A stretch of DNA of 64,000 nt from assembly GCF_010499255.1 (NCBI RefSeq), contig NZ_JAAGRN010000005.1, forward strand, positions 124,001 through 188,000. The letters are read 5' to 3'. This document shows, piece after piece, positions 1 to 64,000 of the stretch; within the stretch, counting starts at the first letter, position 1; every line of letters begins with the position of its first letter. The notes under the pieces were generated by a model, which was given only the letters and a program-made list of their open reading frames with translations, ran no database searches and was not told the origin of the DNA. The translations under genes were made by a program, and so were the position numbers. Source of the DNA: Sheuella amnicola. GTDB lineage: Bacteria; Pseudomonadota; Gammaproteobacteria; Burkholderiales; Burkholderiaceae_B.

Positions 1-3000
1 GCCTTGGCCAAACTGTGGCAATCTTGGGGAGTGAATCCTGACTATGTCATGGGGCACAGTCTGGGGGAATACGCGGCTGCATGTATTGCCGGTGTATTTA
101 GCCTTGAAGAGGCGATAAAACTCGTGGCAGCTAGGGCAACCCTGATGCAGTCATTGGAACAAACCGGAGAAATGTGGGCAGTCTCGGCACCAGTCGCTGT
201 CGTTCGTTCATTATTGACTACCGGTAATTTAACGAAAGAAATTTCCATCGCTGCAGATAATGGCCCCGAAAGTGTGGTCGTTTCAGGTGAAACCGGCGCA
301 ATCAGTGCATTAATTAAGCAATTGACTGCGCAAGGCATTCGCACACAAAAGCTCAATACATCTCATGCATTCCATTCCAGCCTGATGGAACCGATGCTCG
401 ATGATTTCGAGCGTGTGGCGCAGACCATCACATATCGGCTTCCAAATATCAAGCTGGTTTCAAATTTGACAGGCACTGTCGCCTCCGACGAAATCACAAT
501 GCCTCAATATTGGCGGCAACATATTCGTCAGTCCGTCAAATTCCGCAGTGGCATTGAAAACATGGCCGAACAGGGATGCAATATCTTTATTGAGATCGGC
601 CCTCGTCCCACGCTGATCGGCCTCGGATCACAATGCGTGACGGGCGAGCACCTCTGGTTGACCAGTATCAAGCCCGCACAGAACAATTGGCTCACTGCGC
701 TACAAAGCATGGCTAAAGTTGCAGTCCGTATCAATCCAAATCTGAAAGGACTTGATCACGGATATCAACGGCGAAAAGTGGCACTTCCAACCTATCCGTT
801 TCAGCACAAACCCTATTGGATGAAAGCGCCGAAACAGGCATCTGTCCAAGCCATGCTTCCAATGGGTTCGGATATGTTACTGGGAAAGAAGCTGCGACTA
901 CCCGGATTAACTGCCTCGATATTCGAAAATCAATTCAATACTGAAGCATTCCCGTTTCTGAATGATCATCTCATTGCATCAACCACAGTGGCATCTGGGG
1001 CATGTCATGTTGCAATGATGCTTGATGCGGTCGCTCAGCTTTTCAAGTCGCAGCCGATGAGTGTCTCGAACATTCATTTTCCTGCGCCATTGATCATTGA
1101 CGGGGATCAAACAAGAACGGTGCAGCTCATCGTTGAACAAAATGGCGACGCGGGGCAATCAGCGCAAATCATTAGCTTTAATGCCGACGAGTCCCAGAAC
1201 GACGTCTGGACATCACAACACGCTCAAGCCGATTTTGTGCCGTTCAAAGAAAGCTCAAGCAATCCGATCGATCTGAGCGCGATCGAAAAACGCTGTCAAC
1301 AAAAGATTAACGTTGACGAGTTCTTTTCAATGCTGGCCACAAGAAAGATCAACCTGGGGCCCAGCTATAGATGGATCACATCCATCATGCGTGGCGACAA
1401 AGAAGCGCTCGGAATGTTAGGTGAGCCGGTGTCGCGAAGCGGGTTGCGCGCAGATCAATTGCACCCTGGCCTGCTGGATGCTGGATTTTCTCTGCTGCTT
1501 GCGATGGATATGCATAAAGCGGATGAAGTCTGGCTACCGTTTGCAATTGAAACTGCGAGACAAGTCGTCAGAAGTGAAAATACGCCGGCTGCCGTTTACA
1601 TGAAATTGCGCGATGACAGCAGTGATGAGCATGCTATTGCCGACGTCACTTTCTGCGACACAAAAGGCAATGCGATCATTGAATTGCAAGGACTACAAGC
1701 TCGACGAGCCGATGTATCCAAATTCAATTCCGATCGATCCGGCAATATTTCAAAGCTGCTCTACGAAGAGAATTGGATTGAATTACCTGTAGTAGAGTTG
1801 GCAGCGAAAGAATCAAACCCTGCTCCATGGCTCATTTTTACAGACCAGGGCGAAACAGGATCCAATCTTGTCGATCACATCAAGCACCAAGGACAAACTT
1901 GTTTGTTGGTTCGCATTGGCGAAAGCACTTCAAGGCTTGGTGCTGATCAACTTGCAATTTCGCTCAACGACATCTCCGACACGCAACACCTAATCGATTT
2001 CGTCAAGCTTGCCACCGATGGAGCCGATACATTACAAGGAATCATTCATCTCTGTGCGCTTGATGAAAAGAACATGGATGATGAATCATCCATGCATCAA
2101 GCCCATTCGAGCGCATCCCTTCTCGGCTTGATTCAAGCCTGCCTGAAAGGCGAATGGACGATTAAGAATCGTATGGCGATTATTACGCGCGGCGTTCACG
2201 TACTACATGACGACACGCATTTGCCTAATATTCAACAAGCCACTGCGTGGGGAATCGGATTAACGATCAATTTAGAGCATCCCGAACTTAACGCAACTTG
2301 CATCGATCTTGCGCAATCCGGGGAAATTAGCGAAACGAAAGAATTGTTCGATTCGCTCAACATCAAGGACGATGAATACCGGATTGCGATTCGACATGGT
2401 CATCGATTCGGCGCTCGCCTGAAACCCGCAAAATCACTCGCTGCTGAACCGGTCGCTATTAACGACGAAAGTACATACTTGATTACCGGTGGCACAGGAG
2501 GCCTCGGTTTACTGACAGCAGCATGGCTCATTGTTCAAGGCGCACGGCATATTGCCTTGCTCAGTCGCAGTGCACCCTCTCCTCAGGTGATGGAAACCAT
2601 TGGTACACTGAAAACACTGAATGTCGAAATTCGGCACATGGTTGTTGACATTGCCAACAAATCACAATTGGAGGAATGCCTCTCGACCATCGAAAAAGAT
2701 ATGCCTCCATTGAAAGGGGTATTGCATTGCGCGGGCGTCCTGGATGATCACTTGCTAATTGATCAAACCTGGAAAAACTTCACCAATGTGTATTCGGCCA
2801 AGATTGATGGCAGCTGGAATCTGCACCAACTGACCGATAGGCTTGCGCTGGATTTCTTTGTGCTATTTTCGTCGGCGGCCTCTTTGCTAGGCAATCAGGG
2901 ACAGGCCAATTATGCCGCGGCAAATATGTTCATGGATGCGCTTGCAACATATCGAAAAATCCTTGGCCAAAAAGCCATCAGCATCCATTGGGGACCTTGG

Positions 3001-3633
3001 GCCGAAGTCGGGATGGCTCAATCGGATCAGCAAATTACGCGACATCTGTCCAGTCTGGGATTCACCGCTATTACTCCCGATACGGGACTGGCCGCGCTTT
3101 CCCTGTGTCTGAATAATCAAAATTCCAACATTGGAGTGATTGATTGCGTTTGGCAAAAATATGTTCAATTCGCAGCGTCTTGCGCCAAATATCTCTCTTC
3201 TCTCACTTCTTCTACAGATCAGACAAATCGACGCAAACAGTCGGGCAATCAATCGGACTTCATCAAAAAACTGCACGAATCCGATCGCACGCAAAAGACG
3301 GATCTGATCAAGCAAATTGTGATCGAGATCGTTCAGGATATTCTCGGTGTGGATGCGCATACGGACATTCCTCTTGAGGTCCCTATGACTGATCAGGGCT
3401 TTGACTCCTTAATGGCCGTTCAACTGACAAACGCGATTGGCAGGCGACTTGAACAGCGCTTGCCTGTCAGTTTGATATTCAATGCCCCTACAGTGAATGC
3501 CATGAGCGAGGCTCTCGCCGGCATGATTGAGGATGTAAAGGCCGAATCCGAAAAAACCTCATTGAATCAACCACAGGATACGGTTCAAAGTGCGCAATCC
3601 TTGCTTGATGAACTAGATAAACTGCTTGGATAG
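1..3633 (+). CDS. Type I polyketide synthase, 3' part: AT-DH-KR-ACP
   Basis: The frame is already open at base 1, so the N-terminus (KS and start of AT) lies outside the window; 1210 residues are visible. The AT keeps the GHSLGEY nucleophile (Ser codon 58-60) and an HAFH motif, which in this family indicates malonyl-CoA. The DH keeps the catalytic His (967-969) and the HPxxxD Asp (1477-1479), but the Gly and Pro of the usual HxxxGxxxxP are both Ser. The KR has an intact TGGTGGLG nucleotide loop, the active Tyr (2911-2913) in GQANYAAAN, and the LDD motif of B-type ketoreductases. The ACP Ser is at 3406-3408 (GFDS). No ER or TE is present. The module should add a malonate unit and reduce it to an enoyl thioester. 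It is followed 5 bp later by a thioesterase in the same operon. Function is well supported; the exact chain carried cannot be known from this window. Confidence 0.95.
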   Translation, partial: ALAKLWQSWGVNPDYVMGHSLGEYAAACIAGVFSLEEAIKLVAARATLMQSLEQTGEMWAVSAPVAVVRSLLTTGNLTKEISIAADNGPESVVVSGETGAISALIKQLTAQGIRTQKLNTSHAFHSSLMEPMLDDFERVAQTITYRLPNIKLVSNLTGTVASDEITMPQYWRQHIRQSVKFRSGIENMAEQGCNIFIEIGPRPTLIGLGSQCVTGEHLWLTSIKPAQNNWLTALQSMAKVAVRINPNLKGLDHGYQRRKVALPTYPFQHKPYWMKAPKQASVQAMLPMGSDMLLGKKLRLPGLTASIFENQFNTEAFPFLNDHLIASTTVASGACHVAMMLDAVAQLFKSQPMSVSNIHFPAPLIIDGDQTRTVQLIVEQNGDAGQSAQIISFNADESQNDVWTSQHAQADFVPFKESSSNPIDLSAIEKRCQQKINVDEFFSMLATRKINLGPSYRWITSIMRGDKEALGMLGEPVSRSGLRADQLHPGLLDAGFSLLLAMDMHKADEVWLPFAIETARQVVRSENTPAAVYMKLRDDSSDEHAIADVTFCDTKGNAIIELQGLQARRADVSKFNSDRSGNISKLLYEENWIELPVVELAAKESNPAPWLIFTDQGETGSNLVDHIKHQGQTCLLVRIGESTSRLGADQLAISLNDISDTQHLIDFVKLATDGADTLQGIIHLCALDEKNMDDESSMHQAHSSASLLGLIQACLKGEWTIKNRMAIITRGVHVLHDDTHLPNIQQATAWGIGLTINLEHPELNATCIDLAQSGEISETKELFDSLNIKDDEYRIAIRHGHRFGARLKPAKSLAAEPVAINDESTYLITGGTGGLGLLTAAWLIVQGARHIALLSRSAPSPQVMETIGTLKTLNVEIRHMVVDIANKSQLEECLSTIEKDMPPLKGVLHCAGVLDDHLLIDQTWKNFTNVYSAKIDGSWNLHQLTDRLALDFFVLFSSAASLLGNQGQANYAAANMFMDALATYRKILGQKAISIHWGPWAEVGMAQSDQQITRHLSSLGFTAITPDTGLAALSLCLNNQNSNIGVIDCVWQKYVQFAASCAKYLSSLTSSTDQTNRRKQSGNQSDFIKKLHESDRTQKTDLIKQIVIEIVQDILGVDAHTDIPLEVPMTDQGFDSLMAVQLTNAIGRRLEQRLPVSLIFNAPTVNAMSEALAGMIEDVKAESEKTSLNQPQDTVQSAQSLLDELDKLLG

Positions 3634-3638
3634 TACAC

Positions 3639-4415
3639 ATGACTAAATTCAATAATTGGATCACCTGCCCGCATCCCGAACCCAATGCTCAAGTCAGGCT
3701 ATTTTGCTTGCCTTTTGCTGGAGGCGGCGCCTCAATATATCGCCCTTGGGGAAAGTTACTTGGCAGCGAGATCGAAGTCTGCCCTATTCAGCTCCCGGGG
3801 CGTGAAAATCGTTTCAGCGAGACACCGATCAAACAGGCTCAAGCGATGGCACAATCGCTCGCCAATCAAATTCAGCTTTACTCGAATAAACCATTTTTCA
3901 TTTATGGCCACAGTATGGGAGCGCTTCTTGCGTTCGAACTTGCTCGCGCCCTGCAGGAAAATGGCATGGACATGCCTCAAGGCATCTTTTTAGCTGCCCA
4001 CCGCGCCGCCCATCTGCCCAGAAAGCGCGAAGCGCTTTATGCCCTGCCTGACGATCAGTTCATTGATCGCCTGAAACGGTTTGGCGGTTTTCCCCAGGAG
4101 GTGCTTGATAGCAAGGAATTGCTGGCTTTCTTGATGCCAACGCTAAAGGCTGACTTCACACTTTGCGACACTTATCAGTTTCAATCCGGCACAGTATTAC
4201 AGTGTCCGTTGCATCTTCTCGCCGGCAACGATGATATCGAAGCGTCTCCCGATGTCGTTGAGCCCTGGAGCCAACATACTGCTGACGTGGCAAAACTGCA
4301 TGTACTTTCAGCAGGGCATTTTTTCCTTCGCACCCATCAGGACGAGCTGATTCAGATTTTGAAAAAAGTCATCTTGCCTGCAACCGAGAATGAATTAGCC
4401 AACATTCATGCCTGA
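3639..4415 (+). CDS. Type II (editing) thioesterase of the PKS/NRPS cluster
   Basis: A 258-residue alpha/beta hydrolase of the GrsT/SrfAD family. Family members free carrier proteins blocked by wrong or stalled acyl groups. Visible features are the N-terminal FCLPFAGGGAS segment, the LPGREN motif, the nucleophile elbow GHSMG with Ser92 (codon 3912-3914), an Asp in AGNDD and the C-terminal His of SAGHFF, giving the usual Ser-Asp-His triad. The length is normal for the family. The ATG lies 5 bp after the stop of the upstream PKS, and the 3' end overlaps the next PKS by 8 bp, so the gene is translationally tied to the assembly line. It is separate from the chain-releasing TE at the end of the last synthetase. 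An editing role is inferred from family and position. Confidence 0.93.
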   Translation: MTKFNNWITCPHPEPNAQVRLFCLPFAGGGASIYRPWGKLLGSEIEVCPIQLPGRENRFSETPIKQAQAMAQSLANQIQLYSNKPFFIYGHSMGALLAFELARALQENGMDMPQGIFLAAHRAAHLPRKREALYALPDDQFIDRLKRFGGFPQEVLDSKELLAFLMPTLKADFTLCDTYQFQSGTVLQCPLHLLAGNDDIEASPDVVEPWSQHTADVAKLHVLSAGHFFLRTHQDELIQILKKVILPATENELANIHA

Positions 4416-6921
4416 TCAGGACCTTTTTTCTTCCGAGTCCCAATCTGATAAAGAGATTGCGCTCAAGCAAGCACTGCGAAAGGCGGGGGACACTATTCGT
4501 CAGTTGCTGCAAGAGAATGCCGCCCTGAAGAAAAAAGAACGCATTGCCATAATCGGCATGGCATGTCGATTTCCAGGTGGAGCGAATAGCATTGAAGAAT
4601 ACTGGTCATTGCTCGAGTCCGGCAAAGATGCCATCAGTGAATTCCCTTTCGACCGGCGGAATAAAAATTCATTGTTTTCCTCCGATGATCATGGCACCGA
4701 AAAATTGCATTCAGCCAAAGGCGGCTTTCTCAACACATCCATAGACCAATTCGATGCGGCATTTTTTGGGATTTCACCCGATGAAGCGAAAAGCCTTGAT
4801 CCGCAACAGCGACTTTTGCTTGAACTAGGCTGGGAAGCTCTTGAGCATGCAAGACTCATTCCTGAGCATTTGAAATCCACCCGGACAGCCGTATACATCG
4901 GCAGTTCCAACGCCACCGCCGGAATAATCTCACGCACCTTCGGATTCACCGGCCCTTCACTCGCATTGGATACGGCTTGCTCATCCTCACTCGTGGCATT
5001 ACATCTGGCGACTAGAAGCTTGCATGCTCTAGAGTCGGACATGGCTATGGTTGGAGGAGTCAATTTAATTATCGATCCGGACAAGCTTATCGCCCATTCA
5101 AAGCCGAATACCATATCACCCGATGGTGCTTGCAGGGTATTTTCTGCTGATGCAAATGGATATGTGAGAAGTGAAGGTTGCGCCGTCATTATTTTGAAAC
5201 GGGAATCCGACGCGAAGCGCGATGGTGACAATATCTTGGCCTATGTTTGCGGCACCGCAATCAACCAGGATGGAAAAACGGATGAGGTTGACGCACCAAA
5301 TGGCCAATCACAACAAGCCGTCATTCATGCTGCATTGAACGATGCGGGTATTGAATCCTCGCAGTTAGACTATATAGAAGCGCATGGCATTGGCACATTG
5401 CTTGGTGATCCCATCGAACTTGAGGCCATCGGCAATGTGATGCACAACAGGAGTCAATCTGTTCTGAATGTAGGATCCTCCAAATCAAATATTGGTCATA
5501 TGGAATCCGTAGCAGGCTTGGGAGGATTGATCAAAATCGTTCTATCTCTCCAGCATCAAAAAATCCCTGCCAACCTACATTTCAATACACCCAATACGCA
5601 ACTGGACTGGGACAATCTGCCCATGAAAGTTGTTGCCACGCATACAGACTGGCCGCTCAAAAGCAATCCAAATGCATCTCGATATGCGGGGTTAAGCTCT
5701 TTCGGATTTGGTGGAACCAATGCTCATATTGTGATATCCGGCAATGATGTCACGCCAGTTGAGGTGATTGAAAAACCTGAACGCCCGATGCATGTGCTGA
5801 CACTTTCAGCGCGCTCCGAACAAAGTCTTATCGAGCTTGCGCATCGTTACGCGCATCGAATAAAAAATACTTCATCATCCGAATTGGCTGACGTCTGCTT
5901 CTCATCCAATACGACAAGATCCCAATTTGAATTTCGGTTTGCCGTAAACGGCGCAAATTCAAATGCAATGGTTAAAAAACTCAATAATCTCAAGTCCGTA
6001 TCAAAAGTAACCGGACAAACAAAGACGGCGTGGCTATTCTCAGGCCAAGGTTCGGAATACCCCGGAATGGGGCTAGAGCTTTATCAATCACTGCCAATAT
6101 TCAAACAAACGATTGATCAATGCGCGGTCATTCTTGATCGTACCCTCCCACTGTCTTTGATTGAGATTCTATTTGATCCGGATAAAAACCATCTTCTGGA
6201 GACTCAATTTGCCCATCCAGCAATATTCGCGTTGGAATATTCACTGGCTAAAACCTGGCTTTCCTGGGGCGTTCGTCCGGACTACGTTGCCGGCAATGAC
6301 ATCGGTGAATATGTAGCGGCATGTATTGCAGAGATCTTTTCTTTAGAAGACGGATTGCTCATGCTTGCAGCACGGGCGAAAGTCTTGCAGAATCCACCCG
6401 ACCATGTAGTCATGGCAGAACTCGAAACCTTTTTGAATAGCATCAGGTTTTCGTCGCCATCGATTCCTTTCATTTCGGGCTCCTCTGCAGACAACTCCGA
6501 ACAGGAATTTACCCAATCGACCTATTGGATGCAGCATATTGGCAAGCATGCCAATCTGATCGAAAACATCAATCGATTAACCGACTTATCGGTTCGCACC
6601 TTTCTTGAAATCGGTCCTGATCAGTCCATCAGCGAATACATACGTTCTCATTCGTCAATGACGAATGATCTGACCTTGTGCAGTAGTTTGCATAGAAATT
6701 CTCCTCCTTGGGAAGTATTGACCAGCACGGTCGCACAACTTTATATGCACGGCATTCAGATCGACTGGAACGCTTTTGATGCTCCATACAAGCATCGGAA
6801 AGTAGATTTACCGACTTACGCATTTGATCGCAAGCGATATTGGATTGATGAATCACATCTAAAAGCAAAAAAAGTCCGAACCAATTTTCAATCCAATCAT
6901 TCCACACAATATTCAACTTAA
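4408..6921 (+). CDS. PKS KS-AT protein with internally shortened KS and inactive AT
   Basis: 837 residues. Residues 1-45 form a charged, helix-prone docking tail, followed by a KS (from about 46) and an AT (about 540-790) with the usual post-AT linker. There is no ACP; the carrier is at the start of the next protein. The KS keeps Cys191 (TACSSS), His326 (EAHGIGT, where T is normally found in place of I) and His364 (NIGH). However, the distance from the IAIIGM motif to the Cys is 145 residues, against 170 in both other KS domains of this cluster; the lost stretch is the one with the conserved R-x-S-Y before GPS. In the AT, GHSLGEY reads GNDIGEY, so the nucleophile is Asp631 and the preceding His is Asn630. 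About 75 residues with the HAFH motif are missing. Both losses are in frame. The AT is very unlikely to work, so malonate would have to be loaded by another AT, or the module is decaying. Confidence 0.9.
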   Translation: MPDQDLFSSESQSDKEIALKQALRKAGDTIRQLLQENAALKKKERIAIIGMACRFPGGANSIEEYWSLLESGKDAISEFPFDRRNKNSLFSSDDHGTEKLHSAKGGFLNTSIDQFDAAFFGISPDEAKSLDPQQRLLLELGWEALEHARLIPEHLKSTRTAVYIGSSNATAGIISRTFGFTGPSLALDTACSSSLVALHLATRSLHALESDMAMVGGVNLIIDPDKLIAHSKPNTISPDGACRVFSADANGYVRSEGCAVIILKRESDAKRDGDNILAYVCGTAINQDGKTDEVDAPNGQSQQAVIHAALNDAGIESSQLDYIEAHGIGTLLGDPIELEAIGNVMHNRSQSVLNVGSSKSNIGHMESVAGLGGLIKIVLSLQHQKIPANLHFNTPNTQLDWDNLPMKVVATHTDWPLKSNPNASRYAGLSSFGFGGTNAHIVISGNDVTPVEVIEKPERPMHVLTLSARSEQSLIELAHRYAHRIKNTSSSELADVCFSSNTTRSQFEFRFAVNGANSNAMVKKLNNLKSVSKVTGQTKTAWLFSGQGSEYPGMGLELYQSLPIFKQTIDQCAVILDRTLPLSLIEILFDPDKNHLLETQFAHPAIFALEYSLAKTWLSWGVRPDYVAGNDIGEYVAACIAEIFSLEDGLLMLAARAKVLQNPPDHVVMAELETFLNSIRFSSPSIPFISGSSADNSEQEFTQSTYWMQHIGKHANLIENINRLTDLSVRTFLEIGPDQSISEYIRSHSSMTNDLTLCSSLHRNSPPWEVLTSTVAQLYMHGIQIDWNAFDAPYKHRKVDLPTYAFDRKRYWIDESHLKAKKVRTNFQSNHSTQYST

Positions 6922-6937
6922 TAAGCAGGATGAAAGC

Positions 6938-9900
6938 ATGACGCGTCATCAACAAGTACTCAATAAATTGTGCGAATTATTCTCATCGCTTTTACGTATT
7001 TCCGTAGAAGAGATTGACGTGCATGCTCAATTAGTCGAAATGGGTGCGGACTCGCTCGTTCTTGTTTCTGGCGTAAGCGTGATCGAAGATCATTTCGGCG
7101 TCAAAATTGAAATACGACAATTTTTCGAAGAAATCACCAGTCTGGATGCCATTGCAACCTATCTTGAATCCAGATCGAACGCATTATTGGATGGCTCCGT
7201 AAACCACTCGGAAACACAAACCACCACACCAATACCCGCACCGGTAGTTTTAACTAATACAGCCACACTTTCGGCTCCAGCCAACTCTATACCACCGACC
7301 GCACCGATACAGCTGCCGGTCATACCGACCGGTATATCGTCTGATCCGGAACAAATGGATGCCATCGGTCAACTCATCTTTGCTCAGACTCAACTCATGG
7401 CCCAGCAACTGGCTATGCTCAGTGGTGCTCAGGTCACTCAACACATACCGGTTCAACCATCCCCGCCGGTCGAGAGTAATATTTCGCCCTCCCCGCGTCA
7501 AAGCCCGATCGCACCAAAACCACCCGAACAAGAGGACCGCTCCTCTCCATTACGCGCATTAAATGCCCCCATCAATCCCAATGCAAATAGTGGCCTATCT
7601 GAACAGCAAAGCAAGCATCTAGCGAATTTAATCGAGAGATTTCAAGCACGTACTGCCAAATCCAAAGAGTTGGCACAAGCGTGTCGTCCAACTTTGGCCG
7701 ACAGCCGGGCCAGCATAGGATTCCGCTTTTCGACAAAAGAAATTCTGTATCCCATTACCGGTGTGGAATCAACCGGCTCGCGTCTTCGTGACATCGATGG
7801 TAATGAATACGTTGACCTGACGATGGGCTTTGGTGTTTTATTGTTCGGCAGTCGCCCCGAACATATGAAAGGCGTTCTGGAAGCTGAAATCAACCAGGGG
7901 TTTCAGCTTGGCCCCCGTTCCGAACATATGCTTGAAATCTCGAAACTATTCACCGAGATGACGGGCCACGAACGTGTTGCCTTTACCAATTCCGGTACCG
8001 AGGCCATCATGATTGCCCTTCGATTGGCTCGCGCCGCCACAGGCCGAGACAAAATCGTCATTTTTGATCGTGCCTACAATGGCCATTCCGATGGCACGTT
8101 GGCGAAAACAACGCGCGGAGCCCAGGGCGAGCTGATATCCGAACCAATTGCACCCGGCGTACCTGCCAATGTCGCCAAAGATGTCATCGTTCTGGATTAT
8201 GGCGATCCGGAAGCACTCAACACAATTCGCAATCATGCTCATGAACTTGCAGCTGTTCTGGTTGAACCAGTTCAAAGCCGAAGACTGGATTTGCAACCCG
8301 TTGAATTTTTACGTGAATTGCGCAAAATCACAGAGCAAACAGATGTCGCACTGATTTTCGATGAAATGGTGAGTGGTTTCCGTGCCCATCCTGCGGGCGT
8401 TCAGGGATTATGGGACATTAAAGCCGACATTGCCACCTACGGAAAAATCGTCGGCGGCGGCACACCTGTTGGTGCAGTGGCCGGCAGCGCCAGGTATCTC
8501 GACGGAATTGATGGAGGAATGTGGCAATACGGTGATGCCTCGTATCCTTCCGCTAAACGCACGTATTTTGGCGGAACTTTTTGCCAGCATCCATTCTCGA
8601 TGGCGGCCTGCCTTGCAACCTTGCGCCACATGAAAGCACAAGGACCAGCTCTTCAAGCAAATCTGAATGCAAGAACTGCGGCATTCGCCAAAAGAATGAA
8701 TGACTACTTCGAAGAAGAAGGCCTCAGCATTCGAGTCGTTTATTTCGCTTCCACATTTGGCTTCAAATTTTCCGGAAATATTGAACTCTTTTTCTATCAC
8801 CTTCTGTTGAAGGGTGTCTATATTTGGGAATGGCGCGCATGCTTCCTTTCCACGGCACATACGGACGCAGATATCGACTTCGTTGTCCAGGCAATCAAAG
8901 AAACCATTGAAGAAATGAGGGAAGGCGGTTTCTTGCCTGCGCGCGGCAATAAATCTACTCATCCAAGTCACGTAAGCAATAACAATACAACCACAACGGT
9001 CAGTCCGGCTGGTTCCAACAAAAGCGTCGCAGTTGCTGCCAAGTCGGCAATGACTTCCTTACCCGCGCGTGTATTTTCAAACAAGCCGGTTGCACTCCAA
9101 TTCGGCATTTATTTTTTCGGCAATTACGATGCTGCTTTTTCGCAAGACAAGTATGACTTGCTCATGCAGGGCAGCTTGTATGCAGATAAAAATGGCTTTA
9201 ACGCAATCTGGTTGCCGGAACGTCACTTTGATAAGTTTGGCGGTTTTTCACCAAATCCTGCAGTCCTTGCTGCCGCGCTCGCTCGCGAAACCGAAAATAT
9301 CCAGTTGAGGGCAGGAAGTGTAGTGATGCCGTTACATCATCCACTTCGCGTCGCTGAGGAATGGTCTGTCGTGGATAATTTATCAAACGGTCGGGCCGGC
9401 GTGAGCTTTGCTGCCGGTTGGCACCCGAATGATTTTGCGCTTGCGCCGGATAACTTCAATAACAATCGCGAAATCACGTTTGACGGCATTGATAAAGTCA
9501 AGCGACTTTGGCGCGGAGAAAGCGTTGCATTCAGAGCCGGCAATAATAAACAGATACCGCTCAATATTTTCCCTCGTCCAAAACAGAATCATTTGCCGGC
9601 CTGGCTAACGGTTGTTGCAAATCCCGACACCTATCGCAAAGCGGGTGAAATGGGATTGGGCATTTTGACGAATCTTCTTGGTCAATCACTCGAAGAGTTG
9701 GAACAAAACATTGCGATCTATCGCCAGGCGCTGAAAGATCACGGTCACTCGCCTGATGTCGCCAGCGTTGCCATCTTGTTGCACACATACATTTGTGAAG
9801 ACAATGAAACGGCGGTTGAGCAAGCTAGAAAACCTATGAGTGCCTACTTGCTTTCAAGTCTATCCTTGTTTCAGAAAATGGCAGAGAGCATGCCGCCTCA

Positions 9901-12900
9901 TTTGCGTGATATCGATCGGGCGAGTGAAGAAGATAAAGCATTTATTATCGGCAAGGCGTATGAAAGATACATTGCCACGCGCGCACTGATCGGTTCGCCG
10001 GACCATTGCCGTCCAATTGTCGAACGCTTGATTGCAATGGGTGTCACTGAAATTTCCTGTTTCGTCGATTTTGGCATTGACGCTCATCTGGTTATTCAAA
10101 ATCTTCCTCAAATCAAGGCATTCAAGGACTCGTTTCTGACAAAACAAGTCAGTTCAGATTCTTTCCCTCTTAGTGAAGCTCAGCAACAACTTTGGTTGAT
10201 CGCAAAATTGCATGCCGATGGAAATCGCGCATATAACGATCCTGGCTGTATTGTGATCGAAGGGGACCTGAATCAATCCCTGCTTAAAGCCGCTGTGCAG
10301 CAAGTCATTGATCGTCATGAGTCGTTGCGAACCCGCATCGCAGATGATGGGCAGTCTCAAACCGTCATGCCCGCGTTCGAAATAGGGCTTGAATGCATCG
10401 ATTTGACTCGTGAAGACAATCCTGAAGATGCCGCCCAGCAGTGGATGGTCAAGCAGTCGTCTATCACCCGCGACTTGGCGTTTGATGCATTATTTGAACC
10501 AACACTTCTCAAAATCGCCCCTCAACGACACATCCTCTTCGTTTACGGCCACCATATCATTAGTGACGGCCCGTCCATGGGAACAGTCATTCAGGAAATT
10601 TGTAGGCTATACGAGGCAGCGAAAACCGGCCGTCAGGATAAATTACCGCCGGTGGTTCAATATAGAGACTTCATCAGATGGCATGCGCAACATAAGAACT
10701 CGCCATCAATGCTTGCTCATGAAGCCTACTGGCTCAAGCAATTCGAAACGTCTATTCCCGCGCTAGAGTTGCCCACTGACCGGACAAGGCCGGAAATCAA
10801 AACATATCGAGGAAACCGCATTAGAAAGGTCATGCCGCAAAATCTTGCGCAAAGACTAAGGAACACTGCAAAAGAGCAAGGGTCAACGATGTTCATGCTG
10901 CTCTTTGCGGCATATTCTGCTTTACTGCACAGAATAAGCGGACAAGAACGCCTAGTAATCGGCGCACCCTACTCTGGCCGTGGAATTGATGGTGCTCAGG
11001 GACTTGTCGGTTATGGCATTCATCTATTGCCCGTCATCAGCACAATTCATGATGGTTCCTTTGCCGATCATCTTTCGCAAATTAAAAACACGTTATTAAA
11101 TGCGTATTCGCATCAGGACTACCCTTTTTCACGATTGATCGACAAAATTGTTGTTCAGAGAGACCCTGGTAGATCACCGCTAGTGTCAACCATATTCAAT
11201 CTGGAAAGGCTTCCGCAAGCTCAACCGGTCGCAGATTTGCTGGTCTCCCCTTATCAGCAACCTATTACGTATACGCGCGTTGAGCTGACTTTCACAGTCA
11301 ATCTTCTTGGCAATGAAATCATTCTTGAGTGCGACTACAACACGGATCTATTCGATCAGGATCGCATGCATAAGGTGCTGGATAGCTATGAAAGTATTCT
11401 TGATGCGATCTGCACTGACATCCACGCCAATGTCATTCGACTTCCATTAGTCAATCAAGCTGAAAGTGAACGACAACTTAAGAATTGGAGCGCCGGGTCC
11501 GCTGCACTTTCACCCACATGCTTTCACAGTGCATTTGAAGACCAGGTACGACTTCAACCTGATCGGCCGGCACTGATCGAATACAACCAGAAGGGCAACA
11601 CACTTACCTACGATCAACTGAATCGTCGCGCAAATCAACTGGCCAGAAGGCTTCGCGAAATGGGTATTCGGCCTGAAGACCGGGTCGGAGTCTGTTTGCC
11701 TCGCTCAAATGACATGGTCATTTCGATGCTGGCCATCCTAAAGGCTGGTGCTGCTTATGTGCCGATGGATCCATCCTACCCTTCGGCAAGGCTGGATTTT
11801 CTGGTGCGAGACGCACAAGTTTCGCTACTGATCGGCAACAAAGACTCTCTGAATCAAATCGGCACAACCGCCATTGCCACTTTTGACATTGAGAAAGAGC
11901 AGGCAAAAACCCTAGTCGAGGCCGAGGACAATCTTGATAACCTCGCAGTACCTGCAAACCTCGCTTACGTGATTTACACCTCGGGTTCGACTGGTACACC
12001 GAAGGGTGCCATGATTACCCACGAAGGCTTTATGAATTACCTCACTTGGGCTGTTCAAGAATACGAGGCCAAATCAGGTGATGGTTCACCCGTGCTTGGA
12101 TCGATTGGGTTCGATGCCACAATCACTAGTATTTTCGTTCCTCTTCTAGCTGGCAATCAGGTCGTTCTTCTTCCTGAAGGCGCGGAACTCGAGGCGATTC
12201 AAGCGTTGACCAATTCACTCTATAAATATAGCTTCATCAAACTGACACCCGCTCATCTTGAAGCGCTCAACACATTAAGGGCCCAAAATCCCGAGGCTGA
12301 TCCTGAACTGGCTAAATATCTCATTCTGGGTGGTGAAGCCCTATCCGGCGCATCTCTTGATCCATGGTTCGACCATACTCAAACGCTTGGCATTAATGAA
12401 TATGGACCGACAGAAACCGTTGTGGGATGTTGCACTTTCACGGCCAGAGATCGTCTGACAGGTTCCGTTCCTATTGGCAAACCCATTCAAGGCACTCAAC
12501 TTTATGTTCTTGATTCACATATGAATCAAGTTCCGCCGGGAGTCGATGGCGAACTATATATTGGCGGTGCGGGTGTCGCACGTGGTTACCTTGACCGTCC
12601 AGGCCAAACCGCAGCTGTTTTCGTACCCAATCCATTCGGCTCGCAAATGGGTACGCCGGGAGATCGGCTCTACAAAACCGGGGATCGCGTTCGTTATCTC
12701 GCTGATGGGTCACTCGTATTTCTGGGCAGGATGGATAACCAGATCAAACTCAATGGATTCCGAATCGAGCCCGGCGAGATTGAAGCGGCGATTGTCGATC
12801 AGCAAGATGTACGAGAAGCGGTCGTCATGTTGATTAAAGATGCCAACAATCAATCCAGATTAATTGCCTATCTCACGGCTGATGATCAGAAATCAATTGA

Positions 12901-13423
12901 TATTTTGAACTTGAAAGAAGCATTACGCCGGGAACTTCCTGCACATATGATTCCATCCATGTTTACCGTTGTAGATGAAATGCCTTTGACCACACACGGC
13001 AAAGTGGATCGTAGTGCGCTGCCTGCTCCTGACTTCTCCACTTTTGAATCGAGTCAGCTCGATCATGCTCCATCTTCGGATATCGAGGAAAAGATCGCAG
13101 CCGCCTGGCGCAATACGCTATCGATGAACAAAGTCGGTATTCACCAGAACTTTTTTGATATTGGCGGCAATTCAATTCTTCTGCTTCAGGTATTCAAGCA
13201 ACTTGAACCAATCCTGCCTGCCGGCTTCCTTGTGGTTGATCTCTTTCGTTTTCCCACAATTGCCAGCCTGGCCGAACGATTGGCGCACCCACCCGAAAAG
13301 CGAAATCAGGAATCGGCTGACATTGGCTCACGCGCAAGTCTGCAACGCGCCGCAGCCATGAATCAAGCCAATCGTCAGCGTGCATTAAAAACAGCGGCTA
13401 AACCACGTCGGAAAACCACATAG
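6938..13423 (+). CDS. Hybrid PKS/NRPS: ACP-aminotransferase-LLM-C-A-PCP
   Basis: 2161 residues; the ATG follows a good AGGA site. Order: ACP (Ser39), a Pro/Thr-rich linker (about 80-225), a PLP aminotransferase of the glutamate-semialdehyde type (about 245-665, Schiff-base Lys503 in YGKIVGGG), a luciferase-like flavin monooxygenase (about 715-1065), a condensation domain (HHIISDG, second His at 1206), an adenylation domain (about 1520-2020, YTSGSTGTPKG) and a PCP (Ser2079, GGNS). The ACP-AMT-monooxygenase order matches the microginin/puwainaphycin type, where a beta-keto thioester is aminated and the alpha carbon hydroxylated. The by-eye A-domain code is D-A-T-K-I-G-E-V-G, closest to the Asn code DLTKxGEVG. 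So this protein should make a 2-hydroxy-3-amino acyl unit and join it to Asn. The domain order is certain. The hydroxylation position and Asn call are inference by analogy. Confidence 0.95.
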   Translation: MTRHQQVLNKLCELFSSLLRISVEEIDVHAQLVEMGADSLVLVSGVSVIEDHFGVKIEIRQFFEEITSLDAIATYLESRSNALLDGSVNHSETQTTTPIPAPVVLTNTATLSAPANSIPPTAPIQLPVIPTGISSDPEQMDAIGQLIFAQTQLMAQQLAMLSGAQVTQHIPVQPSPPVESNISPSPRQSPIAPKPPEQEDRSSPLRALNAPINPNANSGLSEQQSKHLANLIERFQARTAKSKELAQACRPTLADSRASIGFRFSTKEILYPITGVESTGSRLRDIDGNEYVDLTMGFGVLLFGSRPEHMKGVLEAEINQGFQLGPRSEHMLEISKLFTEMTGHERVAFTNSGTEAIMIALRLARAATGRDKIVIFDRAYNGHSDGTLAKTTRGAQGELISEPIAPGVPANVAKDVIVLDYGDPEALNTIRNHAHELAAVLVEPVQSRRLDLQPVEFLRELRKITEQTDVALIFDEMVSGFRAHPAGVQGLWDIKADIATYGKIVGGGTPVGAVAGSARYLDGIDGGMWQYGDASYPSAKRTYFGGTFCQHPFSMAACLATLRHMKAQGPALQANLNARTAAFAKRMNDYFEEEGLSIRVVYFASTFGFKFSGNIELFFYHLLLKGVYIWEWRACFLSTAHTDADIDFVVQAIKETIEEMREGGFLPARGNKSTHPSHVSNNNTTTTVSPAGSNKSVAVAAKSAMTSLPARVFSNKPVALQFGIYFFGNYDAAFSQDKYDLLMQGSLYADKNGFNAIWLPERHFDKFGGFSPNPAVLAAALARETENIQLRAGSVVMPLHHPLRVAEEWSVVDNLSNGRAGVSFAAGWHPNDFALAPDNFNNNREITFDGIDKVKRLWRGESVAFRAGNNKQIPLNIFPRPKQNHLPAWLTVVANPDTYRKAGEMGLGILTNLLGQSLEELEQNIAIYRQALKDHGHSPDVASVAILLHTYICEDNETAVEQARKPMSAYLLSSLSLFQKMAESMPPHLRDIDRASEEDKAFIIGKAYERYIATRALIGSPDHCRPIVERLIAMGVTEISCFVDFGIDAHLVIQNLPQIKAFKDSFLTKQVSSDSFPLSEAQQQLWLIAKLHADGNRAYNDPGCIVIEGDLNQSLLKAAVQQVIDRHESLRTRIADDGQSQTVMPAFEIGLECIDLTREDNPEDAAQQWMVKQSSITRDLAFDALFEPTLLKIAPQRHILFVYGHHIISDGPSMGTVIQEICRLYEAAKTGRQDKLPPVVQYRDFIRWHAQHKNSPSMLAHEAYWLKQFETSIPALELPTDRTRPEIKTYRGNRIRKVMPQNLAQRLRNTAKEQGSTMFMLLFAAYSALLHRISGQERLVIGAPYSGRGIDGAQGLVGYGIHLLPVISTIHDGSFADHLSQIKNTLLNAYSHQDYPFSRLIDKIVVQRDPGRSPLVSTIFNLERLPQAQPVADLLVSPYQQPITYTRVELTFTVNLLGNEIILECDYNTDLFDQDRMHKVLDSYESILDAICTDIHANVIRLPLVNQAESERQLKNWSAGSAALSPTCFHSAFEDQVRLQPDRPALIEYNQKGNTLTYDQLNRRANQLARRLREMGIRPEDRVGVCLPRSNDMVISMLAILKAGAAYVPMDPSYPSARLDFLVRDAQVSLLIGNKDSLNQIGTTAIATFDIEKEQAKTLVEAEDNLDNLAVPANLAYVIYTSGSTGTPKGAMITHEGFMNYLTWAVQEYEAKSGDGSPVLGSIGFDATITSIFVPLLAGNQVVLLPEGAELEAIQALTNSLYKYSFIKLTPAHLEALNTLRAQNPEADPELAKYLILGGEALSGASLDPWFDHTQTLGINEYGPTETVVGCCTFTARDRLTGSVPIGKPIQGTQLYVLDSHMNQVPPGVDGELYIGGAGVARGYLDRPGQTAAVFVPNPFGSQMGTPGDRLYKTGDRVRYLADGSLVFLGRMDNQIKLNGFRIEPGEIEAAIVDQQDVREAVVMLIKDANNQSRLIAYLTADDQKSIDILNLKEALRRELPAHMIPSMFTVVDEMPLTTHGKVDRSALPAPDFSTFESSQLDHAPSSDIEEKIAAAWRNTLSMNKVGIHQNFFDIGGNSILLLQVFKQLEPILPAGFLVVDLFRFPTIASLAERLAHPPEKRNQESADIGSRASLQRAAAMNQANRQRALKTAAKPRRKTT

Positions 13424-13445
13424 TCATTTTCAGGAAATCGAAATC

Positions 13446-16400
13446 GTGAATCAGGAACAAGATAATCAAGATCTCGTGGATTACATCGCGATTATCGGCA
13501 TGTCGACCCGACTGCCTGGGGCGCCCAATTTGAAGGCCTATTGGGAATTGCTGCGTGATGGGCGAGAAGCCATCATCTCATCGACTAAGGAGGAGCTGGC
13601 TGCAAACGGCTATCCGGAAGACTTGATCAACAATCCAAACATGATTTCCGCCAGAGGCTTTCTTGCGGATGCGGATATGTTCGATGCTTCTTTTTTTGGC
13701 ATATCGCCTCGCGAAGCTGAACTGGTGGATCCGCAGCATAGAGTCATGCTGGAATGCGCCTGGGAAGCCATGGAGCATGCCGGTTATGAACCGTCCTCCT
13801 ATCCTGGTCGCGTCGCCATCCTGACCAGCGCCGGAATGAACACCTATCTGGCGTTCAACATCATGACTCACCCCGGCTTGATTGAAGAGATTGGTGGATT
13901 TCAACTGTCAATTTATAACGACAAGGATTTTGTTCCGACGCGTATCGCATACAGCATGAATACGCATGGTCCGGCCATTGATATAGGCACAGCATGTTCA
14001 TCATCGCTTGTCGGGGTCCACATGGCATGCCAGCAACTGCTCACATATCAAGCAGACATGGTGCTAGTCGGCGGCGTGACCGTGCATTTTCCGCAACATA
14101 ACGCCTACCTTCACGAAGGTGGGTCCGCATATTCACCGGATGGCCATTGCCGTCCCTTTGACGCCACGCCAAGCGGCCTGGTGGATGGCAATGGTGCGGC
14201 ATGCGTCGTTTTGAAACGACTGAGCGAGGCGATTGAGGATGGCGACCATATTCACGCCATTATTCGCGGTTCAGCCATCAACAACGATGGATCCGACAAA
14301 ATTGGATATTCAGCTCCATCGATTGAAGGTCAATCAGAGGTGATTCTTCAGGCGCAGGCTGCTGCAGGAGTGCAAGGTGCAGATATTACCTATATCGAAG
14401 CACATGGCACAGCCACGCCTCTCGGTGATCCGATTGAAGTTGCCGCATTGACACAAGCTTTTCGCGACTCGACTGATGCAAAGTCATATTGCGGAATTGG
14501 TTCGGTCAAGTCGAATATCGGACACGTGGACAAGGCAGCAGGGCTCGCGGGCCTGATTAAAACTGTCCTTTCTCTTGAAAACGAGCAATTAGCTCCTAAT
14601 CTTCACTGGAAGGCGCCCAATCCCAAACTCGATCTACCAAATACCCCGTTCTATGTCGTCGATAAGCTTAAAGAATGGAAACGCGTCGAGAATAAACCCA
14701 GATTTGCCGGCATCAGCTCATTCGGAGTCGGTGGAACGAACTCTCACGCCATACTTGAAGAGGCTCCAATTCGTCCTGACGGCTCGCCATCCAGGCCGTC
14801 AAAATTAATCCTTTTATCTGCACGAACAGAAACCGCACTCGCGACATATGCTAAAAATCTTGAACAATATTTGTCTCAAGAACCAAGCATCGATTTGGCC
14901 GATGTCGCATACACATTACAGGTAGGTCGTAAGAAATTCGCCCATAGATTGGCCATTTCCTGCTCAACACCAGCTGAGGCCAGTGAAAAACTTCAATACG
15001 CAGCCTCCAGCTTTGTCGAACAAGACGCAACACATACGACCTTCATGTTCACCGGCCAGGGCAGTCAGTATGCCGGAATGGCAGAAGGTCTATATGCGAA
15101 TGAACCCGCATTCAAAGAGACCGTTGATATCTGCGCTGATATCCTCAAGCCGATGATTGGACGCGATGTCCGTGAATTTATTCTGACCGACATCAAGACT
15201 AAAGATCAGTGCCAGGAAGATCTTCGCAATACTTGCTTTGCGCAGCCCGCTTTATTTGTCGTTGAATACGCCATCGCAAAGCTCTGGATAAGCTGGGGAG
15301 TAAAGCCCTCCGCAATGATCGGCCATAGTCTTGGCGAATATGTTGCTGCGTGCATTTCAGGTGTTATCGGCCTTGAAGATGCATTGAAAATAGTCAGCGC
15401 AAGAAGTCGCCTGATGCAGAGCATGCCGACCGGCTCAATGATGGCGGTTTCACTGCCAGAAACTGAAGTTCAACAGTTACTCAAAGCCGAGGGCATTGAA
15501 CTTGATATCGCGGCAGTGAATGCAACTTCACTTTGCGTCGTATCCGGTGCGGATGACAAGATCAATGCATTGCGCGGCATTCTGGAAGGCCAATCCCGAC
15601 AGTGCCGGTTGCTGCACACTTCGCATGCTTTCCATTCTTCCATGATGGAGCCGATGCTTTCCGACTTTGCTCAAGTCCTCGCCTCCGCTAAGCTCAATGC
15701 ACCCGGCATTCCATATGTTTCGAACCTCACGGGAACTTGGATCACATCGCAGCAAGCCACAAGTCAACAATACTGGCTTGATCACCTTAGACACGCAGTG
15801 CGATTTGCAGATGGATTGAAAACCATCCTATCTAAAGACCCGCAATCAGTATTGCTTGAAGTCGGTCCGGGCAGAACGCTGACCTCACTTGCAAAAATGA
15901 TTCAAGCCTCCCAAGATGGCGGGGCGACCTATATTTCCAGCCTCCCCCCGGCCGAAGCAACCACTTCCGCAGAGGCTTTCCTGACTCAAAGTCTGGGGCA
16001 GCTGTGGATGTCAGGCATATCAATTGACTGGGATGCTTATTATGCCGGGCAACGCAGATTGCGCCAGGCATTACCGACTTACCCATTTGAAAAATCTAAA
16101 TTCTGGATCGAGCCACTCAGTCCGGGCAAGTCCATAAACCATGCCTTAGATCCATCAAGGCGGAAGAATCCTGAGGAATGGTTCTACACCCCGGCACTTG
16201 TGACCAGCCAGCTCACCCTTGCCCAAGAAGAAAGTCCCAAATCGATTGCAGTCATTTCCAATGAGCGTTTGCTTGCAACCGAATTGCAAAAATTATTAGC
16301 TGATCGAGGAAATTGTGTTTCGCTCATATCCCCTCAGTTGATCGGTGATGACACGTTTATAGAGTCATCAGATAAATTAATTTACATACCGGAACATACA

Positions 16401-17942
16401 GACGACGACCAGAGCATAGAATTACTGAACTTCATCCAGGCCATCAGGAAGGTTCGCTCAGACGATGAAATAGATTTAACCATCATTGTCAGCCATGCAT
16501 TGGCCCACGGACCTGAATCGAAGATCAATCCGCACATGGCCGCCTTTTATGGTGCATTTAACGCAATACGCTTTGAATGCCCCGACCTGACGGTCAGAAT
16601 GATTGACTGCGCCTTGCCGGATAACGCAAAGTCAACACAACGTTTGGCAAAAAAGGTTTGCAACGAATTGCGCAATCAGCTGTTGGAGCCTGTCGTTGTT
16701 TTGCGTGCCAATGGAAGATGGATTCCGGAATTGCAATCCATTCCGATGACCAAAAATAGCAAAACTCCTGGCTTGCTTCGCGAGCATGGCACATACGTAA
16801 TCATTGGCGGAGTATCTGACATTGGCATACTGTTCGGCATACAACTGGCAAAAATTTGTCAGGCAAATATTATCCTGACAACAAGCGATTCCGGGTTTGA
16901 GCTGGATAAATCGACTTTCAAGGATCGTATCGATCAAATTAGTGCATCAGGCGGCAAAGTCGTCACTAGGATCACTTCGGACCTCACCCCTGATGGATTC
17001 AAAAAAATCATTGAAGAGGGAGTTGCGTTGTTTGGAAATGTCAATGGCGTGATCGATGCAACTGACATGCATGCAATTAAGCCTATTCAATCGATTCAAA
17101 ACTTTGACTCAGACGCAGGAAAATCGTTTCTCAAAAGTACGGAATCGCATCTCAGCATGCTAAAAACCGCCATCGATGGACAAGATCTCGATTTTTGCTT
17201 GATCATGTCATCTTTGACTGCACAGATTGGTGGAGTCGGACAATTCATCTCATCATCTGCAGCGGCTTATGTGCAAGCATTCTCGCATCAGGCCAATCAA
17301 ACATCCGAAACGCCCTGGATGGTTGCTCAATGGGATGCTTGGAAAGAAACCGACGAACCCGTTTCTGCTCGCACTCAGGACTACTCATTATCGCCAAGTG
17401 ATGGCGCGCAAGCATTTTCGCTACTGACGCTTCAGATCATTGCACCTTGTGTTGTCATTGCAACTAATCCACCGCAGTTGCGGGTGGGAACGCAGCAACG
17501 AGCCACAGATGAAGCCATCGGGCAGTCAACAAAATCTGAGCGCAGGTATGACAGGCCTCATCTCGCAAATCCATATGTCGCTCCACGCAATGAGCATGAG
17601 CAGGCCATATCGGAGATTTGGCAAAGCACACTGGCAATTAATCAGATCGGGGTTGACGACAACTTCTTCGATCTGGGTGGGCATTCACTACTTGGAGCTC
17701 AACTCACTGCCGAAATTCAACAAAAATTTAAAACGCCTGTCGACATGAGCATGCTCTTTTCGCATCCGACTGTCGCGGCCCTTAGCAAGGCATTGCTTCA
17801 GAATCAAGTAAGCGACAGCGACGAAGATTTACTTGCGCAACAACTTGATCAGCTCGAACAAATGTCAGATGAAGAGGTACAGGCGCTTCTTGAGCGTAAA
17901 GACCTGCCTGCGGCCCTCGCCAAAGCGCTTGGTTTAGCGTAA
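13446..17942 (+). CDS. PKS module KS-AT-KR(defective)-carrier
   Basis: 1498 residues with a GTG start behind AGGA. The KS has Cys184 (GTACSSS), His320 (EAHGTAT, where the usual form is EAHGTGT) and NIGH. The AT has GHSLGEY (Ser628) and HAFHSS, indicating malonyl-CoA. The region 1110-1330 is a ketoreductase fold with lost motifs: the nucleotide loop reads GGVSDIG, and at the position of GQANYAAAN it reads GQFISSSAA, so the catalytic Tyr is Ser1269 and the Asn is Ala1273. The Ser of the MSS motif remains. The carrier domain (Ser1414, GGHS) is PCP-like. A C-terminal acidic helix (about 1455-1498) is probably a docking element. The KS follows a PCP-terminated protein, so it should extend a peptidyl chain by malonate and leave the beta-keto group unreduced. 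Confidence 0.93.
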   Translation: MNQEQDNQDLVDYIAIIGMSTRLPGAPNLKAYWELLRDGREAIISSTKEELAANGYPEDLINNPNMISARGFLADADMFDASFFGISPREAELVDPQHRVMLECAWEAMEHAGYEPSSYPGRVAILTSAGMNTYLAFNIMTHPGLIEEIGGFQLSIYNDKDFVPTRIAYSMNTHGPAIDIGTACSSSLVGVHMACQQLLTYQADMVLVGGVTVHFPQHNAYLHEGGSAYSPDGHCRPFDATPSGLVDGNGAACVVLKRLSEAIEDGDHIHAIIRGSAINNDGSDKIGYSAPSIEGQSEVILQAQAAAGVQGADITYIEAHGTATPLGDPIEVAALTQAFRDSTDAKSYCGIGSVKSNIGHVDKAAGLAGLIKTVLSLENEQLAPNLHWKAPNPKLDLPNTPFYVVDKLKEWKRVENKPRFAGISSFGVGGTNSHAILEEAPIRPDGSPSRPSKLILLSARTETALATYAKNLEQYLSQEPSIDLADVAYTLQVGRKKFAHRLAISCSTPAEASEKLQYAASSFVEQDATHTTFMFTGQGSQYAGMAEGLYANEPAFKETVDICADILKPMIGRDVREFILTDIKTKDQCQEDLRNTCFAQPALFVVEYAIAKLWISWGVKPSAMIGHSLGEYVAACISGVIGLEDALKIVSARSRLMQSMPTGSMMAVSLPETEVQQLLKAEGIELDIAAVNATSLCVVSGADDKINALRGILEGQSRQCRLLHTSHAFHSSMMEPMLSDFAQVLASAKLNAPGIPYVSNLTGTWITSQQATSQQYWLDHLRHAVRFADGLKTILSKDPQSVLLEVGPGRTLTSLAKMIQASQDGGATYISSLPPAEATTSAEAFLTQSLGQLWMSGISIDWDAYYAGQRRLRQALPTYPFEKSKFWIEPLSPGKSINHALDPSRRKNPEEWFYTPALVTSQLTLAQEESPKSIAVISNERLLATELQKLLADRGNCVSLISPQLIGDDTFIESSDKLIYIPEHTDDDQSIELLNFIQAIRKVRSDDEIDLTIIVSHALAHGPESKINPHMAAFYGAFNAIRFECPDLTVRMIDCALPDNAKSTQRLAKKVCNELRNQLLEPVVVLRANGRWIPELQSIPMTKNSKTPGLLREHGTYVIIGGVSDIGILFGIQLAKICQANIILTTSDSGFELDKSTFKDRIDQISASGGKVVTRITSDLTPDGFKKIIEEGVALFGNVNGVIDATDMHAIKPIQSIQNFDSDAGKSFLKSTESHLSMLKTAIDGQDLDFCLIMSSLTAQIGGVGQFISSSAAAYVQAFSHQANQTSETPWMVAQWDAWKETDEPVSARTQDYSLSPSDGAQAFSLLTLQIIAPCVVIATNPPQLRVGTQQRATDEAIGQSTKSERRYDRPHLANPYVAPRNEHEQAISEIWQSTLAINQIGVDDNFFDLGGHSLLGAQLTAEIQQKFKTPVDMSMLFSHPTVAALSKALLQNQVSDSDEDLLAQQLDQLEQMSDEEVQALLERKDLPAALAKALGLA

Positions 17943-17983
17943 CTTAAATTAATTGAATTCATATTCTCTGGGAGTCAAGCATC

Positions 17984-18187
17984 ATGTCTAACGAAAACAC
18001 TGAGGTTCAGTACATCGTCGTGATCAATCACGAAGAGCAATACTCTATCTGGCCCGACTTCAAAGCGATACCGAATGGTTGGCGCGATGCAGGATTTAGA
18101 GGTCTTAAGCAGGCCTGTTTGGATCACATCAACACTGTATGGACTGATATGCGTCCATTGAGCTTAAGACAAAAAATGAACGCCTGA
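17984..18187 (+). CDS. MbtH-like protein
   Basis: A 67-residue protein with the family's fixed residues: [10 protein letters not shown] near the N-terminus, the PxGW segment and the [10 protein letters not shown] tail. MbtH-like proteins bind NRPS adenylation domains and help them fold or work. It lies between the PKS module and the four-carrier NRPS block, 42 bp after the former, with a GGGAG-like ribosome site before its ATG. It probably serves one or more of the five adenylation domains in this window; which one cannot be told from sequence. The family call is very safe. Confidence 0.96.
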
Positions 18188-18225
18188 TTGCCCGTATTTT
18201 TCAACTTAAATTAACAGGACTCGAA

Positions 18226-18513
18226 ATGAACAGTACAAAACCATATGAAGCACTAGTTAGAAAATGCTGGGATGATCCGGAATTTAAAGCCCGCTTGCTG
18301 AAAGACCCCCAAGCCGTTTTGCTTGAAGCTGGCTTGCCTATCCCTGCCGGCATCAAATCAATTACAGCCATTGAAAATAGTCCTCAACAATTAACCATTG
18401 TCATCCCTCCAAATCCGGCCGATATGCCTGATGAAAAGGAATTGATCGCCGGCGGATTTTTCGTTTTCACACGAGGCGGCTTTTCTTGCGACTTTATTGT
18501 CCATAATCGTTAA
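18226..18513 (+). CDS. NHLP-type (nitrile-hydratase leader) RiPP-precursor-like peptide
   Basis: 95 residues, ATG behind AGGA. Residues 1-60 match the NHLP leader pattern derived from nitrile hydratase alpha: CWDDPEFKARLLKDPQAVL, then an xGLPIPAGI-like turn and a beta segment ending in VIPP. An acidic helix DEKELIAGG follows, with a double glycine at 76-77 typical of cleavage by C39-type peptidases. The remainder, residues 78-95 (FFVFTRGGFSCDFIVHNR), would be an 18-residue core with one Thr, one Ser and one Cys. A second GG at 84-85 offers an alternative cut. No LanM, radical SAM, cyclodehydratase or C39 transporter gene is in the window. It sits 38 bp after the MbtH gene and 60 bp before a giant NRPS in the same direction, so it is probably co-transcribed with the assembly line. 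Family resemblance is good. Processing, and any link to the NRPS product, is unknown. Confidence 0.8.
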   Translation: MNSTKPYEALVRKCWDDPEFKARLLKDPQAVLLEAGLPIPAGIKSITAIENSPQQLTIVIPPNPADMPDEKELIAGGFFVFTRGGFSCDFIVHNR

Positions 18514-18573
18514 TTATTTACCGATGAATTCTGACATTACTTCAATCTCGGCGAGATAACAGGATCAAGTTTC

Positions 18574-21500
18574 ATGAAGTCAGTTGCCGATAGGCTCGCC
18601 CATCTTTCCCCTGCTAAAAGAGCTTTGCTTCAACGTTTGCAGGCGCAAGAGCATTCGAATGATTTATCCGAAGTCATCACTCGCCATGAAGGTCAGAAGA
18701 CTGGGTTGCCTCTTTCCTCATCCCAGCAACGATTATGGTTTCTTGATCAACTTGAAGGAGCAAATGCGACATACAACATGCCGGTTGCTGTCCGCCTTGA
18801 GGGACATCTTGACGTCGAAAAGCTTGAACGCGTTTTCAAGGAAATTCTGAAACGGCATGAATCGATACGAACAAACTTCACCTCCATCAATGGGGAGCCT
18901 GTTCAGTCCGTTTCAGATCATGCGGGCTGGGAACTTGGAAAAATTGACATCTCGGATACCCCCGTTGATGACCAGCAAGCCCGCATATCGAGAATATCCG
19001 CAGCCGAAGCTCAGCTTCCTTTTAATCTTGCCAAAGATTGTCTATTGCGCGCCACGCTGATCAAAGTAGCCATAGATGTTCATATTATTTTGATCACGAT
19101 GCATCATATCGTCTCTGACGGATGGTCCATCGGCAATGTTTTATTGCGCGAATTAATCACGCTTTACTCGGATTTCACACAGGGTAAAGAATCTTCCCTT
19201 GAAGAACTACCAATTCAATACAGCGACTTCGCAATTTGGCAGCGAGAGTGGCTCAAAGGGGAAAATGTTTCCTCTCAATTGAATTACTGGACTAAACAGC
19301 TTGCGGGCATACCTGCTTTATTGGAATTTCCGACGGACCTGCCCCGGCCACCTGTTCAAAGCTTTAAGGGACAAGTCTATAACTTCACACTGGATAAGTC
19401 GCTCCTCGCAAAGCTCAAAGGATTAAGTCAAAAGTCAGGCGTCACTCTATTCATGACTCTCTTGGCTGGATTTTCCGCATTGCTTTCTCGATACAGCGGT
19501 CAGGATGATGTGCTGGTTGGATCGCCGATTGCGGGTCGAAATAGAAAGGAACTCGAACCTCTCATCGGTTTTTTTATTAACTCGCTTGTTTTCCGAACGA
19601 CTTTTCATCCGGAACTAACTGGAACAGAATTATTGCTGAACACCCGTCAGACATGCCTTGATGCGTTCAAGCATCAGGATGTGCCATTTGATCGCGTGGT
19701 CGAGACGATCAAGCCTGAGCGAAACCCCAGCTTTTCTCCCCTGTTTCAGGTGATGTTCATTCTTCAGACACAGAATGCTGAACGAAGTGATCTGACTGCC
19801 GGCGATGTCAAATTGACTACATTGCCGATAGATGCCGGCACATCCATGTTTGATTTCACGCTCAAGCTGGAAGAGCAAGGCGGTACACTTGAAGGCGAGT
19901 TTGAATACAACACGTCACTTTTTAAGCACGACACAATAAAACGCTTTGTTAATCATTACATCTGTTTGCTTGAAAATTTATCAAACAATCCAGACCAGAT
20001 TCTTTCCCAAATTCCGCTGATGCTCGATGATGAGCGTCAGCAAATTCTGGATGTTGTGAATCAAACCAACAGATCATTCAACTTTTCCGAAAACGTTCCG
20101 TCACTTTTTGCCAAACAGGCCGATCTTCGCCCCAATAGCATTGCCGTTCAGTGTGGCGATGAAGCACTGACATATTTTGAGTTGAATCGTCGAGCCACTC
20201 AGCTTGCCTTGCATCTGAAATCCCTTGGCGCCGGTACAGAGACACTCGTTGGTTTGTGCACCGAGCGCGGCATTCCGATGTTGGTCGGTTTACTTGGCAT
20301 TCTTAAAGCTGGTGCAGCTTATGTACCGCTGGATCCAAGTTATCCGAAAGATCGAATTGGCACAATGATAGAAAGCTCAGGCCTCAGATTACTGATCACC
20401 GAGGATGCCTGCCTGAATGCATTGCCTGACAGCACCTGTACGAACATACTGATTGACCAGCATTGGCCACTCATCGAGCAGGCATCCGGAGTGCTATCCG
20501 ATGCGTTTTTGCCTGATACCCTGGCCTATGTTATCTACACATCAGGTTCGACAGGAAAGCCCAAAGGGGTCCAGATCACTCATCGTGCATTGACAAACTT
20601 CTTGCTGACTATGCAAGAGCGTCCGGGCCTGACACATCAGGACGTATTACTGGCAGTGACAACCATATCTTTCGATATCGCCGGGCTTGAACTGTATTTG
20701 CCTCTCATTTCGGGGGCAAAAATCATATTGGCAAGTCGGGAAACCGCCATGGATGGTTTTGCTTTATTGGCAGCCATGCGGAATTCGAATGCGACTGTCA
20801 TGCAGGCCACGCCTGCAACTTGGCGAATGTTGATGCTGACGAATCCGAAAAATCTGGGAGTCAAGCGAATATTCTGCGGTGGTGAAGCTCTCGATGCGGA
20901 GCTTGCCTCTTTATTGCAGGAAATGAATGCCGAAATATGGAATCTGTATGGGCCAACCGAAACAACAATCTGGTCAACGGCTTATCACGTCAACGCCAAA
21001 TCGAACGATTCACTGGCATCAAGAAAATCGGCGGCGTCGATTGGTTCCCCCATCGGAAACACACGAGTCTATGTTCTGGATGAATTTCTGGAGCCTACGC
21101 CAATTGGCGTGCCGGGTGAACTCTATATAGGTGGGGCCGGGGTCAGTCGAGGTTATTTCAATCAAGCCGGATTAACCGCCGAACGGTTCATTCCAGATCC
21201 TTTTGGGAAAGGTGACAGCACCAGGCTCTATCGGACAGGGGATCGTTGTTATTTCAACGCTGAAGGTCAATTAATCTACTCAGGAAGAATCGACTTTCAA
21301 GTCAAGGTTCGAGGCTTTCGTATAGAGCTCGGTGAAATTGAATCGACACTTCTTCAACATGAAGCAGTTCAAAATGCTGTTGCCATAGTTAAAACCGATC
21401 AGGTGGATCAGGCCCAAATTGTCGCCTATGTTCAATTAGAACCAAACTGGACTCCTTCTAACGATCAGCATGAAGTGAACGATCGTCAAATCGATAAGTG

Positions 21501-24500
21501 GCAAACCGTTTGGAATGAAACATACAAAGCCAATCCTAAAAAGATCGAAGATGACCTGAGCGGCTGGTTGAGTACATACACCGGAAAATCCATTGAAAGA
21601 GCAGAAATGCTTCGATGGACTCAGGATACTGTTGATCGGATTCAAAAGCTCAAACCAACCAAAATCCTTGAGATTGGCTGCGGGACTGGTCTATTACTGA
21701 CTCGATTGGCGCCTCATGTCGAACACTACACAGGCGTCGACTTTTCGGCCAACGTTTTAGGAAATCTTGCTGCCCGCCTTGATCAGATGGGAATCGGCAA
21801 TGTCAATCTGGAGTGTCGTCAAGCAAATGCGCTTCCAGAAGAGTTCAATAGAAAATATGACACCGTCATTATTAACTCTGTTGCACAGTATTTTCCAAAT
21901 ATAGAATACTTGATCGATGTCCTGACCAAAGCCATAGATTCGATTTCGGATGGTGGACATTTATTTCTTGGTGACTTGCGGACCCAAGGCTTGCAAAGAA
22001 TTCAACATCTTTCTGTTGCTCAATTCCAGCACCCTGAAGAAACATCAAATCAAGAACTGCGCAGAATTGCGGATGCATCCGTTCAGCGTGAAGAAGAGCT
22101 TGTGATTGATTTGGAATTACTTGCGCTATTGAAATCAAGAATAAACCGCATCAAGAATATTGAAAGCATCATTAAATACAACTCCGATGACAATGAAATG
22201 AGCAAATTCCGCTCGGACGTTATCATTCACATCGGAAATGCTGAATCTAATCACGCTTCGACATCCGTAGAAATTCTGGACTATTTGAGTCTGGACATGG
22301 ATGAAGTTGGTCTGAAAGATTTATTATGCAATCGAAAGAGCAGTGTGATCATTCGCAACATGCCAAATACCAGGTTGCAAGATGATGCAATGTTGTTGGA
22401 TCGAGTTTATCCATCGCCTCAGCCACATCCAGATTCGACACGAGCAAGTCAGTCGAATCTAAATTCCATTTCGATTTCACGCCTCCTCGAAATCGGAACA
22501 GCTTGCGATTTTGAGGTTTTTATTGCCTTTTCATCGACAGACCCGGAACATCGGTTGGATGTGTATTTTGATTTTGAATCAAAACATTCCAGATTTGGCG
22601 TACCGATTGAAATCAGCTACCCCGATTTCAGTCCCGCAGGCAAAGTGATATCACGGTTGGCAAATCACCCCGATCAAGTGATACACAATAGAATATTAGT
22701 AAGCTCATTACGCACATTACTTCAGGAACATTTACCCGCGTACATGATCCCCTCGGCCATCGTGTGCGTGGATCAGATGCCCATGACACCGAATGGAAAA
22801 ATCGATCGCAAGGCCCTGCCTTCGCCCGATACGTTCGAACGCCAAGAAACCTACGTCGCGCCGCAGACTGAAGATGAGATTAAATTATGCGAAATCTGGT
22901 CCCAATTATTGGGCGCGCCCAAAGTAGGCGTGCATGACAACTTCTTCATGCTTGGCGGGCACTCGCTACTGGCGGTTCAAGTCATTTCGAAAATCAGGGA
23001 TGTTTTTTCGATTGAGCTTTCAATACAAGCGCTGTTTGACTCACCTACGATTGCACAACTGGCAAAACTGATCGAATCGAACTCTCATCAAGCGCAATCG
23101 ACAGCATCACCAATCACGCCAAGAGACACCTCTGATAGACGCTTTGCACCACTATCATTCTCGCAACAACGATTGTGGTTCCTGAGTCAACTTGAGGGAC
23201 TGGCATCGACTTATCTTATCTCCGGCGCAGTTCGCGTAAGAGGAAATCTCAATATTGAGATTTTGGAAGCCGTATTTACTGAAATCGTTCGGCGTCACGA
23301 ATCGCTGAGAACACGTTTTGTAGAAATCAACGGACATCCTCAAGCAGAAATACGACTGGCAAGTCCTTTTAAACTGACTCGGATTGACATCAGTCATCTT
23401 GAGGAAGCTTTAAAAATTCAACAAGAAAGTTTTCTCATCGCCCAAGAATCCAATCGACCTTTTGATCTAGCGGATGATCTGTTGTTCCGCGTCACTGTCA
23501 TCAAAACCTCTAGTGATCTGCATACGATGGTGATGTCTTTACATCACATAATTTCCGATGAGTGGTCGATGGCACTACTTCAGCAGGAAATTGCCGACCT
23601 ATATCGCGCTTACAGCCAGCACCAGCAATCACCTCTGACTGACCTAGCGATCCAATACGGAGACTTCGCGCATTGGCAAAGAGAATGGCTATCCAGTGAT
23701 CAAATCGAGCATCAGCTCGGTTACTGGTCTAACCATCTCGCGAATGCACCAGCGCTGCTCGAGCTGCCTACAGACTTTCCCAGACCCGCAGTTGCGCGGC
23801 ATATCGGCAAAACGCATACTTTTTCAATAAACCGAAATTCCGCAAACAGAATTCGACATCTTGCTCAAACGACCGGCTCAACCCTATTCATGACCATGCT
23901 GGCCGGTTGGGCATACCTACTAAGCAGACACGCCGGAACGAACGATATCGTCATTGGTTCACCCATGAGTAATCGTAATCGCTCCGAACTTGAAAAACTC
24001 ATCGGATTTTTTGTCAATACTATTCCTTTACGCTTTAACTTAGGCGGGAATCCTAGCGCTCGCACACTTTTGGAGCATGCACGCCATGTCTCTTTAGGAG
24101 CCTTTGCAAATCAGGATGTTCCTTTCGACTCTATCGTCGAAACAGTTAAGCCCGAGCGCAATTTGAGTTACACGCCGATATTTCAAGCCATGTTCGTGAT
24201 GCAAAACGCGCCGACTGCCGAACTTGCATTCAACGAGCTTGTTCTGGAGCCCATCAGGACAGAAACACTCGTCTCAAAATTTGATTTGACGCTGTCGGTT
24301 GAAGAAATCGATCACAATTTAATTTGCACTATCGAATACAGCACTGATCTTTTCAAGGATACGACGATTCAAAATCTGAGTGATCAGTATGCACACCTGC
24401 TGGACGAAATGACCGTTCATACAGACGCATCTCTTGCAAGCCTGTCGCTCATTTCACAATCAGCATGGAAAAAGCAGCAAGTTGAACTCTATCAGCCCGA

Positions 24501-27500
24501 GTCGGCATGGCTCGCTGATTGGGGCACCTCTTCTGTTCTTGAACTGTTCAATGAAGTCGTCAAAAGAGATCCGGAAAAAGTTGCGCTGACACATCTGGGC
24601 CGAGAACTGCGCTATAGCGAGCTAGACCATCTTTCGAATAGACTGGCTCACGCACTCAAACAACGCATAAGTTGCGATCAACCGGTCATTGGCCTGCATG
24701 CCGAACCCGATTTCAACATGATTATCGGAATGCTAGGGATTCTTAAGGCTGGAGCAGCCTACCTACCCCTTCTACCTGAAACGCCCGCTGAACGCATTCG
24801 GATGATGATCAACGAGACAAATGCACAATATGTCTTGAACGCAAATGCCGATCTGAATCTGGACAATCCAGGCTGTACTCAATTACTAATCGATGAATTA
24901 ATCGAAAATCAGGAAAACTCAAGCAAAGGTGCATGGAACATACATCCTTCGAGCCTTGCTTATGTTATCTATACCTCCGGATCTACCGGTCAACCTAAAG
25001 GCGTGATGGTCAGCCATCAAAATCTTGCATGCTCGACAAGTGCAAGATTGCGATACTACAAAATGAACTTCACAAGCCTGATCCTGTTGCAGCCCTTTTC
25101 TTTTGATGTGGCTACCGGAAATATTTTCTGGACATTGTGTTCGGGCGCGAACCTTCACCTCGAACCTAGATCACTTGCTCAGGATCCGCATCTCTTATTA
25201 CAAAAGATTCAAGAATATAAAAACTCGCATTTAGTGCTATTGCCTCTTTTGTACGGCCCGCTACTCGATTTAGCCAGCGCAGATGCTTTGTCATCCTTGC
25301 GCAATGTGATTGTGGGTGGCGAAAAGATGCCCATCGATTTAATTCAGAAACATTTTAAAATGTGTCCTGAATCTTCGCTGCATAATGAATACGGCCCTAC
25401 TGAAGCAACCGTCATGTGCTGTGCGTATGATGCAAATCAACCGGACAATCTGGACAAGATCGTTCCTATTGGCAAGCCCATCGCCGCAAGCAGAATCTAT
25501 CTGCTTGATCCTTACCTGAATCCTGTGCCTACAGGCATGCCCGGCGAACTTTGTATTGGCGGCCCGCAAGTTTCGCTAGGATATTTATCCCATCCTTCAC
25601 TGAGTGCCGATAAATTTATTCCAGACCCATTTGATGCTCAGCCTGGAAGCAGACTTTATCGCTCGGGTGATATTGCCCGAATGTTGCCGGATGGGAACAT
25701 TGAATTTGTCGGACGTGAAGATCAACAAGTCAAAATTCGCGGTTTCCGCGTTGAGCTTGGGGAAATTCAGGCAAAAATCAAATCATTTCCTTCCATCAAA
25801 GATTGTGTCGTTCTTGCCCTTGAGTTGGGCTCGAGCAAACGTCTGGTTACCTATGTCATTCCTGAGTCAAGCACATCATTTTCCGAAAAGGATTTAATCG
25901 CCTTCCTTTCGACTGAATTGCCCGAATACATGATACCCACCTCGTGTATTGCGCTTGAAGAGTTCCCCCTCACCAGCAACGGAAAGCTAGATCACCGGGC
26001 ATTACCTTCTCCCGATCAAACGATTCAAGCTCAAAACCTTGCCGCACCTGTTAACAGGATAGAAAGTGAACTGCTGGATATCTGGATGACGGTTCTAGGC
26101 ACCAAGCAGATCAGTGTTGAAGATAATTTCTTCACTCTGGGAGGTGATTCGATTTTAAGCATTCAGATCATCAGTCGGGCTAATCAGGCCGGATTCAGTC
26201 TCACCGTTAAACAACTGTTTCAGCATCAAACAATCAGAAAGCTTGCAACGTGCGTGAGAATGGGTCAAAGCGTTGCCGCAGACCAACAGCCGTACTTTGG
26301 ATCGTTTGATACAAGTCCGATTCAAAAGTGGTTTCTGGACGAGAATCCAGCTCACCCGGATCACTTTAACCAATCGCTATTTCTCGAAATCAATCCATCC
26401 ATCACGGATGATCAGCTCAAATCATCCATTCGAGCATTAGTGCATCATCACGATATGCTACGCGCCCGGTTTAATCGCGAATCAGATCTTGAATGGCAAG
26501 CTCGAATTTCGGATTCGATAGATGAGGACGCATTCACATCAGTCACAATGACTGCCCTGTCACAACAGGAGTGGTCCGCTGCGATTGACGATATAGCTAA
26601 TCAGGCTCAACAAAGCCTGAGTCTGTCGAATGGCCCCATTTGGCGCGTCATTCGATTCAAGATGCCGGCAGGAACATCCGATAAGCTGCTCTGGATTATC
26701 CATCACCTTGCCGTTGACGGTATTTCATGGCGCATTCTGCTCGAAGACCTTGAGGCTTGCCTGAGCCAGTCAGTCAACGCACAACAAATAGCATTGCCGT
26801 TTAAAACAAGCTCTTTTCCACTCTGGAGCAAAAAACTTCAGACTTATGCAGCTGACGACAAGAATGTTTCCGTCTTAAATTACTGGTTGAAAATGGGCTC
26901 AAGCCAGGCGCCTGAATTAAATCGGGATTTCGAAATTACCCATACAAACCAAAACGATCTGTCGACATTACAAACATTGACGACTGCCTTACCCGCTGAT
27001 CTCAGCCAAACAATCCTGACTGATGGGCTTAAAGCATTCCGGGCGCAAATCAACGATTTGCTACTCACCGCTCTGGCAAATACTTTTGAACAATGGACAG
27101 GGCACTCAAAGCTATTACTCACCCTGGAGGGCCATGGTAGAGAAGATCTGTTCAATGATGTTGATATTTCGAGAACTGTTGGATGGTTTACAAGCGGATT
27201 CCCTGTTCTTCTGGATCTGACCTCTACGCCATATACCGGTGATCATCAAATAGGCTCGAGGATTAATCAGGTTAAAAATACTCTGAGATCCATACCCGAT
27301 CACGGTGTGGGATTTGGCATTTTCAGACGACTGCATCCAGATCCTGAAATCCGCAAGCAACTTGCATATGGCGACATGCCTGAGCTTAGTTTTAACTATC
27401 TGGGACAGTTTAATAAACCACCCTCAAATCGCTATGTATTGGGTGAAGCCACAGAATCAGCCGGTCGCGAACAAGCCTTGACCGGAAAGAGAACTGCGCT

Positions 27501-30500
27501 CATAGAAGTGAACGGAATCTTCCGTGGTGACGCACTGGAATTCACCTGGGGCTACAGCGATCAAATCCATCGATCCGAAACGGTTCAACATCTAGCCCAG
27601 TCTTTCATTGCTGAGTTAACCAAGCTAAGCAAGTTAAGTCAGCACGGTGCAGATGGCTACCATGATTACGCCGCTGTCGACTTTCCATTAGCTCACCTGG
27701 ATCAAGAGTCGCTGGAAGTCATCACCCGTGAAACACCGGACCCCATTGAAGATATTTATCCTCTGTCACCCATGCAGCAGGGCATGCTCTTTCATAGTGA
27801 ACTGGAAGAACATGCGGGAAATTACATCATTCAATTTACCTGCACACTGCGTGGAAACCTGAATGTCGAGCAGTTTGTTCGCGCCTGGCAAATGGTTCTG
27901 AATCGACACTCAAGCTTACGAGCCAAGATCTTTACCCTCCCCGGACGCGATCCTTTGCAAGTCGTTCTGCAAAATGTGGAACTACCCTGGATTTTTCACG
28001 ACTGGCGTGGTCAACCTTTGCAGCAGCAATCTCTGAGCTGGACTGAAGCGATCAGTCATGATCGCACCCTCGGATTTAACCCGCAATCAGCGCCGATGAT
28101 GCGCTGTACTCTTGCGCGAACCAGGGAAAATGAGTGGAAATTCCTCTGGAGCCATCACCATTTATTAACTGATGGTTGGTGTTTACCAATACTGTTGAAT
28201 GATGCAATCTCAATCTATGAGTCCGAAAACTCGGGCTTAGCATACTCTCAACCGAAACCGAGGCCTTACCGAGACTATATTGAATGGCTTTCTGCGCGTG
28301 ACCTTGATCAGGCTAGGCAATACTGGCGCAAAAATCTGGCCGGCTTTGACACACCTACGACGATCGGGACGTTACCAACACGCACGGACCTTGCGGAAAC
28401 TTCATATCAAGATTATGCAGTCGAGTTAGATGAGAATACGAGCAATGAATTACGCACACTCTCAAAGCAGCACAGCCTGACACTCAGCATACTTATACAA
28501 GGCGCATGGTCGCTTGTCTTAAGCCGCTATAGTGGATCAGATGATGTGGTGTTCGGCGCAACCGTATCGGGACGCCCTCCCGAAATTGCCGAAGTGGACG
28601 GCATGGTTGGCTTATTCATCAATACGTTGCCTGTGAGGATAGCCGTTCATTCAAGCCAGACTCTGATCGACTTTCTAATTGACATCCGGGAACAACAATT
28701 AACCCGCGACGAATACGCTTATACCCCTCTGGTTGAAATTCATGCCTGTACCGATGTACCTGTGCGTCAGGCATTATTTGAATCGATTGTCATATTTGAA
28801 AATTATCCAGTTGACGAAATGCTGGATCAAAAGGCGGATGCCTTGCAGTTCGATGATGTCAAAGTGATGGAGCAAACCAGCTTCCCATTCACGATAACGG
28901 CCTCGCCTGGCAATAGAATACCCATTAAGCTGACTTGCGATACTTCACGGCTGGACAACGCTCAGGCTCAGCGACTTTTGAAGCACTTCACGAATCTGCT
29001 AAGTTCGATCTCAAACAAGATCAACGACACAGTCGAATCATGGCGTCGCACCATGCTTGGTTCGAGCGAACTGCTGGCCTTGATTCAAGATGAAAACCAA
29101 ACCATCTGTCATACGGAACACCACGATCTGACTTTCCCAAGGCTCTTTGAGATTCAAGCCCAAAGGAATCCGGATCGAATTGCAGTGATGTTTGAAGATC
29201 AAAAACTGACCTATGCCGAGCTGAACTCCCTAGCCAACAAGGTGGCGAATCAGCTTCAATTACTCGGTATCGGTGAAGGTCAATCAGTTGCCATTTATAT
29301 GCATCGCAGCGCAAACTTGCTTGCGGCTTTAATTGGAGTTCAGAAATCGGGAGCAACCTACATTCCCCTGGATCCATCCTATCCAGCCGACAGAATCGCC
29401 TATATGATTCAGGATAGCAAGGCAGGCATTGTTCTCACCGATGAAGATACATTCGATCAAATTCAGGCCGATCACGCAAAAACACTCAAACTGAATGATC
29501 TGCTTCAAAATACCGAATTGACTTCAATCAATCCGATGACATCGATTGATTCGAATGCATTGGCATATATCATCTATACATCCGGTTCGACAGGAAAGCC
29601 TAAAGGAGTTGAACTGTCGCATCGCGGTCTGACAAACTTCCTGCTGTCCATGGCGCACACGCCTGGATTGAGCGATACCGATACCCTTCTCGCGGTGACG
29701 ACCATTTCTTTCGATATCGCAGCATTGGAGCTCTATCTACCCTTGCTGGTCGGAGCAAAGGTCGTGATAGCCAGTCGGGAAACAGCCGTTGATTCCACAA
29801 AGCTTCTGGAAGAAATCACAACCCGGAACATCTCCGTCATGCAGGCTACGCCGACGACTTGGCGCATGCTGATCGAAGCGGGTTGGCACGGCGTCTCTTC
29901 TCTAACGCGAGGATTTTGTGGTGGTGAAGGCTTTCCGCATGACTTGGCACAGGCCATGCTTTCCAACGGGCTGAATGTCTGGAATCTGTATGGTCCGACT
30001 GAAACAACCATCTGGTCCAGCGCCTATCAAGTTCCCGTCGATGATCAAGCGAAAGCCTATGAGGATATCGGACAACCTATCGACAATACCACCATGTATG
30101 TGGTTGATCAGTCGATGGATTTGTGTCCGAATGGCGTGGCGGGGGAACTTTTGATCGGAGGCGAAGGACTTGCGGTTGGGTATCGCGGCTTACCCGCCAT
30201 GACAGCTGAAAAATTCATTCCCGATCCATTTGGTTCGAAACCAGGGGCTAGACTTTACCGAACCGGAGATCGAGCATTACGCCAATCCAATGGAATTTTG
30301 ACTTGCCTTGGACGGATTGATCATCAAATCAAGGTCCGCGGCTTTAGAATCGAGCCCGGTGAAATTGAAGTCATCATCCAGCAACATCCTGCTGTCAGTC
30401 AGGCGGTCATTAGCGTGTGGGAGCCTGCGGTCGGAGACAAGCGAATCGCAGCCTACATGACTCGTCTGGATGATGCAGTCCAAGTTGAAACCATCCGAGA

Positions 30501-30933
30501 CTGGGCACGCCAGCAACTACCACCGCATATGGTGCCGACCGAATGGATATTTGTAGAACAGTTTCCTTTGACTCCAAACGGAAAACTGGATCGCAAGTCT
30601 CTGCCCGACCCATCAGGATCGCAACAACACGATTTCTTACCTCCGGTCGGTTTAACTGAAACAACATTGGCCCAGTTAATGGCGGAAGTGCTCAATACCG
30701 TTCAAATAGGCCGTGACAATGATTTCTTCGACCTCGGAGGACATTCTCTGCTTGCCGGTCGACTTGTCACACAGATTGCGCAGGTCATGGAAATTCGCAT
30801 TCCGTTGGCAACCCTGTTTGAGCGCCCCACGGTCAAACTTCTCGCGCAATACATCGAAACACAACGCTGGGCCGCACAACAGTCGGAGCGTCCTGAAGAC
30901 TTATCGGATGATGAAGAGGAGTTCAAGCTGTGA
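18574..30933 (+). CDS. Trimodular NRPS: C-A-NMT-PCP-C-A-PCP-E-C-A-PCP
   Basis: 4119 residues, ATG behind AGGA. Module 1: C (HHIVSDG), A with an N-methyltransferase inserted before the A10 motif (SAM loop EIGCGTG at about 1033), and PCP Ser1464. Its by-eye code D-I-L-Q-F-G-L-I-W is close to the Gly type DILQLGLIW, giving N-methyl-Gly. Module 2: C in which HHxxxDG reads HHIISDE (Glu1663), A with unmatched code D-V-G-L-I-G-E-V-M, PCP Ser2526 in GGDS, and an epimerase with HHLAVDGISW (His2710), EGHGRE and RTVGWFTS, so the residue should be D. Module 3: C opening with PLSPMQQGMLFH as in D-to-L condensation domains, A with code D-I-L-Q-F-G-L-I-W, and PCP Ser4058. The end is acidic (SDDEEEF) and overlaps the next gene by 4 bp (GTGA). 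The domain order is certain. Substrates are inferred. Confidence 0.96.
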   Translation: MKSVADRLAHLSPAKRALLQRLQAQEHSNDLSEVITRHEGQKTGLPLSSSQQRLWFLDQLEGANATYNMPVAVRLEGHLDVEKLERVFKEILKRHESIRTNFTSINGEPVQSVSDHAGWELGKIDISDTPVDDQQARISRISAAEAQLPFNLAKDCLLRATLIKVAIDVHIILITMHHIVSDGWSIGNVLLRELITLYSDFTQGKESSLEELPIQYSDFAIWQREWLKGENVSSQLNYWTKQLAGIPALLEFPTDLPRPPVQSFKGQVYNFTLDKSLLAKLKGLSQKSGVTLFMTLLAGFSALLSRYSGQDDVLVGSPIAGRNRKELEPLIGFFINSLVFRTTFHPELTGTELLLNTRQTCLDAFKHQDVPFDRVVETIKPERNPSFSPLFQVMFILQTQNAERSDLTAGDVKLTTLPIDAGTSMFDFTLKLEEQGGTLEGEFEYNTSLFKHDTIKRFVNHYICLLENLSNNPDQILSQIPLMLDDERQQILDVVNQTNRSFNFSENVPSLFAKQADLRPNSIAVQCGDEALTYFELNRRATQLALHLKSLGAGTETLVGLCTERGIPMLVGLLGILKAGAAYVPLDPSYPKDRIGTMIESSGLRLLITEDACLNALPDSTCTNILIDQHWPLIEQASGVLSDAFLPDTLAYVIYTSGSTGKPKGVQITHRALTNFLLTMQERPGLTHQDVLLAVTTISFDIAGLELYLPLISGAKIILASRETAMDGFALLAAMRNSNATVMQATPATWRMLMLTNPKNLGVKRIFCGGEALDAELASLLQEMNAEIWNLYGPTETTIWSTAYHVNAKSNDSLASRKSAASIGSPIGNTRVYVLDEFLEPTPIGVPGELYIGGAGVSRGYFNQAGLTAERFIPDPFGKGDSTRLYRTGDRCYFNAEGQLIYSGRIDFQVKVRGFRIELGEIESTLLQHEAVQNAVAIVKTDQVDQAQIVAYVQLEPNWTPSNDQHEVNDRQIDKWQTVWNETYKANPKKIEDDLSGWLSTYTGKSIERAEMLRWTQDTVDRIQKLKPTKILEIGCGTGLLLTRLAPHVEHYTGVDFSANVLGNLAARLDQMGIGNVNLECRQANALPEEFNRKYDTVIINSVAQYFPNIEYLIDVLTKAIDSISDGGHLFLGDLRTQGLQRIQHLSVAQFQHPEETSNQELRRIADASVQREEELVIDLELLALLKSRINRIKNIESIIKYNSDDNEMSKFRSDVIIHIGNAESNHASTSVEILDYLSLDMDEVGLKDLLCNRKSSVIIRNMPNTRLQDDAMLLDRVYPSPQPHPDSTRASQSNLNSISISRLLEIGTACDFEVFIAFSSTDPEHRLDVYFDFESKHSRFGVPIEISYPDFSPAGKVISRLANHPDQVIHNRILVSSLRTLLQEHLPAYMIPSAIVCVDQMPMTPNGKIDRKALPSPDTFERQETYVAPQTEDEIKLCEIWSQLLGAPKVGVHDNFFMLGGHSLLAVQVISKIRDVFSIELSIQALFDSPTIAQLAKLIESNSHQAQSTASPITPRDTSDRRFAPLSFSQQRLWFLSQLEGLASTYLISGAVRVRGNLNIEILEAVFTEIVRRHESLRTRFVEINGHPQAEIRLASPFKLTRIDISHLEEALKIQQESFLIAQESNRPFDLADDLLFRVTVIKTSSDLHTMVMSLHHIISDEWSMALLQQEIADLYRAYSQHQQSPLTDLAIQYGDFAHWQREWLSSDQIEHQLGYWSNHLANAPALLELPTDFPRPAVARHIGKTHTFSINRNSANRIRHLAQTTGSTLFMTMLAGWAYLLSRHAGTNDIVIGSPMSNRNRSELEKLIGFFVNTIPLRFNLGGNPSARTLLEHARHVSLGAFANQDVPFDSIVETVKPERNLSYTPIFQAMFVMQNAPTAELAFNELVLEPIRTETLVSKFDLTLSVEEIDHNLICTIEYSTDLFKDTTIQNLSDQYAHLLDEMTVHTDASLASLSLISQSAWKKQQVELYQPESAWLADWGTSSVLELFNEVVKRDPEKVALTHLGRELRYSELDHLSNRLAHALKQRISCDQPVIGLHAEPDFNMIIGMLGILKAGAAYLPLLPETPAERIRMMINETNAQYVLNANADLNLDNPGCTQLLIDELIENQENSSKGAWNIHPSSLAYVIYTSGSTGQPKGVMVSHQNLACSTSARLRYYKMNFTSLILLQPFSFDVATGNIFWTLCSGANLHLEPRSLAQDPHLLLQKIQEYKNSHLVLLPLLYGPLLDLASADALSSLRNVIVGGEKMPIDLIQKHFKMCPESSLHNEYGPTEATVMCCAYDANQPDNLDKIVPIGKPIAASRIYLLDPYLNPVPTGMPGELCIGGPQVSLGYLSHPSLSADKFIPDPFDAQPGSRLYRSGDIARMLPDGNIEFVGREDQQVKIRGFRVELGEIQAKIKSFPSIKDCVVLALELGSSKRLVTYVIPESSTSFSEKDLIAFLSTELPEYMIPTSCIALEEFPLTSNGKLDHRALPSPDQTIQAQNLAAPVNRIESELLDIWMTVLGTKQISVEDNFFTLGGDSILSIQIISRANQAGFSLTVKQLFQHQTIRKLATCVRMGQSVAADQQPYFGSFDTSPIQKWFLDENPAHPDHFNQSLFLEINPSITDDQLKSSIRALVHHHDMLRARFNRESDLEWQARISDSIDEDAFTSVTMTALSQQEWSAAIDDIANQAQQSLSLSNGPIWRVIRFKMPAGTSDKLLWIIHHLAVDGISWRILLEDLEACLSQSVNAQQIALPFKTSSFPLWSKKLQTYAADDKNVSVLNYWLKMGSSQAPELNRDFEITHTNQNDLSTLQTLTTALPADLSQTILTDGLKAFRAQINDLLLTALANTFEQWTGHSKLLLTLEGHGREDLFNDVDISRTVGWFTSGFPVLLDLTSTPYTGDHQIGSRINQVKNTLRSIPDHGVGFGIFRRLHPDPEIRKQLAYGDMPELSFNYLGQFNKPPSNRYVLGEATESAGREQALTGKRTALIEVNGIFRGDALEFTWGYSDQIHRSETVQHLAQSFIAELTKLSKLSQHGADGYHDYAAVDFPLAHLDQESLEVITRETPDPIEDIYPLSPMQQGMLFHSELEEHAGNYIIQFTCTLRGNLNVEQFVRAWQMVLNRHSSLRAKIFTLPGRDPLQVVLQNVELPWIFHDWRGQPLQQQSLSWTEAISHDRTLGFNPQSAPMMRCTLARTRENEWKFLWSHHHLLTDGWCLPILLNDAISIYESENSGLAYSQPKPRPYRDYIEWLSARDLDQARQYWRKNLAGFDTPTTIGTLPTRTDLAETSYQDYAVELDENTSNELRTLSKQHSLTLSILIQGAWSLVLSRYSGSDDVVFGATVSGRPPEIAEVDGMVGLFINTLPVRIAVHSSQTLIDFLIDIREQQLTRDEYAYTPLVEIHACTDVPVRQALFESIVIFENYPVDEMLDQKADALQFDDVKVMEQTSFPFTITASPGNRIPIKLTCDTSRLDNAQAQRLLKHFTNLLSSISNKINDTVESWRRTMLGSSELLALIQDENQTICHTEHHDLTFPRLFEIQAQRNPDRIAVMFEDQKLTYAELNSLANKVANQLQLLGIGEGQSVAIYMHRSANLLAALIGVQKSGATYIPLDPSYPADRIAYMIQDSKAGIVLTDEDTFDQIQADHAKTLKLNDLLQNTELTSINPMTSIDSNALAYIIYTSGSTGKPKGVELSHRGLTNFLLSMAHTPGLSDTDTLLAVTTISFDIAALELYLPLLVGAKVVIASRETAVDSTKLLEEITTRNISVMQATPTTWRMLIEAGWHGVSSLTRGFCGGEGFPHDLAQAMLSNGLNVWNLYGPTETTIWSSAYQVPVDDQAKAYEDIGQPIDNTTMYVVDQSMDLCPNGVAGELLIGGEGLAVGYRGLPAMTAEKFIPDPFGSKPGARLYRTGDRALRQSNGILTCLGRIDHQIKVRGFRIEPGEIEVIIQQHPAVSQAVISVWEPAVGDKRIAAYMTRLDDAVQVETIRDWARQQLPPHMVPTEWIFVEQFPLTPNGKLDRKSLPDPSGSQQHDFLPPVGLTETTLAQLMAEVLNTVQIGRDNDFFDLGGHSLLAGRLVTQIAQVMEIRIPLATLFERPTVKLLAQYIETQRWAAQQSERPEDLSDDEEEFKL

Positions 30934-33900
30934 ACCCCATCGACAGCCTGATGGCCCGCCTCAGGGAGCTAGATGTCAAAATCAGATTGGAAGACGGTCA
31001 ACTGAATGTCCGAGCTCCAAAAGGCGTCATGACCCAGGAGCTCGCAAGTGAGCTCAAGGCAAACAAGGAAGCAATCATCGAGTTCCTGAAGTTTGCACAA
31101 TCACAAGTCGAAAAAAAATCTGCGCAAGAAATCACGCCGGTAAATAGAAATCAGCCTCTTGCACTTTCTTTCGGTCAGCAACGCCTATGGTTTCTTGATC
31201 GCTTGGAAGGTCCGTCAGCGACATACAACATGCCGCTGGCGATCAGGTTGCATGGCGAATTAAATATTGATGCTGCGCAATTTGCCGTTAACGCCATCGT
31301 AGCAAGACATGAAGGCTTAAGAGCAAATTTCCAACTTCAGGACCAAGCACCTCAAGTCACGATCCGAGCGGATGCGACTTGTCCCATACTGATTGTCCAC
31401 GCTGACCACAATCAACCTCTGGAACAACAAATCAGAGAGCAAGTCCGATCTGCGGCAAATCATTGCTTTGACCTGACAAATGACTTACTCGTTCGAGCAA
31501 TCATTGTCAGATTAAGTGATCAGTCTTCGCTTCTTCTTGTAACGATGCATCACATCGTCTCCGATGGCTGGTCGCTGGGCATATTTATTGATGAATTTAC
31601 CCGGCTTTATCAGGACAGAGTCAATCATGTCGAATCGGTACTGACTCCTTTCAAGATCCAATATGCCGACTATGCCCAATGGCAAAGAAACAAATTACAA
31701 GGAGATTCGTTAGACGAGCTTCAGAACTACTGGAAAAAAAACCTCAATAATGCGCCTGAGCGTCTCAGCCTGCCGACAGATAGGCCCAGGCCTGCAGTCA
31801 TGTCCTACCGCGGCGAAAGCAAACAATTTGAAATACCCCGCGCATTGATGACCTCGTTAAGCGAGCTCAGTCAAAAAAACGGTGGCACACTATTCATGAC
31901 ACTTCTGACGGGCTTCACCGTTCTGATGCGTCGACTCAGTGGTCAACTCGATCTTATGATCGGCACAACTGTCGCCAATCGCACTCACGCCGACATCGAA
32001 TCACTTATTGGCTTGTTTATCAACACGCTTGTCTTAAGAATCAACGTAGAAGACACATCAAGTGTTGAACAACTGATCGGACACATTAAAACAGTTTGCT
32101 TAAATGCATTCGAGCACCAGGATCTTCCGTTTGAACAGCTGGTTGAGGTCATCAATCCACCAAGAAGCCTGAGTTATTCGCCATTAGTGCAGGTTTCATT
32201 TGACGTTCAAAATACCCCTGCCAGTCAACTTAAGATGGCGGGACTTACACTCGAACCGGTAAGCATTCCGGTCACATCATCGAAATTTGATCTCAGTCTT
32301 TCTATTGAAGCGGATGAGGGCAAGGACGTCGCTGTCTGGACTTGGAATCCCGACCTTTTTGCACAAGAGACTATTGATCGTTTAATGGGTCACTTTACCG
32401 CCCTGCTTCAAGGTATTGCGCGTGATCAGAAGCAATCCATCTACGATCTTTCACTGGACGATCAAGATGTACTTAACCGGATCCAATCCGCGTATAGCAA
32501 TAACCAGCCAAAGCCACCAATCGAGACATGGCTGGAGTTATTCGATGAGCAAGTAAACAGTACGCCCGAAAAAGTCGCTGTCCGCTTTGGGGAAGATCAT
32601 CTAACGTTCAAATCACTGCAGGAAAAAGTATCCAAACTGGCATCGGGGCTGCGAGGCTTAGGCGTCGTTTCGGAATCAAAGGTTGCGGTGTACGTTGAGC
32701 GATCTTTGGAAATGGTCATTGGCCTGCTCGCCATCATGCGCGCAGGCGGTACTTATATACCGCTGGACCCGAACTATCCGGAAGAAAGATTGAAGTGGGT
32801 GTTGGAAGATTCGCAACCACTTGTCATCCTGACCGAAGATTCATTGCGCCATAAAATCAATGCATCTGATGCTCAGATCTATTGCCTGGATCGACAACAA
32901 GATCTCCTTTTGCTGGATGAGGCGGCTAATCGATCCTATACGTTGCCCACCATCAAGATATTTGATCAGAATGCGGCATATGTCATCTTTACGTCAGGTT
33001 CAACCGGACGCCCCAAGGGTGTTCAAGTCACGCATGCCGGGTTGCTGAATTTTCTGCTCTCGATGCAAAAGGAGCCTGGACTTTCGCCTGACGATACGCT
33101 TCTGGCTGTCACGACCATTTCTTTTGATATTGCCGCACTGGAAATTTATTTACCTCTTATTACGGGTGCCGAGCTAGTGATTGCACCCCGGGAGGTCGCG
33201 CTCAACGCAGAAGCATTACAGGCTTTGATTAATCTGAGGGGCGTGACTCATATGCAGTCTACGCCAACCGCCTGGCGTCTTCTTTTGGATACGCATTGGA
33301 CGCCGCCTGATGATTTTACGGTTCTGTGTGGCGGCGAAGCTTTACCCGTGGATTTGTCGCAACAATTATTGGCTCTGAACATCACGCTTTGGAATCTATA
33401 CGGGCCGACAGAAACCACAATATGGTCTGCAGTCAGAAAAATCGATCAATCCACTCAAAACCTGACTGAAGGATCAGAACCAGTAGGCCTTCCTATACGC
33501 AATACCCAGATCTTCGCACTGGATGATCGGCTTAATTGCCAGCCAATCGGATTTGCGGGAGAGCTTGTTATTGGCGGTGATGGGCTTGCGCGTGGTTATT
33601 TGAATCGACCGGATCTGACTGCCGATCAATATCGGCCCGACCCCTTTTCACCGACTCCGGGAGCCCGCATTTACCGCACAGGCGACCTTGCACGCGCAAG
33701 ACCGGACAATACGTTTGAATTTCTAGGTCGCATTGACGCCCAGGTCAAAATCCGAGGCTATCGGATTGAGCTTGGCGATATTGAAACAAGCCTCAGGCAA
33801 GTCGCCTCGCTAGTCGAGGCAATAGTCATTGCACGTGAAGACACGCCGGGTGACAAAAGGCTGGTCGCCTATGTATTGCCTCAAGCCGGTACTTCCATTA

Positions 33901-36900
33901 ACGAACAAGCGATTAGAAGCGCATTAAAGCAACGCATCCCGGATTATATGGTGCCATCCCATATCATCGCGCTTGATCATTTACCGCAAACGCCAAATGG
34001 CAAGATCGATCGCAAGGCATTGCCTAAACCTGTAATCAAGCTTGAATCAGCCTCAAAGCGTTCGGCCACGGATCTTCAAACGAGCAATCAGACCGAAACG
34101 GCTGTATTGGAAATCTGGAGCGAAATACTTGGTCGCGATGAAATTGGACTGGACGAAAACTTCTTCGATATTGGCGGCCACTCGCTGTTATTGACCCGTG
34201 TATACGAAGCACTGAAAGGACAATACGGAAACCAGCTTTCACTCATTACCTTATTTCAATTCCCGACGATTCGCAGCTTATCATCCGCGCTATCCAGCCT
34301 GAGTGCTCCCCGAGACAATCACTCACGCAAGCAATCATTTCAGCATTCTGCTACGCAAGATATTGCTGTCATTGGCTTAAGCGGCCGCTACCCTGGAAGT
34401 CATAACCTTGATACGTTCTGGGATAATTTGCTTGAAGGTCGGGAATCTATCAGGTTTTATACGATTGATGAATTAATAGCGGCAGGCATCGATCCAGCGG
34501 AAGCTCAATCACCGAATTACGTTCCCGCACACGGTCAGTTAGACGGCATTGAGTATTTTGATGCGGAATTTTTCGGTTATACCCCGCTTGAAGCAAAAAT
34601 CATCGATCCACAACAAAGGTTATTTCTCGAAACAGCTTGGCACACGTTAGAGCATGCGGGCTATGCGAAACACGATCCGTCATTATCGATCGGTGTATTT
34701 GCCGGATGCAGTCAAAATGACTATCTGATCAATCAAATTCTTCCGCATACTGAATCCAATACAGATGTGACTGCCTATCAGGCCATCCTTGGCAATGATA
34801 AGGACTTCATTTCCACTCGCGTTTCTTATACGTTAAACCTCACAGGCCCAAGTCTGAATATTCAAACAGCCTGTTCCACTTCGCTTGTTGCGGTTCATGC
34901 TGCATGCAGGAGCATTCTGGATGGAGAGTGCGATCTTGCCATTGCAGGCGGTGCGGGAATTCGCGTGCCTCAAATCAGCGGCCACACCTATGAAGATGGC
35001 ATGATCACATCTCCCGATGGCCACTGCAGGGCTTTTGATGCGAATGCACAAGGTACGGTTTGGGGAAGTGGCGTAGGCGCGGTGTTGCTCAAGCGGCTGG
35101 ATCAAGCGATTGCCGATCAAGATACGATTCATGCCGTCATCAAGGCAACGGCCATCAACAATGACGGGGCGATGAAGGTTGGCTTTACTGCGCCAAGCGT
35201 ACAGGGGCAAACCGATGTGATTCGTCATGCCCAAACTCGCGCGGGGATTTCCCCCGGCAAAATCAGCTACATTGAAGCGCATGGCACCGGAACCGCCTTG
35301 GGTGATCTGATTGAAATTGGTGCACTGACCAATGTATTTAGTGAACAGCCTTTGCCCCACTCTTCCTGTGCTATTGGTTCAGTCAAAACAAACATTGGTC
35401 ATTTGAATAGCGCCGCCGGTATTGCAGGCCTTACTAAAACCATTCTCGCGGTTAAATACGGAAAGATCCCTCCGACACTTCACTTCACCGCTCCAAATCC
35501 AAAATTAAATCTTCAAGCAACTCCGTTTTATGTCAGCGACAAAGTAATCGACTGGTCCAGTCATCATGACCCTCGCATTGCGGGGGTGAGTTCTTTTGGC
35601 ATTGGCGGAACGAATGCACATGCCATCGTCGCTCAAGCTCCGGCTATGAAGCTGCCAACTGCGCACGATCATGCACGCGTGCTTGTCTTGTCGGCTAAAT
35701 CCGCTGATTCGCTGGATATCATGCGCCAACAGCTTGCTGATCATCTTCGCATTCAACCGGATATTGAAATAGCTGATGTCGCCTGGACGCTGGCGCAAGG
35801 CAGAAAGTCGTTTCCGCATCGTTTGGCATTTTCTTGTAACTCTGTAAAACAGGCGATAGAAAAACTTGACGGCAAAGTCGGGCTATTCACAGGCAGTTTG
35901 GATAAAAGCCAACAATCCAAACCTCGTGTGATATTCATGTTCCCGGGGCAAGGAAGCCAGTTTATCGGCATGGCTGAACATCTTTTCAAATACGAACCGA
36001 TCTTCAAACAAGCGATAGACACATGCGCTGAAACTCTGTTGCCGATCCTGGATGTCGATATCAGAACAGTTTTGTTTAGCGAGCATCGAATCCAGGAGGA
36101 TACTCGCTTCGACATCAACGAAACCTGGCTCACGCAGCCAATCCTATTCGCAATTGAATATTCTCTTTCGAAGTTATGGATGTCCTACGGCATCGCTCCA
36201 GACGCCATGATCGGACATAGTCTAGGCGAATATGTCGCCGCGACCCTTGCCGGCATATTTGATCTCGAAAGCGCACTCAAACTTGTCAGCATGAGGGGCC
36301 AGTTAATCTGGAAGCTTGAACGAGGCTCCATGATTGCTCTTGCAGCAACTGAAGAACGATCTGCCAAGTATTTGACAAATACGTTATCACTTGCGGCGGT
36401 CAATTCCAACGACGCGTGTGTCATAGCGGGCCCGACTCCAGCGATTGACGAGTTATCGATCAAGCTTGAGCAAAACGGCATTACAGCCAAGAAGCTCATG
36501 ACATCCCATGCGTTTCACTCATCCATGCTGGACCCAGTATTGGTTGAATTCGAGTCTCTTTTACAAAATATCCATATTCATGCGCCCACTTTGCCGATTG
36601 CATCCAATCTGACAGGCACATGGATCAGTAAAGAACAAGCCATGAGCCCTCAATACTGGGTTCAACACATGCGCAATACCGTTTTATTCAATCAAGGATT
36701 AGAAACCATTCTTGAACAAAAGGACGTCTTGCTCATTGAGGTTGGTCCAGGGGCAATTTTGAGTTCATTGGCCCGTAAACATGTTCGCTCTAAAAATATT
36801 CGGGCCATTGTCAATTCTGTACCTTTTGTCGGGCCAGCTGAAGATGATCGCGATGCTTTATTGTGGTCGGACAATCTTGCGAAAGTATGGTGTGCCGGCT

Positions 36901-39602
36901 TTGATCTGGATTGGGCATCGTTTTGGCCTGAAGAAAGACGCGCAAGAATACCACTTCCTGTCTACCCGTTTAAAAAGGTACGCCACTGGATTGATGTCAA
37001 TCCTCGAAGTGTTCGAACTAATGATCCGGGTGCATTGGTTAAAAATCCAATGGACAAGTGGTTTTACTTACAAGACTGGGACCAAACGCCATGGCCGGCA
37101 CCCGTTTCCCTTAGTTCGACAACGGCTACGAATCAGATCGCCCTCTTTTTTGCGAACGAAGGGTTACTTTCCGATCGCTTGATCTCAAAGTTGTCCGAAG
37201 AGGGCTATCGTGTTGTGAAGGTCGTTGCCGGAGAATCTTTCAGCAAGATTTCACCTGATGCATTCAAAATTAATCCAGAATCCTATTCCGACTACAAATT
37301 GCTTTTTGAGGAGTTGGACAAAACACAATTCAATCTGGTGGTGCACGCATGGCTATTAACTGACTCGTCAATTCCATATGCTCTAGGATTTCGATCACTT
37401 CAGCAAATTTCCACCAGAATTCGTACATCGCCGGACTCACCCATCAAGTTCTCGTTGATCAGCCTGGCCACCCAAAATGTAACCGGACAAGATCGAGTTG
37501 ATCCGTTGCGCGCTGCTGCTAAAGGCATGGCAAAAGTCATTTCGCAAGAAATTCCGGACATACACATGCAATGTATCGACATTGATCATGTCGGCATAAC
37601 TCAGGCATCGGAGCGACTTTCTCAAGCGTTATTTGCGGATATCACCCGATCGAAACTCGAGCCTTCAATCAATTACCGCAATCTACGCCGATACGTCGAA
37701 ACGTTCAGGCCAATCACCCTTCCCGAATCCAAGAGCGCTGTGCCGCTGAATTTGAAAATGAACGGGGTGTACTGGATAACCGGCGGACTTGGACGATTGG
37801 GGCTAAAACTTGCCGCCTATCTTGCGCGGCAGGTTAGCGCAAGATTAGTATTGATAGGACGTCGGGCTGCAACGCCAGAGCAGGAAAAGGAAATAGATGC
37901 GCTCAAAAAACTTGGCGCAGATGTCATCGTCGTTGTGGCCGATGTTTCAAACCCTCAGGAAATGAGTTCCGTCTTAAATACGACAATGGATCGCTATTGC
38001 ACTTTGAATGGCGTCATACATGCAGCTGGATCACCTTCCGCCGTTGCCTTTCTGGATAAGGACCAACCGGAAAACGATCTGCCCCATTATCAGAGCAAGA
38101 TCGAAGGCACTCTTGTACTGCATCAAACAATCAAAGATCTCAAACTTGATTTCGTTGTGCTGATGTCATCTACTTCAGCCATTCTGGGTGGTCTTGGTTT
38201 TGCCGGGTATAGCGCAAGTAATATTTTCATGGATGCTTTCGCCGATCAAATAACGCTTCAAACTGCCCAGCCTTGGCTATCAATCAATTGGGATGCGCTG
38301 GACTTCGGGGATCAACTTGAAATTCCACAACAATCCGCGGCATTTTGGTTGAATTCCGACGAAACGATCGAGGTCTTTGCGAGAATCATGGATCAGCCTC
38401 TGGCAAGTCAAGTGATTGTCGCGACCGCAGACATTTCTCAAAGATATACGCTATGGCTCACCCCTAAAGACATCACTTCAAATTCGGACATAAATGAAGA
38501 GCGCCCGGAATTGGATGCTGAATACTCGGATGCCAGTAGCACTGAACGTTTATTGGCTGCAGTATGGTGCGACCTGCTCGGTTACAACCGGATAGGCTTG
38601 CATGATGATTTTTTCGAGTTAGGCGGCGACTCCATGCTGGGCATTCGTCTTGTAACGGCAATATCCCATCGACTGGGAAGCAAATTACCTCCGACGCTGC
38701 CACTCGAATATCCCACCATTCACAAAATGGCGCTTGCCATAGACAAAAAGCAGCAAGGCGAAAATTTCAATCCCCTAGTTGCCCTTCAAGTGAAAGGTCA
38801 AAAATCTTCATTCTTCTGCGTACCCGGAACCGGCGGTAGTGTTTTATATCTGAACGAATTGGCCCGACAGCTTGAAAAATTCGATCTTTCCTTCTATGGG
38901 CTGCAAGCACTTGGGTTGGATGGCGCTGCCACGCCGCTTGATCGCATCGAAGATATCGCCAGAATCAATATTCAAGCCCTGCTTGCCCAGCAACCACAGG
39001 GCCCATACTATTTAGGAGGCCACTCCTTTGGCAGCTGGGTAGCGCTCGAAATGGCCCGACAACTAGAGCAACAAGGCCATCAAGTTGCTCGTCTAATCAT
39101 TCTTGATACCGGTGTCCCTTCATCTCGCAATCTCGATCATATGGGAGGGTGGGATAATACACGCTGGCTTCTGAATGTTGCGCAAACAATCGGTCAAATG
39201 TATGGAAAGGATTTGAACTTGGCAGAGGATTTGCTGACAGGTTTAGCCTGGGAAGATCAGGTTGCACTACTTGCCCAAGAACTGATTCATCATGAGTTGA
39301 TCGCCCCGACTGATGATATTTCTCTGATTCGCGGCCTTGTCGAAGTGTTTAAAACTCAGGCTCAGATTAAATACATTCCACCCAACGACCAAAAATTCCC
39401 GATCGCCTTGATTCGAGCCGAAGAGCCAATGGAAATTTTTCTTGAAGGCATGCCTGAATCGATGCGCAGCGATCCGGCATGGGGTTGGAATGATTACGCA
39501 TCACACAAAATTGCTGTCGAAATCACGCCGGGCAATCACTTGACAATGATTGCACAACCTCATGTTCAACAGCTTGCCGAATTGATTTCGAAATACTTTT
39601 AG
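30930..39602 (+). CDS. Terminal NRPS/PKS: docking-C-A-PCP-KS-AT-KR-ACP-TE
   Basis: 2890 residues, GTG start overlapping the upstream stop. Residues 1-55 resemble a TubC-type N-terminal docking domain, matching the acidic tail of the previous protein. Then come C (HHIVSDG), A with the code D-I-L-Q-L-G-L-I-W (Gly type), PCP Ser1085, KS (Cys1315 in TACSTS, EAHGTGT, NIGH), AT (Ser1764, HAFHSS, malonyl), KR (TGGLGRLG, Tyr2427 in GYSASN, no LDD motif), ACP (Ser2568, GGDS) and a type I thioesterase (GHSFG, Ser2699; Asp in ILDTG; His in PGNHLTM). It should add Gly, extend with malonate, reduce to a beta-hydroxy group and release the chain by hydrolysis or cyclisation. It is the last gene of the operon; a convergent gene starts 9 bp later. 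No strong terminator is visible in that gap. Confidence 0.95.
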   Translation: MNPIDSLMARLRELDVKIRLEDGQLNVRAPKGVMTQELASELKANKEAIIEFLKFAQSQVEKKSAQEITPVNRNQPLALSFGQQRLWFLDRLEGPSATYNMPLAIRLHGELNIDAAQFAVNAIVARHEGLRANFQLQDQAPQVTIRADATCPILIVHADHNQPLEQQIREQVRSAANHCFDLTNDLLVRAIIVRLSDQSSLLLVTMHHIVSDGWSLGIFIDEFTRLYQDRVNHVESVLTPFKIQYADYAQWQRNKLQGDSLDELQNYWKKNLNNAPERLSLPTDRPRPAVMSYRGESKQFEIPRALMTSLSELSQKNGGTLFMTLLTGFTVLMRRLSGQLDLMIGTTVANRTHADIESLIGLFINTLVLRINVEDTSSVEQLIGHIKTVCLNAFEHQDLPFEQLVEVINPPRSLSYSPLVQVSFDVQNTPASQLKMAGLTLEPVSIPVTSSKFDLSLSIEADEGKDVAVWTWNPDLFAQETIDRLMGHFTALLQGIARDQKQSIYDLSLDDQDVLNRIQSAYSNNQPKPPIETWLELFDEQVNSTPEKVAVRFGEDHLTFKSLQEKVSKLASGLRGLGVVSESKVAVYVERSLEMVIGLLAIMRAGGTYIPLDPNYPEERLKWVLEDSQPLVILTEDSLRHKINASDAQIYCLDRQQDLLLLDEAANRSYTLPTIKIFDQNAAYVIFTSGSTGRPKGVQVTHAGLLNFLLSMQKEPGLSPDDTLLAVTTISFDIAALEIYLPLITGAELVIAPREVALNAEALQALINLRGVTHMQSTPTAWRLLLDTHWTPPDDFTVLCGGEALPVDLSQQLLALNITLWNLYGPTETTIWSAVRKIDQSTQNLTEGSEPVGLPIRNTQIFALDDRLNCQPIGFAGELVIGGDGLARGYLNRPDLTADQYRPDPFSPTPGARIYRTGDLARARPDNTFEFLGRIDAQVKIRGYRIELGDIETSLRQVASLVEAIVIAREDTPGDKRLVAYVLPQAGTSINEQAIRSALKQRIPDYMVPSHIIALDHLPQTPNGKIDRKALPKPVIKLESASKRSATDLQTSNQTETAVLEIWSEILGRDEIGLDENFFDIGGHSLLLTRVYEALKGQYGNQLSLITLFQFPTIRSLSSALSSLSAPRDNHSRKQSFQHSATQDIAVIGLSGRYPGSHNLDTFWDNLLEGRESIRFYTIDELIAAGIDPAEAQSPNYVPAHGQLDGIEYFDAEFFGYTPLEAKIIDPQQRLFLETAWHTLEHAGYAKHDPSLSIGVFAGCSQNDYLINQILPHTESNTDVTAYQAILGNDKDFISTRVSYTLNLTGPSLNIQTACSTSLVAVHAACRSILDGECDLAIAGGAGIRVPQISGHTYEDGMITSPDGHCRAFDANAQGTVWGSGVGAVLLKRLDQAIADQDTIHAVIKATAINNDGAMKVGFTAPSVQGQTDVIRHAQTRAGISPGKISYIEAHGTGTALGDLIEIGALTNVFSEQPLPHSSCAIGSVKTNIGHLNSAAGIAGLTKTILAVKYGKIPPTLHFTAPNPKLNLQATPFYVSDKVIDWSSHHDPRIAGVSSFGIGGTNAHAIVAQAPAMKLPTAHDHARVLVLSAKSADSLDIMRQQLADHLRIQPDIEIADVAWTLAQGRKSFPHRLAFSCNSVKQAIEKLDGKVGLFTGSLDKSQQSKPRVIFMFPGQGSQFIGMAEHLFKYEPIFKQAIDTCAETLLPILDVDIRTVLFSEHRIQEDTRFDINETWLTQPILFAIEYSLSKLWMSYGIAPDAMIGHSLGEYVAATLAGIFDLESALKLVSMRGQLIWKLERGSMIALAATEERSAKYLTNTLSLAAVNSNDACVIAGPTPAIDELSIKLEQNGITAKKLMTSHAFHSSMLDPVLVEFESLLQNIHIHAPTLPIASNLTGTWISKEQAMSPQYWVQHMRNTVLFNQGLETILEQKDVLLIEVGPGAILSSLARKHVRSKNIRAIVNSVPFVGPAEDDRDALLWSDNLAKVWCAGFDLDWASFWPEERRARIPLPVYPFKKVRHWIDVNPRSVRTNDPGALVKNPMDKWFYLQDWDQTPWPAPVSLSSTTATNQIALFFANEGLLSDRLISKLSEEGYRVVKVVAGESFSKISPDAFKINPESYSDYKLLFEELDKTQFNLVVHAWLLTDSSIPYALGFRSLQQISTRIRTSPDSPIKFSLISLATQNVTGQDRVDPLRAAAKGMAKVISQEIPDIHMQCIDIDHVGITQASERLSQALFADITRSKLEPSINYRNLRRYVETFRPITLPESKSAVPLNLKMNGVYWITGGLGRLGLKLAAYLARQVSARLVLIGRRAATPEQEKEIDALKKLGADVIVVVADVSNPQEMSSVLNTTMDRYCTLNGVIHAAGSPSAVAFLDKDQPENDLPHYQSKIEGTLVLHQTIKDLKLDFVVLMSSTSAILGGLGFAGYSASNIFMDAFADQITLQTAQPWLSINWDALDFGDQLEIPQQSAAFWLNSDETIEVFARIMDQPLASQVIVATADISQRYTLWLTPKDITSNSDINEERPELDAEYSDASSTERLLAAVWCDLLGYNRIGLHDDFFELGGDSMLGIRLVTAISHRLGSKLPPTLPLEYPTIHKMALAIDKKQQGENFNPLVALQVKGQKSSFFCVPGTGGSVLYLNELARQLEKFDLSFYGLQALGLDGAATPLDRIEDIARINIQALLAQQPQGPYYLGGHSFGSWVALEMARQLEQQGHQVARLIILDTGVPSSRNLDHMGGWDNTRWLLNVAQTIGQMYGKDLNLAEDLLTGLAWEDQVALLAQELIHHELIAPTDDISLIRGLVEVFKTQAQIKYIPPNDQKFPIALIRAEEPMEIFLEGMPESMRSDPAWGWNDYASHKIAVEITPGNHLTMIAQPHVQQLAELISKYF

Positions 39603-39611
39603 GCGGTGTTA

Positions 39612-40589
39612 TCAAAGTGGCTTCAATTTTGCAGTTTGCACCACCTTATTCCACTTTTCGATTTCATTGCGTATAAATGCCGCAAACTGGGCTGGAGTCT
39701 CCGGGGTAGGAATAGCTCCCTGTGCCTCAATTTGCTGCTGAACATCAGGCGTCTTCAAAATTTCAACGATTGCCTGGTTAAGTTTGTCGATAATCGGCTT
39801 GGGAGTATTGGCCGGCGCCAACAAACCAAACCAGGACATCACGTCATAACCGGGAACACCCGCTTCGACCATGGTAGGTACATTGGGCAGTTGTGGCACG
39901 CGCTGACTGGATGTTACCGCCAGTGCCTTGAGTTTTCCGGCTTTAATGTGAGGCAACGCCGAAGGTAAATTATCAAAAATCATTGAAATCTGGCTACCGA
40001 GCAGGTCGGCAATCGCCGGCGAACTTCCCTTGTAGGGAACATGCACAAGATCGACTTGAGAAATCACTTTCAATAGCTCACCGGACATTTGTAGTGTTGT
40101 TCCATGTCCGGAAGAACCAAATGTTAATTTGCCCGGATTCGCCTTTGCGTACGCGATCAGCTCTTTGACCGAGTTAAATGGCGCAGTCGCATTCACGACA
40201 AGAACATTGGGCACCATCGCTGCTCTTGTGATTGGCGAAAAGTCTTTCACCACATCGTACCGCATATTGGAATACATGCTTGGATTGATCGCATGCGTAC
40301 CAATTGTGCCCATGACAAGGGTATAGCCATCCGGCTCGCTTCGCGCAACTTGAGCAGAACCGATATTCCCTCCCGCACCAGGCTTATTGTCCACAACAAC
40401 CGGCACCTTCCAGCGATCGGACAATCGTTGACCGATCAAGCGAGCCAGAATGTCGGTCGTACCACCAGAGGTAAACGGAACGACAATCGTAATTGGCTTA
40501 CTTGGATATTGAGCGGCACTTTCAGCTTGTACGGCTTGAACGCCAAACAACATCATGAAAAAAACATATACCGCTCTTAATATCTTCAT
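39612..40589 (-). CDS. Bug/TctC-family periplasmic substrate-binding protein
   Basis: 325 residues. An N-terminal signal peptide (Lys-Ile-Leu-Arg then a hydrophobic run ending VQA) precedes the family's YPSKPITIVVPFTSGGTTDILARL opening. Such proteins bind carboxylic or dicarboxylic acids in the periplasm, either for tripartite tricarboxylate transporters or as orphan sensors. No TctA/TctB membrane genes are in the window. The gene overlaps the upstream biotinyl-carrier gene by 1 bp, so it belongs to a carboxylase-like operon read on the - strand. It is convergent with the last NRPS gene. The ligand cannot be told from sequence. Confidence 0.93.
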   Translation of the reverse strand: MKILRAVYVFFMMLFGVQAVQAESAAQYPSKPITIVVPFTSGGTTDILARLIGQRLSDRWKVPVVVDNKPGAGGNIGSAQVARSEPDGYTLVMGTIGTHAINPSMYSNMRYDVVKDFSPITRAAMVPNVLVVNATAPFNSVKELIAYAKANPGKLTFGSSGHGTTLQMSGELLKVISQVDLVHVPYKGSSPAIADLLGSQISMIFDNLPSALPHIKAGKLKALAVTSSQRVPQLPNVPTMVEAGVPGYDVMSWFGLLAPANTPKPIIDKLNQAIVEILKTPDVQQQIEAQGAIPTPETPAQFAAFIRNEIEKWNKVVQTAKLKPL

Positions 40590-40801
40590 TAAATCAACTC
40601 CACAATGGGTTGGCCTTCCTCAACGTTTTCACCTTCCTGAACCAGGATTCTGGCAACACTACCGTGCACTTCGCTTTCAACCGGAATTTCCATCTTCATG
40701 GACTCAATCTTAAGCACCTCGTCACCAGGACCAATCTGATCCCCTTCCGAAATCGTGCACTCAATCACACGCCCGGATACTGTTGCACAAATTTTTTTCA
40801 T
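40589..40801 (-). CDS. Small biotinyl/lipoyl carrier domain protein
   Basis: 70 residues from an ATG at 40801, which has GGAG at the right distance; an in-frame TTG 12 bp earlier has weaker support. It consists only of the biotinyl domain: beta strands around ESMKME, with Lys36 the expected biotinylation site, and Gly-rich turns. Stand-alone carriers of this size work with a separate biotin carboxylase and carboxyltransferase. Here the upstream neighbour is the 3' fragment of a carboxyltransferase gene and no biotin carboxylase is present, so the enzyme this served is probably lost at this locus. Confidence 0.9.
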   Translation of the reverse strand: MKKICATVSGRVIECTISEGDQIGPGDEVLKIESMKMEIPVESEVHGSVARILVQEGENVEEGQPIVELI

Positions 40802-40827
40802 TTTCGACTCCAATATTTAAATTCAAC

Positions 40828-41085
40828 CTAGGGGCGATAGCCGACCTTTGTTTCACCAGGCATTCTGAGTGGCGCAGCGAGCCGCACAAACTCCTCTAGC
40901 CGCGCGCGGGTTTGCGCCGGATCGATAATGTCTTCGATCACAAATGCTTCCGCACTTCTGAATGGTGACGTCAGGCCTCTCACGCGCGCTTCAATTTCCG
41001 CCGTTTTTGCCTCTGGATCATCCGCTGCTTCGATTTCGGCACGATACGCGACCTCCAATCCACCCTCGTACGGGCCGAGGACGTA
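40828..41085 (-). pseudogene. 3' fragment of acyl-CoA carboxylase carboxyltransferase gene
   Basis: Only about the last 80-85 residues remain. They read like the C-terminus of acetyl/propionyl-CoA-type carboxyltransferases: a [17 protein letters not shown] helix, then AEAFVIEDIIDPAQTR, the conserved DxIDPxxTR motif, and the LAAPLR end. Full proteins of the family are about 500 residues. Going upstream on the - strand the frame soon meets a stop at 41128-41130, and the opposite strand becomes pqqE. The gene is therefore truncated by a rearrangement. A TTG at 41058 could open a 76-residue frame, but a functional product is unlikely. The exact 5' edge is uncertain within about 40 bp. Confidence 0.8.
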
Positions 41086-41100
41086 GTCAATGCGTATCGC
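41060..41100. other. Rearrangement junction between two truncated genes
   Basis: Within this interval homology switches from the minus-strand carboxyltransferase 3' end to the plus-strand pqqE 3' end. Both genes have lost their 5' parts exactly here, so one event (deletion fusion, inversion or insertion edge) explains both. No insertion-sequence terminal repeat or transposase remnant was recognised. The precise base cannot be placed without an alignment. Confidence 0.7.
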
Positions 41101-41583
41101 GAAAAAATCGGTAAGCGCTGCAAACTGTTATTCGTAGTGCCCGACTATTTTGAAGAACGGCCCAAGGCTTGCATGAACGGCTGGGGATCCATATTTCTGG
41201 ATATTGCCCCGGATGGCGCAGCACTGCCCTGTCACAATGCGAGAGAACTTCCCGGGCTGAATATTCCGAACGTTAAAAATCATTCGATTCGCGAAATCTG
41301 GTATGAAAGCCAGGCGTTCAATTTCTTTCGTGGCGATGAATGGATGCAAGAACCTTGCAAATCATGTCCCGATAAAGAAAAAGACTTTGGTGGATGCCGC
41401 TGTCAGGCCTATATGCTGACAGGCGATGCGTCGGCTGCGGATCCTGTTTGCTCCAAATCTCCGGACCATGCCCTGATCAAACAGGCAATTCATGAATCGA
41501 CTGGTGCGAGAGCATCACGAGGCGAATCCATTCCTGAGTTTCCCCTCATATTTCGCACCGACAAAAATTCGCATCAACTTTGA
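41074..41583 (+). pseudogene. pqqE: 3' fragment of pqqE (PQQ radical SAM enzyme)
   Basis: About 169 residues of the PqqE C-terminus, reading from a [10 protein letters not shown] segment through [18 protein letters not shown], the Cys-containing SPASM region ([32 protein letters not shown]) and the DPVCSKSP end. The N-terminal radical SAM half with CxxxCxxC is absent, so it cannot act in PQQ formation. A GTG at 41137 lies inside the fragment and is unlikely to be a real start. The 5' side runs into the antisense carboxyltransferase fragment. The 3' end overlaps the convergent acyl-CoA ligase gene by 10 bp, which looks like the undisturbed original neighbourhood. No other pqq gene is in the window. 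Confidence 0.85.
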
Positions 41584-43100
41584 GCCCTTAACGCCTTTTT
41601 ATCGACCTTGCCAAGCGGAGTCACAGGCAAAGTGTCGACAAATCGAACGGATTTCGGCGCAAGCACCGGCCCTTTTCTCTGCCTGACCAGTTGCATCAAC
41701 TCATCAGCCGTCGCGACAGCTTCGGATTTGAGCACAACAACGGCTTGCACAGCCTCTCCCCATTTAGGGTCGGCCACCCCGATGACCGCGGCACTTGATA
41801 CAGCGGGATGGGAAGTCAACACATCCTCAACTTCACGGGGATATACATTGAATCCGCCGCTAATGATCATGTCCTTTTTGCGGTCGACAATATAAAGACG
41901 GCCTTGCTCGTCTGATCGCGCGACGTCGCCGGTGTGTAGCCAGCCACCGGCAAAGGCGTCTCGTGTTTGCTCCGGTTGCTGCCAATATTGCTGCATCGCA
42001 TGTGGTGCCCTGACGCAAATCTCGCCAGGCTCGCCCATCGCAACTTCGTTCCCATCTTGATCCAGTAAAACAACATTGGAAGTCGTGGTTGGATAACCGC
42101 AAGCAGACAATAACTCTGGACGCTTTACATCATGATCCGCCTTCGGCAATACGGCGATCGGATAGCATTCTGACTGGCCATAAAGTTGCGAAAATACAGA
42201 ACCAATTCTTTCGATTCCTTCCGCCAGCCGACTCGGAGACATCGGCGATGCGCCATACAAGAGCAACTCTATGGAGGACAAGTCGAACCGGCTAAATGCG
42301 GGATGATCCATCAATGTATAAATCATTGTTGGCACAAGCAGGGAAAAATTAATCCGCTCTTTTTCAATCGTATGCATCAATTGTTCCGGATCAAATTTAC
42401 CGAGCAGGTGAACCGATCCGCCACGCAATAACGTTGGCAGGACGTTGGTCCCGGAAACATGACTGATGGGTGCCGAAGCCAAATAACGCGGTTGGGTCGG
42501 CAACTCGAAATCGGCCAGAATCGAAAAGGTCGTGTGAGCCCCCGCGGCATTGGTTCGAACAACCCCTTTGGGCCGCCCCGTCGTACCTCCGGTGTAATTT
42601 AACGTACCAATCTCGTGTCCAATAGACAGGTCAACCGGACTCACGCTTCCAATTTTGTTTGCAAGATCAAACAGACTCTTGCCGTAGCCCGCCGCCCCCA
42701 AAGTCAGCACTGCAAGCTTGTCACTCATGGCGGCAAGCTCAGCACCCCTATCAAGGAACACATCCGCATCCACGATCAATAAAGCCGCCCCGGAATCCCC
42801 GAGCTGATAAAGATGCGAATCCAGTGAAGCCATGGGATGCAAATACGTGACGCCCGCACCCAATGCCTGAACGGCTACGCCGGCACACCAGGTTTCCCAG
42901 CGGTTGGCGCTGAGCAAGGCAACAATATCGCCTCGACCGATGCCACACGCCGACAATACGCCCTGCATGCGTCCCATCATGTCGGCCACACCCGAATACG
43001 TCACACTGCCTGAGGCGGACCTAAAGGCGGTTTTCTGCGGATACCTTGCGAACGCCCGAAGAGCCAAAGCGCTAAATGTCGGCCCGATATGCAAAGTCAC
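41574..43100 (-). CDS. Acyl-CoA synthetase / AMP-dependent CoA ligase
   Basis: 508 residues, GTG start overlapping the stop of the upstream nitronate monooxygenase gene (GTGA). It carries the adenylate-forming P-loop [10 protein letters not shown], the YGQSE motif, the GWLHTGDVA and [16 protein letters not shown] motifs, and the C-terminal catalytic Lys in [11 protein letters not shown]. Length is normal for class I acyl-CoA ligases. It activates a carboxylic acid to its CoA ester in the cytoplasm; the substrate is not readable from sequence. With a nitronate monooxygenase-like flavoenzyme and a Bug binding protein it forms a three-gene operon, probably for uptake and breakdown of an organic acid. 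It is unlike the NRPS adenylation domains and probably unrelated to the cluster. Confidence 0.93.
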
Positions 43101-44095
43101 TTCGAAACTCCTCTGTTCGAAAACGGCGGGATATGCGCAAACGCATCAAGCGCCGCCTTTTCGTATTCTTGCTTGATCGACGCGACAAGGGAAGCGACAT
43201 CAGTTAACTGCGTCACACCAGATACGGTGTGACCCGCGCTCCAGATGTCCCGCCACCGCGTCGGTCCCTGAGCGCCAGCGCCGTACAAGGCTTTGGCGCG
43301 ATCTTGGGACATATCCGTCGGCAATTGCGCCGGATCCAAGCCGGCGGCAACAATCGAAGGCCTGAGCATATTTGTTTCCAGACCGGTAAACGCCTTGGAA
43401 AGCAAAATATCGTCAAACTCGGCATCGACCACCATCTGCTTGTAAGCCGGGCTAGCCATGCTTTCGACCGTTGCGATGAAACGCGTACCCATATATCCAA
43501 GGTCACATCCCAGAACTTGGGCGGCAAGCAATGCGGCGCCATCAGAAATACCTCCGGCCAGTACAAGCGGGCCGTCAAAAAATTTTCTAACGGCCCGTGC
43601 AAACGACAAACCGTTCGCCCAACCTGTTTGTCCACCCGCACCTGCAGTCAACAGAATCAATCCATCCACTCCGGCATCAAGCGCTTTGTGCGCATGCGCA
43701 AGTGTTGCCACATCGGCCAACACAAGACAGCCAATATCATGCAAAGGCTTGACAGCAGGTTTTGGCGAGCCAACGCTTGTAATCACGACCTCCACGCCAT
43801 GACGAATCAGACACGCAAGCTCCTCTTGCATCGTGTCTCGCTTCATGATGAGGTTGGGACAATATGGCGCAGCATCGGGAACAAGCGCAGCTTTAATTCG
43901 TTCAAGCCATGCATTCAGCTCATCGACGCTTCTGCAATTCGCAGTGGGAAAACTACCCATCACGCCCGCTAGACAGGCCTCGATCACCAAATCCGGGCCG
44001 GATACCCTGAACATGGGTGCCGCGATGAGCGGAACGCTTAAACGTGAGGCCAGGCTCGCCGGCAACCCCCGATGAACCTCACCTTCGCTATTCAT
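43097..44095 (-). CDS. Nitronate monooxygenase-family flavoprotein
   Basis: 332 residues; ATG overlaps the upstream stop (ATGA). The FMN-binding TIM-barrel pattern of the NMO/2-nitropropane dioxygenase family is clear: PLIAAPMFRVSGPDLVIEA at the N-terminus, VITSVGSPKP, a LTAGAGGQTGWANG loop and GGISDGAALLAAQVLGCDLGYMGTRF for the phosphate site. Many family members annotated this way act on compounds other than nitronates or are enoyl reductase-like, so the reaction is uncertain. It is the middle gene of an operon with a CoA ligase and a Bug protein, suggesting a catabolic step. Confidence 0.9.
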   Translation of the reverse strand: MNSEGEVHRGLPASLASRLSVPLIAAPMFRVSGPDLVIEACLAGVMGSFPTANCRSVDELNAWLERIKAALVPDAAPYCPNLIMKRDTMQEELACLIRHGVEVVITSVGSPKPAVKPLHDIGCLVLADVATLAHAHKALDAGVDGLILLTAGAGGQTGWANGLSFARAVRKFFDGPLVLAGGISDGAALLAAQVLGCDLGYMGTRFIATVESMASPAYKQMVVDAEFDDILLSKAFTGLETNMLRPSIVAAGLDPAQLPTDMSQDRAKALYGAGAQGPTRWRDIWSAGHTVSGVTQLTDVASLVASIKQEYEKAALDAFAHIPPFSNRGVSK

Positions 44096-45090
44096 TGTTC
44101 AAGCTTAATATTGCCCGATTTGATTACCTTGCCCCAAATGTCGTAATCCCTTAGCACGGTCTTCTGAAACTGCTCACCGATCATGCCGGACGGTTGAACG
44201 CCCAGGTCTTCGATTTTGGTCATATTGGCTGGCGTATGGATGATACGCGCCACCTCTTTACCTAATTTATCCACGATGGGTTGTGGGGTTCCTTTAGGTA
44301 AATACAGTGCGAAAAAAGGATAAGGCTCGAAATCCTTGAAACCCATTTCAGTCAGTGTGCGCACGTTTGGCAATATCTTCAGGCGTTCTTCGCCGGTGAC
44401 CGCTATCAGCTTGATTTTGTCGGACTGAAGGGATGACCTTACGTTACCGATGTCGATAAACGCGGCGTCCAATTGACCACCCAACATATCCGTCATAAGT
44501 GGCGCACCTCCTTTGTAAGGCACGTGTGTCATGTCCAATCCGGCCTGACTCTTGAGTGTTTCGCCATGGATATGCGCAGTCGTGCCGGCTCCATATGATC
44601 CATAACTATATTTACCTGGATTGGCCTTGACGACTTTAACGAACTCTTCGAAATTATTCGCCGGGAATCGTGCGGGAATCACCAGAACGTTGGATGACTT
44701 CGCCACCAATGCCAGCGGTATGAAATCGCGCTTGAAGTCATATGGAATGGACGTAAACATATGCGGTCCTTGCAAAAGGGTCGCAATACCCATCAAGAGG
44801 GTATATCCATCGGGAGCGGCTTTAGCGACCAAATCGTTGCCGATCATTCCGCTCGCTCCGGATTTGTTTTCGACAATGACGCTTGTTTTCCAGGCAACTC
44901 CCAGATCGTTGCCAATCATCCTGGCCAACACATCAGTTGTCCCGCCCGCAGGATAAGGCACGATAATTCTGATGGGCTTGCTTGGATATGGCGCATTGCC
45001 AGCACTTGTCGTTTGTGCTTGCGTCACACCGGCAAAAACACTCACAATGGCGAGTGATGCGAAAAAAGTCCGAAACCCAAACCCTCTCAT
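44092..45090 (-). CDS. Bug/TctC-family periplasmic binding protein
   Basis: 332 residues from the ATG at 45090, chosen because GGAG stands nine bases before it; an ATG 21 bp earlier has no visible ribosome site. A signal peptide (RGFGFRTFF then a hydrophobic stretch ending TQA) leads into YPSKPIRIIVPYPAGGTTDVLARM, the Bug family opening. It is first in the operon with the nitronate monooxygenase-like and CoA-ligase genes and probably binds the acid those enzymes process. No partner membrane proteins are nearby. It is a different paralog from the Bug gene at 39612-40589. Confidence 0.93.
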   Translation of the reverse strand: MRGFGFRTFFASLAIVSVFAGVTQAQTTSAGNAPYPSKPIRIIVPYPAGGTTDVLARMIGNDLGVAWKTSVIVENKSGASGMIGNDLVAKAAPDGYTLLMGIATLLQGPHMFTSIPYDFKRDFIPLALVAKSSNVLVIPARFPANNFEEFVKVVKANPGKYSYGSYGAGTTAHIHGETLKSQAGLDMTHVPYKGGAPLMTDMLGGQLDAAFIDIGNVRSSLQSDKIKLIAVTGEERLKILPNVRTLTEMGFKDFEPYPFFALYLPKGTPQPIVDKLGKEVARIIHTPANMTKIEDLGVQPSGMIGEQFQKTVLRDYDIWGKVIKSGNIKLEQ

Positions 45091-45167
45091 TCGATTATCT
45101 CCATAGCGCATGTCAGGTCACCCAGTATGCGTAGATCAGACGATATTGGTATTGGTGTTGTTACCTA

Positions 45168-45187
45168 GTTGTGAAAATAGTTACAAC
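45168..45187. promoter_or_regulatory. Inverted repeat in divergent intergenic region, candidate operator
   Basis: GTTGTGA-6 nt-TTACAAC, six of seven arm bases pairing. It lies between the divergently read Bug/NMO/CoA-ligase operon and the RodZ-like gene, about 78 bp from the former start. The size and dyad symmetry suit a dimeric repressor or activator. No regulator gene is adjacent, so the protein is unknown. The rest of the 206 bp between the genes is AT-rich with no other clear element. Confidence 0.4.
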
Positions 45188-45296
45188 AGATAGCAAAGCG
45201 GGCCAACAGAAAAATCACATAACCCGTTGATTTAAAATATCTTTATTTTTAGACGGTTAATATACTTATTTTTTGAAGCCCCAAGGTAAAACCGAA

Positions 45297-46292
45297 GTGC
45301 AAAACAAGATCAATCTTAAAGCTTACCTGAGCGCTGCGGACAAATTCTGGATAGGCGGGCAGCTAAGAAGCCTGAGACAAGCTCAAGGCTTGGGGGTACC
45401 TGAAGTGGCGCGCCTTGCCAACTGTCCGCAGTCACAGATCTTGGCAATCGAATCCGGTAGCCAGGGACCGTTCGGAAACACAGAAAATTACGTCATGGGC
45501 ATATTGAACTATGCCGATAAGATTGAAATTGCCCCAGATTCGGCACTCGGCGTCAAATTGGCCGAACTTGCAAATATCACTGACGGGGCTCTCAAGGATG
45601 AAACATCCGCTTCGGGAATCAATTCGCTCATGCAATCAAGCTTGACGAACGGATCAGCAGCATCTCAGCTGCGTGGAGTTGACGTCAAACGAGTCGCTCT
45701 AGTTGCAGCGGGACTTTGCGCGATTTTGCTTGCGGTGCTTCTGGCACTCGACATATTGCCGGGTGCGCAGCATATCAAATCAGCCATGGGCTTATCCCCG
45801 AAACTCAAGGACACCACCGAACATCAGACTGCAATTACCGAAAATACGACTACCGCGGCAACGCAAACCAAGCCCCAAAACCAAACGACTCTTTCTACAC
45901 CACCGGAACCATCGACTGAAAAGCCAAACGTCAGTGCTACCCAAAAGACTGAAACGGCGACAAAATCTCAGGCAACAGATCAATCATTGCCAAAAATCCA
46001 AGAACAGGCCACTCGTTCAACAGCATCACTCAGCTTCAAATTCAGTGGATCCTGCTGGGTTCAGATCACCGGACTGGATGGCAAAGTTTCCGAAAAAGTT
46101 TACGGCAACTCCGATCAGCTTGAATTAGATCCTTCCAAAGTCAAATCGCTTGTCATTGGAAACGTCGAAGCAGTGACTGTGACCAACAGCTTGGGTAAAC
46201 AAGTCAACCTCAAACCCTTTGCCAACCAGATCAGCAAAGTCGCTCGGTTCAAGGAGCAAGATCTTGGCACACTCATTCGAGATCGCAATTGA
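45297..46292 (+). CDS. RodZ-like membrane protein (HTH, one TM, DUF4115)
   Basis: 331 residues from a GTG at 45297 with AAGG upstream; an in-frame TTG at 45273 has no clear ribosome site. An N-terminal helix-turn-helix (LRSLRQAQGLGVPEVARLANCPQSQILAIESG) is followed by a single membrane segment (about VALVAAGLCAILLAVLLALDIL), a Thr/Pro/Gln-rich periplasmic linker and a C-terminal DUF4115 beta domain (SFKFSGSCWVQITGLDGK). This is the RodZ layout; RodZ links MreB to the cell-wall elongation machinery. Real rodZ genes in proteobacteria usually precede ispG. Here the partner is a histidine kinase, whose TTG start overlaps this stop by 3 bp, so it may be a paralog with a sensing role. Confidence 0.75.
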   Translation: MQNKINLKAYLSAADKFWIGGQLRSLRQAQGLGVPEVARLANCPQSQILAIESGSQGPFGNTENYVMGILNYADKIEIAPDSALGVKLAELANITDGALKDETSASGINSLMQSSLTNGSAASQLRGVDVKRVALVAAGLCAILLAVLLALDILPGAQHIKSAMGLSPKLKDTTEHQTAITENTTTAATQTKPQNQTTLSTPPEPSTEKPNVSATQKTETATKSQATDQSLPKIQEQATRSTASLSFKFSGSCWVQITGLDGKVSEKVYGNSDQLELDPSKVKSLVIGNVEAVTVTNSLGKQVNLKPFANQISKVARFKEQDLGTLIRDRN

Positions 46293-48427
46293 TTATTTTC
46301 GATCCGGTTCGAGGCAAGAACCAAAGCAACAATACCTGGCTATCAGCCCATAAAACCCTCGATGTCGTTTTATTGGTCATAACCACCCTTCATGCGTCTT
46401 GGTTCTTCAAGCAATTGCCCTGGGGCAATTATTTGACATTGTTGATGTTGCCTCTTTTTGTTTTGGTTTCTGTCGATCTTGTCAGCCTGTATCGGCACAA
46501 ACGCTTTTGGGTGAATTCCGTCATCGTCCCTATCGTGTTGATTCTGACGATCGCCGCCATAAATTGGACGCTTGAACCGTCAGTACCCGGTTGGCTCATG
46601 GGCACTGTATTCGTCACAATGATGCGAATGCCGCAACGCAATGCCATCGTTCTTTTGATCCTCTTTCTATTATCGTCATTAGCCGCAATGCGTTTTCATT
46701 GGGGGATTAGCCCCCTGACGATTATGCGGACCGTTGCGCCATCAATCCTGACGCTCCTGTTGATTCGAATTTTCTTTGCCGTGAATCTGCACTCACTGGA
46801 AAAGCTCGATCAAACATCGGAGTTATTGACAAACGCCCTGCAAACAATATCTCAAGGCATATGCGTCATCAATAAAGACGGGCGCTTTAAACTTTTCAAC
46901 GAACGCGCTTGCGATTTGCTGGACCTACCGACGGAATTTCTCGAGTCAAATCCGCTTTTGTCCGAGGTCGTTCAGTTTCAGGCCAATCGGGGGGACTTCG
47001 GGCCCGACTTCTCTCACGTCGAACCTGATGCGCGCGACTATGTTGCTACGCTCGGTGTTCATGTCAACCAGTCGATCCCATCGCAATATCTTCGCAGGGA
47101 CAAAAAAGGTCGATACATTGAGGTGCAATCCCATGTCATGCCGTCGGGAGATATCGTTCGCACTTACTCCGATGTCACGCAATATCAAACCATCAATAAC
47201 GAATTGCAGAGATTATTAACAGAAGAAAAAGAGCACGTCGAACGACTCAAACAAATCACATCCGATCTGAAGCAGGCAAATATCCGGTTCAACACGACAG
47301 CCAATTCGCTTCCGGGGGCCATCTACGAAGCCAGGCAACATACTGACGGTACAACCGAGTTCATATATTTCAGCGATCAGATGTGCGAGATTTTCGAGCT
47401 CGACCGTGAACAACTTATCAAGAACCCTTCATTAGTCTTGACTTGCATTCATCCAGAAGAGCAGGAGAGACTTACTCTTGCAAACAAGATCGCATACGAT
47501 CACGGTGGCCCTCTTTTTATTGAGCTTAGAATCCGCACACCATCCGGCAAAACAAAATGGATTCAACTCAGTTCTGCGCCACAGGACTTCGAGGACCCCG
47601 CCCATACAGTCTGGAGCGGATATGCCGTCGATATCACCGAACGAATCAGTCTTGAAGCCAAAGCGACAGAACTTAAAATCGCGAATGAACAAAATCAAAT
47701 CATCAAAAACTTGCTCAGGGACAAAGAAGAGCTGATCCAATCGCTTTTGATCGCCAATCGTACTGCCGAAACCGGCGCATTATCCGCAGCATTGGCGCAT
47801 GAACTCAATCAACCACTTTGCGCAATCGGTTTGCACACGGAAGTGTTGCAACAGAAACTGGGTGAAACCGCTGATCCGGAAACAAATGAAATCCTTGCAT
47901 TTATCGCAGATGACAATAAGCGCGCATCGGGCATCATTAATTCTTTACGCAGGATTTTCCGGCAAGAAGCAACTCATTCTCAGAAGATCGATTTAAATGA
48001 GCTGATCAAATCCTTGCAGCCGTTGTATCAACCTCATGTAGTCGCAAAGAACATCGCCATCGATTACGAATTATGCAAAGACGGAATCGTTGAAATCGAT
48101 TCAAACGAGTTCCAGCAAGTAGTCATTAACTTGATGAATAACGCCATTACTTCGTTTGACGGAATCGACGGCAAGATCAAAAAGGAAATCAAAGTCCAGA
48201 CAAGACGAACGGAACGTACGCTCTCGTTCATTGTGTCGGACAATGGATGCGGCATTCCAACCGATATCGAACCCAAAATATTCACTCTGCTAAAAGTTTC
48301 AAGCAAATCCGGCATGGGACTGGGTCTATGGTTAAGCAAACACATCGTCGAACAGCACCGTGGAACCATACGTTTCGAACATATACCGACAGGTGGAACA
48401 CGATTTATCGTGGAGCTCCCTGTATAA
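46289..48427 (+). CDS. Membrane-bound PAS sensor histidine kinase
   Basis: 712 residues, TTG start overlapping the upstream stop. The N-terminal 170 residues hold about five to six hydrophobic segments. They are followed by a PAS domain (SQGICVINKDGRFKLFNERA), a short coiled-coil (about ELQRLLTEEKEHVERLKQ), a second PAS/PAC domain (ending WSGYAVDITERI), the dimerisation H-box ALAHELNQPL with phospho-acceptor His504, and an ATPase domain with an N box (NLMNNAITSF), GCGIP and GMGLGLWLSKHIV. It is of the FixL-like class. No response regulator gene is adjacent; a FixJ-like regulator lies at 62620. The signal is unknown; the PAS domains suggest a small molecule or redox cue. Confidence 0.92.
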   Translation: MIIFDPVRGKNQSNNTWLSAHKTLDVVLLVITTLHASWFFKQLPWGNYLTLLMLPLFVLVSVDLVSLYRHKRFWVNSVIVPIVLILTIAAINWTLEPSVPGWLMGTVFVTMMRMPQRNAIVLLILFLLSSLAAMRFHWGISPLTIMRTVAPSILTLLLIRIFFAVNLHSLEKLDQTSELLTNALQTISQGICVINKDGRFKLFNERACDLLDLPTEFLESNPLLSEVVQFQANRGDFGPDFSHVEPDARDYVATLGVHVNQSIPSQYLRRDKKGRYIEVQSHVMPSGDIVRTYSDVTQYQTINNELQRLLTEEKEHVERLKQITSDLKQANIRFNTTANSLPGAIYEARQHTDGTTEFIYFSDQMCEIFELDREQLIKNPSLVLTCIHPEEQERLTLANKIAYDHGGPLFIELRIRTPSGKTKWIQLSSAPQDFEDPAHTVWSGYAVDITERISLEAKATELKIANEQNQIIKNLLRDKEELIQSLLIANRTAETGALSAALAHELNQPLCAIGLHTEVLQQKLGETADPETNEILAFIADDNKRASGIINSLRRIFRQEATHSQKIDLNELIKSLQPLYQPHVVAKNIAIDYELCKDGIVEIDSNEFQQVVINLMNNAITSFDGIDGKIKKEIKVQTRRTERTLSFIVSDNGCGIPTDIEPKIFTLLKVSSKSGMGLGLWLSKHIVEQHRGTIRFEHIPTGGTRFIVELPV

Positions 48428-48543
48428 ACGTATTTTTACTCTTCATTGAAATCATCTGAAACATTTCCCGGCCATCATGAAATCGGTTTGAAATGGTCAG
48501 GGTGAGAAGATATCCCTGCGTTAAACAAACAGGAGATAGCGCC

Positions 48544-49119
48544 ATGAAACAGTCTTTAATCCGTGCTCTCGCTACAGCGGCAGGCCTGACTTTGGTCGCC
48601 TCAACCTGGGCACAGTCCTCCACCGCAACGACTCAGGCTCCCGCGACACAAGCGGCACCCGCACAACGACCTGCACAAGGTCCCGGAAATGGTCCGCAAT
48701 CAGGCGCGGGCAAACATATGCAGCAAGGCCAACATCAAGGTGGCGAGTTTGGCATGGGTCAGTTGCCGCAACAGGTGATTGATCAGCTGGCCCTGTTGCC
48801 GGCGCAAAAATCACAACTCGATGCCGCCCAACAAGCCCGAAAGGACATGCATGCAGCGCGTAAATCAGCCATGGCTAACCAGCGAAAGGTCATGCAGGAT
48901 CAATTGGCCAAGGATCAGTTGGATCCCCGGGCAATCATGACGCAAAGCAACCAGATGCATTCGGCCATGTCGGCTCAGCGAGAGGCCGTCCAACAGAAAT
49001 GGCTTTCGTTCTGGGATGGCCTGTCTGCCGAACAGCGCAAAACAATGACAACTTACATGAAATCACGCATGGCAGGATCGGGCGACCGGCCGATGCAGCA
49101 TGGACGTCATCACGGTTAA
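48544..49119 (+). CDS. Spy/CpxP-like periplasmic protein
   Basis: 191 residues from ATG 48544, which has GGAG at good distance; an earlier in-frame GTG has no support. The signal peptide (MKQSLIRALATAAGLTLVAST-like, cleaved near WAQ) is followed by a low-complexity Ala/Gln/Pro/Gly segment and a helical region LPAQKSQLDAAQQARKDM...ALWDGLSAEQRKTM-like, with repeated helix-forming LxxAQ elements as in Spy/CpxP/heavy-metal sensor proteins. The C-terminus is His-rich (QHGRHHG). Relatives are periplasmic chaperones or metal/stress sensors. A terminator follows. The fold call is moderate; the function is open. Confidence 0.7.
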   Translation: MKQSLIRALATAAGLTLVASTWAQSSTATTQAPATQAAPAQRPAQGPGNGPQSGAGKHMQQGQHQGGEFGMGQLPQQVIDQLALLPAQKSQLDAAQQARKDMHAARKSAMANQRKVMQDQLAKDQLDPRAIMTQSNQMHSAMSAQREAVQQKWLSFWDGLSAEQRKTMTTYMKSRMAGSGDRPMQHGRHHG

Positions 49120-49149
49120 TTGAACCGCCTACCGGCATTACACACACAG

Positions 49150-49175
49150 GCCTCGGGGAAACCCGGGGCTTTTTT
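49150..49175 (+). terminator. Rho-independent terminator
   Basis: GCCTCGGG, a GAAA tetraloop, CCCGGGGC, then six T residues. Eight base pairs include one G-T pair. It sits 31 bp after the Spy-like gene stop. Confidence 0.9.
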
Positions 49176-49216
49176 GTCTAAAGTACTAAAATGGGGGACT
49201 ATTCAAGGAGTCACCC

Positions 49217-50323
49217 ATGTCTATAAACAGTCCCCTCGCTGGTCCGGTCAAACTTGGCGCAATTGAACTGAAGAATCGCGTGGTCATGGCACCGCTGACG
49301 CGCATGCGCGCCATTGCCGGCGAAGTTTCGAACCCCTTGGCAAAAACCTATTACAGCCAACGTGCTGGTGCAGGGTTGATTATTACGGAAGCAACTCAAA
49401 TTTCGCGACTTGGGCAAGGCTACCCCGCAACACCCGGCATTTATAGCGACAATCAAACGCAAGCTTGGAAAGAAATTGTCGAGGCCGTCCATGCAAAGGG
49501 CGGCAAAATCGTCGCTCAACTCTGGCATGTCGGACGCATCTCGCACTCGTCCTTGCATCCCGACGAAGGACTCCCGATTGCGCCATCGGCCATTGCGCCA
49601 AGTGGTAAAACACTGGGAGCCGACTGGAAGATGCATGCCTATGAGGTGCCCGCTGCGATGACAGCCGGCGATATCGCAAACTTGAAAACCGAGTTTTTAC
49701 AAGCTGCTCAAAACGCTAAAAAAGCCGGTTTCGACGGTATTGAAATTCATGCGGCAAATGGCTATTTACTGGATCAATTTTTACAAGACCATAGCAACAA
49801 GCGAACGGATGCCTACGGCGGATCTTTCGAAAACCGCGCCCGATTGCTTGTGGAAGTTCTGCAAACGGTCTCGACAGTGTTCCCTTTCGACAGGATAGGC
49901 GTTCGACTGTCTCCCTATGGCACATTCAATGACATGAAAGACAGCGATCCGATCGCACTATTCACTTCTGTCATTGAAAAATTGAACGAATTAGGCCTCG
50001 CCTATCTGCACATGATCGAGCCGCGCTCAACTACAGCCGGAGGCAATGAGGATATCAATACCGAAGCCCCCGTGACTGCGGACATATTCCGCAAAATATT
50101 CAAAGGCGCCTTCTTGAGCGCCGGAGGATTTACACGCGAACTGGGTGAACAAGCCATTTCGAATGGATCCGCCGATGCGATCGCGTATGGTCGTCTCTAT
50201 ATTTCTAACCCGGATCTGGCTGAGCGACTCGTGCAGCATGCGCCTTTAAACCCGTACGATCGCGCTACCTTTTATGGTGGGGCCGAAAAGGGCTACACGG
50301 ACTATCCTTTCCTGAAGGCCTGA
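49217..50323 (+). CDS. nemA: Old yellow enzyme-family alkene reductase (NemA-like)
   Basis: 368 residues; ATG behind AGGAG. The FMN TIM-barrel shows the OYE set: LKNRVVMAPLTRMRA at the N-terminus, LWHVGRISH, IHAANGYLLDQFLQDHSNKRTDAYGGSFENRARL, and AYGRLYISNPDLAERL near the end. Length matches E. coli NemA. Such enzymes use NAD(P)H to reduce activated C=C bonds in unsaturated carbonyls, maleimides and nitro compounds. A lipoprotein gene starts 2 bp after its stop and carbonic anhydrase follows, so the three may be co-transcribed. The natural substrate is not known. Confidence 0.93.
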   Translation: MSINSPLAGPVKLGAIELKNRVVMAPLTRMRAIAGEVSNPLAKTYYSQRAGAGLIITEATQISRLGQGYPATPGIYSDNQTQAWKEIVEAVHAKGGKIVAQLWHVGRISHSSLHPDEGLPIAPSAIAPSGKTLGADWKMHAYEVPAAMTAGDIANLKTEFLQAAQNAKKAGFDGIEIHAANGYLLDQFLQDHSNKRTDAYGGSFENRARLLVEVLQTVSTVFPFDRIGVRLSPYGTFNDMKDSDPIALFTSVIEKLNELGLAYLHMIEPRSTTAGGNEDINTEAPVTADIFRKIFKGAFLSAGGFTRELGEQAISNGSADAIAYGRLYISNPDLAERLVQHAPLNPYDRATFYGGAEKGYTDYPFLKA

Positions 50324-50325
50324 CC

Positions 50326-50808
50326 ATGCACCACTCATTGAAACTTGCAGCCACTTCGCTTGTGGCGATGATGCTTGTCGGTTGCGGCACCAAGGAGTCG
50401 TCTCAACCCGTCAAACAGGAGCCTGCCAAAATCGTCGAAGCGGTATTCAAGTCCACGACGATTTCTCAAGCGAAAAATATGCTGTTAGGCGCCTGCTCGA
50501 ACAACAAGCTCGCCATTAAATCTGAAAGCAAGGTTGTGACGTGCGAAACCAGAAACCTGATCAGCAGGCGCGAACGCGAACTCACTTTGGCTATCGATGA
50601 CGCATACGCATCCGACATCCGCGAGGTTTTCGAATTCACGCTAACCGAACAAGGCCCTGACGTTCAGGTGAAAGCCAATAGTTTCGCAAAATATCAAGCA
50701 CCGATCAGCGTCATGAGCGCTAATCAAACCAGACAACGCAATCTGCTTGATGAAACAGCCGACGCAACTTTGAAAAAACTTCTCACCCAGGCTGGGGCCA
50801 AATATTGA
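50326..50808 (+). CDS. Predicted lipoprotein, unknown function
   Basis: 160 residues. The N-terminus is a lipoprotein signal: HHSLKLAATSLVAMMLVGC with a LVGC lipobox and Gly after the Cys, so attachment to the outer or inner membrane is likely. The rest is a soluble alpha/beta region with two Cys (GACSNN, VTCETR) that could form a disulfide. No family was recognised. It starts 2 bp after the OYE gene and its stop overlaps the region just before the carbonic anhydrase start. Confidence 0.75.
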   Translation: MHHSLKLAATSLVAMMLVGCGTKESSQPVKQEPAKIVEAVFKSTTISQAKNMLLGACSNNKLAIKSESKVVTCETRNLISRRERELTLAIDDAYASDIREVFEFTLTEQGPDVQVKANSFAKYQAPISVMSANQTRQRNLLDETADATLKKLLTQAGAKY

Positions 50809-50810
50809 CC

Positions 50811-51479
50811 ATGTATCAAGATAAAAATCCACACTCGCTTGACGTGCTTTTTGCGAATAATCGCGAATGGGTCGCTTCCGTAACCGATCAGGATCCCGAT
50901 TTCTTTAAGCGACTAGCCAATCAGCAATCGCCCGAGTACATGTGGATCGGTTGCTCTGACTCGCGCGTGCCAGCCAATCAAATCACGGGACTGGCCCCCG
51001 GCGAGGTATTCGTTCACCGCAACATCGCAAACGTGGTGGTGCATACCGACTTGAATGCCTTATCGGTCATCCAGTTCGCGATCGACATGCTGAAAGTCAA
51101 ACACATCATCGTTGTCGGACACTACGGATGCGTAGGCGTGCGTGCGGCGATGGAAAATTTCCGCGTCGGACTTGCCGACAACTGGATTCGCCATGTCAAG
51201 GACGTCAACGAAAAACACCAATCCTATTTGGGCAGCCTGGTCAATCGCAACGAACGCCTCGATCGTCTTTGTGAACTCAATGTGATCGAGCAAGTCGTCA
51301 ACGTTTGCCAGACAACTAGCGTGCAGGATGCCTGGTCAAAAAATCAACCGGTCACCGTTCATGGCTGGGTTTATGGCGTTCACGATGGCATCGCGCGCGA
51401 CATGGGCGTGAGCATCGCATGCAGCGAAGATCTGGAGCATCATTACCGCTCCGTGATTTCCAAAAGATTCACCGCCTGA
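50811..51479 (+). CDS. can: Beta-class carbonic anhydrase
   Basis: 222 residues from ATG 50811; a TTG two codons earlier also opens the frame but lies in the upstream stop. The zinc-binding and catalytic signature is complete: WIGCSDSRVPANQI with the Cys-x-Asp-x-Arg set and HYGCVGV with His-x-x-Cys. GEVFVHRNIANVV is the typical flanking motif. Length and sequence match the E. coli Can group. It hydrates CO2 to bicarbonate in the cytoplasm for carboxylation reactions. Confidence 0.96.
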   Translation: MYQDKNPHSLDVLFANNREWVASVTDQDPDFFKRLANQQSPEYMWIGCSDSRVPANQITGLAPGEVFVHRNIANVVVHTDLNALSVIQFAIDMLKVKHIIVVGHYGCVGVRAAMENFRVGLADNWIRHVKDVNEKHQSYLGSLVNRNERLDRLCELNVIEQVVNVCQTTSVQDAWSKNQPVTVHGWVYGVHDGIARDMGVSIACSEDLEHHYRSVISKRFTA

Positions 51480-51485
51480 CAGTTT

Positions 51486-51503
51486 GGCGTGATGCGTCAC
51501 GCC
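51486..51503. terminator. Perfect hairpin between convergent genes
   Basis: GGCGTGA-TGCG-TCACGCC, a seven-pair stem, lying just after the carbonic anhydrase stop and overlapping the last bases of the convergent symporter gene. There is no T-run on either side, so termination is only probable. Confidence 0.45.
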
Positions 51504-52909
51504 TTACGTAACTGCCCTCGCGGGACCAGGCCACCAAGCAGCATTCCGGACAGACTGGCGATCAACCCTGCGAGCTGGGGCGGAAGCGTGGCTTGTGGCG
51601 CCAGAATCTCGCAACTTATCCAAACGACCAGTCCGCAAATAATTGCAAGCAGGCCACCAAGCGAATTGGATCTGGACCAGTAAATGCCGAATGTAAGCGG
51701 AACAAATGCCGTTACCAACGTGATCTTGTAGGCACTTTCAACCATCTTGAAGATCGAGAGCTCGGAGTTGACCGCAAAAAAAGTGACGACCACGGTAAAG
51801 CTCAATACCGTGATTCGCATCACTTTAAGCAATTGCTTGTCACTCAAATGCTTGAACATGCCTTTGACAATGTTTTCCGCGAATGTGACCGACGGAGCGA
51901 GCAAGGTCGCACTGGCACAACTCTTGATCGCAGAAAGCAACGCGCCAAAAAACATCACCTGGGCAATTAAGGGTGCGTGGCCTAGGATCAACTTGGGCAA
52001 AATCATTTACGAATCTGTTTCAAGATATTGCTCGACCAAAGCCGGGTTGATCAACGTCGCCGAATAGGCAAGAAACAGTGGGATGAAGGCAAAGATGAAA
52101 TACAGCACGCCTCCAAGAATAGCGGCTTGAACTGCGATATTGACGTTTTTAGAGGACGTGATCCGTTGAAAAACATCCTGCTGGGGAATGGAGCCCAACA
52201 TCATTGTGAACAGCGCCGCCGTAAAACCCAGAATTGCCGTCAGATTCATTTCAGGCCAAAAATTCAGCTTACCCGCATCGGCCGCATGCTGGATCACCGC
52301 GACGACGCCTCCGCTTTGGGTGCTCATTTCACCACCGATATAAATCATGCCGATCACAATGATGATCATCTGAATGAAATCAGTCACGGCAACAGACCAC
52401 ATCCCACCGAACAGCGTATAGATCAGCACGCTTGCCGCACCGATCATCATGCCGACAGTTTGGGAAATCGATCCGTCCGACACCACGTTAAATACCAAAC
52501 CAAGGGCTTTAATCTGCGCGGCGACCCAGCCGAGATAAGACGCCACGATACACAACGTAATCATGACCTCGACTGTGCGGCCGTATTTTTCGCGGAAAAA
52601 ATCACCAATCGTAAGCATCTTTCGGTTGTACAAATGCTTGGCGAAAAACAACCCCACCAGAATCAGGCAGAGAGACGAGCCGAAGGGATCGGAAACAATT
52701 CCACCCAGCCCCTCTTTTAAAAATGTCGCCGGTATACCCAGCACCGTCTCAGAGCCGAACCAGGTCGCGAACACCGTGGCCGTGACGATAGGCAAAGGCA
52801 AACTATGGCCGGCAGCCGCGAAGTCGGCGGTATTTTTGACCCGCATCGCGGCCCACAAACCAATACCAACGGATATCACCCAATACGCAATCACGAAGCC
52901 AAGCAGCAT
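51497..52909 (-). pseudogene. Sodium:solute symporter split by one in-frame TAA
   Basis: Two consecutive frames in the same register, 52909-52007 and 52006-51497, together make a typical SSS-family transporter of about 470 residues with many hydrophobic segments. The first part holds the family segments ATWFGSETVLG and GSIPQQDVFQRITSSK; the second continues with FFGALLSAIKSCASATLLAPSV, the conserved region near a Na+ site. They are separated by a single TAA between YLETDS and MILPKL, with no frameshift or missing sequence. A C-to-T change of a CAA codon would explain it. The ATG directly after the stop could allow restart, but no good ribosome site precedes it. It is probably a recent pseudogene or a sequencing error. 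The solute is unknown. Confidence 0.85.
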
Positions 52910-52952
52910 GGCTCAACCCTCTAGTAAAAATTTTCGGGAATTATAGGGGTTT

Positions 52953-54185
52953 CTACTTCAAGGATTCCTGTTTTTTCACTCTGACAAACAACCAGGTGGC
53001 GATCGCCAGATTGAGCAGGTTCCAGACGACGCCGTTGATCATGGCGGCCTGATAGGATCCGGTCAAGTCGAAAAACTTGCCCGACATCCAGCCACCCAGC
53101 GCCATACCGAGCATCGTGGACATCATCACGGCGCCCACCCGCCTGCCGGCTTGGCTGGGAGGGAAGTATTCACGCACAACAATTGCGTATGAAGGCACAA
53201 GGCCTCCTTGAAACAAGCCGAAAAGCGCCGAAATCACATAAAGCGACACCAGGCCATCGAAAGGCAAAAAAAGCACCAGCGCAATACCTTGCAAGGCCGA
53301 GCCCAGCAAAAGCGTGCGCACACCTCCGATACGATCGCAGATCATTCCCGAAATCAAGCGGCTAGCGATCCCGCAGGCCAGCATCAAGGAAAGCATCTCC
53401 GCGCCCCGTGCGGGTCCATAACCCAGATCAGCGCAATAAGCGACGATATGCACTTGAGGCATCGCCATCGCAACACAGCATGCCAACCCTGCGACGCAAA
53501 GCAAAAACTGCGCGCGCCCGATCGAAACACCAAAGGGACGATCAGCCTGCTGCCCACCTCCGGCTTTGGGCACAGAAGCAGTAACCATGGGAGGCCGCGG
53601 GCGCATCAGCATCGCAAGTGCCGCCATCGACAGGCCGCACACGACACCCATCCAGATATATGTTTGGCGCCAGCCGATCGTGGACACGCCATATTGCGCA
53701 ATGGAAGGCCAGATCGATCCGGCCAGATAGTTTCCGCTGGCGCAAACAGCAACCGCGATACCGCGTCGCTTATTCCACCAGAGGGATGTATCGGCAACCA
53801 GGGGGCTAAACGTTGCCGAAATCCCCAGAAAACCCAAAAAAATTCCATTGGCCAGAGTAAAGCCAAGAATGCCACCCGACATCCCTGCCCAAATAAAGCC
53901 AATCATTAAGCCGGCCGAACCGATCAACAAAACAGAATAGATTCCCCAGCGATCGGCCAATCGCCCCATATAGATCCCACCCACCCCGAAACCAATCGCC
54001 AGTACGGTATAGGGCAAGGAGGCATCCGATCTGGATACGCCGAATTCGGCCTGCACTTCCGGCAGAACAACGGCCACGACATATAAACAGCCGCTGCCCA
54101 TCGTCATGATGGCCAGAGTGATCAATAGTCGTCTGAAAGCGTAGCTGGAATCGATTAAGTCGCTGGAGGAATAAGGAATCGTCAT
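52953..54185 (-). CDS. MFS transporter
   Basis: 410 residues with about 12 hydrophobic segments and the major-facilitator signature GRLADRWG after the second segment, plus the internal repeat SGMICDRIGG after the eighth. It is an inner-membrane proton- or solute-driven carrier. The substrate cannot be read from sequence. It lies 43 bp upstream of the broken symporter gene on the same strand and is divergent from the EamA gene (82 bp between starts). Confidence 0.92.
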   Translation of the reverse strand: MTIPYSSSDLIDSSYAFRRLLITLAIMTMGSGCLYVVAVVLPEVQAEFGVSRSDASLPYTVLAIGFGVGGIYMGRLADRWGIYSVLLIGSAGLMIGFIWAGMSGGILGFTLANGIFLGFLGISATFSPLVADTSLWWNKRRGIAVAVCASGNYLAGSIWPSIAQYGVSTIGWRQTYIWMGVVCGLSMAALAMLMRPRPPMVTASVPKAGGGQQADRPFGVSIGRAQFLLCVAGLACCVAMAMPQVHIVAYCADLGYGPARGAEMLSLMLACGIASRLISGMICDRIGGVRTLLLGSALQGIALVLFLPFDGLVSLYVISALFGLFQGGLVPSYAIVVREYFPPSQAGRRVGAVMMSTMLGMALGGWMSGKFFDLTGSYQAAMINGVVWNLLNLAIATWLFVRVKKQESLK

Positions 54186-54267
54186 GAACGGATCGTAACT
54201 CGAATTACACTGTTGCCTTGAAATTCACCGACATCTCGGTTGAACTCGCACACATAAAACAACAATC

Positions 54268-55164
54268 ATGAAGACAAGCAACTGGTTCGCTCCCATTTTC
54301 ATCGTTCTCTGGAGCACCGGCTTTATCATCGCCCGCTACGGCATGCCCTACTCGGAGCCGATGACCTTCCTGTTCATCCGCTTTTCCGGCGTGGTCATCT
54401 GTTTGATTCCGGTCCTGCTCTGGCTCAAGCCTGTCTGGCCATCCGGCAAACAAGGCATGCATATAGTCGTTGCAGGCGCATTGATTCAATTCGGATACCT
54501 TGGCGGCGTCTGGGCGGCAGTCAAACTAGGCATGCCGGCCGGCCTGGCCGCCCTCATCGTCGGATTGCAACCCATTCTCACGGCCTTGCTCGCATCCACC
54601 GTATCCGAACGGGTGACTTCGCGCCAGTGGCTGGGCTTAGCGCTTGGGCTTGCCGGCGTCGCCTTGGTTCTGTTCGCGAAAATCCATCTTGAAGGCATTA
54701 CATTTGCCAGCGTTTGCTTTGCGTTTGCCGGCATGTTTTCGATTACGTTCGGCACCCTTTATCAAAAACGGTTTTGCCCGAGTTTTGATTTACGCACCGG
54801 TTCAGTCATTCAATTCAGTATCAGCGCGTTTTTATGCCTGATTGCCATGATGATGTTCGAAACTCGTGAAATTCAATGGACCATGCCCATGATCGGGGCG
54901 CTTTTGTGGGGAATCATTCCAATTTCACTTGGGGCGATGAGTCTTTGGTTCATCCTTTTGCAAAGAGGCGACGCAACCAAAGTCAGCAGTGTGATGTACC
55001 TGACACCACCAACTACCGCCCTGATGGCATGGTTACTATTCGACGAAAAGCTCACCACTTCCATTATCCTAGGCACCTTGATTACGATGGTCGGGGTTTT
55101 GATCGTGAATCAAACCTCTTTTAAAGGCTGGTTCAAAACGAGAGACAACAATGCCCACAACTGA
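54268..55164 (+). CDS. EamA-family (DMT) transporter
   Basis: 298 residues with ten predicted membrane helices arranged as two EamA repeats: the first opens FIVLWSTGFIIARYGMPYSEP, the second is centred on ISLGAMSLWFILLQRGDATKVSSVMYLTPPTTALMAWLLFDE. These are inner-membrane exporters of metabolites or amino-acid-like compounds. The next gene starts 14 bp before this stop, indicating a shared transcript. Substrate unknown. Confidence 0.92.
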   Translation: MKTSNWFAPIFIVLWSTGFIIARYGMPYSEPMTFLFIRFSGVVICLIPVLLWLKPVWPSGKQGMHIVVAGALIQFGYLGGVWAAVKLGMPAGLAALIVGLQPILTALLASTVSERVTSRQWLGLALGLAGVALVLFAKIHLEGITFASVCFAFAGMFSITFGTLYQKRFCPSFDLRTGSVIQFSISAFLCLIAMMMFETREIQWTMPMIGALLWGIIPISLGAMSLWFILLQRGDATKVSSVMYLTPPTTALMAWLLFDEKLTTSIILGTLITMVGVLIVNQTSFKGWFKTRDNNAHN

Positions 55165-55876
55165 ACAACCGTCACGCCGCCACACGCATCGATACTACGA
55201 CCTGATATTGGTGGCTTTTGTCACCGTCCTCTTATGTTCGAATCTGATTGGCGCCGGCAAAGCCACTCAAATTGATCTTCCCGTTTTAGGATCGGTGGTT
55301 TTTAGCGCAGGGGTTATCTTTTTCCCGATCTCCTACATGTTCGGAGATATCCTGACCGAAGTTTACGGATACGCCTACGATAGAAGGGCCGTGTGGTGCG
55401 GTTTTGGCGCAATACTGTTCGCCGCAATCATGTCCCTGGCCGTTATCAGTATGCCCACCGCTCCCGGTGACTACAACACCAGTTTGCAAAAAGGATTGGA
55501 AACAGTCTTCGGCAATACCTGGCGGATTGTGGCAGGCTCGGTCATTGCATTCTGGAGCGGTGGCCTGGTCAATAGTTTCGTCATGGCCAAAATGAAGATC
55601 ATGACCTCGGGCAAGCATCTCTGGGCTCGCATGCTCGGCTCGACCGCGGCAGGCGAGCTCATCGACTCTTCGCTGTTTTACTTTATCGCCTTCTATGGCA
55701 TCTGGCCCACAGAGCAAGTCATCTCGGTCGCCATTGCCCAATACATACTCAAGTCAAGCTGGGAATTGGTCGCCATGCCATTTTCCTATCGCTTCATCCA
55801 CTTCCTGAAGCGAAAGGAAAACCAGGACTACTACGACTACCACACCAACTTTTCTCCTTTCAAGCTCAAGGTTTAA
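55151..55876 (+). CDS. yhhQ: Queuosine precursor transporter YhhQ family
   Basis: 241 residues. The N-terminus is polar, then about six membrane segments with the family residues SNLIGAGKATQ, FPISYMFGDILTEVYGY and AGELIDSSLFYFIAFYG. YhhQ imports 7-cyano-7-deazaguanine (preQ0) or preQ1 for queuosine tRNA modification. The ATG lies inside the end of the EamA gene; the last 11 bp overlap the convergent M20 peptidase gene. The family call is firm. Confidence 0.93.
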   Translation: MPTTEQPSRRHTHRYYDLILVAFVTVLLCSNLIGAGKATQIDLPVLGSVVFSAGVIFFPISYMFGDILTEVYGYAYDRRAVWCGFGAILFAAIMSLAVISMPTAPGDYNTSLQKGLETVFGNTWRIVAGSVIAFWSGGLVNSFVMAKMKIMTSGKHLWARMLGSTAAGELIDSSLFYFIAFYGIWPTEQVISVAIAQYILKSSWELVAMPFSYRFIHFLKRKENQDYYDYHTNFSPFKLKV

Positions 55877-57101
55877 AAGACTGGATCATCCGCGTCGTCA
55901 TATACAGGCGCGGTTGAATCGACGATACCAACACATATTCGGCGTTGTCCGAGTGCGCACCGAACCCCTGCAAGCCAAAGCTTTCGATCACAGCACCTTT
56001 GGACTTGAGCGCAGCATAGGCGGCATCCGTACCTCCGCCGGTCGCCTTTTCCAGAACATCGATCTTCCAGCCTATTTCGCTGGCGATCTCGCGCGCCTGC
56101 ATCGCCGCCGCTCGTCCTTTATCAGTCGGATTCAAGGCGGGTCGCCCTCTTGTCAAAACAAGACTGACTTCGGTATCCGGGATCAGCTTGTTTTTAATCC
56201 GTTCGTGCATAGTTTGTTCGACCGCATCAAAATCACTCATCTTTTCTGCCCTGACGTCGGCCGTGGCTACAGCTTCGGACGGAATCATGTTCGGTACCGT
56301 ACCGGCGCGCGCCTGAGTCCAATTCAGTTTCAGGCCTTTATCGGGATTGGATAAATCGCGCATCTGCAAAATCTGGTGCGCCATTTCATACAAAGCATTG
56401 CGACCGAAATCAGGATTCGAGCCCGAATGCGATGCCCGTCCCTTTACGGTCAGTTGCGCGCGTGCAATGCTTGATGTGGCAAGCCGGACATAATCATTTT
56501 TAATGCCACTCCCTTCAAACGAAATGACCAGATCGTTTTGTTCGCCTAACTGAATAATGCGATCGCGTGAACCGGGCGAACCAATTTCCTCGTCACCATT
56601 GATCAGAATTGTGATTTCGCCGAATGAATCGATCTTCAAAGCCTGAAGCATCGCGATCGTATTCAGAATCACCGCGATGCCAGCTTTGTCGTCCGCAATG
56701 GCCAACCCGTACGCACGGTCTCCATCCACCCTGAATGGTTGCTTGGCCAGATCGCCCTTCTGGTAAACCGTGTCCATGTGCGCGATCAAAGCGATTTTCG
56801 ACGTGCCGCGACCCTTTAGTTTGGCCTGGACCATCGATCCAGTTTTATCAGGGGCGGACGATGGGATCACTTCGGGAGTCAAGCCAAGTTTCTTCAGATC
56901 GTTTTCGATCAGATTTCTGATTTTCTCCAGACCTGCCAAATCTCGGCTACCCGATTCGATTTCAACCAGGCTTTGAAGCGTTTTAAGAGTCGGCGCAACA
57001 GTTTTGCCGGCAAGATCCCGTATAGTGGCATGGTCAGGGCTCTGTGCATAGGCAAACGACAAGCACGCCGATAATAAACCTGCGATCAAATAACGCTTCA
57101 T
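55866..57101 (-). CDS. M20-family metallopeptidase, glutamate carboxypeptidase-like
   Basis: 411 residues from ATG 57101, chosen because a signal peptide (KRYLIAGLLSACLSFAYA) starts there behind a GGGAG/GTGGA stretch; the open frame extends 25 codons further upstream without support. Zinc-ligand motifs are present: HMDTVYQKGD, GLAIADDKAG, INGDEEIGS and a C-terminal HSDNAEY. The dimerisation domain lies between. It resembles CPG2-type periplasmic carboxypeptidases that release C-terminal glutamate from folates or peptides. The true substrate is open. Confidence 0.92.
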   Translation of the reverse strand: MKRYLIAGLLSACLSFAYAQSPDHATIRDLAGKTVAPTLKTLQSLVEIESGSRDLAGLEKIRNLIENDLKKLGLTPEVIPSSAPDKTGSMVQAKLKGRGTSKIALIAHMDTVYQKGDLAKQPFRVDGDRAYGLAIADDKAGIAVILNTIAMLQALKIDSFGEITILINGDEEIGSPGSRDRIIQLGEQNDLVISFEGSGIKNDYVRLATSSIARAQLTVKGRASHSGSNPDFGRNALYEMAHQILQMRDLSNPDKGLKLNWTQARAGTVPNMIPSEAVATADVRAEKMSDFDAVEQTMHERIKNKLIPDTEVSLVLTRGRPALNPTDKGRAAAMQAREIASEIGWKIDVLEKATGGGTDAAYAALKSKGAVIESFGLQGFGAHSDNAEYVLVSSIQPRLYMTTRMIQSFKP

Positions 57102-57286
57102 GTTTTTATTCCACTCCCTTGAAAGTCTCTTTCGCGACATTCGATTCAAACAACGGCGAATCAAACCGAGCGGCAAGCATACCCCGCCAAAGACAAACGA
57201 TTCAATGTCTTTAACAAGTCATGTTTTAGCTGTAATCTCTGGTAGACCATCAAACGCAGTCCAATAAAACAAAAAACGGAGACATC

Positions 57287-58561
57287 ATGCAAAAACTCTC
57301 GGCAATCATCGCTTCAATGTTCATATCGACCGTCGCGGCGGCCCAAAGCACGACGCCGACCTCGACTCCGCTGCCTGCCGCCAGCCCCGATGCGGCGGGT
57401 TTCAGCAAAGAGGGCCTCGCCCGGATTGATGATTTTTTTGCACGAGAAATTCAGGCAAATCGCGTCCCCGGCGCGGTTCTCGCCATCGCTCGAGATGGCA
57501 AGATCGTCCATTACCAGGCCTATGGTTATCTGGATAAACCCAAAAACATTCCTATGCCCAAAGATGCCATCTTTGCATTGGCATCCATGACTAAAATCTT
57601 CACGACTGTGGGTGCGCTCAAGTTGACTGAAGAAGGCAAACTACCCCTGCAGTCGGCCTTGTCGACTTACTTTCCGACGTTTGCGAGCATGAAGGTGGGC
57701 GTCCCTCAGGCCGATGGGAGTTTGCGCCTTGACGATCAAAAACGGGCGATCACCATTCACGATTTGATGCGCCACACATCAGGCTTGACCTATGGCGGCC
57801 GCGGAGACCATCCGATCGCCAAACTTTATCCTGCCGGCGACGCTCCTCCCATCGACGGGAGCATCAGCGACTTCATCGAAAAAATCACGAAACTTCCCTT
57901 GGCACATCAACCCGGAACCGTATTCGAATACAGCTTCTCTTCGGACGTACTTGGCGCCGTAGTCGAAAAAGTTTCGGGCCAACGGCTTGGCCAGCACCTC
58001 GAAAAAACAGTCTGGCAGCCTCTAGGCATGAATGACACAACATTCAAGGTGCCGGACGACAAAAAATCGCGCGTCGCGCAGCCTTTCGCAAACAACCCGC
58101 TGAACAATCAACCGCAACGCGTACGATATCTGACCGAATCGCAAAAATTCGATTGCGGCGGCGCGTGTTCTTTCGGCACCGTGGGGGATTATTTGCGCTT
58201 TGGCCAAATGCTCATGAACGGAGGCGCACTGGATGGCAAACGCATTTTGAGCCCTCAAATCGTATCCTGGATGACATCGAACCATCTCGGCCCCGAAATT
58301 TTGAATCGTGTCGCGGTGGTCGAGCCTCACCGTGCCGGTTATGGATTCGGTCTTGGCGTGGCAGTCCGTATGCAACCCGGCCTGGCAGCCGTCCCCGGTA
58401 ATGTAGGCGAATACTCCTGGAACGGAGCCTACGGCACGGCGTTTTTTGCAGACCCGAAAGAAAAACTCGTTGTGGTGCTAGGCACATCCGCGCCCGGCGA
58501 TCTGCGTAAATATTATCGGGAGCAAGTGCAGGATCTGGTCTATGGCGCAATGTCTAAATAA
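57287..58561 (+). CDS. Beta-lactamase-fold serine hydrolase (class C/EstB-like)
   Basis: 424 residues; ATG behind a GGAG-type site, signal peptide ending near VAAAQ. The SxxK nucleophile motif is ASMTK (Ser100, Lys103), the Tyr motif is YSFSSDVLG and later segments include GGACSFGTVGDYLRFGQMLMNGG. The layout is that of the beta-lactamase-related esterases (EstB, LACTB types) more than a true AmpC, because the KTG box is not clearly seen. It probably acts in the periplasm as an esterase or peptidase. It is divergent from the M20 peptidase gene. Confidence 0.9.
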   Translation: MQKLSAIIASMFISTVAAAQSTTPTSTPLPAASPDAAGFSKEGLARIDDFFAREIQANRVPGAVLAIARDGKIVHYQAYGYLDKPKNIPMPKDAIFALASMTKIFTTVGALKLTEEGKLPLQSALSTYFPTFASMKVGVPQADGSLRLDDQKRAITIHDLMRHTSGLTYGGRGDHPIAKLYPAGDAPPIDGSISDFIEKITKLPLAHQPGTVFEYSFSSDVLGAVVEKVSGQRLGQHLEKTVWQPLGMNDTTFKVPDDKKSRVAQPFANNPLNNQPQRVRYLTESQKFDCGGACSFGTVGDYLRFGQMLMNGGALDGKRILSPQIVSWMTSNHLGPEILNRVAVVEPHRAGYGFGLGVAVRMQPGLAAVPGNVGEYSWNGAYGTAFFADPKEKLVVVLGTSAPGDLRKYYREQVQDLVYGAMSK

Positions 58562-58635
58562 TCATTAGCCAACCTATTCTGCAAAAACGGTCTACTACCT
58601 TTAAACTTGGCGACCTTCAACCGGAGATTTCACCC

Positions 58636-59790
58636 ATGACTGTCATTACCAACGTCGAAGATCTGCGCGTTATCGCAAAAAAACGCGTGCCACGCATGTT
58701 TTACGACTATGCTGATTCCGGTTCATGGACTGAAAGCACCTACCGTGCCAATGAAAGCGACTTTCAAAAGATCAAGCTGCGCCAGCGGATTTTGGTCAAC
58801 ATGGAAAATCGTTCCACTCGCACGACCATGATCGGCCAACCCGTAGCCATGCCGGTGGCCATTGCGCCTACGGGCCTGACAGGCATGCAGCATGCGGATG
58901 GAGAAATCCTTGCGGCGCGTGCCGCCAAGGAATTCGGCATTCCCTTCACGCTGTCCACTATGAGCATCTGCTCAATCGAAGACGTATCCAAAGGTACTGG
59001 TGGTCACCCGTTCTGGTTCCAGCTCTATGTAATGAAGGATCGCGACTTCATCAAACGGTTGATCGACCGCGCCAAGGCGGCGAACTGCTCGGCACTCGTA
59101 CTGACACTGGATTTGCAGATTCTGGGACAACGTCACAAGGACCTGAAAAACGGCCTGTCCGCCCCCCCCAAGATGACCCTGGCAAACCTGATCGACATTG
59201 CCACCAAGCCCCGCTGGGCGCTCGGGATGCTGGGAACGCCTCGCCGCCAATTCGGCAACATCGTCGGGCATGTCAAAGGCGTCACGGACATGAGCAAACT
59301 TAGCGAATGGACAAGTTCGCAATTCGACCCGGCCCTGAACTGGGGTGACGTCGAATGGATCAAGAAGCGCTGGGGCGGCAAACTGATCCTCAAAGGGATT
59401 CAAGATGTCGAAGATGCCCGCATGGCACTGAACAGCGGCGCTGATGCCATCATCGTCAGCAACCACGGCGGACGTCAGCTTGACGGTGCCGAGTCCAGTA
59501 TTCAATCACTGCCAGCCGTGGTCGATGCGGTTGGCAAACAAATCGAAATTCACATGGATGGCGGTGTACGCAGCGGCCAGGATGTCCTCAAAGCGCGCGC
59601 ACTGGGCGCGCAAGGCTGCTACATCGGTCGCGCGTTTTTGTACGGCTTGGGCGCAATGGGTGGTCCAGGCGTCTCCAAGGTACTTGAAATTCTGCACAAA
59701 GAACTCGATTTAACAATGGCGTTCTGTGGACGCACGGATGTGGAAACCGTGGATAAAAGCATTCTGCTCCCCGGAACCTATCCGACTTGA
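58636..59790 (+). CDS. lldD: FMN-dependent alpha-hydroxy-acid dehydrogenase, LldD-like
   Basis: 384 residues; GGAG before ATG. It shows the family's FMN TIM-barrel motifs: YDYADSGSWTESTYRANESDF, IAPTGLTGMQHADGE, the active-site SNHGGRQLDGA with catalytic His and Arg, and MDGGVRSGQDVLKARALGA with CYIGRAFLYGLGA for the phosphate site. Length fits L-lactate dehydrogenase LldD. Related glycolate or mandelate enzymes are possible. It leads an operon with a YqhA-like protein, a DUF4337 protein and PhoD. Confidence 0.92.
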   Translation: MTVITNVEDLRVIAKKRVPRMFYDYADSGSWTESTYRANESDFQKIKLRQRILVNMENRSTRTTMIGQPVAMPVAIAPTGLTGMQHADGEILAARAAKEFGIPFTLSTMSICSIEDVSKGTGGHPFWFQLYVMKDRDFIKRLIDRAKAANCSALVLTLDLQILGQRHKDLKNGLSAPPKMTLANLIDIATKPRWALGMLGTPRRQFGNIVGHVKGVTDMSKLSEWTSSQFDPALNWGDVEWIKKRWGGKLILKGIQDVEDARMALNSGADAIIVSNHGGRQLDGAESSIQSLPAVVDAVGKQIEIHMDGGVRSGQDVLKARALGAQGCYIGRAFLYGLGAMGGPGVSKVLEILHKELDLTMAFCGRTDVETVDKSILLPGTYPT

Positions 59791-59838
59791 TTACATTCAA
59801 AACAACATATTGAAAACCTGATTAACGGATCACCTTAC

Positions 59839-60378
59839 ATGGCAAAAGTAAGTACACGCCAACCCGGAGAGCTACGCGCACTGCCGCGCTGGATATTCAT
59901 GAGTCGCTGGTTACAGGCACCTTTGTATCTGGGCCTGATCGTGGCGCAAGGCATTTATGTCTGGCAGTTCTGGAAAGAACTCATCCATCTCATAGACATG
60001 ATGTGGATGGCAAAAACCATTACCGAAACCGAACTGATGCTCATCGTTCTCGGTCTGATCGACGTGGTCATGATCTCCAACCTGCTGGTCATGGTGATTG
60101 TCGGGGGGTGGGAAACCTTCGTATCCCGACTTGACCTTGAGGACCATCCCGATCAACCTGAATGGTTATCCCATGTCAATGCCGGGGTGCTCAAAGTAAA
60201 ACTCGCAACCGCGATTGTTGGCATCTCGTCGATTCATCTGCTTAAAACATTCATCAACGCGCCCAGCACAAGCGAGCCGACGCTGATGTGGCAAACAGTG
60301 ATTCATCTAAGTTTTGTCATTTCGGCGCTTGCCATCGCGTACACCGAAAAAATCCTCAATCAAACTCATCAACACTAA
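59839..60378 (+). CDS. TIGR00645/YqhA-family membrane protein
   Basis: 179 residues with about four hydrophobic segments and the family's [27 protein letters not shown] stretch and [17 protein letters not shown] segment. YqhA-type proteins are small inner-membrane proteins of unknown function. It follows the LldD-like gene by 48 bp and precedes DUF4337 by 23 bp. Confidence 0.88.
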
Positions 60379-60401
60379 CTTTTTAATCCAACAGGTGCCT
60401 C

Positions 60402-60947
60402 ATGTCCGGACACGGAGCTCACGCCGATCCTTCAAATAAAAAAATCGCTCTTCTGATTGCGATTCTTGCTCTATTTCTTGCCATAAGTGAAACACTCAGC
60501 AAAGCCTATCAAACCGAGGTCATCACCAAACAAGTTGAAGCGTCGAACCTGTGGGCTTTCTTCCAGGCTAAATCCATGCGTAAAACAACCACTGAAGTTG
60601 CAATGGACGCATTAAAAGCCTCCCCTCATGCCGACGACGCGAAATCCAAGGCTTTGATGGATAAGTGGGCCGCCGCCTCCAAGCGCTACGACTCGGAGCC
60701 CGAAACGGGAGAAGGCCGCAAAGAACTATCGGCCCGCGCCATACAAGCCCAGAAAAAAGCCGACCAAGCGAACCACAAATATCACAATCTTGAAATTTCA
60801 TCGGGCATGCTTCAAGTCGCCATTGTTCTGGCTTCCTCGAGCATTATCACCAACGTCATGTTGCTCGGATGGGTAGCAGGCCTGCTTGGTGCGGTTGCCG
60901 TCGGTTTCGGTTTCTTCGCCATGTTCGGTGCGACCGCCCTGTTTTAA
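60402..60947 (+). CDS. DUF4337-family membrane protein
   Basis: 181 residues. One N-terminal membrane segment (IALLIAILALFLAIS) precedes a charged helical middle region with QVEASNLWAFFQAKSMRKT, then two C-terminal hydrophobic segments. This is the DUF4337 pattern, and no function is known. A Gly/Ala-rich end and a 2 bp gap to the PhoD start suggest cotranscription. Confidence concerns the family name only. Confidence 0.85.
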   Translation: MSGHGAHADPSNKKIALLIAILALFLAISETLSKAYQTEVITKQVEASNLWAFFQAKSMRKTTTEVAMDALKASPHADDAKSKALMDKWAAASKRYDSEPETGEGRKELSARAIQAQKKADQANHKYHNLEISSGMLQVAIVLASSSIITNVMLLGWVAGLLGAVAVGFGFFAMFGATALF

Positions 60948-60949
60948 AT

Positions 60950-62518
60950 ATGCAACGCAGGCAGCTTCTTCAACTGGCCGCGAGCTCGGCGGCCCTGCTT
61001 GCTTTGCCGAAAACCGGCTGGGCGAAGCAAAAATGGTTTCATGATCCGTTTAGTTTAGGCATTGCCAGTGGTTCGCCAACAAGCGATTCCGTGGTTCTCT
61101 GGACCCGCCTGGGTCCGCAAGCCATCGAAGCAGCCAACTTGACGCATCGGGCCACCCCCGTCGTCTGGCAAGTCGCACATGATGAATCCTTTTCCAAAGT
61201 CGTGGCAAAGGGTACTGTTCAAGCCGAACCGTCTCTTGCCCATTCGGTTCATGCCGAAGTAACGGGCCTGGCTGCTGACAGACACTACTTTTACCGGTTT
61301 ATCGCAGGCGATGCTGTGAGCCAAACTGGACGCACTCGCACATTTCCCCGGTCCGACTCGACACCGGGACGCTTGAGGCTCGCCTACGCCTCATGCCAGC
61401 AATGGGGTAACGGCTATTACAGCGCCTACAGACACATGCTTGGCGAAGATCTAGATGTTGTCATGTTTCTGGGCGACTACATGTACGAATATCCCTCATC
61501 GCGTCCGGTGGATATTAGACCAACAACGGGCGGATGGATCACAACACTCGAAGGCTATCGCAGCCGCTACGCACTGCATAAGTCGGATCGTGACCTGCAG
61601 GCGATTCATGCCGCATTTCCCTGGATAATGACTTGGGACGATCATGAGGTGCAGAACGACTATGCAGGCACGCGGCAAGGGGAGTCGGGGCCACCGGTCG
61701 CGGACTTCATGGCTAGACGCGCTGCTGCCTATCAAGCCTACTATGAACACATGCCGGTCAGGCGTGCCGACTTTGCACAGATCATAGGTAAATCAGGCGA
61801 AAACACCCGCATCTTCGGTGCGACCTCTTACGGGCGGCTGGCTAATCTTTATCTGCTCGATGATCGCCAGTTCCGGGATCCGCAGGTTTGCACCAACGGC
61901 AACCGTCCGGGCGCATCCCGAATCAACCCGAAGGACTGCGAACAACTTAATCAACCTTGGCGCACTCTGCTTGGGCAAGAACAAGAGGGGTGGCTCAAGC
62001 GACAGTTTGAGCACTCGCAAGCTCAGTGGAATATTTTGGGCCAGCAAACCCTACTCGGGCGTCGCAACTTCAACACCGATGGTGGAGTGCGGCTTTGGAA
62101 TGACGGCTGGGATGGCTATCCCGCGGCGCGTCAACGCCTGATCGACTCGATGCAATCCACGCGCCTGTCCAATCCGGTCGTATTTGGTGGCGACGTGCAC
62201 GAAAACTGGGTAGGCCACATTCTGAAGGACTACGAAGACCAGAACAGTGCCAAAATCGGCGTCGAATTCTGCGGAACCAGCATCACTTCGCTATCGCACA
62301 CCAGCCAGAATAAAATTGAGCAAATACGGGCCGTTAATCCTCATTTCATCTTTGCAAACGCCGAATACAGAGGATATGGCGTTGCCGAATTCACGGCAAA
62401 ATCGCTGACAACCACTCTTAAGGCGGTAAAAGACGCGACCGACCCAGGTTCCGACTCTTTCACTCTGGCCCAATTCACTGTTCAGGCCGGGCAGCCGGAA
62501 ATCCTAAAAATTACCTAA
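60950..62518 (+). CDS. phoD: PhoD-like alkaline phosphatase
   Basis: 522 residues from ATG 60950, chosen because a Tat-like signal RRQLLQLAASSAALLAL begins there; the frame extends 27 codons upstream into the DUF4337 gene without a signal. It shows the PhoD metal-site motifs: YASCQQWGNGYYSAY, VVMFLGDYMYEY, IMTWDDHEVQNDYAG and VVFGGDVHENWVGH near the C-terminus. The N-terminal domain (PTSDSVVLWTRLGP) is the Fn3-like PhoD_N. These enzymes are Fe/Ca phosphodiesterases/phosphomonoesterases exported by Tat and usually expressed in low phosphate. No Pho box was identified. Confidence 0.93.
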   Translation: MQRRQLLQLAASSAALLALPKTGWAKQKWFHDPFSLGIASGSPTSDSVVLWTRLGPQAIEAANLTHRATPVVWQVAHDESFSKVVAKGTVQAEPSLAHSVHAEVTGLAADRHYFYRFIAGDAVSQTGRTRTFPRSDSTPGRLRLAYASCQQWGNGYYSAYRHMLGEDLDVVMFLGDYMYEYPSSRPVDIRPTTGGWITTLEGYRSRYALHKSDRDLQAIHAAFPWIMTWDDHEVQNDYAGTRQGESGPPVADFMARRAAAYQAYYEHMPVRRADFAQIIGKSGENTRIFGATSYGRLANLYLLDDRQFRDPQVCTNGNRPGASRINPKDCEQLNQPWRTLLGQEQEGWLKRQFEHSQAQWNILGQQTLLGRRNFNTDGGVRLWNDGWDGYPAARQRLIDSMQSTRLSNPVVFGGDVHENWVGHILKDYEDQNSAKIGVEFCGTSITSLSHTSQNKIEQIRAVNPHFIFANAEYRGYGVAEFTAKSLTTTLKAVKDATDPGSDSFTLAQFTVQAGQPEILKIT

Positions 62519-62619
62519 CTACTTTGGCGTACGCTATTGGGGTTATTGAACTATTGGCTTATAGTGTTCATCATTCGTCTTTAGTTTCAACTTAATTCCA
62601 GCCCGTAAGCACTTAATCA

Positions 62620-63252
62620 ATGTCTGCAAATAATCCTACCCTCGGTCATATTTATCTTGTTGATGATGACCCCTCGATTCGTCGTGCGCTTTCAGGAACT
62701 CTCGAGCGCCTGGGTTACAGCGTCAATGCATACGAAAGTCGGGATGATTTCTTAACAAATGCCGTCCCGGTATCGCCCTCCGCAATTTTGATGGATATGC
62801 GGATGCCCGGTAAAAGCGGAGTCGAAATTCAAGCTGAAATGCTTGAGCACAAATGGATGACACCGATTATTTTCATCAGTGGCGAAAGTTTGCCGACGCA
62901 AATTATTCAGGCCATGAAGCAAGGCGCCGTTGATTTTCTGCTCAAACCATTCTCGATGGAAGCACTGCTTCGCGCAATCAACGCCGCCTTAAAGAAAGAC
63001 ACCGAAATTCACGCAGCGCTTCAACAAAAAATGAGCGTGCAGGAGCGTTTTTCATTGTTGACCCCGAGAGAAAAGGTCATTTGCGCCGAAATGGTATCGG
63101 GCAGATCCAACAAGGAAATCGCCACTGCAAGCGGATCTGCAGCCGCAACAGTCAAACTGCACCGCGCGCGCGTCCTAGCCAAAATGCAGGCCAAGTCGCT
63201 AAGCGACCTCATCGAACTCTTCGAATCGATCGATATCGCCGATTTGAATTAA
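62620..63252 (+). CDS. FixJ/NarL-type response regulator
   Basis: 210 residues. The receiver domain has the acidic pair VDDD, phospho-acceptor Asp59 in ILMDMRMPG, and the conserved Lys of LLKPFS. It is followed by a LuxR-type helix-turn-helix (LLTPREKVICAEMVSGRSNKEIATASGSAAATVKLHRAR). The layout is FixJ/TodT-like. No kinase gene lies next to it; the PAS histidine kinase at 46289-48427 is the nearest candidate. Its stop is 3 bp from the convergent AI-2E gene. Confidence 0.93.
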   Translation: MSANNPTLGHIYLVDDDPSIRRALSGTLERLGYSVNAYESRDDFLTNAVPVSPSAILMDMRMPGKSGVEIQAEMLEHKWMTPIIFISGESLPTQIIQAMKQGAVDFLLKPFSMEALLRAINAALKKDTEIHAALQQKMSVQERFSLLTPREKVICAEMVSGRSNKEIATASGSAAATVKLHRARVLAKMQAKSLSDLIELFESIDIADLN

Positions 63253-63255
63253 TCA

Positions 63256-64000
63256 CTAATACGACGAACCCGAATGATGGTGCGACGTCGCTTTGACGTC
63301 CACTAGCCATTCGCGCCAGAGTGCGACAATCAATGCCATCAGTACAGGGCCGATAAAAAGGCCGATGAACCCCATTGTCTTGACCCCGCCGACCAAGCCG
63401 AAAAAGGTTGGCAGAAAGGGAAGTTTCACGGGGCCACCCACCAGCCTTGGACGCAAGGTCTTGTCCACGATAAAGAGCTCAATCGAGCCCCAGGCGAACA
63501 AACCCAACCCCGCGATGTGATGCCCGGATCCCACCAGATATAGCGAGACAAGCGTAAAGGACAAGGGTGCCCCACCCGGAATCATTGCCATGAAAGCGGT
63601 AATGACCCCTAACAGCACATGATTGGGAACGCCGGCAACCCAATACGCCACGCCCAGTACAACGCCCTCGCCGATCGCGATTAAACCCATTCCGGTCACT
63701 GTCGCACTGATGGTGGCCGGCACGACACGCGAAAATCTGTGCCACCGCAAGGGGAGAATCCGCTCGCCGAGAATATCCAGTTGACCGATCATTCGGTGCC
63801 CGTCCTTGTAGACAAACAACAAAGTAATCAACATGAATAGCACCGTCAGCATGATGTGAAACGCATTCCCGGTTGCTGACAAAACAACGCGATAGATGTT
63901 GCCCAAATGCTGGCCGCTGATCGCTTCTATCCAGGCCCCGAGCGCATGGGGTTGGCCGAGTAGCTCGACCCAATAACCGCCTATTTTTTCACCGACAACG
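63256..64000 (-). CDS. AI-2E-family transporter, C-terminal part
   Basis: The frame is open through the right window edge, giving 247 residues plus a stop. Segments GEGVVLGVAYWVAGVPNHVLLGVITAFMAMIPGGAP and a long hydrophobic region near FVYKDGHRMIGQLDILGERILP are typical of the AI-2E (YdgG/PerM-like) family of membrane proteins. The 5' end and first helices are outside the window. A TTG at 63904-63906 is not a plausible start because homologous sequence continues upstream. Confidence 0.9.
   Translation of the reverse strand, partial: VVGEKIGGYWVELLGQPHALGAWIEAISGQHLGNIYRVVLSATGNAFHIMLTVLFMLITLLFVYKDGHRMIGQLDILGERILPLRWHRFSRVVPATISATVTGMGLIAIGEGVVLGVAYWVAGVPNHVLLGVITAFMAMIPGGAPLSFTLVSLYLVGSGHHIAGLGLFAWGSIELFIVDKTLRPRLVGGPVKLPFLPTFFGLVGGVKTMGFIGLFIGPVLMALIVALWREWLVDVKATSHHHSGSSY

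Follow-up and report, generated by a model that had tools for sequence, protein, structure and literature searches.

In Sheuella amnicola, a 95-residue protein with the leader fold of nitrile-hydratase-leader peptides (NHLPs) is encoded between an MbtH-like gene and an NRPS gene, within a PKS/NRPS cluster. On balance, the NHLP fold has probably been reused here as a small accessory protein of the PKS/NRPS line and would no longer be a cleavable leader. This reading is favoured because the tail behind the leader is conserved, the positions at which maturation enzymes dock are changed, C39 peptidases and YcaO proteins were not found in the genome, and the gene is attached to one type of NRPS. 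The homology of the leader is real, as judged from the sequence, and it is the RiPP-precursor function of the protein that is doubtful. A first-pass annotation had left two alternatives, maturation by distant enzymes or a reused leader fold, and the evidence leans to the second.

The gene and its cluster

The window, that is, the whole 64,000-nucleotide stretch of DNA analysed here (contig NZ_JAAGRN010000005.1, positions 124,001 to 188,000, forward strand), contains the following features.

4..3633, + strand: final AT-DH-KR-ACP part of a PKS that begins, with AMP-ligase-ACP-KS, just upstream of the window (domain scan)
3639..4415, + strand: stand-alone thioesterase (Pfam)
4408..6921, + strand: PKS, KS-AT, the AT match being partial (Pfam)
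6938..13423, + strand: ACP-aminotransferase-luciferase-like monooxygenase-C-A-PCP (domain scan)
13446..17942, + strand: PKS, KS-AT-KR-ACP (Pfam)
17984..18187, + strand: MbtH-like protein (PF03621, E 2.1e-22)
18226..18513, + strand: NHLP-fold protein, 95 aa, ATG start (open reading frame list, Pfam, TIGR03793; sole match in the genome)
18226..18456, + strand: NHLP leader domain, residues 1-77, ending in IAGG (TIGR03793 over residues 8-77, structure model, match to 8TB1)
18457..18510, + strand: 18-residue tail after AGG (kept in relatives, modelled as a beta-hairpin)
18574..30933, + strand: NRPS1, 4119 aa, 12,360 bases, C-A-MT-PCP-C-A-PCP-E-C-A-PCP (Pfam and motifs; E presumed)
30930..39602, + strand: NRPS2/PKS, 2890 aa, TubC_N docking domain, C-A-PCP-KS-AT-KR-ACP-TE (domain scan)

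The NHLP gene had been described as lying between MbtH and an NRPS gene of about 12 kb in one direction, and this arrangement holds: NRPS1 measures 12,360 bases and all three genes are on the + strand. Only 38 bases separate the NHLP gene from MbtH and 60 from NRPS1, and a search of 17800-18700 gave no terminator-like site (shuffled sequence mean, 1.2). The reverse strand of 18226-18513 is interrupted by stops.

To which family does the protein belong? Over residues 8-77 it scores 55.0 bits with the leader_NHLP model TIGR03793 (E 5.3e-15), which exceeds that model's curated threshold of 50.9 bits, and it matches Pfam NHase_alpha with E 6.4e-7. Family searches matched it to no enzyme or DNA-binding family other than the nitrile-hydratase-related leader. 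The profile search that the first-pass annotation had proposed thus confirms its reading of a nitrile-hydratase leader ending in AGG and followed by 18 residues with Thr, Ser and Cys (one of each after IAGG). Its term 'RiPP precursor-like peptide' is apt for the leader sequence and probably not for the function. Sequence and profile searches of the genome itself (G000) returned this single match.

In the structure model, the leader consists of helices 6-16, 18-26 and 28-34 and strands 47-52 and 55-60, with a Pro-rich linker. A fold search with VIA-align matched the leader domain to 8TB1; the rows below the proteusin and nitrile hydratase matches (for example pilins) were not taken as relatives. 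The tail is modelled as a beta-hairpin with strands 77-82 and 85-90, at a pLDDT of about 60-67 and from three sequences, so that the predicted hairpin is held with modest confidence. The C-terminal 29 residues matched no PDB chain at E 10.

The remainder of the cluster looks like a beta-amino-acyl lipopeptide line. Its starting AMP-ligase-ACP-KS-AT begins about 4 kb before the window (locus L111, 16071-20000) and runs in frame into the AT-DH-KR-ACP at the window's edge. From motifs that we take to be diagnostic, NRPS1 contains an E domain. The A domains of NRPS1 modules 1 and 3 and of NRPS2 presumably carry Gly-like codes, on our assumption of the anchor positions and code meanings, and that of the aminotransferase protein (6938..13423) an Asn-like code on the same kind of assumption; the code of NRPS1 module 2 was assigned to no amino acid. 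Nothing was seen to suggest that the peptide is attached to the NRPS product, and the idea was rejected because the line includes both a starter ligase and a thioesterase. Elsewhere in the window, two adjoining open reading frames at 51497-52909 (- strand) align with consecutive segments of a single sodium:solute symporter family profile, like one interrupted gene.

Relatives of the NHLP protein

Relatives were sought with the window protein (P0001) in 101 related genomes and with a profile (A2) in 32 genomes of the genus, 268 of the family, 399 of the order, 369 of the class and 109 of the order of genome G816. Four tail-bearing loci were found besides that of the window. Two of them, G010:C122 (L002) and G019 (L003), come from the same genus as the window organism and encode identical NHLP proteins from genes that differ at 4 nt; the third, G023, is also from the genus; and the fourth, L004, belongs to a MAG of a different order labelled 'Proteobacteria bacterium' (G816). 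The family thus has four distinct members. In the profile search the carriers amount to 4/32 genomes of the genus, including the window's own, and to the identical set of four among the 268 genomes of the family.

Three members (P0001-P0003) score 55.0, 58.1 and 60.9 bits on TIGR03793, all above 50.9, while the shortened P0004 falls below this cut-off with 27.3 bits. The AGG leader end is kept in all four.

Outside G000, G010, G019, G023 and G816, no open frame covering the tail occurs among the matches listed at E 0.001 in any of the taxonomic sets. Three matches run partly or mostly beyond the GG: that of G055 (3-83) has its own core, YYSFTTNRSPW; that of G875 (8-86) has one stop inside; and that of G058 (14-92) has three stops (E 9.7e-4). 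Most of the remaining matches are either ordinary NHLPs or frames of about 200-300 aa aligned to positions 9-60, two of which among those read (L011 and L013) contain CTLCSC. A scan of genome contigs returned four loci, three with the tail and a fourth (L005) that is a nitrile-hydratase-like frame with CTLCSC. Searches of viral contigs and of phages gave no relative, and none of the six matching plasmid records covered 80% of the query.

A separate NHLP-domain protein (L020, 9496-9786, - strand, G028:C40) scores 61.8 bits on TIGR03793, has no Gly-Gly end, and is encoded near a choloylglycine-hydrolase-family gene and a cupin gene; it is possibly another NHLP that is not a precursor.

Linkage to one type of NRPS

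The gene order around the NHLP gene is stable. It directly follows MbtH in 5/5 genomes, its start codon lying within the end of the MbtH gene in G023, and NRPS1 comes directly after it except in L004, where a 389-aa amidohydrolase-type gene intervenes. The contigs of the G010:C122 and G019 clusters end after the start of NRPS1.

How specific is this association? The genus has 27 MbtH places in 23 of its 32 genomes, examined to about 1.5 kb on each side, and the NHLP gene adjoins four of them, which are exactly those with both an NRPS1-type N-terminus and a full-length MbtH. The N-termini at these four places are 56-100% identical to that of the window. At four other MbtH places there are only distant condensation-domain matches (20-25%). 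Counting all loci of the NRPS1 type, the NHLP gene is present at five of six: in full length in the window, G010:C122, G019 and L004, and in short form in G023. The sixth, G010:C94 (L108, around position 8788), has an NRPS of this type (56%) and no NHLP; its MbtH gene breaks off after some 34 residues, and the NRPS start overlaps the stop of the cut gene. Homologous clusters therefore retain the gene at G010:C122, G019 and L004, and a related NRPS locus does without it. Since contig C122 of G010 encodes a full MbtH and an NHLP protein, the C94 NRPS could be supplied with both in trans, or the assembly could be mixed.

The tree of the first NRPS module is (L004,((G023, G010:C94),(window, G019))), with ingroup supports of 0.986-1.0. 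In the simplest history, the NHLP gene is ancestral to the NRPS1 type, with later shortening in G023 and loss from the C94 locus. Between the window and L004, identity is 66% for the NHLP protein, 55% for MbtH and 46% for the first NRPS module; between the window and G010 the values are 62%, 82% and 62%, the module in the latter case being taken from G019.

In L004, the frame at the place of NRPS1 has its motifs ordered as in NRPS1; it is followed by a 2788-aa open reading frame with C, A, AT and carrier motifs ordered as in NRPS2 (2890 aa), and then by a further assembly-line frame, all assigned from motifs. The G023 cluster is rearranged: the 15 kb read downstream of NRPS1 contain no open reading frame of at least 700 aa, no A or KS motif and no NRPS2. 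On the other side of the G023 cluster (L017/L018, G023:C12, about 46400-54200), some 8 kb of other genes separate MbtH from the nearest upstream PKS/NRPS-sized frames.

Conservation of the tail and the leader

A precursor peptide was expected to show a variable core after the GG, and this expectation failed. The four distinct members share the tail consensus [FY]F[IV]F[ST]RGGFS[CF]DF[IV][VI]H. Identical tail positions number 12-15/16 in pairs of full-length members and 10-14/16 in pairs with G023, from few sequences; G019, a near-duplicate of G010, is omitted from these comparisons. The values for tail and leader are 12/16 and 45/77 for window-G010, 13/16 and 50/77 for window-L004, 15/16 and 46/78 for G010-L004, and 10/16 and 24/41 for window-G023.

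The same pattern is seen in the codons. For the pairs window-G010, window-L004, G010-L004 and window-G023, dN is 0.116, 0.084, 0.027 and 0.179 in the tail and 0.337, 0.319, 0.340 and 0.369 in the leader, with dS saturated or near-saturated throughout. The 16 tail codons show 10 synonymous changes and 1 non-synonymous change between G010 and L004, and 10 synonymous and 6 non-synonymous between the window and G023, whose residues differ at 6/16 positions. Across the three full-length members, invariant columns make up 12/16 of the tail and 37/77 of the leader (one-sided Fisher p 0.044), and conservative columns 16/16 and 52/77 (p 0.004). The tail's score of 12 is reached by 8 of 80 16-column windows, two of them wholly within the leader. 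On this sequence comparison the tail ranks with the best-conserved stretches of the protein, yet not uniquely so. An essential modified Cys was rejected as a general rule for the tail because G023 has Phe at that position.

Processing signals and maturation enzymes

According to passages in PMC6363468, C39 peptidases have a groove that receives the leader positions -4, -7 and -12, and passages in PMC12455567 and PMC10858898 describe an NHLP maturase that docks on helix 1 and on an L(X)4L motif spanning -12 to -7. The residues at -12/-7 in the four family members are D/K, T/A, L/S and L/S. Thus, the -12 Leu is kept in two of them and both positions are hydrophobic in none, compared with 14/14 among the other NHLPs read; position -4 is hydrophobic in 4/4. 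The count of 14 leaves out L048 and L041, which are not NHLP-like, L039, in which the GG is out of register and ELSDEELGTISGG stands further on, and also L038, L069, L070, L071, L073 and L076.

Which enzymes could process the peptide? No C39 peptidase was found in G000, G010, G019 or G023 (98.65, 82, 93 and 86% complete), and no YcaO in G000, by searches that recovered C39 in 8 and YcaO in 5 of 14 known genomes used as positive controls. The genome-wide search suggested by the first-pass annotation accordingly came back without C39 or YcaO in a 98.65%-complete genome. G816, the genome of L004, has one C39 in an NHLM-type exporter, on contig C144 and not on the NHLP contig; it scores 848.1 bits against a cut-off of 853.3, its frame being cut by the locus end. 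No NHLP was found on C144 (best 5.8 bits, E 0.13). The NHLM-type exporter genes there (L120, 5030-14339, - strand) adjoin a cNMP-binding gene and a gene for an AMP-ligase-PCP-condensation protein. A canonical NHLP in the same-family genome G055 lies within about 2 kb of NHLM ABC2, with ABC1 and HlyD adjoining.

The earlier statement that the window holds no such enzymes is upheld for the frames scanned: a Pfam scan of 34 open reading frames, taken from 113 overlapping frames of at least 80 aa plus the shorter MbtH frame, found no YcaO, lanthionine synthetase or C39 transporter. It needs one qualification. Just beyond the cluster, the frame at 41137-41583 (+ strand) resembles PqqE (E 1.4e-40) and corresponds to the C-terminal SPASM portion only; the sequence upstream showed no radical-SAM domain. 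This PqqE-type remnant, the only candidate among the window frames scanned, was rejected as a maturase because the catalytic domain is missing. No maturase was seen among 12 of the 18 upstream frames of L111.

What does the NHLP protein do?

A more specific form of the accessory reading can be put forward tentatively: the leader fold would be a stand-alone, uncleaved partner of the PKS/NRPS, a second helper beside MbtH, in which the former core has become a binding hairpin. That the protein stays uncleaved, and that NRPS1 is its likely target, as the gene order suggests, are both inferred. The helical domain, whose helix 1 is the maturase-docking face in other NHLPs, and the C-terminal hairpin might bind NRPS1, or NRPS1 together with MbtH. 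As a partner resembling MbtH, the protein might then assist the folding or the activation of the first Gly module, or position the carrier domain of that module; the operon would deliver it together with its target.

The main competing explanation is a genuine RiPP precursor whose core is conserved. Cleaved behind AGG by a protease other than C39 and possibly modified by enzymes encoded elsewhere, its tail would act as a second product, a signal or a partner of the lipopeptide. Some RiPP families do have conserved cores. The AGG end in 4/4 members, the Thr, Ser and Cys of the tail, TIGR03793 scores above the cut-off in 3/4 members and the NHLM-type C39 exporter of G816 are all features that such a precursor could have; the AGG end, the three tail residues and the exporter also count against the accessory reading. 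This explanation is nevertheless rather unlikely. It is weakened because the tail is conserved and modelled as a hairpin, -12/-7 are altered and C39 (in four genomes) and YcaO (in G000) are missing; the Phe of G023 in place of the tail Cys and the absence of a maturase among the frames scanned also speak against it.

The accessory reading is also weakened by the small set of four distinct proteins, by the two leader windows that equal the tail in conservation and by the 6/16 differences between the window and G023 tails. Two other observations sit uneasily with an accessory protein: the C94 NRPS of G010 has no NHLP, and the G023 copy lacks about half of the folded domain, a truncation that a structural partner should not tolerate unless this copy is decaying. 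The same observations, the shortening in G023 and the loss beside a truncated MbtH at C94, would suit a relic left over from an earlier RiPP cluster and retained passively in the operon, a very improbable reading because purifying selection acts on the tail across two orders (with dS saturated). A self-protection or regulatory protein, encoded with the synthetase and binding or sensing the lipopeptide or an intermediate, would fit the gene position and the stable tail; it is improbable, though less so than a relic, as the only family matched is the nitrile-hydratase-related leader, with no DNA-binding or enzyme family, and a gene placed between those of MbtH and NRPS1 suggests a role with the synthetase.

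If the accessory reading is correct, a RiPP precursor has been converted into a component of a non-ribosomal machine. Public records name NHLP genes 'RiPP precursor', and a conserved 'core' with PKS/NRPS neighbours would show that this label can mislead. Should binding to the synthetase prove true, the protein would join MbtH as a further class of small NRPS partner and could help such lipopeptide lines to work in other hosts.

Comparison with known systems

The open-licence PMC literature yielded no paper that links NHLPs with MbtH and nonribosomal peptides or proteusins with MbtH, and none on NHLM with a lipopeptide NRPS and an ABC transporter; a Brevibacterium genome comparison came up for nitrile hydratase, a leader peptide and MbtH. 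NHLP and proteusin precursors form the TIGR03793 family, as set out in passages of Haft et al. 2010 (PMC2887384). In contrast to these precursors, the family described here has a conserved instead of a variable tail and changed -12/-7 positions, and the window gene lies in a PKS/NRPS cluster in a genome with no C39 or YcaO found.

The leader domain shares a related fold with the nitrile hydratase alpha subunit (PF02979), whereas the 95-aa protein is without the CxLCSC metal site, seen as CTLCSC in L005.

In goadvionins and lipolanthines, a RiPP is linked to a fatty acid or a polyketide. As in those systems, a ribosomal peptide gene is found inside a PKS-type cluster; unlike in those systems, no joining or maturing enzyme was found, and the line is equipped with an AMP-ligase starter and a TE of its own.

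The NHLP protein shows no sequence relation to MbtH-like proteins (PF03621), which it does not match, its only Pfam match being NHase_alpha. Yet, like them, it is small and has its gene just ahead of one for an NRPS, and it is kept at five of six loci of this NRPS type.
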